Of a stretch of DNA of 64,000 nt, positions 1 through 64,000 are shown in pieces. Location: contig JAJEKV010000035.1 of NCBI GenBank assembly GCA_021234155.1, positions 7,995,891 to 8,059,890 on the forward strand, read 5' to 3'. Position numbers and translations under genes: made by a program. The notes below the pieces were generated by a model that did no database searches, was not told the origin of the DNA, and worked only from the letters and a program-made list of their open reading frames with translations. The stretch comes from Isoetes taiwanensis. Its lineage: Eukaryota > Streptophyta > Lycopodiopsida > Isoetales > Isoetaceae. Each line of letters begins with the position of its first letter. The stretch's first letter is position 1.

Positions 1-3000
1 GAAGCTTTTAGATGACCAAGATCTAATGATGTGGTGTTTGATTGAATTTCAAGTGTTGAATTTTAGCTTTTAGATTAGACGGTCAAGATAGGTCTAATTA
101 TCAGCGCGCAGTCATATACACCATCGGGGCCGCACAATGGGGGGAAAGTAAGTAGTGCAGTTTTTTTTTATGTTAGAGTTATGCTACTCCTATGGTGTAA
201 GTTCAAAATGCAAAGTTGCTAACTTTAATTCCCCGCCAACCCTCCTTTTTCATAATGATCAATTCATGCATATTAATCAACTTCAACATTGTAGAATATC
301 TAGGAAAAGCTACAATTTTTGGGAATTTCCACTTACGAACTTTTTTTTTTCTGCAAATTTGTTGTTTTTTATCTTTTTTTAGTCGATGTTTCGGCGCCCT
401 CTATTAACTACTCAATGGCTATGAAAATTTGATGTGCTTAGTAAGAGGTGCAAAGTGAGCAAAAGAGTAGTCCAATTAGGCACAAGGTGATGTGCATGCA
501 TTCCTTTGATGAATTCATTGGTTGCATAAATTTTTTTATTGCTTGAGATTTATAGTAGTGTATTTTAGCCAACGTTGTGTGCATGCATTCTTTTGATGAT
601 GTGGGTGGGGAACCGAAAATGCAAGGCTAGGAAACCAATAGAAAATCGAAATGGGGGAGAAATAATTAAATGCAAATGTTTGAAGGAGAAGGAAATTAAT
701 AGTATAGTCATTTAAGTCAGTCGCTTTGAGGGATAGATCAAGAGGGATGAAGAAATGGAATGATATAAGGCTTTATTTTAAGCAAAAGTAACATCAGCCT
801 AATTTCTCATTTAAATTTGCCAGTAGAGGTAAAAAGATTTGAAAATACATGTAGAGGAAAAAAGATTTGGAAATACATGCTTAGAAACAGGTTAAATAGA
901 TAGCAATCCCAAAATTCGCTGCATGCAGCAATATAGTCAAGAATCACCTTGACTTGCCCTTAAATTTGTGCCAATGCCACATCACAATTTTTTCAAATGT
1001 GCAAAACAATTCTAATCCACATACCTTATCATCATATTCTTTTAAGGAATTGTCTAAATGAATTTGAACATACATCATAAAACTTACCAGATTGGCAGTC
1101 TATTTATCAAAGAAGAGATATACGTGCATGGAAATTCTGTTCCACATTCAATACCTAAAGGCCCATTTGCCACAATCATGATATTTCATGTTTGCAAATT
1201 TTGGCCAAAATGTCTGGCACAATAAAGTAATTACATAAGATGCACGTAAAACTGCTCGAGGGATGCAAATTTACATTGGCTATTCTGTGAATTTTGGTAT
1301 GTAAACTATATGACTACATAACATCAATAACTATATAACTACATAATTCAAATCAGTATGTAATTCCATCCTCATTTATAGTTTTCCACCTCTTATCTTC
1401 AATTCCAATTGCTTTCACATATAGGCCTCATGATATGGACTAGGCTTTAGCAGTCTAAGCCTATCTAACATAATCTAGAACGGTCTGTAATCTGAAAGAA
1501 GTCACTCCAGACTTGGCTGCAAATAACCAAACAAATCCACATAAGCCATTTAGTCAAGTGCAAGATCATGCATAAAAAGCATTTAAATTTGGAGCACAAT
1601 AGAATCAAAAGCCCCATTTCCAAAAATGTCTGCAATGAGAACTTCTTCAACCTGTAAAGGCAGAAGATAAAAGAAGCTTTATCATGCTTTGTCACTTCCT
1701 TAGAACCTCTAAAATTTCCTATCTCACATGTCACGAAGAGGCCGGCACTTCATTCATATAAAACTTTATGACATAGAACTGTTTTTGGGCATAACTTGCA
1801 AACCAAAGCTCTGTTTCTCCAGCAAGAGTATCCATTGGAAAGCCTCCAATGAGATTTAAAGATAACCCTAGCCATAAATTTTTCAAATTCTTATTGTAAA
1901 GATGCCAAAAATGACAAAAAGCACTTGCTGTCCAAGTTTCAAAGCACAGTATATAAGGGACATAACTCCAAAAAGAAAGCTCTATTTTTTATGCATGAGC
2001 ATTCGTTGGAGAGCTTGATGAGTGTTCTACAAAAACACTTAGGTGCATGTTTCTCAAATTCATAGTCTAAATGGGTCAAATAAAGCAAGACATAGAGACA
2101 TAAAATGAATCTAGACATGAAATTGAATAAATATCATTTGTAGATAATAGACAAACCTTGTATTCAATGGCTATTAATCATTGCAACGAATGTCCGGAAG
2201 CTAACGGTCTATGCTGCAAGAAACAAATGCTTTAAAAATACCATAACATAAATGAACTGACCAAAATGGAACATATACTAATTGAGATGGACTAGCTCCC
2301 TTACATATAACAGGCAAAGATGAATGCTATTCTGCAGCTCAAAATGAATCATAGACAAATTAGGCTTTGCAACTCAAAATGAATCAGAGCCAAATTAGGC
2401 TTCTCAATTTGCAGAGCTCCTTCACATCTAAAATGGCAGAAATAAAAGGAATAGAAGTACATTTAGGTGCTAAGGAATAGAAGTACATTTAGGTGCTTAC
2501 CAAATTGCGATGATTCAAGAGATGGGATAGAGAAAGAACGCAAAAGGATAGAAGAAATTGCTTGCCAAGCAATTATTGGCTCCCACAGACATAAAATGTG
2601 CCACCTAGACATAAAATGTGCCACCTAGACAGAACCTGGACTGGAGCTTGCACATGCTTGAAGCAGAATCTGAGCCAACTAAAAACATCCTTCAATCTAC
2701 AAAATCAAACATTTAGCAATTTACCGTAGAGCATCTTTGGTCTCTGGATCCGCACAAAGTAACAGACATAGCCCAGCAAAAAATCAAATGGACGACAATG
2801 TGATCTATAGCAAAATGCTTATGTTGTAATTAAGGATCTACTAATTTGCATCCAAAGCATCTGCAATAAAAGAATTAAGCATAACTCCACATCATACCCT
2901 GAGATGGAATCCTTGCTGTATAACTCTTTTAGACAAAAAAAAATTGAAATAAAGCATGGCAGCACACTATTTATGGTAAATTCCTCCCTAATTGCAACCA

Positions 3001-4090
3001 GGGCTTAAATCCAACCGATATTCAAAGCATGCCAAAACAGCTCCGGTGGAGCAGGCTATGGTAGAACAGACGGGAAAGGAAGAGTCTGAAAAGGCCGATC
3101 TTCTCAAGTCCGGCGATGCAAAGAATTCTTGCCCACTAATGTTTCTTCTGCAAATCTATATTCTCTGTTTTCACAGATGCCGTTTCTTGTTGATTCTTAT
3201 GCTCTTCTTCTTAGTAATGCATTCAGTCTTTAGGACCAGCTTTGCTCAGCTTGGACTGGATGCCCAATTCTTTGCATACTCTTCAAGCTTGAATTTCTTG
3301 TTTGCCTCCTTATGCATCAAATTTTGAGAACATATGCATTAGGCATAGAACTCGACATAGATACGTATCTGAATTTACTCAGAGATAATAAGTTAAAGGC
3401 AAGCCAGAGCTTCTAGAACTGAATCGATGCCTCAAAATCTGTATTTCGAACTTAAAGTTCTAAAAATCAGGCTTCATCTGTAGATTTACCCTCTTGCCTT
3501 TGGACATGCTCTACTGCTGGTTAAAATCTTCATCCTCCATCGATTTGTTTGGGAATCATGCCAGGATTAAACCTCTTTTTACTCTGGATTGCCCTACAAA
3601 GCAAATTAATTTTTCATTGGCCTCTGTCGGACTTCCCTGGTTAGACCTGCTTGCCATATATATCCCTAATCCTTATTCAGACAAGGATTCTTAACCGAAT
3701 CATGCCCAAATCTGTGTTAAATTTTTTTCTCAAATCTGTTCTAGGAACAGAGGAAGTATTCAAATTTGAAGCTGAGCTAGTTGGGCGCCATGGACTGATT
3801 ATTTTGATTGGAATTGACAGATTGGAAAATGTGCAGAGCCTAAACCCAACTTCATTCCGGTTATGCGGTTCCCATAGCACCGACAGATAAGAGGGCTGAC
3901 CGAAAATTTACTGGCAACACCCAGTTTGTAGCAGTCACTAGAATATCTTAGGCATATGCTGGCATATGCCTGGATATGCCAAAAACCCACATAAACAAGG
4001 GTTTGCCCCCTAGGGGCAACCCAAAAAATGCATAAACACCTAGTTTGTTATGCCAAATGGCTATAAACACCTAGTTTGTTATGAAATCCA
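1..4090. other. No recognisable gene
   Basis: AT-rich sequence. Open frames here are short, start at non-ATG codons or lack recognisable motifs on either strand. The only structure seen is two small tandem duplications: two 26-bp copies at about 2448-2499 and two 20-bp copies at about 2589-2628. Confidence 0.6.
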
Positions 4091-4135
4091 CCACAAAACC
4101 ACTATAAAACTCTCGGGCCCAGGTTGTTAAGGTGG

Positions 4136-4279
4136 ATAACACCTTAGAACTCGAGTGTTATGCCCTACTATAACAAACTTGGGCCTCCAGCCCTCGTTTG
4201 TTATAATAGGGCATAACACCGTCGTTCCGGCCCTCGTTTGTTATAGTAGGGCATAACACCTTAGTTCTAGGGTGTTATC
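4136..4279. repeat. Foldback (hairpin) element upstream of the PPR locus
   Basis: Arms of about 44 bp at 4136-4178 and 4236-4279 are inverted copies of each other; the inner part reads GTTTGTTATAGTAGGGCATA on one arm and its complement on the other. A third partial copy of the same motif (about 4195-4220) lies in the loop, so several alternative hairpins are possible. It sits about 260 bp upstream of the PPR start codon. It resembles a MITE or foldback transposon; no clear target duplication was found. Confidence 0.7.
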
Positions 4280-4542
4280 CCTCTCTCGTAAACCTAAAAT
4301 TACCCATAATAAACATTTAGGAATATTCCCATAATAAACTTTACGAATATTCGAGAAATTTCCACCAAACGGGGATTTACTGACCAATATTTAGACAGTT
4401 CGTTCATGATCCAATAAGGCAAACCTTTAGTCAATAGACGGGGTTTAAAGGTCAACATTAGGGTTCATCATCTCCAAAAGGCTAAACCCCTCAGTGTTGA
4501 CTGCAGCAAAACTGCACATGGAGATACTATGGAGCTCTGCGC

Positions 4543-7500
4543 ATGGAAGGATTGCTATCACAGATAGCGGCACGGGTTGGTGCTAATTTAATGCCCTTGA
4601 TAAGAATGAAAGGGATTCAGTCCTGGACATCGGATCTCAGCTTGTCGGTATTGCATCAGAATGGTACCTTTCTAAGTTGTCAAAAATGGCTCCACAAGAA
4701 ATCTGAGGCTGATAAGATTGTGAGGATACTGAGACAAAATTGGCAGAAAAAAGAAGATGACAAACAAAAGAAAAATTTTGCAGCTTTAGATGATGCTATA
4801 TCCCAGGAAGACTTTGTTTGTAGAGAACTACGGCGCTCCAGGAATGGTCAGGAAGCTTTAGATTTTTTTACGTGGGCTGGGGAGCAAACGGGATATAAGC
4901 ATTCAGTTTATACTCATAATTGCCTTTTAAACGTGCTGGTCAGGTCAGACTGTGTATTGGAAGCTCGTGATGTATTGGAAAAACTGCAAACTTCTGGTTC
5001 CTTGAATCATTGCACCTATGGGATTATTATTAGGAGCTTGTGTAAGGCTGGAGATGTCGATAGAGCTTGCAGATGGTTTGCTGAAATGTCACGTCAAGGT
5101 ATAGAACCCAATGTGGTTGTATATAACATTCTTATAGATGGACTTTGTAAGGCATTAAGAGTTAATGATGCATTCTCGTATTTTACATTGATGTCTGGAA
5201 ATTGCAGTCCAGACGCAGTGACATATAATACTTTGATGGATGGTTTGTGCAAGACAAATAGGTTGGATGATGCACTTGCACTTTTTGATGATATGGTGAA
5301 GGCTGGCATTAACCCTGACGTGATTACATATAATTGTCTCATCAATGGATTGTGTAAAGAAGGGAAGTTGGATGCAGCTAAGAAAATGTTCAGAGGAATG
5401 GTTCCAAAGGGTTGTTTTCCTAATGCGGTGACATATAATACATTAATTGATGGAAGCTGTAAAGTGAAAAGATCTCGTGATGCATATTATTTGTATCATG
5501 AGATGATTTCTAGGGGTAATAATCCTGATGTTGTTACATATAATACTCTTTTAGACGATTCTTGTTCCAGTGGCAATTTGGGCCAGGCATATGAGTTATT
5601 GTTACAGATGAATAATAAGCAAGTCCTTCCAGATGTTGTAACGTACAACACTGTTATTTGGGGGCTCTGCAAGATTGGTAATATCGATGAGGCTTTTACA
5701 ATGTTTAGGTTGATGGCTGACAAAGGATTAAAGTGTAATCTAGTCACCTATAGTTCAATGATTAATGGGCTTTGGAAGCTTGAGGCTGAAAAGAGGTGCA
5801 TGATGTGCTTAGTGAGATGGCTCAGAGGAATGTTGGGTTTGATGTTATTGCTTATAATATACTTATAGATGGGTTTAATAAAGCTGGTAGAGATAATGAG
5901 GCACAGAAACTGTTCACTGAGATGACTAGTATGGGTGTTTCTCCTGATGTCGTTACATATAATATTCTTTTTAACCAACTATGTAAGGAAAATAAAATGA
6001 ACAAGGCATGTGAACTTTTTGAAGCCATGGGAGAAAAAGGCATCCAGTTTGATCTGGTTACATATAATACTTTCATCCATGGGTACTGTACAACTGGGGC
6101 ACTGGAAAAGGCTCTGAATTTGGTTAGACTGATGAGAAAAGAGGGTATTATTCCAGATACCATACCATATAGCAGACTATGGATGTCGTCTTTGAGGCTA
6201 ACAGGGTAGAGGAAGCATTACTACTGTTGGAAGAGATGATTGAGATGGGTCTTTCTCCAGATCTTGTTACATATGATATTCTTTTTCATGCTGTATCCAA
6301 ATTTAGCACCACAATGGAAGGGTGCAAGCTCTTTCAATTCATCATTGACAAGCTTGGAAGGTTGGATTTGAAGGCACTTAGGAGTGTTATACATGGTCTT
6401 TGCAAAACAGACAAGTTGGACATGGCAAGAAAGTTGTGTAGTGAGTTGTCATTGCAGGGTATCATCTCGTACGCACAGGCATGCAGCCTGCTTATAGAGG
6501 AACTATGTATCACTGTATGCCATTGAGGTTTTCCAGAAAATCATTCAGAAGCATGTGTTTCTTGATGAGATTGTACATAAATCCTTATTTAGTGCAATGT
6601 GCGAATCGAAAAGGCTGAATGAGGCTAATACATTATTCAAGGAGATGTTGCTGTTAGGATGTGTACCAAGTGTTGCTGTACATAATCTTCTGCTTCATGC
6701 ACTTTGCAGTGTCAATAAAGTATACGAGGCGAATGAATTATTCAACCAGATGGCAGGACGAGGTCCCGTTCCTGATGTTATCACATATAGCATTCTTATT
6801 AATGGTCTATGTAAGATACGAAATGTTGGTAGAGCATACGGCATTTTCCAGGTGATGGTTAGAGAGAACTGTGTGCCAAATTCTATTACATACACCACTC
6901 TTATTGATGGTCTTTGCAAGGTACGGAGGCTGAATGATGCGCAACAAATGTTTAAGCAAATGTGCATAAATGGAATTGCTCCCAATGTACTTACTTATAG
7001 CACCATTATCAATGGCCTCTGTAAAGCAAGGAAAACAGAAGATGCTTATAAACTGTTGCAGGAGATGATCGATAAGAATATTTACCCTGATATTGTTACA
7101 TACAATTCTGTCATTGATGGTTTGTGCAAGTCCTTTCAAATGGAGGCAGCGAACACTATTTTTGAAGGTATGATTAAAAAAGGAATTGCCCCGGATGTTG
7201 TTACCTATAGCATTCTTCTGAATGGGCTCTGTAGAGCAAGTAAACTAGAAGAGGCGTTTGATTTCATCAAACATATGGTCAACAATGGTTGCGTCCCAAA
7301 TGTTGTTACCTACAACACCCTAATTAGTGCATTATGCAAAGCAGGTAAAACTGAAAAGGTTACTGATGTTTTAGGAATGATGACCCTGGCATCCGTTAAA
7401 GCAAATGCGGCTACATATAGCATACTTATGACCAGTCTTTGCAGAGATGGGAAGATAGGAGAAGCACGTGCTCTTCTTGATGAAATGGTCATTAAGGGTG

Positions 7501-7982
7501 TGGCACCAGATGTTATGACATACAACTGTCTAATGAATGGAATCTGCAAGGCAGGTATATTAGATGATGCATATTCCTTTCTTGAGAAGATGGCTAGTGA
7601 AGGAATGGTCCCTGATCTTGTTACATATAATATTCTTCTTAGTGGCCTATGCACGGTAGGAAGGGTTGATGATGCTTATAAGCTTTTCAATGAGGTGGTT
7701 ATTAAACGTTATATTCCAGATGTCTTCACATACAATACGATTATGAATGGGCTTTGTAAGGCACTGAGACTGGATGAAGCACAGCTAATTTACCATGAAA
7801 TGCTAGAAAAAGGGTGTTCACCAAACTCATTAACGTACAAAGTCCTTATTGAAGGCCTCCGTAAAGTGGGTAAAGTAGCAGAGGCTGATCAGTTGCTGCA
7901 GTGGACCATCCAGAACGAATGTGTCCTATCGGATATCAAACCATCATCTCTCATTAATGCTGGCCATGCTGGGGACAGTTAA
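4543..7982 (+). pseudogene. Long P-class pentatricopeptide repeat (PPR) protein, frame broken three times
   Basis: P-class PPR proteins bind organellar RNA one base per repeat and act in RNA stability, processing or translation. The frames from ATG 4543 to stop 7982 are almost entirely 35-residue repeats with the hallmark VTYNTLIDGLCK and PDVVTYN phrases, about 30 repeats over some 1,140 residues. This dense, near-identical Rf-like array has no E or DYW editing tail. The N-terminal ~40 residues are basic and hydrophobic, compatible with an organelle transit peptide. The frame changes at about 5790 (inside GAGGCTGAAAAGAGG), about 6175 and about 6507. Each break is a single-base indel across which the repeat phase continues exactly. 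The last segment (6555-7982, 475 residues) is intact. No introns are seen. Either it is a young pseudogene or the breaks are consensus errors; the sequence cannot decide. Confidence 0.85.
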
Positions 7983-9451
7983 GTTTTGGTTTGTTGGAGC
8001 AATTCTTCAATCCACCTTCTGCACCTCCAATACAGGGGCATGAGATGTTAAGGTTTAAGCATTTCTGGGATCATTCAACAGAAGCTTTATATATATAGCT
8101 TGCTCACAATGCACAATCATATTGGAAGAAGGTATGCCTATAACTCTAAGTATGCTTAAATTACGAACTTACTGAGAATAGGCCTCTGCTGAACATGCTT
8201 ATTTGGAAAAAACCGTTAAAATTTTGCAGATGACATGGGCTTATTTTGTTGGAGCTACTATGATTTCAATTCGTACCCTATCAAGATTGGCGAGGGATAG
8301 ACCTAATTTTCAAAATGTCTTTATCTTTGCGACTCTCAGGTACGTCGGAAATATATTAAGAACAACTCAAATTGCCAGTTTTTACAAATTATTGATTGAA
8401 AATTGAGATTGCAATTATCTTGTTATGGACCCTTTAGCCCTCACAAAAACATTGATGTCGAATGAATTTGAGTGGTGAAAACCCATAAAATTTCCCTTTT
8501 TTTCCTTGATGGTCATGGCATAGCATAAAAACTAAATTGCTGTAACAATTTGCAGGTGATACCACCACATTACAAGAGTTTTGCAGACACCAACGAAACA
8601 ACTTAACGGAAGCATGATTATTATATTTATCTAAATTATAGTCATGAGAAATAGAAGCTTACATACTGTTGTATGCTAGACCACATCGTAATGCCCGAGA
8701 TGAAAGGGCTGCTGGAAATAGATCTGGCTTTTGGTCGATAGCTTTACTGTATAATCAATGGTATGAGTTACCCTATCTGTTTACACACTTGAAACACTCG
8801 TTAAAACTGTGACTTCAAGGATCGATGTGAGATTTGATCATTAACCATCAAATGCATTACCCGACAATAATACTTCACTTTATTATGCAATAACAAGATC
8901 ATTTACACAACAGTATGCATATATGCCCTACCATCTGATACAAGATAATTGATGACAAAAGTGTCCTTCCTTTTGTTTAAGTCCACAAAGAGTGTATTGT
9001 TAGTGGGTCCCATGCCGATCAAATATATACACATTTGCTGGCCACTACTTGTCGCCAGCCAAATTGTAACTAATGTGGGCTTGTGCAGACAATGGGAAAT
9101 GGCTTCGCATAAGTTTCTTTGAACGATATGGTAATTCAACTGTCTGCATGTAAGCTGCTACAAAATGTACAGATAGGCTTTTGTTGCAATGCAGTCATAA
9201 CATCAGTGGTCAGCAGGCTTGCCTCCTGTTTTCAAATGGAAGGGACAGCCTTGCCAGATCACTATGGCCCAATAACTTATCGATTCATATTTGCCAGCTA
9301 CCTTTCAATTGATGAGGTTTCCAAATGACTTTTAATTGATGAGATCCTGTTGGCAAGCTCCATATGATCACCCTGAGTTGAAGGAACCTGAGTTGAAGGA
9401 TTTTTAACCTGGGTTGGTGATGTCGTTTCTTATGGCAATGAAGTTCGAAAC
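7983..9451. other. Intergenic, no gene seen
   Basis: Contains the 3' flanks of the convergent PPR and CCZ1 genes. Open frames on both strands are under 80 residues and lack recognisable motifs. Confidence 0.5.
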
Positions 9452-12013
9452 TCAGTCTGAAGAAAACTTCCCCTCACAGTATCTGTTGCACATGAACCAT
9501 CCAGTTAGTGTCTAGAACAATAATTTTACAAAAAGATTTAGTTACCTTTTGCTGAACTTTTCTATTGTCTCAGATGCCAGTAATAGAGTGTCGCTGGCAC
9601 GTTCTAATATGACATAAAGCTCGTGGTTGCCTCGTCTTCTCACTACAACCCAAGCATTGTTCTTTGCCCGAATACAAATCTCTAAATCCCTCTTCGTGCT
9701 CAACCCTGCCCTTGCTGCCCTTGATTTCTCCAAATCAACTTCTTCTCTTACTTTATTAAGTGTAGCCAGAGAATCCTGCAATCAATCATAAGAACATCTA
9801 TGGATTCTTCTTCTCTTCACCACCTGAATAATCAAGCTTACTTACTTTTGAAAGAGTCGCCACCTTGACTACTGGAGAAGCCTTCATGAGCTTGTTGGCA
9901 AGGTCATAGATCATGTAACGATAGCCAGGAACATGAGTTGAATTGTTACCACCCCATTCACGTGTCAATCTTTCCTCAAGCTGAATAGCCTTATAAGATG
10001 CCTAATATTGTGAAACAAAGAACATAAGCTAACCAAATAAATACCTCATTAGATCCGTCAAAAAGTAACCATACCTTCTCAATAAACTGTTTTTAAGAAG
10101 GAAATCCCCTCAAAACCATTAATAGAAGTGTTTGTTGGCACCAACATAATTAAAGTTAGAGACTTCTGGTGGAAAACACACAGTTGCAGAGGTTCATTAC
10201 TCTCTTGAAGTCGTATTGTTGGAACAACTGCTCCCCCACCTCTATTCTGGCCCCAGGCAACTGTAGAGAGAAAGCCATCAGACTCCTGCCACCATGCATC
10301 CTGCAAAAATGGTCTTGGAATACGGGGAGATTCTGCTCCCTGCAGCGCAGAAGCCTCTGGCTCATCCCATGCATCAGATGTCATATGACTTTGTTTTGTT
10401 TCAGATATAAAGCTACTAACAACATTATTCAGCACTGCAGCAGATGTTTTGAAATATGACTTCTTGGATTGGAGTATGGCTTCAGGTGTCATACGGCCAA
10501 TTGCATATGAGAATAGAACTGCCGTGTCATCCTAGAGCAGTAAAAAACAGGAGAGCACGTTACAGCCCACGCATACTAAGCCGCAGTTAAAAATGGCTAC
10601 TTACAGGAGAAAGACTACTAGATATGAGATAGCTGTGAAACAGCAGAAGTGTATGTCGGATTGTTCCACCTCCAAACCAAGACTCCAACAGATTAACCAA
10701 GGACTTCACCCACATGAAGGCAATGATAAGGAGTCAGAACAAAGAAAAAGTAATCAAACTGGAAGGAGCTACTAGTATGTACTGAGATAAATAGATATAG
10801 GGTGTGCCAAAAAGACAAACTACTCTTGCTATCAAAACAGCAGCTGAAAATATGTCAATCACCTGTGCATCCAACAATGCATCTCTCTCGAAATCAAGCA
10901 CTGACGCAGCTCCTGGCTCAGTGAGGGAATCAAAAATCGTTGGCAATTTTGAATTCTTCCCCACGATAAAATCTGGTATAAAATTAAGTCTAGAAAGGTT
11001 TAAAAATCTAAGAGGATAAAAAGCTGGCAACTGTTTAATTTGAAGCAAAGCCTAAATTATTTTCTCTATCATGTAATACAGAACCCTTCCTTTCTTACAA
11101 TTAAACTTTCAGTTCTTAACCACAATAATTGTATAAATGCATGTACATGGTATGCCGTAATTTCTCATTTGTATGTTCCTCCTCAAATGCAAGTCCATAG
11201 AGACTATAATCAGTTATACAGTCCAACATCAAAGGCTTAAGATTTGCCTCCTCAACTACATACCTGCAATATAATCTGAAAGAAAGGCATACAAACAGCG
11301 TCGTGCAACATCCCCTGTTGGATGTTCCGCTAAAAGATTGTGTAGGCTTCCATAAAACATCATAAAGAGTCTATGGATGCCTCTTAAAAGAGCTCTTAAT
11401 GCATCATCCCTTGTTACCAAGTCTTCCTCTTTGTTCTTCTCCACGACCTGTCATACAATTTACTTTGAAGTTCATGAAAATTTCTCATCCAACAAGCACA
11501 ATTTCTTAACAGGATATCGTGTTGCTATTACCTATCTTTCTCATAATGGTTACGAAAAGAGATACCAGAAAATACAAGCAGCAATGAAGATGATTAACAT
11601 GTATCATAAAACCTTAGCATTTTAGTGCTGTATTCTTTACGTAAACCATTCAACACTCTAAGGATCATAGCAATACCATAACCATCCAAATGTCGGGTTC
11701 GCACTGACAAAAAATGTGCGAGTGTTTTCGAGCATCCATAAACTCGCAAGGAGCATTTGGGGAGAAAATCCTGCATCCCAAGGAGATGCAACAGAAGTTT
11801 GAATACAAAACAAACAATAATGTGCAGTTAAGATTACCTGGAGAAAGTTATTAGTCCTTCGCTGAGACCGACTACAGAAAGCTGAGTAGAGAGGGGGCAA
11901 TCCAGGGGAAAATAGAATAAGATCTTTTCAATTTCGTGACCTTCTTCTTGCCCACGTCTCATGTCGAAAACACAAAGCTGGAATGAAAGAACCGCACCAC
12001 CTGAGGGTGCCAT
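9452..12013 (-). CDS. CCZ1: CCZ1, subunit of the MON1-CCZ1 Rab7 exchange factor (9 exons, one frameshift)
   Basis: CCZ1 pairs with MON1 (SAND) to activate Rab7 on late endosomes, driving Rab5-to-Rab7 conversion and vacuolar fusion. I reconstructed nine exons with GT-AG borders: 12013-11838, 11770-11677, 11447-11264, 10972-10863, 10703-10605, 10531-10075, 10001-9846, 9775-9546 and 9482-9452. The first encodes LCVFDMRRGQEEGHEIEKIL and LSVVGLSEGLITFSR. Later exons give PDIWMVM, EPTG-like HPTGDVARR, DAWWQESDGFLSTVAW, EICIRAKNNAWVV and a short RYCEGKFSSD tail. These follow plant CCZ1 along its whole length (about 500 residues). All phases agree except in exon 6: an A5 run (plus-strand T5 at 10090-10094) puts a TGA in frame 7 bases before the donor. 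Removing one A restores QFIEK and correct phase into exon 7. This is probably a homopolymer error, but a true lesion is possible. The 5' border of exon 5 is the least certain. Confidence 0.9.
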
Positions 12014-12256
12014 AACCAGCTTTCAGACTAATTCGTGAATTCGCCAGGTCCGACACTTTCCCTTTAAATTGAATTTAAATTAATTCTACTAAGCTAATTG
12101 TTCTGCATATAATGTGGGCGAAATTAAAAAGCGTACATTTATTACCTAAGATTGTCTAAGGTATTTTACTTGTATTCGTATGAAAATACATAACTTGTTG
12201 ATGCTGGCATGGTGGATTCCAAATAGAAGCAGTATTCTTTCTTTCTGTATTGTATA

Positions 12257-12373
12257 GGGGAATGGAGGTTGGGGCCTCCATTTCGAGTTTCCAGGTGGGG
12301 TCCCGCGACCGGCGTTAGCCGGGAGCGGGTCACCTGGAAACCGGAATGGAGGCCCCAACCTCCATTCCCCTAC
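12257..12373. repeat. GC-rich foldback element
   Basis: Arms of about 50 bp: the left arm begins GGGAATGGAGGTTGGGGCCT and the right arm ends with its complement before CCCCTA. The loop around GGCGTTAGCCGG is itself partly palindromic. The inverted arms differ at a few positions. MITE-like; it lies about 250 bp upstream of the CCZ1 start codon. Confidence 0.75.
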
Positions 12374-12399
12374 AATATAGAAGTTGGGGGCATTTTTTC

Positions 12400-12605
12400 C
12401 CCAAAAATCCGACGAAGAGCTTCAAAAATCCGACGAAGCAGAGCAGGGCTTCAAGTTCTTACGAAGCAGAGAAAAACAGAGCATAGATCTGGCAAAGCAG
12501 TGCCTGGTTTTAAGATCCGGCAAAACAGGGTTTCAAGATCCAGCAAAACAGCTCAGGGCTTCAAGATCAGGCAAAGCAGATCAAATCAGGGCTTCAAAAG
12601 AGCTT
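12400..12605. repeat. Degenerate tandem repeat
   Basis: Imperfect units of roughly 30-35 bp built around TTCAAGATCCGGCAAAACAG recur about six times (ATCCGACGAAGCAG, ATCTGGCAAAGCAG, ATCCGGCAAAACAG, ATCCAGCAAAACAG, ATCAGGCAAAGCAG). The stretch stays open in two frames, but only as a consequence of the repeat. Confidence 0.55.
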
Positions 12606-12883
12606 AAAAAATGCTCTGCTATGGCGAGCAGAGCAAACAGATTCAAAAAAATCAGAAGATGAAGAACAAGCTTCATCTATGTGAAGATCTGTGTGAAGAA
12701 CACGCTTTTGCTTCTCTATTACAGCGGGGATCTGTGTAAGGAACAAGCTTCATCTGCTTCATCTTCGATCTGCGTGAAGAAACGACAATCTGTGTGCACC
12801 TACTTCATCTTAAGAACTGGCGGCGGCCCTAAAAAGGAAGAACCCTAAAACAGAATGAAGAACCCTAACCTGCGCAGCCGGTC

Positions 12884-14115
12884 AGGCGGAATGCATTCAG
12901 CCAACTTCCATTCCGTAATATTGGGCTGCGCCACGTGGCGCCACGAAAATGCACGCCAGGAGAAAAAATGGACCCAACTTCTATATTGTAGGAAGTCGGC
13001 TACATTATTGTAGGAAGGCGGCGACAGGTCTTGTGGAAGCAGCCAGGCCTTTGCCGGAAGCCATAGCTTCAATTGCATGTTCTGCCATAGCCATAGCCAG
13101 GCTTGCAATTTTCCTGCGGCATGTTTTAGATTTGGAAAGCTCAGCAGTTAGACAGAAATGAGGTTTTCACAGAAGAAAACCCTGTTAGGGCCCAACATTG
13201 TTAAATCCGGCAGATTTATCGTTGAGCAGTATGGAAGGGTCGATTTGCAGCCAAGGTTTGACTGTTGCTGTTGTTCTATGTCTATTGTGCATATATTTGT
13301 TTTATTTTGTCTTCTGGTAAACACAGAGGTTCAATTTCTCTGAAGAAATAGGAGCAGCAAGGGTTTGCTGTGAAAAGTTAGGTGCTGTGAAAAGTTCTGT
13401 GAAAAGTTCAGGCATGCATCTTGGAAACAGCGACAGGGCACCGCTGCTGGATTTGCCATCGTTGTAGCCAAATGACTGCCAGATTTTCCATCGCTGTAGC
13501 CATCGCTCAAATATGGTTGAAACAGAGTAAGTTCCACGAATTAACCTTCATGCTTCACTGGATCTTAAGTCAAGTGCCTTCATGATTCACCAGATTTGGA
13601 AAGCCATGTTCTGGCCTCAGCACAGTGCAGCGCCATCGCTGTAGCTAGAGCAGATACGAAACAAAGCTCCATAGCTAGAGCATAGGGCAGATGGGCAAAG
13701 TTCAGCATGTTTGTTATGTTGTACTCTTGATGTGAGAATGATAACCATTGGATTTGTGTTTTTAAATGCCTCCTTACAAATCGGGTCAACATGGGGCTGT
13801 TTGACCCCATCTTGATTTGCATGGGACGGATCACAGGGACTGCCATAGAATATTCTGTGGGATATTGCATGATCTAATGGTCACAAAAAATTATGAGACA
13901 CCCCAAATGATAATACACCCCAAATTGTCTTCTCTCTGAATAGTTTCTGGATGGTCAGATTGTAGTCTTGATTTTAAGAATTTTGGTCCTCTCTCCATAA
14001 CAAAATAAAAATAGGGCCGGTGTTTTTGGCTGGGGCGCATTTTCGTGGCACCACGTGGCACTTACCCTACACTGGAAAATGGAATAAGGTCGCCCCATTT
14101 CGCATGACTGCCTGT
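12884..14115. mobile_element. Candidate non-autonomous TIR element, about 1.2 kb
   Basis: The two ends are diverged inverted repeats of about 90 bp. The best-kept core is GCCACGTGGCGCCACGAAAA at about 12930-12949 and its complement (one or two mismatches) at about 14035-14055. The outer parts align more weakly. No transposase is seen inside; the interior has repeated GCTGTAGCCATCGCT-like words. The exact ends and target duplication could not be fixed. Confidence 0.45.
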
Positions 14116-16791
14116 GCAAGCAATTCTTTAGGTTTAGGGCTTGCATTACCGCGTTCTTCGAGCTCTTGTTTTCTGCTATGGGGTTTTTTTTCCTACCTCT
14201 TCAAGCTCATCCAAGTTTTTTGCTGCAGATGTTCTTCCAGGATTTTGCTATAGGGTAGCCTTCCTTCCTTTTTTTTTGAGAGAGAGAGCGAGAAATTTTT
14301 ATTTTATATGAAATAAGAAGTACAATGTTGTAGAAACACATAAAAGATTACTATCTAGACATATATAATGCGGTTTTGAATTTTTCATTTTTGTTTTTGT
14401 CCCTTACGAATTTTTCCGCGCCGCAATCCATTTTCATGTTCTTCTGCCACGTTTTTATTGGTAGAATCAGCTCCGTCCAGTGCTATCACCTATGCTATGG
14501 CGGTGCTCCGTCGTGTTATGCTATGGCGGTGGGCAGTTGCTATGGCGATGGATAGAATAATAGGAGACAAGCAAGAGAAGGTTTCTTTCCGTGCAAAAAG
14601 GGCGACAACTGGTTGTTGGTTTAGTGCGGAATAATGAAAATACAAAAGGAACGGAATGCTATCGGAACTGGCTATGGCGGTCTGGAGCAGAGAAGGAAAA
14701 GAAAAATTAGCAACCGGCCGGACTTTGTTTTTCCCAGGTCGAATGCAGCAGAGGTAAGATTGCCCTTTCTGGGTTCTGAGCAAATAGCGAAGGTCTTGAA
14801 CTTTCTCTGTTTTCCTTCATCAGTCCTGAGCTTACCAAAGAAGCGTTGAGATAGAGACAGTCTAGATGCAGCTATGGTGCCCAAGCAGCCAGATTCTCGG
14901 ACCTCTGTTTATATGGGGCCGGTTTTTGCTTAGAAATTTCTCACTGTGAAATTTCTGTCTATGTATTCGATGTAAGGCCAAAGTGATCTAGATTCTTGCT
15001 GGGCAGATTGCTAAAAGCGCGCATGCAAGGCAGGCATCCAAAGTTTTTAGCTGTTTTAAGTTTATCTAGAAATCTTAATAACATATAAAACTCAAGCGGC
15101 AAGTTAGTATTATCTGGCAATAGAATGCGATGCGGACATGGATCTTGCTGCTTTTGGATTTTCTTCTGTGATTTCTGGATCAATCCGGTATGTGTATTCT
15201 TCTGGTTGGAAGCCGCCTTGGCTTAAACAGAGGATTTCTGTTATGCCAAATATCGATGCCCAAATGTTTTATGATGATTTTGAAACCCTAAACCTTCTAC
15301 CCTTTATATTTTTCAAGATCTGGCAGTAAAAAAGCAAAGGGATGCTCAGATGATGCTCCAAAAGGCAATAAGTTAAATCTAAGAGTTCAATGTGGAGAGA
15401 CAATAAGTTAAATCTAAGAGTTGGAGCCAGAGTGCAGAGGAAAGAAAAAAGAAGGCGACCCTCCAGCAAGGCGACCCATCCTGGCTTTGGAGGTATGTGT
15501 CATCTTTTCTTAAGGCTTATGTTAATTGCTTGAATCCAAAATTTTGCTTACAGGACATAAGACCAGGCAAGGATTGTTTGTAACTCCGAGAAAAGAGGAA
15601 TTTAGGGAGAAGGCCATGCCTGACACCACCTAAGAAGAATTTGAGGCCCACAAAATGGTCCTTGCATATGTCTCCGAATTGCATTGTGTATGCGACCTCT
15701 TCTTTCATGGTTTCTGAGGCTGTTTCCCAATTGGAAGATGTATTTGAAGTGATGACCCCCATTGGATACATTACAGTCAAAAGAACTGCCATCGCGATAT
15801 CTTATAGTTACAATTTGGTGCCTAGCTTCTTTGATTTTGTCTTTGGTTATCAAAGCTGTTTGGATTTGGGTCAATGGCCCATCAATAATTCAATCGTCTA
15901 TCTAGTCATGGCGACAATCCCTACTCTCAAACTAGGCAAGTTTGCATCAGATGCTGAGTTTCATGTTTATGAAGTGGATGCCAAGTCATTCATGACCATT
16001 CCATGTGACTGATCTTACGAGAACTGCTGCACTAATGTCGAATGCATCGAGTCCTATTTGCTGTAAGTGTCTTCTCCTTCTATATTAAGTTCATAATTTA
16101 TCACAAACTGAAGAGCACCCAAACTATTTGCAGGGCACTAAATCCCAATTCAGAAAAGGCATCACCACGCCCTCATTCATCCTCTTGCCTTTGGACTTTT
16201 TCTCAGAGGGAGCAAGCATGGGTGTCAGGGAGGATATGATCAATTCTTGGGGTCTTTTATTCTTTCCTCTTCGATTATGGATAAGGCATACATGACTAAT
16301 AAACAATGGAGGACCACACATGCGCATGTCCACTAAGATACAAAGAATGAAGGATGATATGAACATATCAAACCAAACATTAAGAAAGATGGGGCCCAGC
16401 TTATTACGTGGTGTCCTACATTAGTATGAACATCCAAGTCAAATCCCCTATGAGAGAATCCACTATGAATACTACATGTACCAATCTAATATTCCTCATT
16501 AAACATAACCTCCTAAATATTTCCTATTGAATTATGGGATCGAGAAGTTTTTTAAGGATGAAGTTGTGCTCTATAGTGGGAATCTCATGGTCAACACCAA
16601 TATTTGAAAGATCATCAAGTGTGAACACCAATGTTTGCATGAGATAAAATCATGGGATTTAACTCCCACAAGTGTGTGTCAAAATGCACATGCATTTTGC
16701 TTTTTTCTTTTTAACATTGATTATCTTATACACAAGGCCTATCTTTTGCATAGGGCATCTTTTGCACTAACTCGAACAAAAGAAATGTTCG
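14116..16791. other. No recognisable gene
   Basis: Contains repeats of the TGCTATGGCGGTG type (about 14490-14550) and a GA-rich tract at about 14276-14292. Around 15520-16012 both strands are open for 90-120 residues with nothing recognisable, which I take as chance or a very old gene fragment. Confidence 0.45.
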
Positions 16792-18014
16792 CGGCTTGGC
16801 CGCCGCGATAAATTTCTTGTAGGAGTAATTTCAATATCTTCATCCTTTATGTGCACCAAAATTACTCTGTCGTCCTTTATATGCACCAAACTTATTCTGC
16901 TCTGTAAGCTGATATATATTAAGCGCATAAAGTTTCCATTATGGTAACCAGAATAGCCAAGATGATGCTAGAAAAGCAGATCCCTGAAATAATCTTTCAA
17001 TTTTTAAGAATCATAGCCACGAATCCAGAAGTAATGAGAAGCGGAGGAAGTTACATGGTCTTGCTGGATGTTGAGCTCCAAATTCCTGTACAACTGCATC
17101 AATGTAGCATTAAATTCCAAGCAACTCGAATAGTAGTATCGAGGGATCCTATTCCAAGCTTATGAGCACTTAGAATGGAAACCTGTAGTTTGGCTTATCA
17201 TTACCAAAATCTACACTTAAGCCTCAGTACTTGAGCGGCTATTCAAGCATGAAATACTTGAGATAGGACTAGGATTCTTGGAAATTCAAATCAAGATTCA
17301 GATCTTGAACAAGCTATTTTCTGCCCTGCCATACAGTTTTATGCCTGTGATGTCTATCAAAATTGACACAATGGAATGTATAATGTTATAATCCAAACAT
17401 TTAGACGGCAAAGTGGTGCACAAGAAAGAATAGCATAGATATTTTAATGTCCATGAAGACCAAGAGGCGATGGGACCCATACAATGGGCTAGTACAACCA
17501 TTACCACTAGGATTAAAAAGCTCCTACCTCGAAAGTTTTTCATAGTATAGGTAGAATGTTTATATTTGGATTTAAGGACCAACATTTTAGTTCTCCCTTT
17601 TTTTTTCTTGGAAAGAAAGATTGTATATTCATCAAGTAGGAAATATTACATCATGAAGATCCCTCTTGTTGTACCTGTAAGCCTCATCTGCCTAGCTGAT
17701 ACTATAGGATTAAAATCAACATCTTCTCAACGATCCAGAATACTATAGGAGTCAAGAACATACTTTCCAAAAGCTGCAGTTAAACCCTTGAATGATCATC
17801 CAAATTCAAGAGTAGAGTAAAGACTAATCAAGTTTGTCCTTTCAAAGTGCTTTCAATTCTTCCATTAAAATCAATCATCCAGGTTCAAGTATAGAGCAAA
17901 GACTAAGTATGTCTGGCCTTTCAAAGTGGTCTTGCCAAAATACACACTATTTATGATGTATCAATACTTAAGTTTATCTATACAAGAAGTTTATCGCGGT
18001 GGCGCGAACATTTC
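16792..18014. mobile_element. Candidate MULE- or MITE-like TIR element, about 1.2 kb
   Basis: The left end 16792-16832 (GAAATGTTCGCGG, then CCGCGATAAATTTCTTGTA) is matched in inverted orientation by 17981-18014 (TACAAGAAGTTTATCGCGG, then CGCGAACATTTC). The right end lacks about 7 bp of the left. Flanks ACTAACTCG and ACTAACTTG resemble a 9-bp target duplication, but their distances to the ends are unequal. No coding region was recognised inside. Confidence 0.5.
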
Positions 18015-18850
18015 TCTCTACTAACTTGACGTCGATGGTTGTAAAAGGTCCTCAAGTCACTCTCCAACTCAATTCAATTTAGCTTCCTTAATTCATTTTA
18101 GCTTATGTCCAACATTTGTTAATGGTTCCTTGCTTGGTAGTGAATCTGTGCCAGTTCAAAACAATACAAAATAAGTTTCTAAACATGTGAGATTTAACCC
18201 ATGATTTTCCACCAAAAAAAAAAGGGGAAAAAAGAATGAAAATATTTTTCACTGACCTGTTATACTTTTTGTTTCAAACATGTGTCTACCAACAGCTGAT
18301 ACATAATACTTAGCAATATGGCGAACAATTCAACCATACAGCAAAAAATACTGTCAACATTAGAAGAGAACTTCTACATCCTTGGTTTGTGCTATGGATA
18401 TGGATCTACAACATTAATAAATGGTACTATGTAATAATGGCAATAAGCGCCATTATTCGAGTTCTACTGCCCGAAATTTTCGACTGGACCCAACAGAACC
18501 TAGTTTGGAGATTTTGGACTGCCTCAACTCTGCTGAGCCCCTTTATTTCTATTCAATATTCCTAGCTTCAGCTTTTGGAGCACAGAAAAGTGCTTTTTCC
18601 GATTGCCGAAAGTAAGCATGTTCGGTTTTCTGTAACTTTTAAAGACCATGGATTGAAACAGAGTGCCAAATATGAGCTCTCATCTAAGAGCTGCACATAA
18701 TAGCTCCCGTATAAACAACAGATAAACTTTATGTGCTTGGCTGCACTCTGTTAGTCTCCTTAAAACTTCATTTTGCTAGGATATGATGTTTTTCTTCTTC
18801 TTTAATTTGTATTGTATTGTATATGCTATGCTTCTAAACTTCTTCTTTAG
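18015..18850. other. No recognisable gene
   Basis: AT-rich sequence with no motif or long open frame on either strand. Confidence 0.45.
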
Positions 18851-18852
18851 CA

Positions 18853-21646
18853 TTGTGGTCTTTCCGAATTATTGCCCCCCATGTCGTCAAGCACTTCCAG
18901 GTGGGAACAACTAATAGGGATGAAGAGATCGACTCAGACCACTTACCACTTTACTTGAAGTTGGCTTGGCATGTTGTGCGAACCCCCTGTGCCACAGCTC
19001 CTTACATGCCTCAGCTGCGATTGGATTATGAACATGCGGGGGCTTATGCCCAGGTGCTTATAGATGACCTGTCAGAAATTTTGCAATATCCTACACTAGA
19101 GCAAGCGAGACGCCCGGTGGACTGATGTGCTTAGGGCTGCAACGGCGAGAGATGCTTTGGGATAAGCCGCCCGCGGACGGACCTCAAGAACACAACCTTC
19201 CACGTAATCAATGGTTTGATGCGAGTGCAAAGGAACACAAGCGGCTGGCTCCGCCAAGTCCACGGACCACGCTTTGCGCCCACATGCGGTCGGGCCGGTA
19301 TAAGAAAGCGGGTACATTGCGGCACATCAAAGGGAAATGTTTTATCTCACGGGCGTCACCCGGGACCTTACGGCGAAGGGTTCTTAGAAAGCGATCACGA
19401 CCCACCCGGGGAACATCACTCCGGCGGTGGAGGCAATACTTACAAGCGGCTATCACGACCCTCGGGGTGCACATGCGGCATTACCCCGCAAGAAGGCCCG
19501 GTCTTTGGAAATCCAGGTGGGGCGTGGAACAAGGCTTCGGCGTCTTGCCAATGGGAAAGCCCGGACCTAGATGGCATGCGGCGAGAATTGCTTAAGTGGG
19601 CGGGGCCGTCCATAATACCAGTCTTGACCGCCTTGTTCAACAAGGCATTACGGGGAAGGCTTCCGATGCGGTGGACCAATAGCGAGTTGTTCCCATCTAT
19701 AAAGGCGGGGTGACCCGCCTTTGCCCGACCAATCTGCGAACAATCATGGTCGGTTCGGTGTTTGCAAAATTGCTTCTTTGGGATTCTCGGCGGCGGTGGC
19801 CGGGCGGGAGGCGGCGAGAGATACGGGCCCTCACCCAGGCGGGATTGGACCCGACACTCAACCATTGACCACATCTTCACATTGCAAGCTACGGTTGAAG
19901 GCGGCCGGGAACCACCGTCGGGATCTATATTGTTGCCGTGGATTTTGCAAAGGCATTTGAATAATCGCGTGCCTTGGGAAAAACTATGGGCAAGATTGCG
20001 ACATTTGGGGGTTCCGGTAGATTTGCGAATGCGATTAATGCGAGGCTTTATGAAAGATGCTCGGGTCGGTTGCGTGGAAACAAGTCAACCATTTGATAGT
20101 AGTATCGGGGGTTCGCCCGGGGATGCCCTCTCTCCCCAACATTGTTTGGGCTTTACATTGATCAATTGGATTGGCTGGCTTGGCGATAATGGGGGCGGCG
20201 GGGCTCACCTTCTCTACCGGATCATCAAGCGGTTAATATATGCTGATGATGTGGACCTCTAGCTTACACACCGGCGGACATGCAACAACATCTCGATGCC
20301 ACGGGACACATTTTGTCAAGCGATTGATATCTTGGCGTCAACTTGGCCAAGACTAAGGTGGTTTTCATACCATCTTCCGCGACGGTAGGATCCCCTCCTT
20401 CAGATTCAGAGGCGGAATGTGGAAGTAGCATCCACATACAAATATTTGGGAGTGGAGTTTCCGTCTACTATGCCTTTGGGACACATCCATCTGACTACGA
20501 GTTACGGCGGTGGAAAGCACTATATGCAATGCAAAACAATAGTCATAGAGCGGAGTTGTATGATTGGACCCATCGGTCACACTGTTCAAAGTCTTAGTGG
20601 AGCTGTCCTTTTATATGGGGTTGAAGTATGGGGCCCGGTGGTATCCCCGCTACTTGGAATGACTTGGGCAGGTGCGAGAAAGCCTTCTTGGTACGAGCAC
20701 TAGGGGTGAAGTCCACGGTCCCATATCAAATTCTCTGCGGGAAGCTTGAGATTCTTGCCTCTTGAGAGGGCGACCCTTGATCGCCACATTGTCTATTCGG
20801 AAGATGGTCAACATGGGCGATGCTCGTCTCCCAAAACTAGCTTATATCATGGCAATGGGGCCACAATGCCTCAAGGCCTCTTTGGAGGAAAAGAGAGCTC
20901 AATGGATGGCTAGATGGAATGTGCGAGGAGCGAGGTGCATACATGTGCAAACAGAGGCGATCGCCATAGCTTGAGGCAATATCTTGGCGCTTGCTTCATC
21001 GGCAAGCTTTGGGATGCCATGGCGCCCTTGAGCAGGTCAAGGCGGCACACACTACCCGCGCCACATAAATCCCACATTGGAGCGAGGCCCACAATGCTAC
21101 TGCGCACCCACTTGCCCATGAAAAAGCCTTGGACTCATTGCCTCCATTCGCCGCGGGGGCACATCATCTTGAATTGAGGCAGGCGGATGGATTGGTGAGC
21201 CATGTCGGGACCGGCTCTGTCAATGCCGCCAAATGGGAGTCATTGAGAATGAATCTCATACCCTTCAAAGTTGCCCGACATATGATCAAATCCGGACGTG
21301 CTATCTTTGAGTTGGTCGGGGCTGGGCGGTCGCTACATGTGACATTGAGCACGGCATCCGTAAAATGCGGATGCTAGGATCATACCTTCCGAGGAGGTCA
21401 TGGACATGCGAGATCAGCTATGTCCTCGCACGCACTTGACATGTACATACACACTTATTTCATGATGATGTATACTTATGCGGTTTTGACATTCTTATTT
21501 CGCCCGCAGTTTTCCCTCGAAAACCCTTGGGTGGGGTTTTAGCCCGGACAAGTAATAAGTTTCTTTGCGCTCCTTCAGGTCCCATAGGCCGATTGGTCTC
21601 AGTGGACGATAAAAAAACTATTCTATTCTATTCTATTCTTTCTATT
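18853..21646 (+). mobile_element. Decayed, 5'-truncated LINE (same clade as LINE-A) with a TATTC tail
   Basis: Three broken frames together carry the end of an AP-endonuclease domain (SDHLPLYLKL, about 18935), reverse transcriptase motifs (PSIKAG; GSPGDALSP at about 20110; the catalytic YADDVDL at about 20238), then VNLAKTKVVF (about 20340), TYKYLGVEF and LLYGVEVWGPVV. The order and wording match the minus-strand LINE-A in this window (VNLAKTKIVIFG, YRYLGYD, LYGAEAWGPGL). The copy ends in ACTATTCTATTCTATTC (about 21619), a pentanucleotide tail like that of LINE-A. Many stops and frameshifts make it inactive. The region is distinctly GC-richer than its flanks. Confidence 0.85.
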
Positions 21647-23667
21647 CCAGTTTGCTGCCTGTTTGCCCCAGGTTGCCCCATGTTTCTGGAGGTGCTTGTT
21701 TTTGTCTCCAAGGCTTTGCTTTTGTTTTTCTAGTTTCGCCAAAAAACAGTGGTGCCTATTGATGCCTTCAAAAAATGCTATTGTCAGTGTATCTGTTTAT
21801 CAGTGAAGATATTCCCTTGATGGAATAGCAATTCCCAAAATCCGAGCTCAAAGTGGGATTTTGCGAAGGGGGAAAAGGGTTTGTCACGGAATTATATGAG
21901 CTAACATGGTAACTATCGCCATCAATTCAAGGCAACATATTTTGTTGCAGAATCAGACAGAGATGCACAAAGGAGGAACTGGAGCAAGGTAACCTGATGT
22001 CCTCAATTTTTGATCCTTCATCCGCGTATAGTTGTCTGAGTTTTAGAACATCTGGCATCTTGCCTAGCATCTGCAATCCAGGGGCTTCATTTGCAAGAAC
22101 TGTCTTGGTAAGCAAGGTATTGTTTCTTGCCTTGAAATTAGATGATACTCAGACGGCCTTTAAAAAATTTATAATTATTGACTAGTAAACGTGTGCCCGG
22201 CGTTGCCGAGCTACTGTCCTAACATATATTTTTACTCGGCCTTCAACGTCTATGTATGCAACTTCCGTCAACAACACGTCTTGATATTTGCAAGAATGGA
22301 CATTGTTTTGCTTTTATAATTATTTGTTATTGAAATTGCTTAATGACAGTATCATAAATGTACTAACTTTGTGTTTATAGATTTTAGTAGAGAAAACAAT
22401 GCTTTATTAGGGCGGTTTTGGAGGGGGAGCATAACAAAGTTTTGAGGCTTTGGCTGTAATTATAGATCAAACTGGCATTGACATGGTATATTCCAAATGG
22501 TACAAGTACAATATATCCTGAACCATAAAAAAGCGATGCAAGAACCATCCAAGAATGGTTACACTTTCAAATAACATATCATTTTGCAAAGATAAACAAA
22601 AAGTGCATATAATTACTAATGATCTCAAGTACATACCTTTGCAAGTTATCTCATGTTCACAACGTTGCTAAGCATTGGCAAAATCATAGTTCATTAGTAA
22701 TTACAGTAGAGTAGACACATTCTAAACAATTTTACAGTTTTACAAAAGCAAGAAAACTAAATTATAGGATAGTCGCACCACATATAACCCCTATCCTCGA
22801 GCAGCTTGCGAAGATCTTTGGTTAAAAAAAACAATTAAGCTAAGGCATTTCAACTAAATTGAAGTTGATGATTTGTCACTGCCTTGACATACTTTGAGAC
22901 ATTATAATGACATATTGCAGAAAAGGATTCAGCCAGACAAAATCATTTATTGTTTCTCGAATATTTTGAGCACATGTGCCATTTCTTGTTTCTCGAATAT
23001 CCTGAGCACATGTGCCAATATAAGTTTCATATCTTCAGTGCTGATGATTTAGGAGCAAATCATCATTAGAGCTCAAGTGAGTCAGGGTCCAATTAGATAA
23101 TGGTTTAGAAAATGGATTGTAGACATTGAAGAGATTGCAGCTAATCATTGATGTCATACACGTGTGAGTAATCTTTTAAGAATATGCATGCCTTAAAAAT
23201 TTTATAATTATTGATACTTCAACAACAAATGGCCGAATCAAATTAATACATATCCTTTTTCTCTTGTGTTGTACTTCACGTCCATTACAACTAAAATGAT
23301 CCATTGCATATAGCCTAAACAAGCATTCGTCTCTTCAATGATGCATTTACTACTAACTAGGTCTTTGAAGGAGATCAAGACTTTTGTTCCCAAATTAATG
23401 TGACTTACAACCTCAAGATTTATACCTAAAGGGGATTCAAATGTTCGTTGATTGGGGTTTTGAGGCAATATAATACCCAAAACAAGTACGTGCAACATAT
23501 GCAATTTGCACTTGTATGGAATATATTCAATAGCAGAAAACCAAAGATTAATCTATACACATGAGAGTTGTTCACGCTAGAACCAAACATGGATACATTG
23601 AGTGAAAACCATAGTTCATGCATATACGTGAAGTTTAATAACGGTCATTAATAAAAATCATTCATGC
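21647..23667. other. No recognisable gene
   Basis: AT-rich; open frames are under 90 residues without motifs. A 36-bp unit beginning TGTTTCTCGAATAT is duplicated in tandem at 22951-23020. Confidence 0.45.
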
Positions 23668-24866
23668 TCACAACATGTTTCTTCGAGATCGAAATCGTGT
23701 GCAAGTGCAATTGCAGTTGCAAGAGGAAGTTTGATAAACATGTACTTGGACATTTGTAATTGCAGTGTTGCAGTCGGTTGTGGGAACCAAATTGATGCTC
23801 ACCCTATCACCCAAGGATTTGAATGTAACTCGACCAAGTCGCCAATCCATGCCAGGAATAGTGCTCATATTGGCTGCAACTCCATTCAAAGGTAATGAGG
23901 ATGGTGTAATAGTGGCCCAAACACTGACATCCACCAAATTGCTACAGTTGGCGACGGGTGCAACTTGGAAAGTAAGCTCGTGCTTTTCACCAGGATATGT
24001 AGGAATAACTTGGGTGACATAGTCACCATCGGTAGCATTAAGGACAATAACATTGGCATAAGAAGGAAGAGGGCAAGAAGGGAGGTCTTGGCAGGATCGG
24101 ATAGAACCTCGCATTTGCCAGTCACAGATAGCGAACGAGCTGAAGCTGCGGCGAGCTTCGGGAACGGGGGTATAGAAGTAGGTGTTACGAACAAGGTTAA
24201 AGAACTTGGAAGGGGGGAGGGGGAGGGTGTAGTTTTGGAGGGTGGAGTTGGGGACGAGGGTGAAGTTGAAGAGGGAGGTGGCGGAGCCATAGAGGGTGGG
24301 GCGGAGCTGGAGGGGCCAGAAGGAGCGACGCGTGGGCTCGGCGGATAGGTAGGGGCCGAGGGGGAGCTGAGGGTAACCTGCGTAAAAAAAAATGATACAA
24401 AGTTATTAGTTCAAAACTAAATATACTCAAATACTCGAACACGAAGCTAACCTGCAGCGTTTCGGATGGTGTTGTCCCGGATCATCCATCGTTGGGTTTG
24501 GGAAGGGTCGGAGGAGTTGCAAGGCGAAATTAGAACGGCAGGGGTGATGTTGAAGGAGAGCTGGGGGGCGTCGAGGCAGAGGGTGCCGTTGGGGGAGGAG
24601 ACGAAGAGGGCCAGGGTCGCGGCGTCGTAGTCCCACTGCTCCTGCGGGGCGTCGAGGCCAGTGCAGTCGTAAAGCCCCACGATTTCGCCGGAGCTCAGGT
24701 TGCCGCGGTGCACGTTGAAGCACATCGACCGGCAGCGCGGCGGCAGCTGCGCGTCCGCCCCGTTGCCTTCCACCACCCATGACCAGCCGCTGCATCCCCT
24801 CCCCATCCCTAATGCTATCAACACTACTGCCATTGCTGCTGCCGCTCCTCCCCAGCCCAACGCCAT
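23668..24866 (-). CDS. Secreted or vacuolar protein with a ricin-type beta-trefoil lectin domain (2 exons)
   Basis: Exon 1 is 24866-24452 and exon 2 is 24377-23668, joined by a GT-AG intron of 74 bp with phases in agreement, giving about 374 residues. Residues 1-27 form a signal peptide (hydrophobic AMAVVLIALGMG). Residues about 40-145 look like a ricin-B beta-trefoil: two Q-x-W motifs (QEQW, QRW) with intervening cysteines and LCLDA. Such domains bind galactose-type sugars; the enzymatic A chain of toxins is absent. The C-terminal ~200 residues (several Cys, many N-glycosylation sequons, beta-strand-like ELTFQVAPV and VSINLVPTT) are not a family I can name; a DUF642-like galactose-binding fold is possible. 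The last residues CNCNCTC are unusual. Exon 1 is very GC-rich compared with the AT-rich flanks. No neighbour suggests an operon-like role. Confidence 0.75.
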
Positions 24867-26495
24867 TTTTCTTTCTTTTCTCCCCCCTCCCCTCCCTCTT
24901 CCCTTCTTTATAACCTAACTCGCCCATGTCGATGCCTCGGTGCCCCTTGCGTTTCTATAACGTTTTTTTTGCCTCCTCGTCTTCCCCCTTCCCATTTCTT
25001 GCCCTTTCCTATCCCCACCTTCGGTTTTACTTCGTTCCACATTTAGGAAAATCTCCTGTAATACCTTGTTGGTCTTTAGAAGTGATGCCAGAGCAAACAT
25101 TGATTGTTTGATCAGTACAATTACTTCGAGCTAGACACCAGGGTTGAAATTTGGACGATTTCTCTCCAAAATTTCTGATCAAAGTTGAAAAATTCCAGTA
25201 TTTAAAGTAAATGCATCAATGTTGGGAAAAATTTAGTACCTTAAAATGAATGCAAGAAATTTTTTCATAAAATTTTGTAAGAAGATAATGCAAATTAGTC
25301 AATTTTCTCCTAAAAATCCGATAATCATAAGTAAAGATGGGCATTTTTGCTAGTTAAAGAAAAATATAAAATTTTGGCATTGGGCTAGACTTCACTAAAG
25401 GTAATGCTTGTGCAATTCTTATCACCTAATACCAATTTCCAATGAGTTTGGCCTTATTGGATCATTGCTTATACTTGTCAATTGCTTCTCTCATTCCCTT
25501 CAAAAACATTTTGTCTTCTGTTCATAATGCTTATGGAAGCTTTCTATGTAGTTACACAAGTCGTGCTCTCATATTAGGGAAAGGATACATATTACGAGCA
25601 CGTCCCGGGGAATTCGCCTTTGAAACACCCCTATGAGCATTGAAAAAATACCCATTCCATTGAAAAATATATATTAGAATCTCAGCAAGCGGTAAAAACC
25701 CCTATTAAGTTTGCACAATTCGTTTCGTATTGTGGGAAGGCCTTTCACGCATGTTTGGGACTATGATTCGTGGCGTGTATTATATGCAAAACCGTATATT
25801 TATGCATGTCTGAGCAAGTTAGTTTCATTTAGAGGTGCTGTTTCTTTTTTTAGGGTTTTTTTTATCCTTTTTGGGCATAGTACGGAAAATAGAAGGGACA
25901 CGACCAGATTTGGGAACTTTGGCACAACAGACAAGATGGCGCTGCTGTCTCTTCCCATGCCGAAATTGTTGGCCTTATGTAAAGAGGTCCATGAAGACAT
26001 GAGGCAATCTTGCGATGCATAGATTGTCACCAATTTTTCTGGTGGATAGGAGCAGATGGAGCTGCTAAATGGCCAAATCCAACGAGGAGGGCTAAGGAGC
26101 AGGGAACTTAGATTTGGAGCCTTGAAGGCGATCTAGTGGTGAGGCTGAAGAATGCCCTGAAGCGAAAGAATGCCCTGAACAACTGAAGCTGAAGCTGAAG
26201 GATCCCTTGAATGCCTAATGGCCGGGACGACTTACCTGTTACCTGAATGCCTGACGGCCAAGATGCATGGTTAGAAAATAACGCATTAGTCCCTTTTTGG
26301 CTAAGGCATAATAACTTGATAACTCCTAACATCATACTAACTTCGTTAGTTTCACCCAAAAATTACAGGTCACCAATTTTGGAAAAAAAAAACATTGTGT
26401 GTACTTTTGTCTCAGGAATTCAGTCATATTGTTTTTATAGCAGCCAAGTCAAGGATTTAGGTGCCCACATTCATTTTGTCCCTGCTGCTCTCTGT
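24867..26495. other. Upstream region of the lectin-like gene; no other gene seen
   Basis: A pyrimidine-rich block directly upstream of 24866 is likely promoter and 5' UTR. The rest is AT-rich without recognisable coding. Confidence 0.45.
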
Positions 26496-28059
26496 CTTGA
26501 CCGCAGGGATAGGTTCAATACGCTGTACGTTTTATACGAAATACGTATAATTGTATGATACGGCACATATTTGCCGTATAAAACGTAAAAAATACGGCAA
26601 AAAATTTTTTCAGCGTCGGAAGATTTTTGCGTACGTGAAACCTTTTAATTGGCAGAATTTAAAATTTTTTCGCATCGCAAAAAAAGTGAAAACCGCATTA
26701 CCGGAAAAAAAAAAAAAAAAAAAAAACCTTTCAAGTCCATCAGATCCTAAGACCTTAGACTTCCTATCATGATTTTGACCTTTGCAAGAACAAAAACATG
26801 ATACAATTTGCAGCCCTAAGTACAATCAGGTGCCAATGTACTTAGGCCAAAGACATGGTTGTCAAAAATAAAAGTCATTATATTCTATTATCAACCTGAT
26901 GCAAGATTACAAATGTATTCAAAATTCAATCTAGAATATGCCCAGATATTACCTTAATAATTGTACAAGTACAAACAGAGAGACCGGTTTAACTTGTAGT
27001 GACAAACATAACTGAATTACATTTTTACACCAATCACATGATCCTTTTGAAGGCCCTCGAGTAGCATCTGCCTTTCTCGAGCAATCCATCTTTAATACAT
27101 AGCATTTACACCAAGAAACATAGCAAGGAGTAAAAGACCCTGTTACCTGCAGTAGAACCAGAGGACAGTTAGCCAAGAACATGGGTAAAAGCCTAAGCTA
27201 CTAGAAGGCGTCATAAGGTCTTTTAAGTTTATCACCCTTCACCTTGCTTGTAACTAACATAAAAGAACAAGGATCTAAGAGTAAAAACTATTCCCGAAGA
27301 ACCTGGGGATAGTACATCTAGAATGCCACTAATTTCACTGTTCTAGGGAAGTTATTCTGATGCACCAGCATTCTATAGAGGTTTGCAACATATAATTGCT
27401 CTAATGGTGGAGGAATACTGCAGACAAGTCATACTGCAAACAAATCAAGCTGCACCATATTCAAATAATCTATGATACATTTGAGGATTTAAATGGTTTA
27501 CTTTTGCCCTAGGATATTGTAGCTAAGAGCCAGGTTTGCTAAGATACTGTTAAAAGCTCCATGCCCTGCAATCAGCTGCATATGACATGAATCCTTATAA
27601 CTTCATGCCTTAAGATTAAAAAACACATATCCACAACTACATGCAATAGCAAATATGAGGTGTAGATTTACAGCTATATAATAGTGCCTATTTATACTGC
27701 TGCAATAAGCAATGCACATATTAGATCTGCTTGTGCCTCAACCAAGATAAACATGCAACATGCAATTAAGAATAAGAGGGGCAGATATATTCAGACCTAT
27801 TCCTTAAGCCATGAGTGGCAGATGCATGGCTCTCAGCCCCTTACAGCAGAAATATTCATGCTTTAGTATTAAAAAAGATCTATGACATCAACTACATGCA
27901 ATAACGAGTAAGAGGGTCTGTGCATGTTCAGACTTATTCATTAAGTCATCTATTCTTAAGTTTTATTCCAGATCTAGACATGTCTTCAAGATATATCTCA
28001 CAAATGCATAAATTACAGATCACAAATGCATAGATCATAGTTAGCAGTCTGGAATATTA

Positions 28060-28345
28060 AGACAATAGTGGTCTATTAAGACAATAGCAATGGCAATCAT
28101 CTTGGCCAAAATTTCATATAAGATTCTCAAACCTGAGTAGGACGTTGAAGATTTCATGATTCTCCATGTCATCATTTGAGGAGCTGCCTCCAGCTTGCTC
28201 CAAGTTTGAATCATGCTGCAGAGTTGCCTTCTTAATTGAAATTGTCCCAACAAAGTTTTGTCCACTGCTTCAATTTCTGAGCATTCCCTGGTAGATCCCG
28301 CTTTAGGTTCATAGTTGCCATGGCCTCTAACAAATGCCCGCATGA
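28060..28345 (-). pseudogene. Possible captured host-gene fragment inside the hAT element
   Basis: Reading leftward from ATG 28322, a basic peptide (MATMNLKRDLPGNAQKLKQW) is followed, one frame over, by a peptide containing SSSNDDMENHEIF, ending near 28125. Composition is gene-like, and the upstream sequence resembles a 5' leader with a short upstream ORF. I do not recognise the family. The frame break means it is at best a fragment. Chance cannot be excluded. Confidence 0.25.
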
Positions 28346-29566
28346 TTTCTCCTTTTCTTCCTACCCATAGCCGCAGGGAAGGGTTTCTTCTCTACAAACA
28401 GTGTAAGGCAGCATATCTCGGCTTCATTGCAATCCGGAATACCCAGCAGCATATATACCCGACAACACTCAAATCTGGGCAACCCTAATATGGCAAAATA
28501 TACCCAGCACCATATATATCTGGGCAACAAAGGCAACCCTAATCTTGGATCGTGATCAATAGATCCAACGACCGTCCATTTTCAGAAGTTCGTCAAAAAG
28601 CAACGAGCAATAAAATTAGACATAGAAAATGTTTCCAAAGTAAATTTCGAGTGCTACTACACCAATTTTTTAAGCAGAACTTCATCCAAGTCCCAAAAGC
28701 CACTTTAACAACATAGTCTCATTGTCAAAGACCCTAGATCAAATTATTCTTTCAAGACACTTCCAGTTCTCATTGCAATTTTAAACGCCCACATGATTCC
28801 CATCGAAGATTCTCATTTCCAATGTTCATCTTTCGCATACAAACTTGTTAGAGCACGACATTGTACTGCATGTATAAAAAAAGCATAAATGCTTCCCATC
28901 ATTACTTATAATAAAAAAAGGCTGCCTCCTACCATAGGTCAGGGTGGGCCAAAGTCATAAACAAAGTTAGCAACAAGGAGACTAGGACCTTGTTGCCAAA
29001 GCCCTACCCTACCTATATTGCATAACTCTTATTGCACCAAGTGCTATGAAAGACCAGCATGTATTTTTCCTTAGAAAGCCAAATGGCAAGTAAGTGGACC
29101 AAAAATGTGGTCACTTAGATTTTTCAGTCAATGATCTTTCTTATCGAAGGATAGTATACTTCTTGGTAAGAGCACTAGTATAGGCTAATGCCAGAAGACT
29201 AGTTTGAACAGCCAAAACTCAATCTGTGATTCAACTTCAGTGTCAAATTCCATTGGAATAATTTCATAAAAAACAATTAACATATTACCTTTATTTCTGA
29301 ATGGATTTCCTTATTTCTGATGCAAGCCAAGATAATCTGAACAACGAAATTCCGACAGTAATTTTTGCACCAGTTTATAATTGAACCAATGATTATGACA
29401 TCATACTTGTCCTCAATGGCGGCCTATAAAAACCTTAGTTTGAAGAGAATATGTCTTTAAGACAGCACCCATAATGCAACCAATATCCTGGCTACTAGTA
29501 TAACCAGTAGACTGAGTTAGAGGCGAAATTCAGATTTCAAATTCGATTTTTTTTTTCGAATTTGAA

Positions 29567-29790
29567 ATTTGGATTTCACGTACGCGAAATCCTATAAACC
29601 GCATACGCGAAATAGTATAAAGCGGGTAGCAAAAAAAAAAACCGCGTACGCGAAACCTTCTGTTTCGCGTACGCGAGAGTTTTTTTTTCCTTCCGCGTAC
29701 GCGGTTTTTACTGGTTCGCGTACGCGAAAAAACTTTCATGTATGCGAATATGAAGGTTTCGCATACGCGTAATTTTTTTTTTCGGCCGGC
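29567..29790. repeat. Subterminal palindromic repeats of the hAT element
   Basis: About ten copies or near copies of the self-complementary decamer CGCGTACGCG (also CGCATACGCG, CGTATGCG) sit in 220 bp at the right end, separated by A or T runs. Sparser GCGTACGTGAAA and CGCATCGCAAAA occur at the left end (26620-26700). Clustered short subterminal repeats are typical transposase-binding sites of hAT elements. Confidence 0.7.
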
Positions 29791-29958
29791 GACCTTTTAA
29801 TACGTGAAATACGTATTTTATTAAAAAATACCGTAATTTATTAAAAAATACCGTATTTTATTAAAAAATACCATATTTTATTAAAAAGTACGTATTTTTT
29901 TACTTTATATGTCAGGAATTTGAATTTTGTACGTACAGAACCTGTCCCTGCTTGACCG

Positions 29959-31004
29959 CATTGTATCTATTCTGCTGTCTACCATCGACTCATCATTCAA
30001 ACTCATCATTCAATCCGGTCATAATAGCTCAAAGAACCCACCACCAGATCAATATTAGAGCTCATGTAAGTCTTATTTGTATTGTTTCCTACGGTGACTT
30101 TGTAGGCACAGTGCGTGACAGGTTTGAGTTTTAACAGTTTTTATAGTAGGCTAGAGTAGGATTCCTAAAGTTTTTATTGCAAATTCATAATCTACAAGAT
30201 GAAATTAGTCTAAATGATGTCTTGAACTATGAAAATACGATCTTTTTTCTTTGAGAAGAAACTAACACGTTAGTATGTTTGAGCCTAACCTTAGACACAA
30301 GACAACACTTTAATGGGTCTTTCAATTTCTGTATTTCAAATATATATTTCATGTCCATTACAAAGCATTAGCACAACTTCTATTTGGTGTAAAAATGTGG
30401 AATCAAATCACCAACATACAAACTAGGTTAGAAGCACTCACTATATCAGCGTCAAGTCTTACATCCATTAAGCATCATGCCAAAACCGTTTTCAGACATT
30501 TTTTTGATGAAATATGGCGCAACAAAACAACAACATAAGAAGCAGTGGTTTTGGCTCCAAACTCTATGTCTATTGCTCCAGAGATTTTTCTAGAGATCTT
30601 GACGATAATCCATTTGACATGAATTCCGACATCTTCAAACTAATAAATTCTATTGGCTTACGACATCAACATAGTGTTCTGCATTGCAGCTTCTTCAAGC
30701 ATATGGAATCCTTGGCATCATAGCTTTTAGTACTACTAAACTTTCTAGGCAAATTTTAGCCATTCCACTTTTGGTTGAGGTGTCGATAAGCCCAGGGGGA
30801 TGCACTTATATATAAAGGGGATATGTCATTTACCGTAGGGTAGCCAACAATATCCCTTATAAATAGATTTTTGAAGCCAATTTTTAACCTCGGTATGCAA
30901 TTTACCCTAAATACATACAAAACGCTCTCAAATTACTCCCCTTCTATATGTATACATATAAAATTTGGTAAAAAAATCCTTATAACTTGCACTCAAGCAT
31001 AAAA
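29959..31004. other. No recognisable gene
   Basis: AT-rich flank between the hAT element and the LINE-A tail; short open frames only. Confidence 0.45.
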
Positions 31005-31787
31005 TAGAATAAAATAGAATAGAATAGAATAGAATAGAATACATTAATGTCCCTTGTGCCGCGAGGCCCCTGGACTTGTGTAGCATGGGCGAGCTCCCTA
31101 AAAAAGGGTGCTACTAGCACATCACGCTGTTATTATGTAGCTTTTTCTGAAGGCTGACTTTTTTCTTTTAATACCGGCATCCCGCTTTATCTCGGCTTCT
31201 TGGCCGTGCAGTGATGCGTCGTTATCAATCAGCTTTTAACTGAACAATTTGTATGGGGTTTTATGACTCGTTTTGTACGAATCATATTACGAACCCTCTT
31301 TCACTGTGTACTTCTTTATGTCTTGTCAGCATTCTCTGAATCGCGTCTGCCAAATCCCGAAGCGATTCTGTTATCGTCATCAGAACGTATACCAGTTCCC
31401 CCCATCTTATACTTCTATACTTGTCTCTGATGTCTCCGTATATCGGGCAGTCATTAATCATGTGGTTCTCATCCTCTATTCCCCCACCGTCACATATTCT
31501 ACATATCCTGTCCTCCTTGTCTATCCCTCTCCACCTGTCCTTTTCTATTCTTAGATCATGACTTCCCATCCTGAATCTGGTCAGAGTGTCTCTTCTGTTT
31601 TTCCCTAATATGTTATCCCGGTACATCTGGTGTCCTATTTGCTGATCTGGGTTGAAAACCTGCGTGAGCCAGGCTGCCAGGCTGTTTTGGGGCCTGTGTG
31701 CCTTTGCAGCCATGTTCTTGTGGCTCTGTCTGCCCATTCCTCATTCCACCGCCCTTCTTCAATTAGGTCGCTCAAATTTAATCCCAT
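31005..31787 (-). mobile_element. LINE-A, 3' part (C-terminal zinc knuckle and pentanucleotide tail)
   Basis: The minus strand encodes the end of ORF2. The frame enters from the transposon junction (GLNLSDLIEEGRWNEEW) and continues through TLTRFRMGSHDLRIEKDRWR to a CCHC-type knuckle CRICDGGGIEDENHMINDC (about 31430-31510). It stops near 31282, or slightly beyond in the same frame. The element ends in a TATTC/TATTTTATTC tail at about 31006-31043 (seen on the plus strand as GAATAGAATAGAATA). The rest of LINE-A continues at 47212 on the far side of the inserted 15.4-kb transposon. Confidence 0.88.
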
Positions 31788-31817
31788 AACAAAGTTTAAA
31801 ATGAAACGCACTTATTT
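31788..31817 (+). repeat. Left terminal inverted repeat
   Basis: 30 bp from AACAAAGTTTAAAATG to ACGCACTTATTT, preceded by the CCAT target duplication. The same end recurs at 62873 with one changed base (GAAATGC for GAAACGC). Confidence 0.9.
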
Positions 31818-32329
31818 GCTGCAAACGCACTTCAAAAGGAATCTTTGAAAGATTCCCTAAAATTCCCTTAAAAAAGTCCATTTTTAAGATTTTTTTGTGA
31901 CAGGTGTGACAATTTAAGTAATTTAGGTACCATTTTTGAGGGGTTGATTGAACATAACTTTCATGCAAAAATTTTAAATAGCAATTTTTATCCTCCTAAA
32001 CTAGAACAAAAAATAATTACTTTTATAAAGCGTAGCAAAAAAGGGGCAATAAAAAAAAATAGCAAGGGTAGTAGAGTGACAAAGAAGTGATATATTCATG
32101 GTTGTGAAAATTGTACAAAATTATGAACAAAATTGTCAAAAATATAGGACATTTTGGATGAGACAATCATCACCTGCACTTTCTGTTCTTTACATGTTCG
32201 AGTCATCGGACAAACTTACATTTTGCAGCAAGATCAGGATGCATCTCATCCTCTGACTCATTTATTCCCTGATCACTTGAGCCTTCATCCTCAGCTTCAC
32301 TCTCAAAAGCTGGATGTACTTTCGAGCGA

Positions 32330-35300
32330 TCTTCTTCCTCCTTTGTCTACAAGTGAGTCTTCATCATCATCTTTTTGGCCACCTTTTTGACTTGTTTGTC
32401 TAATCCACATGCCGACCTTATTAAAGTTTGAGTGACCATCGTAACTTATTAGCGTGAGCGGTCGAACAAAGTCATATGCAAGAACCTTTACTTCAATTAG
32501 ATCTATGGCAAACAATGCTTGCTTTGGACTTAACTCTCTTTCCCACTCCTGTTTTTACCATCTCCAAAGTATAACTCCCACTGAAAGCATTGGCAGCATT
32601 CGTTCTCATCCAGTGCACTTTTAATTGAGTGGGAATTCCATCCTCTCTTGTTACCTCCAGTACTTTAGCTAGCCAGAATGGCCTCCCGTGATTCATCATT
32701 ATCATTTGGGACAGACTACTGAGCATTCCTTTTCGGAATCTCGAGGTGAACCGGATACTCGAGCAACTTGTTGTCTTTGTGCGTCTAGGGCGGTGTACAT
32801 GACTCTGTCATCTTCATCCGAGCTAGCCAATATCTCTACATGTTCCTCTTGATTCTCAACTTGCAGGGGAGAGTTTGCTTAGATGGCCGGTTGAAATATG
32901 GCGGTCTTCGACCTTGTAATGAAGCTTGCAACATGTCACGTTTAGAAAAAAAATTGAGGCCACCATAAAGCATCTGCCCTCCCAAAGTGGTTAGAGCGGG
33001 ATTTGAATACTTGTCTCAATATAATCCAATGATTTGTTTGAGTCAAATGCTCTTCCCTCCTTTTTACTCTTTGTGATTTCTTTCAAGCTTTTTAGAGGCA
33101 TTTGCTCTGCAGAGAGCATGGAACTAGTATTGGGGATGGTGCGAATGAATTGAATACCTGCTGCTGGCTGCCTTTGCAAGGATGTGGCATATTTCTTTTC
33201 CTTGTAAGATGGCCTTGCCATCTACAAGTGAAATTTTGATCGATCTTTGAAATGTAATGTTTCTCAAGGGCTCAATAGCCACGGTGACCCAGTTGATCTC
33301 TCAGAAAAATCCATTCTTTGAAATCATAAGTTTCTTCCAATAACTTCGATGTCGGGACGAGGGACTGTAGGAATCTTGGATAACCTCAATCATTCTTTGG
33401 TAGGCTGAGAGCTTTTTTCGAGCAAGGCGTTTAGAGAACCTCTTGAACATCGATCAATTTGATCGTGTGTATGACCAACAAGCGGGGAAACCAATCTTCA
33501 CCTTCTTGAAGATTTGTTTCTCTACCAACTTATAGCACAATAAGCAAACAACGCTGATTCTTATTTTCCCTTGTCGTGTTGTCTAGCTGAAGATACAGAA
33601 CCGGTGGTATATGTTCTAGATTGGAAAGAAGTTTATTCAATATTGTGATAGTGAGATTTGGATCAGCATGAATGTTTGGATAATTCAAAAATGCCTTGCA
33701 AGATAGTTTTCCATTAAATACCATAGCACCAACAACATGCAGATGTATGAAATCTTCTTCAGCAGCATCCTTAGGCACATTGACAAAATGTGGTAGGGTG
33801 GTCTTCTTCTGGTCCATTCCATCAATAACAACCGATATGTAGTTGAGTGGTTGTTCCAATGCTTTCTTCCTATGTTTTGTCAATTTTCTCCTTTCCAAAG
33901 ATTGTTGTTCTCTGTGCTTGTTCAGTTTCTCCTTCAATGCATCTGAAATGAAAATATGTTTAGGAAAGAACCTACTTTTAAGTAGAACTAGGCAAGAACA
34001 CGTCCTGGAAGCTTACTTTTAGTGTGAAGTGTCCTTGCATTTTGTCTCTGAGCTTTTAATTCAGAGCATGTAGCACAAACAGACATCCTATGCTTTCTAG
34101 GAATGGACACGCGAGAAAACTCTTTTTTCCAGAGCACAGTAAAGTAAGAGTAGCAGACAAAGCGTTCTCCAGCCTCAACACACATCTCCTTATAATTATC
34201 GTAGACTTCTTGTTTCGTGAAATTGTCACTCAAGTGGTACATAGGGCTGTTAGGGAGTTTCTCACAAGACTCCTTAAAGAAACCTTCCATCCAGGAAACA
34301 CATTGAAGGGCATGAATTCTGGTTATGCCTCCTGAATGGCAGTAGTCATTGATGCCTGGATTCTTGTCAAGCCTTTTCTTCAGGCGGTCAAGTCATCTGC
34401 TGGGTAAAAGCATGCTACGGTGTACCACTTTTGGAACCCTCAAAAGTACCTACACTGGGTACTTTTAAAACTGGTACTTTCTGTTTTTTCTTTCCATTAA
34501 AATCAATCGAAAATTTTTGAATTGAGGGTCAATAGCATGTCAATCTATAGTACTAGAGGATAACAATACTACTAATGACTAAAATAAATGAATTAACTCT
34601 CAAACTTATTTTTTATTGCGGCATTTTTGCAAGTTCCCAGTACCCAGTGCTGGGTACTTTTCTGGGTAGTTTTGTACTACCTAAATAGGTACTTTAGATG
34701 GTACACCCTAGCATGCTTTCACCCTGCTGCCTAAAGCATGAATCAATTTGAAGGCCGTTTGACAGACGGTGTGGCCACCAGCTGTGTAAGTAAACTTCTC
34801 ACCATCATCTGGCCTAATATTGAAGGCTAAGTAGCCCCTTTGGTCTAGCAGAGTCATTGAACTGTAACTATCACGAATCAACCTCAATTCCTTTAGTCCA
34901 ATCTTAAGCAAACAACGTTGAGAACAACAGTGCTTTGTATGTGTTGCTCTCAAGTGAGCCTCGTCCATGAGTTTCTTTCTTCTAACGGTTGTACATGCTT
35001 TCTTGTGTAAGTTACGCTTAAGATTCTTACTTGCAGGGGCTTTGAATTCGAACATAGAGTCTTGTGGCTTTGGTAGGTCCTCGTCCCGAGATCAACATGA
35101 GGTGTTTCTTAAATGCGAGAGATCAACTTGAGGTGTACTTGTAGATCTTTGATAGGTTTGGTGTGTGCAAGTCACGGGGGAGGTGCTTTCCCTCTCTGGG
35201 AAAAAGTAATCGAGGTTGGTGACGTAGTTGACCAGCTCCTGAAGTGTCGTAGAACACAGGAGTTGCGTGTCGCTGACTGCTCCCACTTGTTGTAGTACCA

Positions 35301-35666
35301 TTTAGCTTAAATTGATGGAGTTGGCGTGATTTGCCTCCGGGGATTTAGCCTACGGTGGACTATGGGCGACGTACTAAAATGAAGTGGAGGAGGTAGTCTG
35401 ACCTCTCTAGCCTGAGGTGGGGTAAAACGCATTGGTGGGGGCAAACAACGTTCAGAGGGAGGAGCGGGGTGTGGTGGAGTAAATTGAACTGGTGGTGGAA
35501 GCCGAGGTGGTCGTGCTGGAGTAAACTCAACGGAGCCGGGGTTTGAATATCGAGGCAGAATTTTTGAGGCTACTTCCAGGTGTCAGTTGAGGGGTGTGAA
35601 TGTCATTGCAGGAGGAAGCCTGCGAACAGGAGTTGGAGGCTCTGCAGTTCTTTTTTCTCGAGCCAT
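32330..35666 (-). pseudogene. DDE-type transposase of the DUF7869 kind, disrupted
   Basis: It would cut and rejoin the element ends. Reading leftward from ATG 35666: a proline-rich N-terminus (repeats of RLPPPVQFTPP), a Cys-containing segment with CCSQRCL and VCQTAFKLIHAL (about 34930-34720), a break by a MITE (34417-34709), then YDNYKEMC and VCATCSEL (about 34190-34060). A 74-bp GT-AG intron (34016-33943) follows, then the catalytic core: VVIDGMDQKKTTLPHF (about 33825), QLDNTTRENKNQ (about 33570) and VGHTHDQID (about 33460). These D...D blocks and the GHTH motif are hallmarks of DUF7869 proteins, as I remember the family. A C-terminal FWLAKVL...KVHWMR segment lies near 32680-32600. Several single-base frame breaks (near 35560, 34360, 33535, 33450) and in-frame stops make it inactive. 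Confidence 0.75.
34409..34717. mobile_element. 293-bp MITE inserted in the transposase gene
   Basis: Element 34417-34709 has ends ACGGTGTACCA and, inverted, AGGGTGTACCA, with a further GTACT-rich inverted subterminal region (AAAAGTACCTACACTGGGTA versus GTACCCAGTGCTGGGTAC). It is flanked by 8-bp direct copies of AGCATGCT (34409-34416 and 34710-34717). Removing it continues the transposase from ...RVKAC into FYPADDL. The 8-bp duplication suggests hAT-type mobilisation. Confidence 0.8.
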
Positions 35667-35689
35667 ACTCAGAAAGTTAGTGTCACACT

Positions 35690-35866
35690 GTATGAATTTA
35701 TCTGACGGGAGGAAAACGAGACGGTAAAAGTTCTGAGAGGGATGGTATAAATTTATCTGAGAGAAGGCAAACTTGAAGCGTTAGATGTATAAATTTATCT
35801 GAGAGATGGTATAAATTTATACTCACGGAAGGGCAACATAGAAAAGAAACGATATAAATTTATCTG
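35690..35866. promoter_or_regulatory. Half-palindrome repeats upstream of the transposase
   Basis: GGTATAAATTTATCTG or close variants occur at 35744, 35786 and 35851, with GGTATAAATTTATACT at 35808 and a diverged copy at about 35690. One half matches the 16-bp palindrome of the neighbouring array; in most copies the other half is replaced by TCTGA. They lie within 200 bp of the transposase start codon, so transcription control or transposase binding is plausible. Confidence 0.65.
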
Positions 35867-36114
35867 AAAACTCACGGAAATTTTGTATTGAAAACTTTAT
35901 GGAGAAGCTATCTAAACGGCACTTAGCAGAGGTACTTAAGGCATGGCGGCCACCCTTTTTCTACATCTGTTGCTAGGAGTCCAAAATTTCGAGTCATGCG
36001 CCTTATATACCCCCTCCAAATTGCTTCTCCGAACAGCTATAAGCGAATCCATACGACCATGACCACTGTTTTAGTTTCTCTTTTGTTTTAATCTGTTAGA
36101 GTGTAAGCGCCCAC

Positions 36115-36254
36115 GGTATAAATTTATACCGATATGGTTCTGGAGTGGTATAAATTTATACCGCTCGAGCTCGAGTGGTATAAATTTATACCGACTGTGT
36201 TCTGAAATGGTATAAATTTATACCGCTCGTGCTCGAGCCGTATAAATTTATACC
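36115..36254. promoter_or_regulatory. Regular array of five 16-bp palindromes between the two divergent genes
   Basis: GGTATAAATTTATACC starts at 36115, 36147, 36177 and 36209, and CGTATAAATTTATACC at 36239. The spacing is 32, 30, 32, 30 bp, about three helical turns, so all sites face the same side of the DNA. Spacers alternate between a 16-bp type (GATATGGTTCTGGAGT, GACTGTGTTCTGAAAT) and a 14-bp type (GCTCGAGCTCGAGT, GCTCGTGCTCGAGC), so the higher-order unit is about 62 bp. Binding by the element's own ParB-like/methyltransferase protein is a natural guess, not shown. Confidence 0.9.
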
Positions 36255-36860
36255 GTTTCAGAACCATTTCGGAATCTTGATGTGTAGTGCTTAAAGAATG
36301 GTCTTGACCCTTAATATTTTGGTAATAAAGTTGTGTTTTAAGCTTAAATGACACAAAGAAAGTGTTAATTTAGTGTAGATTTTATGCCCTTTCAGCCTCT
36401 TTTTTTAATGTTTTTGTGTTTCAAAAAATTGAAAAAGGTTGTATAAAAATGGTTTTTTTTACGCTTTTTTCAGCCCTAAGATCAAGTTCGTCCTTGGCCA
36501 ATCATCGAAGGCTGCAGGACCGCCAGAACCACAGACTTATGAACTAAAAGAACAGACTTGGTACGTCCACAGGGGGGCAAGAGAGAGCAAACCCACTGAG
36601 GTGTACCTTTACTTGTGCAACCACTCAGGGAAGGGCAAGTTCAAGACTGATGATTATTACCCTGCTGGCGAAATGATAAGCCTTGTTACTACAGAGAACG
36701 ATGATGAAGTTTTAATGCAGTGCAACCATGACAAGGGGGTGGTCTACTATGTTCTGAATAGTAGAATGCTTAGAATAAGCATGTGCAAGCCCAAAGACGT
36801 GCACGGTTACATTGCGGACAATTACAAGAACGGCTTTGTAAGTTATTCTTAGTTGCTTTC

Positions 36861-36876
36861 TATATAAATTTATACC
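36861..36876. promoter_or_regulatory. Single palindrome copy in the methyltransferase intron 36838-36907
   Basis: TATATAAATTTATACC, differing from the perfect palindrome only in the first two bases, lies inside a 70-bp intron. Confidence 0.6.
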
Positions 36877-37943
36877 GTCATTCTCTAAACTTTACCCTGC
36901 ATTACAGGACATAGTGGAAATTTTGATGTCAGTAGTGCTGTGTGAAGCAAAACTGTTGGTGAAGGGTCTATGGTACCCCCTTAATGTCGAAGAGGAAGAG
37001 AAGTACGAGGAAATAGTAGAAGAAGAGGAAGAGGAAGAGGAGGAACCAGTGGTAACAAAGGGAAAGGGCAGGAAACATTCCCTTGTAGTAGATACACAGC
37101 CTCCCACCAAGAAAAAATCTAGAAAAACAAAGCAATTGACTATAGACGAGTCAGCAGAAGCTCTTCAGAAGGCTCCTGGAGCAGACATCGTTGTGAAGCC
37201 CGCAGATAAGTCAAGTGCTATTCTCAAGCGGGTTAATGAAACCAAACTGCTCAAACAAACCATTTCTTTGACACTAAGCACTATCAAGAGGCCACCAAAA
37301 AATGAAGATGGGGTCAGAGTGCTGCAGGTCCGAAAGTTGTACGCGGCACATGTGGCCATTCTTAAGCAAAGAATGAGAAGAAATCCTCATGCGCATGTGT
37401 CGCCTCTAGTTGTTATGGTTGATAGAAGTCAATGCAATCGATTGCAGGATTACAAAAAAGCAGACTTCGAAGATTACACCTACTACGTCCTTGGAGGCAC
37501 ACACAGCTACAAGGCTAGAAAGGAAATCTCAAAGGAGGAAACCCGTAACGAGGTGTGGAAAAGCGTGGAAGCCCATATTTACGTGGGTGTCACAGACGAA
37601 GAGGCAAAAGTCATTGCCGTAAGTCACAATCTTGACAATGACTTTCGGTTAAAAATGAGCCTAATAGATAAGATCCGATTCATGCATCAAGAGTACGTGG
37701 AGTTCAAACAAATGCATGGAGAGAACTTCAAAAAACAGAAGAATAAGCTTCAAGAGCTTCGAGAAGCCTGTGTGACGGAGTGTTGCCTGAGCTATGATTC
37801 TGATAAGAAGCCCATTATGGCTGTCAAACAATACGATAACTATTTTCAGCTCGCTTTCAGGGACGGTCAAGTAAGTAAATGCTTTATTTCACTCTTTTGT
37901 AGTATGTTTAGCATGGTTAAAAGTGTATGTTTAGCCCTGGCAT

Positions 37944-38106
37944 GGTATAAATTTATACCGTTCACCTTCACGGTATAAATTTATACCGTGGGGCACTGTT
38001 TAAATTTTTACCGTGGCGGTGAAAGGTATAAACTTATACCGTGCCCTGGCACGGCAGGGCACGGTATAAATTTATACCCTTCACCTTCACGGTATAAATT
38101 TATACC
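37944..38106. promoter_or_regulatory. Palindrome cluster in the methyltransferase intron 37871-38193
   Basis: Perfect GGTATAAATTTATACC starts at 37944, 37972, 38063 and 38091, with GGTATAAACTTATACC at 38025 and a decayed copy near 38000. Paired sites are 28 bp apart and share the spacer GTTCACCTTCAC or CTTCACCTTCAC, so a two-site block was duplicated. Confidence 0.85.
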
Positions 38107-39166
38107 GTGACTAGTCACGTGCAACAATTAACAGTGGACTTTGCAACTTTTACGCCACTCAACACTAAACTTCTTGCGTTTGCGTATTTACAGGTTTGGG
38201 ACCTTCAAGAGAGAATACGGTGAGCTTAAAGAACAAACTAGCAGCGCAGGAAAAAAACCAAAAAAGGGTGGAGAATCAAAGCAAAAAAATATGAGTATTG
38301 TGCCCTGGACGCAGTTACAGGGTCTAAAAAGTAAGGAAATTTTTGTTCGCCTTCTGGAAAAAGTTGTGGCCAAGGAATTCACATTAGACGAAATGGCCAA
38401 GGAAGCTAAGACGTAAGTCTCACTTGCTATTCCGTGTTCTTCATTCCCTTCAATTGTCTTACAACATTTTTCTTTGTGCAGTCAAAAAGATATAGTCACC
38501 TGCCAGTCCGAGCTAATGAGTCAACTAAACCTAGAGGACTGGGAAGAGTGCAAGCGTTTGTATCCAACTTGTACCACTGACAGTGTCATTAGAGAACACG
38601 CTGTTAACTTCAGTGGCTGGGTAAGTTTTGCAGAAACTATGTTCTGTGTTTGTGCCTTTGTCTCACAGTCTTATTACAGAACAAGAAGAAAGGGCTGCCA
38701 GCTGGATTTTTAAACCTGGTTCGTAGGGCCAAGGAAGAAAGGCAGAGAATTAAGGCCATTGAACAAGGAAGAGAAATCGCCACCAGCAGTTTTGACACTA
38801 ATTATGAGAGATTCACAACATTTGATCAGGACTGCTTGTACAAAGTTATCGAGGGTGATTGCACGAGGCTGGGGAGTCTTTTAGAGAAACAAAATTTTAC
38901 ATTATGCATCGCGGACATTCCTTATGGTTTTAAAATCAAGGATAGTGCTTTTGACGAGGAGGCTTTCACGCATGTGCAAGTCCGCTCTTTTTTGGATGGC
39001 CTCAAGGACGTCACGATATCTGCTAACTGGAGGGTCATTATTTTCCATTCCGACCTACAGACGATGTCGGTACTTAAGCCCATGGCAGCGGTCTGTAATG
39101 CTGGTTTTGAAAACTGCGTTTGGTAAGCTTCACATTCGACGCTTCTCTGCTTTTCTAAAACTCCAC

Positions 39167-39290
39167 GGTATAACTTTATACCACAGGTGGTATAAATTTA
39201 TACAGCACGGCAACATTTGTATAAATTTATACGAATGGCTGCCGTGGTATAAATTTATACAGCAAGGCAACCATGGTATAAATTTATACC
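39167..39290. promoter_or_regulatory. Palindrome cluster in the methyltransferase intron 39123-39362
   Basis: Five copies start at 39167, 39189, 39219, 39246 and 39275; the last is perfect and the others have one to three changes (e.g. GGTATAACTTTATACC). Spacing is 22-30 bp. Spacers repeat ACAGCACGGCAAC and ACAGCAAGGCAAC. Confidence 0.8.
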
Positions 39291-39780
39291 ACCACACTAT
39301 TGTGCAAACTTCTTTTACTTGTTTTCTTTCTACTACTTTCTAATTTCTGTATTGTTTGGCAGGCTTAAAACAAACGTTAAGGGTCATGGTGGTGGTCCGC
39401 GCTTAGTGAGTTGTTTCGAGCATTTTCACATAGGGTTTTACAGCGCAGACGCCAAAAAAACCATGGTTCACTTTAACACGCAGAATGAGAAGACTCCTCC
39501 CTGCAATGCGTTTCAGTTCCCGGCGGTTTTGCAAAAATTAAGAGACCCACAGCGACAAGGCGCTGTGGTGTCCCATTATCAGAAGCCACAACGTCTTATT
39601 AATAATTTGATACAGTGGTTTTCTCACCCTGGGGACTGGATCTTAGACGCATTTTCTGGCTCAGGCACCACAGCAGTTTGCGCCCTTAAGCAGGGGCGCA
39701 ATGTTGTCTCCGTCGACATAGACCCGGACAAAATAAGTTTCATCAGGACCAGGATAAGCTCTTGTGAATCCTTTCCTGAT

Positions 39781-39795
39781 GAAAACGAGGAACTG
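39781..39795. repeat. LINE-B target-site duplication, left copy
   Basis: GAAAACGAGGAACTG, repeated exactly at 46470-46484 directly after the LINE-B A-tail. It is part of the methyltransferase coding sequence (ENEEL). Confidence 0.95.
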
Positions 39796-39862
39796 TTGGG
39801 GAATATGACTTGGCGCTACCGTGGGCGATCCTGTTGGCGCCTCGGGAAACGGGACGGATTCG

Positions 39863-40261
39863 ATGGATGAGGCAGAGGCTCTTACCTCTGCTATTCTCCA
39901 GAATCTAGTTCCCTCAGCAAATCTTGTACCCCAAGCTAGGCTAATCATCAAAACTTGGATTTCTATAGCAGCTAGTGATAGGCTTACTTTAGGTTTTTTT
40001 AATTTTCGCGGAAACTGTGACAGAGACATCCTGTGTATCCTTTCGTTCACGACGGAGGGAAGAAATCTAATCCAGAACATCAACTCTTCTGGGTGTCTGG
40101 AAACAGTTCTTAGGACTCACAATTGTGCAGACAGAATCTTGGTTCTTGAAGCAGAGCCCGGTGTTCTCAGGCTTTGTTGTCAAATTTTCGGAATCACCTC
40201 CCGTCAAGACTTGTCTCTGGGTCCAGAGATAAATATCCTGCTCCTCCAAAATGAGATCTAA
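39863..40261 (+). CDS. LINE-B leading ORF, unknown function
   Basis: About 132 residues from ATG 39863 (MDEAEALTSAILQNLVPSA...) to TAA at 40259-40261. I do not recognise the family. It ends in an 11-bp overlap (ATGAGATCTAA) with the ATG of the next ORF, the same geometry as the ORF1-ORF2 junction. The frame is open further 5' to near the insertion boundary, so the true start could be upstream if the copy is 5'-truncated. Confidence 0.5.
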   Translation: MDEAEALTSAILQNLVPSANLVPQARLIIKTWISIAASDRLTLGFFNFRGNCDRDILCILSFTTEGRNLIQNINSSGCLETVLRTHNCADRILVLEAEPGVLRLCCQIFGITSRQDLSLGPEINILLLQNEI

Positions 40262-42227
40262 GCAGCTAGCATGCAAAGGGAAACCCCTTGCTAGCAGATC
40301 CGAATATGAACCGGAGGACAATGAATCTCTCATACAGGAGAGTAGAGATTGGAAGCTGATCTTGAAACTGGAAGAGAAGAAAGATCTGGCATGGAAAAAG
40401 ATGAGGGAACTTACAGCGACATTTGATATCATCCGAGATCAGCAAAATGCAGCCATTGAATGTATGGGTATCAAGAAAGAGGGTCAGATTCTCGCCTGTC
40501 AGCAAGAAATCACCAGACTGGAGAGACAATACGCCGAGGGGAAAGCCAATGACAGGGATCTGGTCTGGAATATGATAAATAGACTCCAAGACCTTGACTT
40601 ATTGCTCTATCAGATGATTCGAGTCAAGTCCGGGCACTCCAAAGAAGACTGCTGCAGCCTCAAGAACCAAGTCTTCAAAAAATCGATGACCGACCTTCTC
40701 CAGACAACCAAGGACCTGGCAGAGGACTTAGAGCTCATGGAATGGAAATCTAAGGCTACTTTCCGACTGGTTCGGGTATGGGAGAGTGCAGATGACCACA
40801 AGATAATTGAATTCAAGGAAAAATTCAAAGAAGATCTGTCCTTGATAGCTGCAGAGGAATTAAAGAATGTGAAAGTAGAGTATGTCACCTTCATGCACAA
40901 ACTTGAACCAACCGAGGAGTGCATGATCAGTGATAGCAATGGCTACTTCAACCCCCGAGATGCAGGAGAATGCCCTTGTCCCAACTGTAAAAAAGTAGTC
41001 AGCCTCCACTTGGACAAACAGTCAACCAAGATCTCAGATTCCAAGCTTCAGTCAAAGATTCCAACTATGGGCAAGTATGACAAACTAAATGGTACGTCCC
41101 CTTCATTCAAAAATGTTCTTTTAAATTCTGATAGGGGAGAAAAGAGTAATAAAAAACAGGAAAATGACACTTATACTAAGGGGTCTCAGGTTGATCTTTT
41201 TGCTATTAAGGATAATGAGGCTAAAGTAAAATACTCTGCTAATGGGATTATGATTCATTTTCCTGCTAAGTGTCCTAACATAAGTGAGGTTAAGCATTGG
41301 TTTAACAGAGCCATAAATATCCCCATTCTTTCCATCCTTAGAATGGACTCCAAAACCTACCAAATCTTATGCAGAGACAGCAATCACAGAAAAATTATGC
41401 TCACAAGGAAAATTTCTTCCATAGCTAATTGCCGGTCTACATTATGGACCTGGAATCCCCTCTATATCCGGGCAATTTTTTCCGGTGTTGCCACTACTAC
41501 TTGGGTTTCTGCCCAAACCTTCCCCAAATTTCTGGACTCATAATCACCTTACTGCTATAGGAAGCTGTCTGGGGGAAGTTGTCGATATTTCCATTCCACA
41601 AACCGACTTCCCCTCTATCTGCATTTTGAAAGAAATTGAATCTGACTGGGAGAAATTCATTGGTACCAGGATTGATGAAGACATCTTTCTAGATGTTGTA
41701 ATCAAGTATTCTAAAATTCCTGTCAAAAAGGAATATAAGGAAGATAAAGCCCCCGATAAAGGAAAGGCTCCAATGTACCCCCGACCCTAAAAAGGTTTGG
41801 GTTCGAGAAAAAGCCTAACAAGTAGCAAGCAAGAGGGAGATCTGCAGAGGGGAAACCAAACAAACAAAGGAATGATAATCCTATAAACATCATTCCTCTT
41901 ATGATCTGCTGTGCTAATAAGGTGAATAACATTGAAAATATCAAGGCAAATAATGTGATTATCGAGGAGATTGAAGAGATGAAGGATGACAAAGCTTTAG
42001 TTATAACAGAAGAAGTTTTGGAAGAAATTCACTATGTTTATGATAGTGACCATTCTGAACAGCACTTCCTAGAGCAGGGGATTGAAAGGGACCTAGATAA
42101 AGAAGATGAAAAAGGCTCTTGGGAACTGGTCACATCAAACAGAAAAAAGAGAAATAAAAAACAAACCTTTGAAGTCTCAAGGAGAAGTTCAAGGGTCCAG
42201 AAAAAAACTGATTTTTATGGATATTAA
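40251..42227 (+). pseudogene. LINE-B ORF1 (nucleic-acid-binding protein)
   Basis: Starts ATG 40251. The first 430 residues are helical and charged, with a small zinc-binding CPCPNCKK (about 40972). A region resembling the plant L1 ORF1 DUF4283 fold follows (WFNRAINIPILSILRMDSKTY; TTWVSAQ...; HLTAIGSCLGEVVDIS). The frame slips by one near 41520-41540 and returns near 41790-41900, so the last part (41901-42227) is again in the starting frame. The two compensating indels are inactivating or sequence errors. Such proteins package LINE RNA. Confidence 0.65.
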
Positions 42228-45200
42228 CTTTAGATGTGTATCTTGGAATCTCCAAGGTATTAATTCAAATGTCAAACGAGATAGGCTAAAAGTTTGCATT
42301 TCATCGATAATCTTGACATGATTTTCTTTCAGGAACATAAGCTTCATGATGATGATTTTGAGAGGCTTATAGCTAACACCCTTCCTCCTAATTTTAGACT
42401 TTGGGCTATTAGGGCAAATAATAACTCTGCAGGTATTTCTATAGCTTGGAAAAACAGTTTAAATATATCCAACATTCAGATGATGCATGGCAACTGTGGG
42501 AGATGGCAAATTCTCCATGGAGATCTCGGAACCAAAAGGTTTGCCTTTGTCAATATCTACGCTCATAATCAGCCTGGTGAGAGAAGTCCCATGTGGAATA
42601 TAATCAGAAATAGCTTAGCTAATATCCCTTATGATAAGTGCTTTCTTGCTGGTGATTTTAACATGGTTACTCATGATTTTATGAGGAGTACTAACTTTAG
42701 ACCTCTCCTCAACCAAGAGCAGAATTCTTGGGGGCACCTTATCTCCATGCATGATCTTAAGCTGGCTAGAACTCAACCAAATACTTTTAGCTGGTTTAAT
42801 CAGAGAATTGATGACCCTATCCACTGCCTTCATGACCGTTTCTATGTCAGTGAGAACCTTTGGAACCAATGTGATAGGGTTTCCAATCTAAATGGCTTTA
42901 CTATCTCTGATCACTTTCCCCAGTTGCTGGAAATAAGAGGAGACACCTCAAATGCCAAGAGAAAATCCTACTTCAAGTTAAATGTCTCTCTTCTTGATCA
43001 GAATACCTTTCTTCCTGAATTTGAACAGGTTTATAGGAAGACCCCTAAACCTAGAGATCAGTTCGGATGGATGGAATGGTGGGTGAAAAGCGCCAAAAAA
43101 TATAAAAACGGCTCAAAATCTGGGGTAAGCAGATTTATAATCAAGAAAAGCAGTACCTGATGGACTTGAGAACTCAACTCCAGCAAACTCCCTTGGATCA
43201 GCAAGAGAATATAAAAATTCAAGTTGAGAGAGAAGAACTCAAAATTGCTAAAGGTTGGAAGCTAAAAGCAAAAATCAGGGAACTTAAGGATGATGAGAGG
43301 AGTAATTCCAAGTATTTCTTCATCAAAGCTAAAGGGAGGGCTAAGAGAAATCAGATCTATAGTGTAAAGGTCAATGGCAATCCCATCTCGAGGACAATGA
43401 TCTTAAACAAGTCGCTCTGAGATCACTTTAAGAGAATAATGGGAACCTCTCCTACTACTAGGGAGGAGAATATTGACAATTTCATTCAGATTCAGAGATC
43501 CATCCAAGATGAGCAGAATGATAGCATGAATGCTCCTTTTACCAATGAAGAACTGTGGGCAAATGTTTCAGGTATGGAAAATGGTAAGACTCCGGGTCCT
43601 GATGGCCTCCCAGTGGAATTTAAAAAAAAAACTTGGAATATTATTGGAAATGAGGTTACTAATGTGTGTAATGAGTTTTTAATTCTCGAGGGAATCTAGG
43701 CAAGTAGAATCAATACCAAACTTCATCTCCTTGATCCCTAAAATAGATGAACACGAAACTTTTCTCGATTTCAGACCCATATCCCTCACCAATGTTATTT
43801 ATAAAATCATCTCTGCTACCATAGCCTCTAGACTGAAACCTATTCTGGATCTCACCATCTCCAATACCCAAAGTGCTTACCTAAAGGATAGGTCCATTCT
43901 AGATAATGTTGCCACAGCTATCATTGGTATGCATTGGGCTAAAGAAACTAAGCAGGGACATTGCCCCGCTCAAACTGGATATTACTAAGGCTTTTGACAC
44001 GGTCATTTGGAGTTTCCTTTTCAAATGTTGTCAAATGATGGGGTTCTCCCAGGAAGTGATAAGTATTTTTCTAGCCATCCTCTACAACTCAAGATCCTCG
44101 GTTCTGATCAATGGAGAATGCAGCCCTTTCTTTGAGATAAAGAGAGGCGTCAAGCAAGGTTGCCCTCTCGCCCCTTTTCTTTTTCTTATAATCATGGAAG
44201 CCTTGAATTGTGCTTTCAAAAAAGCTGACCAGGAGAAGAGAATTGTGGGACTCAAACTTCCTGATAATCAAGAGGCATGTTTTTTCCTTAATGCTCACTT
44301 TGCAGATGACACTTTTCTCTTTGTCACTATGGAAGAAAGATCCATCACAAACACCCAAATTGTTCTCCAAGACTTTGGAAATTGCTCGGGATGTAAGATC
44401 AACCCTCTCAAATCCAAGCTCATTGCAAGAAATCAGGTAAAAGGGCAGCAAACTGCCCAAACCCTTAATTTGTGAGTATCTCTCCCCAATTATTAAATCT
44501 AAAATCTTGGGTATTCCTTTTGCTTTAAAGACTAATGCTAGTAATCTTTGGGGGGATATTATTGAGAAATTCCACAGAAAGGCTGATCTCTTAAACAGTA
44601 AATATCTGTCCAAAAATGGAAGAGCTATCTTAGCCAACTCGGTTATTTCTTCTTCTCATGTTTACCAGTCTTCTATCCTCTTAGCTCCTAAAAAGGTCAC
44701 TTCTAAACTCCAGGGCATTTTAGGTAGATTTATTGCTAGTGGGGGTAGCAACAGAACCTGGGTTCCAGTTTCCATGAAAGAATGTATGAAGAAAAGGAAG
44801 CATGGTGGTCTTGGAGTTCTGGATATTGAGAAACAAGGGCTGGCCCTGGCAGCCAAATACATTTACAGAGCTGGCCATGATGAGATTAATCACCCTGTGT
44901 CAAAGCTTATTAATTATTACCTTGCTAAGTGTAAAACCCTTGGTGGAGAAATGTGAACATGCACCTCCCTGAAAGCTTATTCTTTGATTTCAAGGTTCCT
45001 AATAATACTCCTGGAATCATTAAAAAGTGGATTAGAGCATGGAAAGCAGTTAGCAGGATGTATTCTTGGAAGGAGGGCCTTTCTAAGGATCAAACAATTT
45101 TTTGGAACCCCTCTCTAATTCTAAATAACCCTGACATCTGCTTGGCTATGCATTTTCCTATTCAGTGCAAAAAATGGTCAGATAGAGGCATCACTCACAT

Positions 45201-45885
45201 TTCTCATTTGTTTAATGATGTGGGCTTTATAGAATTTCAAAATTCAGTTCTTGCAGACATGGGTGAAGATCATGAGAGACTCTATCAAGCCATAAGGAGT
45301 TGTCTTAATGAAGGAGTGTGGCATAACCAAGAAACCCAATGGCATGTTCATGGTAACACAGGTTATAGGGTTAAAAATGCTTACAAATTCCTGACAAGGA
45401 GCTACACCATCTCCATTCATACCAAATGGGAGATCACTGAGGAGAGATGTATGGCAAATTTAAAATTCATGTGGAACTCTCCTATCAACCCCAAAATCAA
45501 AGCCTTTATGTGGCAACTCTGGCATAAGGCTTTAGCCACCAATGTAAAAAGATTTAGATTGAACATGGCTGCTTCTAACTTATGTGAGAGATGTTTACAG
45601 GAAGCTGAAGATGAAAGTCATTTGTTCAAGAACTGTTTATGGGCTGAGTGGGTACTTGAGCTAGCTGCTGAGGAATTCCAAATTCCCAACCTGTCCTCTA
45701 CCCCCCTGGTTGAAATCCTCTTTCCTAATGATCCTCAGGACTGGAGAATCTACATTCTACTCTGGAGGATCTGGAAAGCAAGGAACTCAATCATTTTTGA
45801 CCAAGAGATTATCTGGCCGATTGCAGTGATCAAGCAAACCAAATATGATATCTCTTGGATAAGAGAGATTTTCTCAATTCACTAA
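42217..45885 (+). pseudogene. LINE-B ORF2 (endonuclease and reverse transcriptase)
   Basis: From ATG 42217: an APE-type endonuclease (VSWNLQGIN; FFQEHKLHDDDFERL; LAGDFNMVTH, about 42650; TISDHFPQLLEI). The reverse transcriptase follows: NGKTPGPDGLPVEFKK (about 43580), FRPISLTNVIYKIISA, LDITKAFDTVIW (about 43975), KRGVKQGCPLAPFLF and catalytic HFADDTFLF (about 44297). The C-terminal zf-RVT-like segment is INPKIKAFMWQLWHKALATN through LCERCLQEAEDESHLFKNC (about 45490-45650). Frame breaks near 42290, 43110, 43430, 43700, 43960, 44475 and 44950 split it into pieces. Confidence 0.88.
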
Positions 45886-45972
45886 CTGTCTTCTGTTTTC
45901 TGATCTGTAGGTAATATTCTCATTGCACAAAAGAAGCTGAAGTGGAATCGGATTAATCTCGGGGTAAATTCC

Positions 45973-46233
45973 ATGTGGCTGGACCAATTCGGAGCCACAC
46001 CAACAGATTACCATGGTGATCATTGTCGTTGTGACTGTTCGTGCATTCAAAGTCTGGATGCCAGGAGAGGACTCATTTGTGAAGCAATAGACCACTCAGG
46101 TCGTTTTAACCCTTCTAAATGTCAGTCATGTAGCTGCCCGTTCTGCTCATTCATTTCTGCTACCAGAGGCATGGGCAGAAAGGATAAAAGAAAAGTTGGA
46201 GAAGCATCTGGATCTGCTAAACCAGAAATCTGA
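45973..46233 (+). CDS. LINE-B small Cys-rich 3' ORF
   Basis: 86 residues from ATG 45973 in the LINE-B 3' region, with a dense cysteine pattern: CRCDCSC (about 46028), CQSCSCPFC (about 46120) and a basic tail GRKDKRKVGE. Not part of ORF2. I do not know a matching family; a zinc-binding chaperone-like or RNA-binding peptide is possible. Conservation in other copies would be needed to call it a gene. Confidence 0.4.
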   Translation: MWLDQFGATPTDYHGDHCRCDCSCIQSLDARRGLICEAIDHSGRFNPSKCQSCSCPFCSFISATRGMGRKDKRKVGEASGSAKPEI

Positions 46234-46469
46234 AATCAGACTTATCATAGAACTATATATTAGATCATCTCAGTTTTAAGTTTTTGTTAAGTCTTATATG
46301 ACTATGGATGTAGTATCTAAGTTTTAGATTTTTCCCAGAATCTAAAAGATAGATCGAATGGGTTAATCACTTCCCAAGATAAAAAAGTTGACTTTTTGTA
46401 CTCATATATACATATGTATTTCTATGTATAACTTATTAATACAAATATAGCCTTCAATCAAAAAAAAAA

Positions 46470-46484
46470 GAAAACGAGGAACTG
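46470..46484. repeat. LINE-B target-site duplication, right copy
   Basis: Exact repeat of 39781-39795, immediately after the A-tail. Confidence 0.95.
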
Positions 46485-46725
46485 GGAGCAAAAAATGGTG
46501 CTGGGGATGTAAAAGGCACATATACAGAAATCCAGCCTCCACTTACGGGAAGAAGAGATGAGGAGGTGGAGTTCGTCGATCTGGAGCCTGTGGTGCCTGA
46601 GCCAGAGAAACAGCCTGTACCTGTACCATTGGAATCAGAAGGGGGCGTCTCTGCTATTATAACCTCGCAAGAGACTGAATCCTACGGGGAGAGAGAGTCC
46701 TGTGGACTGGGAAGAGCCACCTCCC

Positions 46726-46741
46726 GTATAAATTTATACAG
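46726..46741. promoter_or_regulatory. Palindrome copy near the 3' end of the methyltransferase gene
   Basis: CGTATAAATTTATACA, two changes from the perfect palindrome, inside the long open final exon or just past a missed splice site. Confidence 0.55.
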
Positions 46742-46850
46742 ACGGCATTTTAAACTATCTTTCATTGTAATCTATGTGCTAAGAATTTCAATATATTTTG
46801 ATGAATATTTTTCAACTGAAAACTTTCTCTCTTCAACAATGCTTAATTAG

Positions 46851-47181
46851 AACAATTCTTTTTTTGATTCATGATTTCAGACTCTTTCTCTTTTCTATGT
46901 TTGATTTTCTTAGTACTTATATTAAGCTTGCAAAAACACAAAACTATATTTCCTTCTATTTTCAACAACATATACTTAATGAGTTTTTAAATTTAATGTC
47001 TCTCTCCTCAAAACAAGCTTTTTTTTTTTTGCCCTTCTTAAAAAATGAAAAGGCTTAAAAAATGTTGCTTTTTTTGGGGTATTTCGAATGCTATTTGCTC
47101 AACAATCTATTTTGCTCCCTATTTTGTCCACTTTTTTCAAGTTTCCAATTTTTATAAAGGAATCTTTCAAACGCACTTCTT
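46851..47181. other. Right subterminal region of the large transposon
   Basis: T-rich, noncoding, ending in GGAATCTTTCAAACGCACTT just inside the right terminal inverted repeat. Confidence 0.6.
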
Positions 47182-47211
47182 AAATAAGTGCGTTTCATTT
47201 TAAACCTTGTT
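47182..47211 (-). repeat. Right terminal inverted repeat
   Basis: Complement reads AACAAGGTTTAAAATG...CGCACTTATTT, 29 of 30 identical to the left end. Followed by the CCAT target duplication (47212-47215). Confidence 0.9.
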
Positions 47212-50200
47212 CCATTTCTCTGGTCCAAACTGCCACATCTTTAAACCAACCACTTCCTGTGAGGATGTGTGCTTTTGCTGACTCGGTAATTGCGATACTG
47301 GATAGTTTTCCTTGAATGTCTCCTGCATTGTCCCTGATCAGGTACCTTATGGTCCTCTCCCATGCTCTCACCTCCATTGGTTTTTGCCCTGTTTCGAGGA
47401 TCATGATTGTTAGTGGCGTATTTGTCCTTACCCTGAATTCCTGTCTGTGCCACTGCCTAAGGATTCCTTCCTGTTTTTTCCAATTTCTGTCCGTTAGACC
47501 TGGCCCCCATGCTTCTGCCCCGTATAACTGAGTGGTGGCTACCACTGCACTGAATAAGTAGCATTTGATGTTCCAGTCAATTATTCTGCTTCTGTTGCAG
47601 AAATTCTTCATGTTAAAGTAACTCCCTATAGCTGATTAGAACCTGGCGTTGGCTCCTTTGGCCCATTTCCCTGTACCATGTGCGTCATACCCTAAATATC
47701 TATATTCCGTTGCTTCCTCTATGTCTCTTTCCTTATATCTGAAGGGTCTATGTCTATTCTTATGACCAAATATGACTATCTTGGTTTTTGCCAGATTCAC
47801 GGTCAGCCCTGTTTCTTCACAGAATTGTTCTAGAATCTTTAACAGTTTGTGCATCCCTTTGTTTTTTGTGGCCATCATGCTTAGATCGTCAGCATATAGC
47901 ATTATTGGTACTTTCGTGTCTCCTAGTGTGGGGCATAATCGTCCCCTTGCTGTTCTGTTATGTATCCCTGTAGAGCATCTATATATATTCCAAACAGAGT
48001 TGGAGATAACGGGCAGCCTTGTTTTACTCCTGTGTCACAGATTATCGGCTGTCCTTCATGTTCCATCTTAGCATATACTTTATGGTATAGTCTTGCAATC
48101 GATCCGACCATATTTATCGGGGCCCGTATGTCTATCAATCTTTTTAATAGCTTCTCCCTTGGAACTGTGTCGAATGCTTTTCTGAAATCTACAAAACATC
48201 AGATGATCTTCCTTCCCTGTGCTTTGTTCTGCTCTATTAGTATCCGAAGAGTCACCAGGTGGTCGGTGGTTGAGTGTTCCGGCCTGAATCCTGCTTGCCC
48301 TTGTGCTCTCATGTTCCCTTCTTCTGCCCATTTCTTTAGTTTGTTGTCTAGTGCTTTTCCAAACCATTTCGCGAAAATGGAGCTCACCATTATTGTCCTA
48401 TAGTTCCCTGGATCCTGTCTACTCCATGTAGTGGTATGCCTCTATTGTATGTCCACCTATCTGGGAGCCCTGTGTGTATGATGTCGTTGAAAATGTCTGT
48501 GATCTGTCTGCCGATTTCTGTCTCAGCACACTTCAGCAATTCTACAGTCAGACCATATAGATCCGGTGCTTTATGGTTAGCCATCTTGTTCAGGGCTATC
48601 ATTACTTCTAACATGCTGAAGCATGGTTTGTCCAGATCCTGCAGTCTTGGTATAGGTACCGGTGGTGCCCCTGTTTTATATAATTTATCCAGGTAATTTT
48701 CCCATCTCGCTGTTCCGATATCATCTTGTTCATTCCTTGCTTTCATACTGTTGTTCCCTTCCTTCTGTTTGAGACCCCCTCCAAAATCTCCGGGGCTGTT
48801 TCTTTAACAATTTTCCCATATACCATTGGTGTTGCGAAAGAAAGTTATCATAATCGCTTTCTTCTTTAAGAATCTTAAATAAACCGCTTTTCTTTCTCCG
48901 TACGCCTCTTTCCTCTCGCGGTCCTTTGCTTTCCTTTTTGCCCCGCGACTCATCATACCATACCGATGCTCAATGCCCCGTTTCTTTCCGGTTTTGATCC
49001 TTTTCCTGGGAAACACCTCTCATACCGCCGCCGCATTCAGCATGTTACTGAGGGTGTTTCCATTGTCGTCATACTAAAAGTCTTCCCCAATCCCATTTTC
49101 CCATTTCCTCTCTGATTGTGTGTATGAATGTTTCTGCGTATTTCTCCTGGAATTGGATCCTCATTCTGTCCTTCTTATCCTCCTTCCTTCCTGTGCTATC
49201 AATCTGTGGTGCCCCCTCTATTCTGATTGTTAACTGGATCGGTCTGTGGCTTTCTCTTTTTCCTGTTGGCCACTCCTGTAGCACTAGTCCTTCTATTCTT
49301 CCTGCTGCTTGGTCGTTCAGGATTACATAGTCCACTATGCTCTTACCGTGTGCATTCTGACTTGTAAAACCCCTTGATTCCCTCCATTTCTTTACTCCAT
49401 TAGCTATGATCATTCCCGTTGCCGTGCAGACTTCCAGCAGTAATTCACCTTTAGCATTGACCTCTGCCTTATCCTCTGTGTCTCTCTGCCATTCCTCTGC
49501 CCTTGTTGTAATGTTATCTGGGCATCTTTCTCCTCCATTTGTGTGCTTCGTGACTGTTCCTGTCTGGTTCTAGCGTTTAAGTCTCCTACTAGTACCATTG
49601 GTCCCTGTTCTTTCCATTTCATTATATTTTCCCCTAAATCCAGCAATTCTAGCTTATCACTGTTTGGCGGATAATATGTAATTATCAGAAATATTTCTTG
49701 TTTATTTCTCAATTGGATATTCAAGACCATATATCTTTTATTGACATCTGAATGTAACATACATGCACTGTTAACTACATTATTCTTTATATAACAGGCC
49801 AAACCTGCACTTCCCCTCCCTATCTTGAAGTCCTTGTCTTTCCAGCACGTGAACACAGTTGGTACCCTTCTTCCTCTGGCAGCCTTTTGACGTTATGCTC
49901 CCATGTTTCTGCTAAGCATACCCTTCTACCGTGATCGCCCTCAGTACCCCCCCTTGCAATCTGTTCTCCTGCCCCTGTTGTATTGCCTTCAGGGGGTGTA
50001 TGTTTTCCTTTTCCTTTTCTGCTTCCGTTGCTTTTGTTATCCCCTGTATCCGCACTGGCTGTTCTTGCGGTTGGGTCGCTTGCTCTCTTACTCTCTTGTG
50101 GAGGTATACCTTGCCATTCTTGACCCCCGCCTGTATCCCTGCTTGATTCAGTTCCCTGGCTTTGGCTAATTCCCTGTGTAGCCCCTGTCTCTGCATCACC

Positions 50201-50818
50201 GTTAGGGACTCCTGTACCTTGATTCCATTCCTCAGTCTGGAACCCATCCGCAGGATTCTTTCCTTGGTTGCCATGTCTCTCAGTGTCAGGTTTATATGCC
50301 TCGATCTCCCCTCCCTTTGTCGACCCATGAGCCTTGACAATGATGCTTTGTGTTCCTTGAATCTCTCGCTCTCTAGCACTGCGATAGCTTCGATATATAT
50401 CCTCATTAGGTCTCTCTGCTATCCCAATTAGTCTAACATCATGCTTAATTTTACTTTGCTCCTCATATTCCATTAAATGTGGCTTTATCCTATCAAAAGA
50501 CTCCCATGCATCCAGTTCAACATTTGATTTCTCTACTTCAACCAACCTTTGCAGAATCTTTGCTTTCTCCTCTTCGATCTCGTTCATTCTGCGTTGCATC
50601 TCCTCGTTCATCTTCTCCACGCCTCCTACTCTCACGTCCATGCTGGCGATGGCTATCTTGTTACTGTTGCACGCCTCTGCTAGCGTGTTAAGTGCATCCA
50701 TGTTCGGGATCTTTGATTCCATCTGTGCTAGGAAATCCTTAAGATCCTGTTGGCTCGCTGGCGTTCTCGCCGCATCTGCTCTCCTCTGCTGGCTGCTATT
50801 GACGATACTGTCGGCCAT
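47212..50818 (-). mobile_element. LINE-A, 5' part (ORF1, endonuclease, reverse transcriptase)
   Basis: Reading leftward from ATG 50818. ORF1 (to about 49900, one frame break near 50400) has a coiled coil (MQRRMNEIEEEKAKILQRL) then an RRM-like INLTLRDMATKERILRMG...GIKVQESLT, as in LINE ORF1 proteins. ORF2 starts near 49920: endonuclease (LAETWEHNV; GRGSAGLACYIKNN; MVLVGDLNART, about 49590; SIVDYVILND), reverse transcriptase (NKMANHKAPDLYGLTVELLK, about 48550; QGQAGFRPEHSTTDHLVTL; VKQGCPLSPTLFGIYIDAL, about 48010; catalytic LYADDLS, about 47900), VNLAKTKIVIFG and LYGAEAWGPGL. The frame breaks several times. It continues at 31787 beyond the inserted transposon. The true 5' end was not found; it may reach about 53150. 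Confidence 0.9.
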
Positions 50819-51274
50819 AGCTCTTGTTTGCAAGAAAGCACAAAGGCTCTGTGGTGGCTGATGGGCAATGCGCTCGTACTAGACTCTCTCTTGTAAGGTA
50901 TTCGTGTTGTCCCCTTAGGGCTATATATCTCCTCCTTCTAAACGGTATTTTTGTCAAAATTACCGTTTTAATTTGAATTTCAAAATGCCCATAATTAATT
51001 TACCCGTCTCTTTTACTGTTATTCAATCTTCTCCGTCTGTTTGCCGAGGATGATCTTTTTCGGGTCTGATTAATTTGGTAGCTGCCTGCCTGTATTGATT
51101 ATGTATTTATGCGTTTGTATTCCGCCCTTTTACCTGCTCCTGTATTTCTGTATCACCGTATTTCTGTAATTCTGTATCTCTAGATTTTGGTGTATCATTG
51201 TTGGCGATCTGAGGATGTTAAACCCCTCCAGTCACAATCTGCCCCCTTTGTCTGACGTGTCGACAATTTCCGTT

Positions 51275-51665
51275 GGTATTCTTCATACCCTGATTTATTT
51301 CCTGAGTCTATTGTTGTTATCCAGATGTTTAATGAGTTTATAGTGGTCCGGGTTACCAGTTGGTGGGTCTAGCCCTCGCTATCCTGGTGTACGGCGGAGG
51401 CTTAGCCTCACTGTCCCGCAACTTGCCCCTGTCCACCTTTTACTCTGTGTCGGTAAGAACCAACAGAATGAGGTATTCTTCATACCCCGCTGAAAGTCAT
51501 ATGCCATCCTCCGGGTGTGTAAAGAGTTTTTAGTGGTCCGGGTTACCAGTTGGTGGGTCTAGCCCTCGCTATCTTGGTGTACGGCAGAGGCTTAGCCTCT
51601 CTGTCCCGTATCTTGCCCCGTCCGGCTTTTACTCTGGGGTTCTTTTCTCTTTGTCTTGTACCTTT
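51275..51665. repeat. Tandem duplication of about 190-195 bp upstream of LINE-A ORF1
   Basis: Two copies of a GC-rich unit containing TAGTGGTCCGGGTTACCAGT start at 51341 and 51531, each preceded by GTATTCTTCATACCC (51276 and 51471). Internal spacing is 190-195 bp. Tandem monomers upstream of ORF1 are known as promoters in some LINE lineages, so this may be LINE-A 5' UTR. Confidence 0.65.
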
Positions 51666-52621
51666 ACTGATCACCTTTGACATGTACGGGTCTCGCACAA
51701 CTTGTACAGCATAGCATAGTGTCCTTGTCCTTCGCTGATTTGTCACCTTTCATCTTATACTCTGGCTTCGACATGTTCGCCACCCTTTTCGTTCTAATTC
51801 AATCTTCGCCGCGGCACGGTTCGTTTTCTGACTGTGCCACATGAATATTGGGTTCTGATGTATCCTTATATCGTACAGGGACGTCCGCAATTCCCCCCTC
51901 AATTTGTCATGTAACATAATGTTTCATACTATTATACATTTTATCATCACATGCCAACAATTCAGGTTATATAATGAAGCTACTTCACCTATGACAGTCA
52001 TAAATTCCAATTCACTATGATAAGAGAAGCTCTCAAAAGTACGATAATATAGTCATATTCATATAACTTAAATACATTCATTCGTTCAACCATGCCTGGA
52101 GCTTGGTATTTTCATTTTTTCTGCAGAACTCTCAGCCGCTGGCTGTTACAGTTGTTCTTCTTCTTAGTAGATGATAGGGGTCACTTCCGAATCATACTTT
52201 GCGGAGTGTTGGTCCAGAAGGGTTATATAAACAAAAACAGAGAGCAGTAGTGGCCATAACAAGAGGAAACAAGAAGAGAACAAGAAGAAAACAAAAAGAA
52301 CCGAGGGAAAACAAACTAACATACTAAGGTTACTCCCTAACCACCCCGAGACTTCTCCCTTTTTCCCTTCATTCCGATTTGCCTCCATATTTCACCGTTT
52401 TAGATCTGTTTCTTCTTCTGCTCCTTTCCAGTTGATGGTTCCCCAATGTTCTGAACCTTTTCCAGATTTCTATGGCAGTAGGCTTGGCACAGGAAATCCA
52501 CCGGCGCAACAGTAGATGCAAACTTTGCCATAGTCGCAGACCAAGAGATTGTGCTGGTATCTGGCAGATTTTTGTATCGTTACATGCATTTGAAGCCTAT
52601 GAAAACACTGCATCACCCTAT
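51666..52621. other. No recognisable gene
   Basis: Between the tandem repeat and the Cys-rich ORF. Short open frames only. It may be LINE-A 5' UTR or the 3' part of the gene at 52622-52951. Confidence 0.4.
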
Positions 52622-52951
52622 CTAGATATTGGTGCCGCACTGTGTGTCGTTTTTATCCGACAGCACCCCAAGCACCCCTAAGAGACCAAGGTTGTATCCG
52701 GCATCCTTCATTGACTGCGCGTGGTGTATGCGGTCGCAGAACAAGCAGTGTACGCGTCCACAACTTATGCATGAACCTAAACCCTTCTCCAAACATATGC
52801 AATCTGGATCGCAGATACACCAGGGATTCATATCCTCAAGATCAGGATTATAGGGAACGGTAAGGTTACCCGGCACTCCTGATCTCGGACGCTTATCGGC
52901 TGATCTCCTTTCCTTGTCTTCATCTCGGTTGATTCTTTTCCCTTTATCCAT
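52622..52951 (-). CDS. Small Cys/His-rich zinc-binding-like ORF, unknown
   Basis: About 109 residues from ATG 52951. A basic start (MDKGKRINRDEDKERRSADK) is followed by a dense cluster CICDPDCICLEKGLGSC, CGRVHCLFCDRIHH, an apparent multi-zinc site. The frame stays open upstream to about 53041 without an ATG, with a Gln/Arg-rich stretch. Further downstream on the same strand another Cys-containing phrase occurs in a different frame (VCDYGKVCIYCC), so an intron or frameshift may hide a larger protein. It could be a host gene cut by LINE-A or the first ORF of LINE-A; I do not recognise the family. Confidence 0.4.
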   Translation of the reverse strand: MDKGKRINRDEDKERRSADKRPRSGVPGNLTVPYNPDLEDMNPWCICDPDCICLEKGLGSCISCGRVHCLFCDRIHHAQSMKDAGYNLGLLGVLGVLSDKNDTQCGTNI

Positions 52952-53054
52952 TGCTGGCACAAGAATTTGTTGGCGCTGGCGCTGAGTCTGGCGTTGCGCT
53001 GAAGGCGGAGCTAGACGGATTCCTGACGCTGTGAGAACCAATAGAACTTGAGCT

Positions 53055-53146
53055 CGAGAACTTGAGCTTGAGGCGCTCGAGAACGGATCTTCGCTCTTGG
53101 CGAGAACTTGAGCTTGAGGCGCTCGAGAACGGATCTTCGCTCTTCA
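53055..53146. repeat. Tandem duplication of 46 bp
   Basis: Two nearly identical copies beginning CGAGAACTTGAGCTTGAGGC at 53055 and 53101. On the minus strand they encode a repeated Ser/Arg/Leu-rich stretch upstream of the Cys-rich ORF. Confidence 0.8.
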
Positions 53147-53570
53147 CCTATTAGGGTTACGAAATCTGTCTGAATTCCCGCGTTTTCATTACGTCCGCCG
53201 GCTTTAATTGCTAGTCTTGTCTTATCACGTCACGGTTCTATCATTATATTCGCCAACCGCGCACGCCGCCTGTTGCCGACGACATTCGTACCATTCCTTT
53301 CTAGCTCCACCGCCATAATGATTTCTTCATTACTTCCCTTCCCCCATAGGTCTGGTGCTTATAATGATGATTACTCCGGGCTGGTTTTAGTTATTAACCG
53401 CCCCCACCGTATCGGTTTGCCACGTTACCCCCTCCTTTTATAATATGTACCTTTGTGTACCATTTTAAAATTTTAACTATTATTATTTTCACCCCTTTAA
53501 TCGTTAGAATTTTTAAGTTGAATTAAATTACTTGTAGTTTCATTACACGAGCTGGAGTTAAATTAGTTTA

Positions 53571-53705
53571 CAAGACTAAGTTATGTTATTTTATATTATG
53601 TTTTATATTATATTTATTATATTATATTATATACTGACTCCCCCGCTCAACTTTAGTTAGTTTAGATTTAATTAAATTAAGTTAAATTAAATTAAATTAA
53701 CTGCG
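53571..53705. repeat. AT-rich low-complexity tract
   Basis: Runs of TTATATTATA followed by AAATTAAATT units in a generally AT-rich intergenic stretch. Confidence 0.8.
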
Positions 53706-55189
53706 GATCTTTTCTAACGGCTCTGTAATTTTGAATTTCGCCGGAAGCCGGGATATCCTCCATCTTTCATATGCTTCCCTGTAATTCCATGAAGCAGCGA
53801 TTATCCCTTTTTTTTATGCCTCTGCCTCTGTACTTGGATCGTGACTCTCGCCATTTTGTTTCGACCTATTTTCTCCATTTTGTTTCCCCATATTCATACC
53901 AAACCCTTCCGAGTCTCGGAGATCAAAAACAGAAACAGAAACATTTCTTCTACCCATCGTCTATTATAACAAACTATAATCTTCAATTTTATAATATCTA
54001 TAACATCTATGATAATGATTGGACTTAGATACTTACATGGTATCACTATTCCCCATCGCCCATCGCCCATCGCCCCTCTTGTAAAACACATGGGTAGCTT
54101 AGAAATCTAGGAATCATTGTATCTCAAACTAAAATTGATATCTTTGGGTAGAGACTGCCCAGTTTGTTCTTTGATGTAATCCTTATTCTAAGAGAAAAAC
54201 GGGATTGCCAGAGTGAAAGTATACATTATGTATACTAGTCATAAAATAATGCAATCATAGGGTTATTCATTAAAAACTCATTGCCTTGCAATGTGGATAT
54301 TAGCCTGGCCATAGCTCCTCTGTGGTCAAGGTTTTCCCAAACTATATATTATGGAGAAAATGATTGATACAGTCCTATATACTACCCCTCATTTGGATTT
54401 TTCATGCATGAACAACTCAAAGATTCTCCTTTAGACCCTTGAATTTCTCTTGAATGACTAGCTTTATGGCCTTACTGTTGTTTAAGTTTGGATGGTTTAG
54501 ATTTTCTTGTATGTGTCATTTGCCGCTGGGATTTTAGATGTCCATGGAGATGCTAAAATGTTCTAGATTGTCAAGAGGGACATGTCCTTGATTTTATAAT
54601 AATAGTGCACCAATTGACATTTGAAAATGATTGACCTTTTACCTTGACCCCGCATTATTTATTTCAAAGTTTTTTGTGGATTCTCATTCTGAAAAGATAA
54701 GATAAAAATTTTGATTGTAATGTGATGTTACCTCTTTAATGTGTTGATACAATCAAATAAGGTAAAATCATTATTTGATTGTGTAATGTGATCCACCTCT
54801 TTAATGCGTTGATAGAACCAATGTAATGCTTAGATATGAATACACCCATTTGATTGAAACGTGACAAGCTTACATGTAGAGTAGTGAAAGAGTCAATGCT
54901 CAACCATTAGAATTAGATTGATTTACCTAATCTTTGCAGAAGACCGAGTCTTAATGTAGGAGCAAGAGAACTTTCATATAATCCTTAGCCTATGTGTGGC
55001 CCTCCCATATTTGGGGAAAAAATGAAAGGCACTCTCCTAATCCACCAAACAAATTTGCCACCAACAATGGCTACTTCTCCTATTGCAATTATAACGTTGA
55101 AGTGGAGTTGACCTTAAATTAATGCCAAAGGGTAAGGGTATACACATACAATAGCTAGCTAGAATATCTGTAGGAGCGACCAGGGCCAT
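53706..55189. other. Intergenic and promoter of the receptor kinase
   Basis: No gene seen. It contains two copies (about 54720-54840) of a roughly 60-bp motif, TAATGTGATG...CTCTTTAATGTGTTGAT, found again near 57840, 57920, 58480 and 62470. The stretch from about 54780 to 55173 recurs with small changes at about 62460-62872. Confidence 0.6.
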
Positions 55190-56902
55190 ATGGCGGGGAG
55201 GAGAATGTTGAGGTATTGTCTCCAAGCTTTAATTTCTTTCTGTGTTTTGGCACTCCTGCTTCCTAATGCCAACTCCAAAACTGAGTGGAATACTAGTACC
55301 TATGTGGTAAACAATGACTCCCACGATAATCTTGCACCCATCAACAAGCAAGGCCTCATGGGCCGCAGGACAGACCTTGAAGCTAACAAGACTAACAGTA
55401 CTAATGAAATGTATGCACTCTGGTTTTTGAAAGAAGGGAATCTCGATTCCTACACTCTCTCAGTTATTTTGTATGATGGCTCCGTCAAATTTGACACTCA
55501 AAACATGAATGCAAGCGTCTTTTGGACTGCAAACGATAGCCACCATGTCGGGGAGAATGCGACCTTTAATTTTACATCAGATGGTAACCTGGAGCTCACA
55601 GATAAGCATGGAAAGCTAGCTTGGTCCAGCTATACTTCCCATAAAGGTGCGCGCTATCTTTCGTTGTCAGGAACGGGAAGGTTGATTCTGCAGAATCAAT
55701 CCCGCGGACTTGTTTGGGAAAGCTCTGATTCCAGAGATGCTTCCACTCATAAGGCTAATTGGAGAGCCATTGCAGGTGGAATTGTAGGGGGTCTGTTTGC
55801 CATAATTATAATAATTGTTATCACGTTCAGATTTGTTTTAAGGCCCAAGAAATCAGCCATGTCCTCAGAAGATGACGAGTCAAGTTTGCATGGTTCGTTG
55901 CAAGCCGTGCTTCCAACCAAATTCTCATCCCGGGAGCTAAAATTGATCACAGAGAATTTCTCCCAGCCTATTGGCTCTGGTGCTTATGGAGAAGTGTATA
56001 GAGGAAAACTCGTAAATGGCACAGAAGTTGCTGTGAAGAATCTGATAAATTTGCAAGCTGACCACAAGGCATTCTATACAGAGATTGCAATTCTTGGAAG
56101 AAGCCAGCACCAAAATCTTGTGCGCTTGTTGGGTTATTGTGCCAAGGCTTCGAGGAGCATACTGGTCTATGAATTCATGAAAAATGGCTCCCTCGACAGA
56201 TGGTTGTTTGGAGACATGCCACGCTTAACATGGAGACAGAGATTTGATATTATTGTTGGAACTGCAAAGGGGCTTGCATATTTGCATGAAGAATGTTTTG
56301 AAAAGATTATTCATCTGGATGTGAAGCCACAAAACATTCTCTTGGACTCAGAGCTCCGTCCAAAGATTGCAGATTTTGGAATTTCCAAGCTTGTAGGCAG
56401 GGAGCAGAGTTTAGAGATGACAAAGATGAGGGGCACCCCTGGTTATCTGGCTCCAGAATGGCTGATTGAAGGAGTTGTGACAGAAAAAGCTGACGTATAT
56501 GGATATGGTGTGGTATTGTTTGAGATTTTCAGTGGCAAGAAGAGCAGGGAATGTCTGAATAAAGTTTTCCAGTACCATACTTTGCAAAAGGATGGGAATA
56601 ATCCCCTTATGGAATTGATTGATTCTGGTATTGCCGATTGTGTAGATCTCAAGGAGGCAGAGAGGGTAGTGCAAATTGCATCCCTTTGCATTCAAGATAA
56701 TCCAGCAGCCCGACCAAGTATGAGTAAAATAGTCCAGATGCTGGAAGGAGTGGTCCCAATTCCAAAACAATCTTCAATCAATGTCCAGTCTCGCCTTAAT
56801 TTCATGGGCAACTTGGAAGTGTATAGTTCCACGTCCTCCTCCTTCACACCATCTGGTGGTCTGTCATTCTGCTCCACACCCTCTGAACCGTCTGCACATT
56901 AA
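55190..56902 (+). CDS. Bulb-lectin (S-domain) receptor-like serine/threonine kinase
   Basis: Intronless, 570 residues from ATG 55190. Residues 1-29 are a signal peptide (LISFCVLALLLPNANS). About 70-180 form a shortened bulb-type lectin domain (YALWFLKEGNLDSYTLSVIL; VFWTAND; LVWESSD) with many N-glycosylation sites; the usual S-locus glycoprotein, EGF and PAN domains are missing. A membrane span lies at about 192-215 (IVGGLFAIIIIIVITFRFVL). Kinase domain about 257-520: G-loop IGSGAYGEVYRGK, VAVKNL lysine, catalytic loop HLDVKPQNILL (leucine for arginine, so non-RD), DFGISKLV and GTPGYLAPEW. It is expected at the plasma membrane, where non-RD lectin kinases often work in immune or symbiotic perception; the ligand is unknown. 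The frame is intact. Confidence 0.92.
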   Translation: MAGRRMLRYCLQALISFCVLALLLPNANSKTEWNTSTYVVNNDSHDNLAPINKQGLMGRRTDLEANKTNSTNEMYALWFLKEGNLDSYTLSVILYDGSVKFDTQNMNASVFWTANDSHHVGENATFNFTSDGNLELTDKHGKLAWSSYTSHKGARYLSLSGTGRLILQNQSRGLVWESSDSRDASTHKANWRAIAGGIVGGLFAIIIIIVITFRFVLRPKKSAMSSEDDESSLHGSLQAVLPTKFSSRELKLITENFSQPIGSGAYGEVYRGKLVNGTEVAVKNLINLQADHKAFYTEIAILGRSQHQNLVRLLGYCAKASRSILVYEFMKNGSLDRWLFGDMPRLTWRQRFDIIVGTAKGLAYLHEECFEKIIHLDVKPQNILLDSELRPKIADFGISKLVGREQSLEMTKMRGTPGYLAPEWLIEGVVTEKADVYGYGVVLFEIFSGKKSRECLNKVFQYHTLQKDGNNPLMELIDSGIADCVDLKEAERVVQIASLCIQDNPAARPSMSKIVQMLEGVVPIPKQSSINVQSRLNFMGNLEVYSSTSSSFTPSGGLSFCSTPSEPSAH

Positions 56903-58600
56903 GGTTACCAACGCTTCCACTTATGTTTGTTTGTAAATTATTTTTTTCATGGTTTTCCACTAGTATTTTAGTGGTGTCATATTTTAGTGTTGGGCCCTAG
57001 AGTCACAAATGGTGTCATATATGGTATATAACAGTCATATTTTGCGACTAGTGTGGAATAAAATACTTAATTTTATACCGTTCCATAGCCCTTGGTGGTC
57101 TACGTGGGCATTAAAATTTCTATTTATCTATCTGTTTCTATTATCTATCTTTAACCGGCAGTCCCTCGACTACTTTAGATCTTAGCCGTTAGATTGAAAT
57201 CAGTTATTAGTCGTAACAGCTCATATTCGGCCTGTTTATCCTGATAAACCATCTGCTTGCCTGTTTATCTTGCTAAACCGTCTGTGAAGCATCTCAGCGC
57301 ATCTCAGCGAGCATTTCAGCTATCAAATATTTGCCAAACAAGCATCTCAGCGAAGACAGAGCTCTGGCTGGTCGTCTTGAAGGCTTTGCTTAAATCGGAG
57401 CTCTGGAGCTCTGGCCGGCCGTCTTGAAGGCCTTGGAGCTCTAGCCTTGCAGTCTTGAAGTCTGCTGAAATTGAAGCTTAAATCACTGCTTGAATCTCGA
57501 GTCTCACTGCTCAAATTTTAAATCGCATCACCCCAATCGGAGCTCCGGGATAGCATTGGAAAAGGCATGCAGTTATCGCTGATGCAAATTTTCCTTGTTG
57601 CTGCTAAAGCAGTCTCAGACCCTGCCGGTTAAAGGGGTCAAATCCCCTTTCTCGCCCATTACGACAAAAATAAATGGGCTCGCCCCTCCGGGCTCTCCCA
57701 TTTATTTGCCATAATGGGCTCTAAAGGGAGTTTGACCCCTTCATCTTGATTGGGTCCATAGGTCCATTGACCTTCGTGGATGATACAAGTGATCCAATTC
57801 AATTCAATTCGACTCATTTGATGTATTGATACAACCAATAAGATAATATCATTATTTGATTGTGATGTGATGCCATCTCTTTAATGTGCTGATACATCCA
57901 ATAAGTTAATATCATTGTAATGCGACACCACTTCTTTAATGTGTTGAATACAATTAATATCATGGTTGGGTCGTCATTTTTTCCATCCTTTTTTTCCAGC
58001 GATCTATTTTGATTATGTGATGTGGCATTGCCAATATTATCCTAGAATATTGGGTCCTGTTAATCCAGTTAACAAAACAGAAAAATTTATATGTTCTTGA
58101 TACGGCACCTAGTCATGGAAGGTAAAATTGACGGTAAAGAGAGATTCAATTTTGATTTAGGTAACGACATATAGTCTGATCAAGAAACACCATAGCCTAC
58201 GAATTGAAATTGTCATATTTAGACCTGTTCTAAACTAAGGAAAACTCTGAAGCTCTTTGATTTTGGTTGCAAATCCATTCAGAATGGGATTAATTCAAGA
58301 ACCGCCATCGCCTGAGCCGCAAAATGCCTCGCCAACCATGATATTATAAGGATAAGTCAACTGCTCCATGATTCATCCGTTTGTAGCTCCCCGCTAATGC
58401 CAGTCGTGCCAAATCAGGAATCATGTCCAAGTTATCTTACCCTTAATATACAAATAAATAATATCAATATTTGATTGTAATGTAATGTCGTCTCTTTAAT
58501 TTGTTGACACAGCCAAAGTAACACACTGACCCCAAATGTTGGTCCACTGTTGAAAGCTCTAGTTTTCATAGGTCCACTGTACTTTATTCAGACAATAGTT
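56903..58600. other. Intergenic with local repeats, no gene seen
   Basis: 57290-57500 has repeated AGCATCTCAGCG and GGAGCTCTGG...GTCTTGAAG words. The 60-bp TAATGTGATG...CTCTTTAATGTG motif recurs at about 57850, 57910 and 58480. A foldback lies at 57631-57741. Confidence 0.5.
57631..57741. repeat. Foldback element, about 110 bp
   Basis: The arm AAAGGGGTCAAATCCCCTTT...CGCCCATTA...AAAATAAATGGG is mirrored by CCCATTTATTT...ATAATGGG...AAAGGGAGTTTGACCCCTT, with a short loop CTCGCCCCTCCGGGCT. MITE-like; no certain target duplication. Confidence 0.7.
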
Positions 58601-58639
58601 GCTTACAAATATGTAGGGCCTAGTCGAAGAAGTTCGATG

Positions 58640-59115
58640 GTATTTGTTAGCTGCTAGAACCCGGCAAAAGAGCCTTGCTGATAGGCATCGGACACCAAAG
58701 AAATTTCAAGTTGGCGAGTCCACATGGCTAAAGATTAAGGTGAAGCAGACCAAACTTAAAATTGGCAATTGCAAGAAGCTGGCACCTAGATGGGCGGGAC
58801 CCTTTGAGATAACCGAGAGGATAGGTTCTCAGGCCTACATGTTGAATCTACTCGCACATTTGAAGGTTCATAAAGTCTTTCATGTGAGCCTTCTAAAGAA
58901 GCATATACACGATCCGAAGAGATCCTTGATACGCCTACACTTCTGGAGATGACAGAAGGTCAATTGGAGATTGTGCCTGAGGCTCTTCTTGATCGTGCAT
59001 ATAAGTAGACCCGCAGGACTCGAATATTGCAGTATTTGGTAAGTGGAAACACTTACCAACGGAAGATGCAACCTGGCTTCTTAAATCGGATTTGGATAAA
59101 GCTTACCCAGACTTT
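58640..59115 (+). pseudogene. 3' end of a Ty3/gypsy chromovirus polyprotein (integrase tail and chromodomain)
   Basis: The first frame gives the integrase C-terminal GPF/Y module: ADRHRTPKKFQVGE, KLAPRWAGPFEITERIGSQA, AHLKVHKVFHVSLLKKHI. A chromodomain follows: VPEALLDRAYK, a stop, RTRILQYLV, then one frame over KWKHLPTEDATW and LDKAYPDF. A stop and a frameshift show decay. The upstream polymerase region is absent, so it is a truncated copy. Confidence 0.85.
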
Positions 59116-59426
59116 ATGCGACAATGCCAGGGCCAAACCATTCATGATACTTTCGACTCCAACTCTAATGATAAGCACCACATTATGGATCCTTACAAGG
59201 GTCATGTGAGTGTTCGATGCAACATGGATCATATAAGGGGTTGGGTTAGAGGTATCCTAGATGGGGAAGTGGGCATATAGGCATTCATGATAGGACACAC
59301 ATTCTTCTACGGCTATAATGGGAACAATGCCATTCCTTATTCTGACACGAAATGCAAGCCTTAGGCATGATAGGATTTCCTACCTTCCTATTTCTTTCTT
59401 TCTTTAAGGTGGTGGTCCCTTCAACC

Positions 59427-59898
59427 ACACTATCTCAATTATTTATTAGTACTAATGTACTGTAATTCTGCAGGCCAGTAGTGCATACTATGATACCTGC
59501 AGAAGAGTTTAGGCCTTGTCTGGGGCCGCCTCTTGTTGTTTCAATGTGTCTACATGTGTGTTTTCCCTATAATCTTGTGTTGATAATCTGTATTGTCTAT
59601 TGTTAATGGACTCCGGCACTTATGTAATTCTATATTACATTATGAAGCAAGTTTATTTTCTCACACTATCTCAATTATTTATTAGTACTGATGTACTGTA
59701 CTTCTGCAGGCCAGTAGCGCATACTATGATACATGTAGAAGAGTTTAGGCCTTGTCTGGGGCCGCCTCTTGTTGTTTCAATGTGTCTACATGTGTGTTTT
59801 CCTATAATCTTGTGTTGATAATCTGTATTGTCTATTGTTAATGGACTCCGGCACTTATCTAATTCTATATTACATTATGAAGCAAGTTCATTTTCTCT
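59427..59898. repeat. Tandem duplication of 236 bp
   Basis: Two near-identical units beginning ACACTATCTCAATTATTTAT at 59427 and 59663, ending before AACTTAATTG. They lie between the chromodomain and the presumed polypurine tract of the Ty3/gypsy element, so the duplication affects its 3' untranslated region. Confidence 0.85.
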
Positions 59899-59962
59899 AA
59901 CTTAATTGTTTTCTTATTAAACTAACCCCAATGCTGAGGACAACATTATTCCAAGGGGAGAA

Positions 59963-61560
59963 TGTGACGTTCTACTGTTTATATGGTATACGTATACATA
60001 CTATGACATGTCACCAGGGTATAGGTAGACCTTTATGGGTCATTAGGGGATAACTTGGGTTAACCCAAAAGGGCTTTTATTAGCTAAGTCAAATAACCTG
60101 ATTAGGCTAATTAATGTATTAATTAGTAAAGGTTAGCTAATTAGGGAGTGCATCTAGCCGAAATTGATTGGCTAGGGGGAAGTTGCTAATATTGGCGTCC
60201 AAATTGAGTCTCTACCCCCTGATTCTGCCCCAAATCGATTTGAGAAGAGTTGGAGGAAAGAGGAGCTCCCAGCCAACCAGACCACAAGAATGGAAGCCTT
60301 TCGTGATAACGGTTCTGGCCAAGAAACCGTTTAGTCTCTAGATAGCTTGTGCTTCAGCTAAGCCTTGTATGATTAGATGCATGGTTAATTTCTCTATTAT
60401 GTATTGTTAAGATGATGATGGATACTTTGCTTATGATTATGTTCTCTCTTTCTGTTTCTCCTGTGTGTCTCGGGTTAAGGGCGGGTAGAGACCTAAAAGC
60501 TAGAACCCTTAAGACCCAGTGAATAGTAGATATGTCTCTAGCTAGAACCCTTAAGACCCAGTGAATGCGGCCTGTGCATAAGAGGCCACCTGGCTGTGGA
60601 TGCTATATGCTGTGGTTCAGCACCAGATAACGGGTATGATGGTGAAACAGGGGTGGGATCTTGCCTAGCTAGGCTACAAGATTTCTATAGTGTGCTAGGC
60701 TTATAGACGGTCACTGAAGAGGGTTGGGTATGGGTCTAACGCTCCCTGGGTCGCCAGATGAGTGCCTATATATGGACATCTTCGGACTCAAACGGACGCG
60801 GTGAGTCGGCCTTTATATTTCGGTGAGTAAGTCGGGTACGGATGCGGGAGCTGCTGATGTGGCACTGTTCTCTAACACACCCAGGGATCCATCATAACTG
60901 GGGAGGGGACGCCTCCATGACCTACCTCATCAGATCGTGGAGATGTAACTCAGAGTAGTCTCATAAGGGTGACTCCATGAGATTGCGTTCTCCGAAAGGC
61001 TACAATCATGCCATAGCATGTTTTACCCTATTTGCAAAGTGTGCACAGGAGGGGTGGATGGAGTGGACTACCGTAGCCATTGTTCTATGCCAACCAATGC
61101 CATATATCTCTGTCTATTGTTATCTTGAGGCCCTGATCGTCACTCGACCCCCTGGAGTCTGAGCCTGGGGTAGAGCCTTTATTTATGGTATATTGTTTAT
61201 GTATCTCGCATTCGTATTGCTATGTATATGGTGATGGATGAACCACCCTTCGTGGTGGTATATTATTTTGTGTATGATTGCTATGTGCTAACATGTACGC
61301 ACACTTCCGCTGTATAGAATTCCCATAGAGGGCGTGGGACAAATGACACTTCCGTGTTCCTCACCCAGACACTTGGCCATCCCAAGTGGTTCGAGTTAGA
61401 CGGAGGGCCTTTTCATTTGCCACGGGAGGGGAATTCGATGGGAGCATCCTATAGCTTCCGGGAGCGTCGTGTTATGGAGGTGTGTCAAAGGGACAAACTA
61501 ATGGAGACACTATACCATGCTTTCACCCCCCCATACTTATTCCTTCAATGATATATTACA
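59963..61560 (+). mobile_element. Presumed 3' LTR of the Ty3/gypsy element
   Basis: A polypurine tract CCAAGGGGAGAA (59951-59962) directly precedes TGTGACGTTCTACTG, the usual start of plant chromovirus LTRs. A plausible end ...ATATATTACA falls at 61560, but without a second LTR in the window the right boundary is a guess. No coding region is seen inside. Confidence 0.5.
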
Positions 61561-61771
61561 CTAAGAAAAGTGGAAATTGTTGGTGGGCATTGTTTTGGTG
61601 TATTAGCATTTGGTTAGATTTTGTCCTCAATTAAGAGAGGGATATAAAGCCGACCATAGGCGAAGAATATATGTACATCATATAAATCAATTTGATTGTA
61701 ATGGGACTTTTTTGCTAATGTACATGTAAGGTACATTCCAATCACGTGGTTGTATCCACTAGGGTTAAATG

Positions 61772-61921
61772 TTGAAGGGGGGGGGTGAAAATAAAGTTAC
61801 CCTTGTTATGCTGATATGGCGCAATCCCAACGGTTGGTGATTCCATCCCGTAGAATAACCCACGATCATGATCGTGCCACGACCTATAACCAGGGTAACT
61901 TTATTTTCACCCTTGAAGGGG
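61772..61921. mobile_element. 132-bp MITE with 9-bp target duplication
   Basis: Element 61781-61912 has ends GGGTGAAAATAAAGTTACCC and its complement, nearly perfect over about 27 bp. It is flanked by TTGAAGGGG at 61772-61780 and 61913-61921. The centre contains ACGATCATGATCGT. The 9-bp duplication points to Mutator-like mobilisation; an 8-bp hAT reading is possible. Confidence 0.8.
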
Positions 61922-62455
61922 CATCAAAGATGTCACATCAGTTGTATCAATGCATTAAAGAGCTGGCATCAACTTACAATCAAATTATGATCTTACTAAA
62001 TCATGTGGAGTCGAGGAACTTTGTTCAATCATTTCGAATGTCAATTCCATGCTTTTATAAGATCATACACATGTCCTTCTTGACAAACTTAAATAAATTT
62101 CCCTCTGCACATATCAAAATTCCAAAGATAGATAATTGCATATACAAGAAAATATAAGCCATCTAAACTCCCAAAATAGACAAGATGATACTACTGTAAG
62201 GCCTTAAGCTAGTCATTCAAGAGAAGTTCAAGGGTCTGAAGGAGAATTTTTGAGTTGCTCGTGCATGAAATGTGAATGAGGTATAATAAACACCCAAAGG
62301 CATGGGGACTATAGGCACCAGTTATTCTATTACTCTCCTTAGATTTATAAATATATAACATATATCATAATCGTCCTTGTTTGTAAGTGTACCCAGTGGT
62401 GGGTGCCATGTTCATCTGCAACTTAATGATGGCGCAAGAATGGGATGCTACCTTT
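61922..62455. other. No recognisable gene
   Basis: AT-rich; an open frame at about 61816-62157 crosses the MITE and has no recognisable motif. Confidence 0.45.
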
Positions 62456-62872
62456 TTAATGTATTGACACAATCAATAATATAAGATCATTCTTTTATTG
62501 TAATGTGATGCCACCTCTTTAAGTGTTGATACAACCTATGTAATGCTTGACTGTGAATACACCTATTTGATTGGAATGTTTGACACCTCTACGACAGAGA
62601 CAATTTTCAACCATTCTAGTCAAATTGATTTACCTATGTTTGCAGAAGAATGCTTGTTAATCTAGGAGTAAGAAATAACTTTCGTATAATTCTTTGCCTA
62701 TGTGTGGTCCTCTAATAAAATTCAATTTAGTTCAATCCAATTAAAGGATAAAATCAAAGGCACTCTACGAACTTCCAGCCCATCAAATACAATGCCACCA
62801 ACAATGGCCACTTGGAGTGGACCCTAAATTAATGCCAAAGATATACGCATAAAATAGTTAGAAGATCTGTAG
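62456..62872 (+). promoter_or_regulatory. Duplicated receptor-kinase promoter and 5' leader
   Basis: This stretch parallels 54780-55173, directly upstream of the receptor kinase. Shared phrases in the same order include GTAATGCTT...GAATACACC, ATTGATTTACCTA, TTTGCAGAAGA, GCCTATGTGTGG, AAAGGCACTCT, GCCACCAACAATGGC, TAAATTAATGCCAAAG and finally ATCTGTAG. In the kinase gene ATCTGTAG is followed 16 bp later by the start codon; here it is cut by the end of a large transposon copy. A kinase paralogue should therefore lie beyond the window. Confidence 0.8.
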
Positions 62873-64000
62873 AACAAAGTTTAAAATGAAATGCACTTAT
62901 TTGCTTCAAATGCACTTCAAAAGGAATCTTTGAAAGATTCCCTACAATTCCCTTAAAAAAGTCCATTTTTAAGATATGTGACAATTTAAGTAATTTAGGT
63001 ACCATTTTTGAGGGGTTGATTGAACATAACTTTCATGCAAAAATTTTAAATAGCAATTTTCATCCTCCTAAACTAGAACAAAAAATAGTTACTTTTATAA
63101 AGTGTAGCAAAAAAGGGGCAATAAAAAAAATAGCAAGGGTAGTAGAGTGACAAAGAAGTGATATATTCAAGGTTGTGAAAATTGTACAAAATTATGAACA
63201 AAATTGTCAAAAAAATATAGGACATTTTGACGAGACACTCATCACACACTTTCATCGTTTTACATGTTCGAAGTCATCGGACAAACTTACATTTTGCAAA
63301 CAAGATCGGGATGCATCTCATCCTCCAGACTCATTTAATCCACGATCACTTGAGCCTTCATCCTCGGCTTCACTCTCAAAAGCTGGATGTACTTTCGAGC
63401 GATCTTCTTCCTCATTGTCTACAAGTGAGTCTTCATCATCATCTTTTTTGCCACCTTTCTAGGTTGTTTGTCTAATCCACATGCCGACCTTATTAAAGTT
63501 TGAGTGACCATCGTAACTTATTAGTAGCGAAATCGAGAACAAAGTCATATGCAAGAACCTTTACTTCAGCTAGATCTATGGCGGAATTGCTTGCTTTGGA
63601 CTTTGCTCTCTTTTCCCTCCTCTGTTTTACCATCTCCAAAGTATAACTCCCACCGAAAGCATTGGCAAAGATTCGTTTCTCATCCGGTGCACTTTTAGTT
63701 GAGTGGGAATTCCATCCCTCTTGTTACCTCCATTACTTTAGCTAGCGAATGGCTTTCAGATTCATCATTATCATTTGGGGAGCATGAGCATTTCTCAATC
63801 TCTCAGGTCGGAACCAGATACTTGAGCAACTTGTTCTCCGGGGAGGCAGCCTACGGTGGACTATGGGAGACGTACTAAAATGAACTGGAGGAGGTAGTCT
63901 GAGCTCTGAAGCCTGTGGTGGAGTAAAACGCATTGGTGGGGGCAAACGACGTTCAGGAGCTGGGTGTGGTGGAGTAAATTGGAGTGGTGGTGGAAGCCGA
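62873..64000. mobile_element. Second copy of the large transposon (left end), transposase deleted, runs off the window
   Basis: Starts AACAAAGTTTAAAATGAAAT and follows 31788-32770 closely, with small indels. Near 63837 it jumps to sequence matching 35336 onward (GGTGGACTATGGG, then the proline-rich ORF reading RLPPP...MRFTPP on the minus strand). About 2.57 kb holding the transposase catalytic core is thus missing, so this copy cannot mobilise itself. Whether it still carries the methyltransferase gene lies outside the window. Confidence 0.88.

Follow-up and report, generated by a model that had tools for sequence, protein, structure and literature searches.

The transposon and its genes

The window, the whole 64,000-nt stretch of DNA that was analysed, contains a DNA transposon at positions 31788-47211. 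Its ends had been described as exact, and they are: 30-bp terminal inverted repeats (TIRs), left and right differing by one mismatch, with CCAT on both sides. Two copies had also been claimed for the window, and a third TIR at 62873 does open a second copy, which extends past the window end. In first-copy coordinates its match breaks off at 32772 and resumes at 35335, a gap that removes most of the transposase region from the second copy.

31784..31787, no strand: CCAT target-site duplication, left
31788..31817, plus strand: left TIR, 30 bp
47182..47211, minus strand: right TIR, 30 bp
47212..47215, no strand: CCAT target-site duplication, right
62873..64000, plus strand: second copy, left end (31788-32772 matched at 89.6%, then 35335-35505)

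Pieces of a DUF7869 transposase lie on the minus strand, and the ParB-methyltransferase gene is divergent from them. The expected transposase-like gene was identified by a profile search, in which DUF7869 matched 33530-33937 (E 3.1e-17). Across 28 transposase sequences, the candidate DDE/D residues Asp 129 and Asp 171 are invariant and Asp 49 is nearly invariant. Foldseek returned RNase H-type matches for the transposase, which were weak (best E 8.8e-4). Target-site duplications of 4 bp were found at 10 of 10 TIR pairs tested, where all are perfect, at the window copy and at C976. Sola1 transposons have a 4-bp target-site duplication. An insertion within the gene was placed where query positions 1516-1824 are uncovered by every other match listed.

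33533..34012, minus strand: transposase piece, DUF7869 core with the first two candidate catalytic Asp (open stretch; profile match)
33991..34392, minus strand: transposase piece, middle part (open stretch; matched in L084)
34415..34723, no strand: ~0.3 kb insertion within the transposase gene, lacking in all other listed matches
34711..35091, minus strand: transposase piece, N-terminal part (open stretch; matched in L049, L050, L084)

The divergent gene had been described as spliced, and all five introns traced in the window copy have GT-AG borders. Those of 18 relatives are mostly GT-AG, with exceptions.

36474..36837, plus strand: exon 1, traced with a provisional start codon and 5' end; fast-evolving N-terminal part
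36908..37870, plus strand: exon 2; acidic linker, ParB-like domain, beginning of the HTH part (fold from the family-B counterpart)
38194..38412, plus strand: exon 3, frame broken
38482..38620, plus strand: exon 4
38680..39122, plus strand: exon 5; methyltransferase motif IV (ADIPYGF)
39363..39795, plus strand: exon 6, first part; motif I (LDAFSGSGTT), broken by a LINE
46485..46849, plus strand: exon 6 resumed after the LINE, up to the stop codon

The window copy is dead and broken. Its exon 3 lacks 17 nt (219 nt, compared with 233-241 in 18 relatives), a LINE of 6.7 kb is nested in exon 6, and the transposase gene is broken up by stops and by the ~0.3 kb insertion.

The preliminary description proposed that profile searches would return both a ParB and a methyltransferase domain. 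The second was returned, with 58.7 bits for Pfam N6_N4_Mtase against a cut-off of 26.7. Motif IV in exon 5 comes before motif I in exon 6, and motif IV precedes motif I in beta-class amino-methyltransferases. By profile and motif order, this part of the protein is a predicted beta-class amino-methyltransferase. The best-scoring solved structures were CcrM, MboIIA and RsrI, which we take to be N6-adenine enzymes. ParBc, however, gave no match in the Pfam profile search, and a 16-sequence profile searched against PDB sequences did not find ParB. Matches to ParB-like PHROGs were weak, with E values of 0.018 for the exon of family B (a related transposon family, see below) and 0.094 for the window exon. 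The ParB part of the claim stands as a predicted fold: when the predicted structure of the family-B exon was searched with Foldseek, the ParB/sulfiredoxin fold made up the first 12 of 46 matches (probability 0.75-1.00, E 1.5e-3 to 0.08), none of the 46 being at E <= 0.001. The ParB-like domain is thus predicted, from its family-B relative, to have a ParB/sulfiredoxin fold. ParB/Srx nucleotide motifs carry an arginine at a position that is serine here.

The ParB exon is under purifying selection, with a median dN/dS of 0.05 (152 pairs; pairs with dS <=0.02 and, for exon 2, copy L026 excluded). Exons 1 and 6 compared with the window copy showed weaker constraint, with medians of 0.30 and 0.33 that omit comparisons with dS <=0.05. 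For family B, where most values were uncomputable because dS was saturated, exon 6 gave dN/dS of 0.05-0.09 in 6 of 9 loci. Anti-silencing was also considered in the form of CpG retention and was rejected, since CpG o/e values showed no consistent sign of protection (element 0.63; flanks 0.57-0.58; nested LINE 0.27; two family-B loci 0.37 and 0.54).

Distribution of the element in the genome

The family is large, with 683 and 682 exact TIR cores genome-wide. A TIR was present in 12 of 18 relatives, in 1.5 kb of sequence retrieved past the gene, and L084, selected on TIR spacing alone, has the TIRs, the transposase and the methyltransferase. The pairing of TIRs with the methyltransferase therefore recurs elsewhere in the genome. 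Gene-poor elements of 2.2 kb retain TIRs and the palindromes described below. One short element (L085) has TIRs, a 4-bp duplication and five exact palindromes, and no match to the proteins of the transposase or ParB-methyltransferase genes. These short elements may all belong to one lineage. The copies examined are dispersed, transposon-borne and for the most part decayed.

The nearest named relatives are from a fern and a liverwort, so the host is taken to be a plant. Contamination was rejected in view of the introns and many dispersed copies, and the earlier view of a resident eukaryotic element is upheld. No relatives were found in viral contigs with queries P0001, A1 or A3, or in phage records with query P0001.

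Palindromic sites in two transposon families

The window element contains 18 copies of the palindrome GGTATAAATTTATACC, 9 of them exact. All 18 sites in the window fall inside the element, while shuffles average 0.04. The space between the divergent genes holds 6 of them, introns 1, 2 and 5 hold 11, and the last is in the 3' part.

35808..36254, no strand: palindrome cluster 1, 6 sites, 4 exact, in the spacer separating the divergent genes
37944..38106, no strand: palindrome cluster 2, 5 sites, 4 exact, intron 2
39167..39290, no strand: palindrome cluster 3, 5 sites, 1 exact, intron 5
46725..46740, no strand: lone degenerate palindrome, 2 mismatches

Genome-wide, exact GGTATAAATTTATACC occurs 7,218 times; the reversed sequence and a palindrome of equal composition, used as controls, each occur 0 times. 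When one half-site is found, the second accompanies it, and beyond that similarity falls. Compared with 15 relatives, agreement was 0.951, 0.906 and 0.927 at the palindromes and 0.780, 0.658 and 0.756 at neighbouring bases (L010-L012 and thinly covered columns omitted). A second site code within family A, the family of the window element, was considered and rejected, as it consisted just of variants, chiefly at the outer bases. The literature searched yielded no report of palindrome site arrays.

The same genome holds a second, related family of ParB-methyltransferase transposons, family B, which is without GGTATAAATTTATACC and bears arrays of GTGTATTCCGGAATACAC. About 3,000 genomic sites of GTGTATTCCGGAATACAC were counted. 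The 10 family-B loci represent 8 places, since L003/L040, L005/L041 and L001/L039 coincide. At L039, six palindromes were found, and a large array lies between its divergent genes; no palindrome of at least 14 bp was seen in the 3.7 kb of L001, the same element, or in the 3.6 kb of L002, a family-B-like end. Among spacings below 110 bp, tandem sites are 28-32 bp apart in A and 41-42 bp apart in B. The two site families compared have GTAT-N6-ATAC in common, with no cross-over of sites in the loci compared. The regions fetched around sites contained their own family's sequence in 10 of 10 cases for A and in 10 of 10 for B, the latter being a subset of 10 clusters taken from the listing.

Proposed self-recognition by the ParB-methyltransferase

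We read the palindromes as putative parS-like sites by which the ParB-methyltransferase may find its own family's DNA. At a probability of about 0.6, our main reading is that the protein binds the palindromes, marks its own DNA and acts in cis and in trans on the mobile substrate. The ParB/HTH part would bind a palindrome as a dimer and so recruit the methyltransferase to its own element, to set N6-methyladenine or, less likely, N4-methylcytosine there. Least certain is the next step, which we infer because short elements without most or all coding sequence retain palindromes: the bound protein or the mark would act, in cis and in trans, on this DNA in its role as a mobile substrate. Most likely it would keep the DNA open or licensed for transposition, and it would also regulate the divergent promoter. 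A fuller scheme is held more tentatively, at somewhat under even odds: a ParB-parS-like self-recognition with methylation in a eukaryotic transposon lineage, in which the palindrome code would differ from family to family and a family's ParB-methyltransferase would load on its arrays and set a stamp, probably 6mA, licensing only that family's full and gene-free copies for movement or expression.

The family-specific palindromes strongly support recognition of the element's own DNA, one of the roles suggested earlier. A role in recognising the element's ends is disfavoured because the sites sit between the divergent genes and in introns, the sole 3' site lying ~0.5 kb from the element terminus.

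Another possible explanation, although an unlikely one, is that the palindromes are internal enhancers to which the transposase binds, promoting transpososome assembly, and that the ParB-methyltransferase has some other job. Retention of the sites in short elements is expected of transposase sites, and A and B transposases differ too (dN 0.43-0.53), so the covariation of the two families fails to single out the ParB protein. However, 0 of the 18 window sites lie near a terminus or within the transposase gene; their places are the intergenic spacer, the introns of the ParB-methyltransferase gene and, once, the 3' part of that gene. The perfect two-fold symmetry of the palindromes also suits an HTH dimer such as ParB.

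Slightly less likely again is that the ParB-methyltransferase is an autoregulator that tunes expression from the shared promoter and introns, with DNA methylation incidental. This would fit family A, with a cluster between its divergent genes, and L039, with its large array in the same place, but L085 still has sites after losing its genes, and the methyltransferase exons are conserved, as exon 6 of family B indicates. That the palindromes are functionless minisatellites spread along with the elements is improbable: they do form regularly spaced tandem arrays, but the spacers diverge while the palindromes stay, one element has arrays at three separate places and each family has its own palindrome. 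Least probable of all is a host takeover of the enzyme as a genome-wide marking system, which the purifying selection on the ParB exon would suit but the copies examined, which are dispersed, transposon-borne and mostly decayed, would not.

Comparison with known systems

The ParB-methyltransferase gene is not the first to be found on a transposon, nor an isolated case, since algal examples are in print (PMC12477816). The accessible part of that paper describes Sola1-1_Ec32 of Ectocarpus, a 21.5-kb brown-algal DNA transposon whose accessory gene, on the strand opposite the transposase, joins a ParB-like domain to an N4C/N6A methyltransferase; its authors suggest self-binding and self-marking, and describe green and red algal transposon ParB-methyltransferases as similar proteins (PMC12477816). 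The same layout is seen here, with ParB-like and methyltransferase parts in one gene, opposite the transposase and inside TIRs. Sola1-1_Ec32 was assigned to Sola1. The transposase here is established as DUF7869. Site clusters are present here, whereas the accessible text mentions no palindromic sites (0 occurrences of the word 'palindromic'; PMC12477816).

The likeness to bacterial ParB-parS lies in the ParB/Srx-type fold, predicted here, and in clustered palindromic sites, whose binding is putative here. The ParB-like part here differs in being fused to a methyltransferase and in having serine for the nucleotide-motif arginine, and no ParA partner was noticed within the transposon. N4CMT of bdelloid rotifers, according to the accessible part of its description, is also a bacterial-type amino-methyltransferase in a eukaryote, but it is a host gene with a chromodomain, sits outside transposons and helps silence them (PMC8885841). 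Fungal DNA transposons that carry TET/JBP dioxygenases also combine a DNA transposon with a DNA-modification enzyme; theirs removes methyl groups, in contrast to the methyltransferase here, and ParB has 0 occurrences in the accessible text (PMC12730594).

With two target sequences and two predicted specificities, the published suggestion of self-marking becomes directly testable. About 7,200 (A) and 3,000 (B) genomic sites can be scored by long-read base calls. 6mA is contested in plant-type genomes. If our reading is true, a plant-type genome would gain a defined enzyme with defined 6mA targets, and a DNA address code would keep the transposon families of one genome apart.

A transposon family with two divergent genes

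The assembly around the window comprises 1,658,258,908 bases in 1,110 contigs. Features are given below in window positions.

31788-47211: transposon with 30-bp terminal inverted repeats (TIRs; one mismatch between them), flanked by CCAT on both sides; pieces of a transposase gene with a DUF7869 core on the minus strand and a divergent ParB-methyltransferase gene on the plus strand, of which six exons were traced
34415-34723: insertion of ~0.3 kb in the transposase gene, absent from every other transposase match listed
36474-36837, plus strand: exon 1 of the ParB-methyltransferase gene as traced (start provisional), with no profile match
39796-46469: LINE-like element of ~6.7 kb with poly-A and, by eye, endonuclease-like and reverse-transcriptase-like frames
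31282-31737 and 47195-48746, minus strand: frames (by eye) flanking the transposon on both sides, which look like parts of a single reverse-transcriptase-type element entered by the transposon
59426-59897: tandem duplication, ~237 bp, 96.6% identity
62873-64000: second transposon copy, which lacks most of the transposase region and extends past the window edge

The window copy is dead because exon 3 is short (219 nt, compared to 233-241 nt in 18 relatives), exon 6 is interrupted by the LINE with a 15-bp duplication, and the transposase gene contains stops as well as the insertion. The sequence of this insertion recurs beside the sites of a second family, family B, at loci L055 (85.8%) and, in part, L057, and is therefore a separate repeat in its own right.

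The window element belongs to a transposon family, family A. A 21-bp core of the TIR has 683 exact genome-wide copies on one strand and 682 on the other, with 0 for the reversed control. Among 100 places listed, 23 inward-facing neighbour pairs were present, with a spacing of 8.3-9.4 kb in 13, ~2.2 kb in 4 and other distances in 6. A perfect 4-bp duplication surrounded all 10 pairs fetched (seven long, three short), and all the duplications differed in sequence. The preliminary description had made pairing of these TIRs with the methyltransferase in other copies a check on its reading, and such pairing was found. L084, a locus picked by TIR spacing alone, matches the transposase, the ParB exon (exon 2) and methyltransferase exons 5 and 6; it has 20 exact palindromes and interrupted reading frames. 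For relatives found by gene DNA, a TIR was present within the 1.5 kb fetched past the gene in 12 of 18. Searching the genome with N6_N4_Mtase yielded 1,443 first-look candidates, which span more than one family; 150 were scored and all 150 were above the cut-off. The transposase DNA search gave 3,180 candidates, of which 40 were scored.

Family-specific palindromic sites

Allowing up to two mismatches, GGTATAAATTTATACC occurs at 18 sites in the window, nine of them exact, compared to a mean of 0.04 in shuffles. All 18 are within the transposon: six between the divergent genes, five each in introns 2 and 5, and single degenerate sites in intron 1 and the 3' part. Genome-wide, 7,218 exact copies were counted, while the reversed control and GGTTAAATATTTAACC, a palindrome matched to it in composition, both gave 0. 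Anchoring on the half-site GGTATAAA across 19 family-A loci gave 565 hits, counting both strands. Agreement at the eight positions making up the other half was 0.94, 0.99, 0.98, 0.97, 0.95, 0.91, 0.87 and 0.69; past this half, the next base agreed at 0.70 and the following five at 0.27-0.40. Three scrambled anchors gave 0-2 hits. In 15 relatives, agreement with the window at the palindromes was 0.951 in the upstream region, 0.906 in intron 2 and 0.927 in intron 5, compared to 0.780, 0.658 and 0.756 for the neighbouring bases. Conservation thus applies to the site and not to the repeat unit.

Family B was represented by 10 loci from 8 places (L003-L008 and L039-L042), and its ParB region is ~50-56% identical to that of family A. 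All 10 loci contain a palindrome core distinct from the A site, GTATTCCGGAATAC, often longer as AAAGTGTATTCCGGAATACACTTT, in arrays with a spacing of mostly 41-42 bp. L002, a family-B-like end, has no such palindrome within its 3.6 kb. Exact GTATTCCGGAATACAC was found 3,000 times forward and 2,974 times in reverse genome-wide (control 0). The B core is absent from 19 of 19 family-A loci, and the exact A site is absent from 10 of 10 family-B loci. One family-B element, at about C976:450896-459268 (bounds set manually), is delimited by TIRs and a TTAA duplication, and its transposase exon is long, open and divergent from the ParB-methyltransferase gene. Since the ends of this element are similar to the family-A ends, the two families seem to be related lineages whose sites have diverged. 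Common to both sites is GTAT-N6-ATAC. In the protein alignment, the stretch ahead of a conserved DN[YW]FQLAFR reads MAVKQY in family A and SLISH in family B, and a recognition helix may start there.

The encoded proteins and their relatives

The preliminary description had assigned two domains to the ParB-methyltransferase gene. The methyltransferase stood, as the 3' half of the window gene matches N6_N4_Mtase at 58.7 bits against a cut-off of 26.7 (Pfam); a ParBc domain was not found in the protein with Pfam. PHROGs gave weak ParB-like matches (E 0.018 and 0.094), and no ParB was among the PDB sequences matched by a profile of 16 sequences. A structure was predicted for the family-B counterpart exon (L039:1968-3386, minus strand; input 16 sequences), in which residues 1-251 are unreliable and later blocks mostly have pLDDT 54-90. 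Foldseek returned 46 PDB matches, 0 at E <= 0.001. The top 12 are all sulfiredoxin or ParB-type (E 1.5e-3 to 0.08, probability 0.75-1.00) and include Myxococcus ParB, PadC and pNOB8-like ParB. On the strength of this model, we call the exon 2 part a ParB fold, not a ParB member. ParB and sulfiredoxin carry an arginine in their nucleotide motif, whereas the GG[NTS]HS motif of the transposon protein has serine at that position.

For the transposase, a family-B exon (L039:5711-7426, plus strand) matches DUF7869 at E 1.5e-51. Asp 129 and Asp 171 are invariant in 28 transposase sequences and Asp 49 is nearly so, making these three a possible catalytic triad. The model of this exon (pLDDT 80) has weak RNase H-type matches in Foldseek, the best at E 8.8e-4. 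Its C-terminal part resembles BAH chromatin-reader domains (probability up to 0.98, E-values of 0.03 at best).

ParB-methyltransferase genes in algal transposons are already known as a class (PMC12477816). In the literature searched, which took in few subscription papers and no preprints, we found neither arrays of palindromic sites described for transposons of this kind nor a land-plant example of such an element. Among named proteins, the nearest to the ParB-methyltransferase are two of the fern Adiantum; therefore, fern ParB-methyltransferases are likely already in databases, unnamed. The nearest named transposase relatives are from Ceratopteris, Adiantum and the liverwort Riccia, with more distant ones from lancelet, clam and green algae.

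Selection on the ParB-methyltransferase gene

The ParB exon has a median dN/dS of 0.05 (dN 0.025, dS 0.52; 152 pairs, 18 copies). Exon 1 evolves faster, with a median of 0.31 (164 pairs, 19 copies). When copies were compared only with the decayed window copy, the medians were 0.30 for exon 1, 0.09 for exon 2, 0.13 for exon 5 and 0.33 for exon 6, and stops were present in 3, 10, 4 and 9 of the matched copies, respectively. Family-B exon 6 gave 0.05-0.09 in the six of nine loci that were computable, where dS was close to saturation. Selection maintains the gene in the moving lineages, while single copies decay.

Sites in short elements

Ten A-site regions (all but one A-site cluster listed) and 10 of the B-site clusters listed were fetched, and in all 20 there is sequence from the respective family outside the arrays; for L047, this rests on a match to L085. 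Full-element coding sequence lies beside four of the A regions (L045, L049, L050 and L052), and the other six belong to short elements. L085, a whole short element, has both TIRs, an AGAA duplication and five exact palindromes, with no match to the proteins of the two genes. When seven short copies were compared to L085, agreement was 0.80 at the palindromes, 0.65 in the spacers of the arrays and 0.72 elsewhere. A decayed exon-1 remnant is kept in L044 and L047, so some short elements are not gene-free.

Proposed mechanism

The transposon, its two-gene layout, the fold, the family-specific site arrays and the selection are shown by these data, and a mechanism can be proposed on this basis. The ParB-HTH part would bind the palindrome, and the methyltransferase would mark nearby element DNA. 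N6-methyladenine is the likelier product because CcrM, MboIIA and RsrI, which are N6-adenine enzymes, rank best among the PDB matches, and because motif IV reads D[IL]PY.

Protection from host 5mC is one possible role for such a mark, and base composition counts against it. CpG observed/expected was 0.63 for the element, compared to 0.58 and 0.57 for its flanks and 0.27 for the nested LINE; two family-B loci gave 0.37 and 0.54. Among 98 B sites with up to three mismatches, 41 are exact, and the centre reads CCAG in 10, CTGG in 4 and TCGG in 4; CCAG and CTGG are what CpG decay would be expected to yield, and these decayed centres also argue against it. Because gene-poor elements retain the sites, the role of the sites would extend beyond gene regulation to the DNA itself, as a substrate for mobility or protection; this is the weakest step of the proposal.
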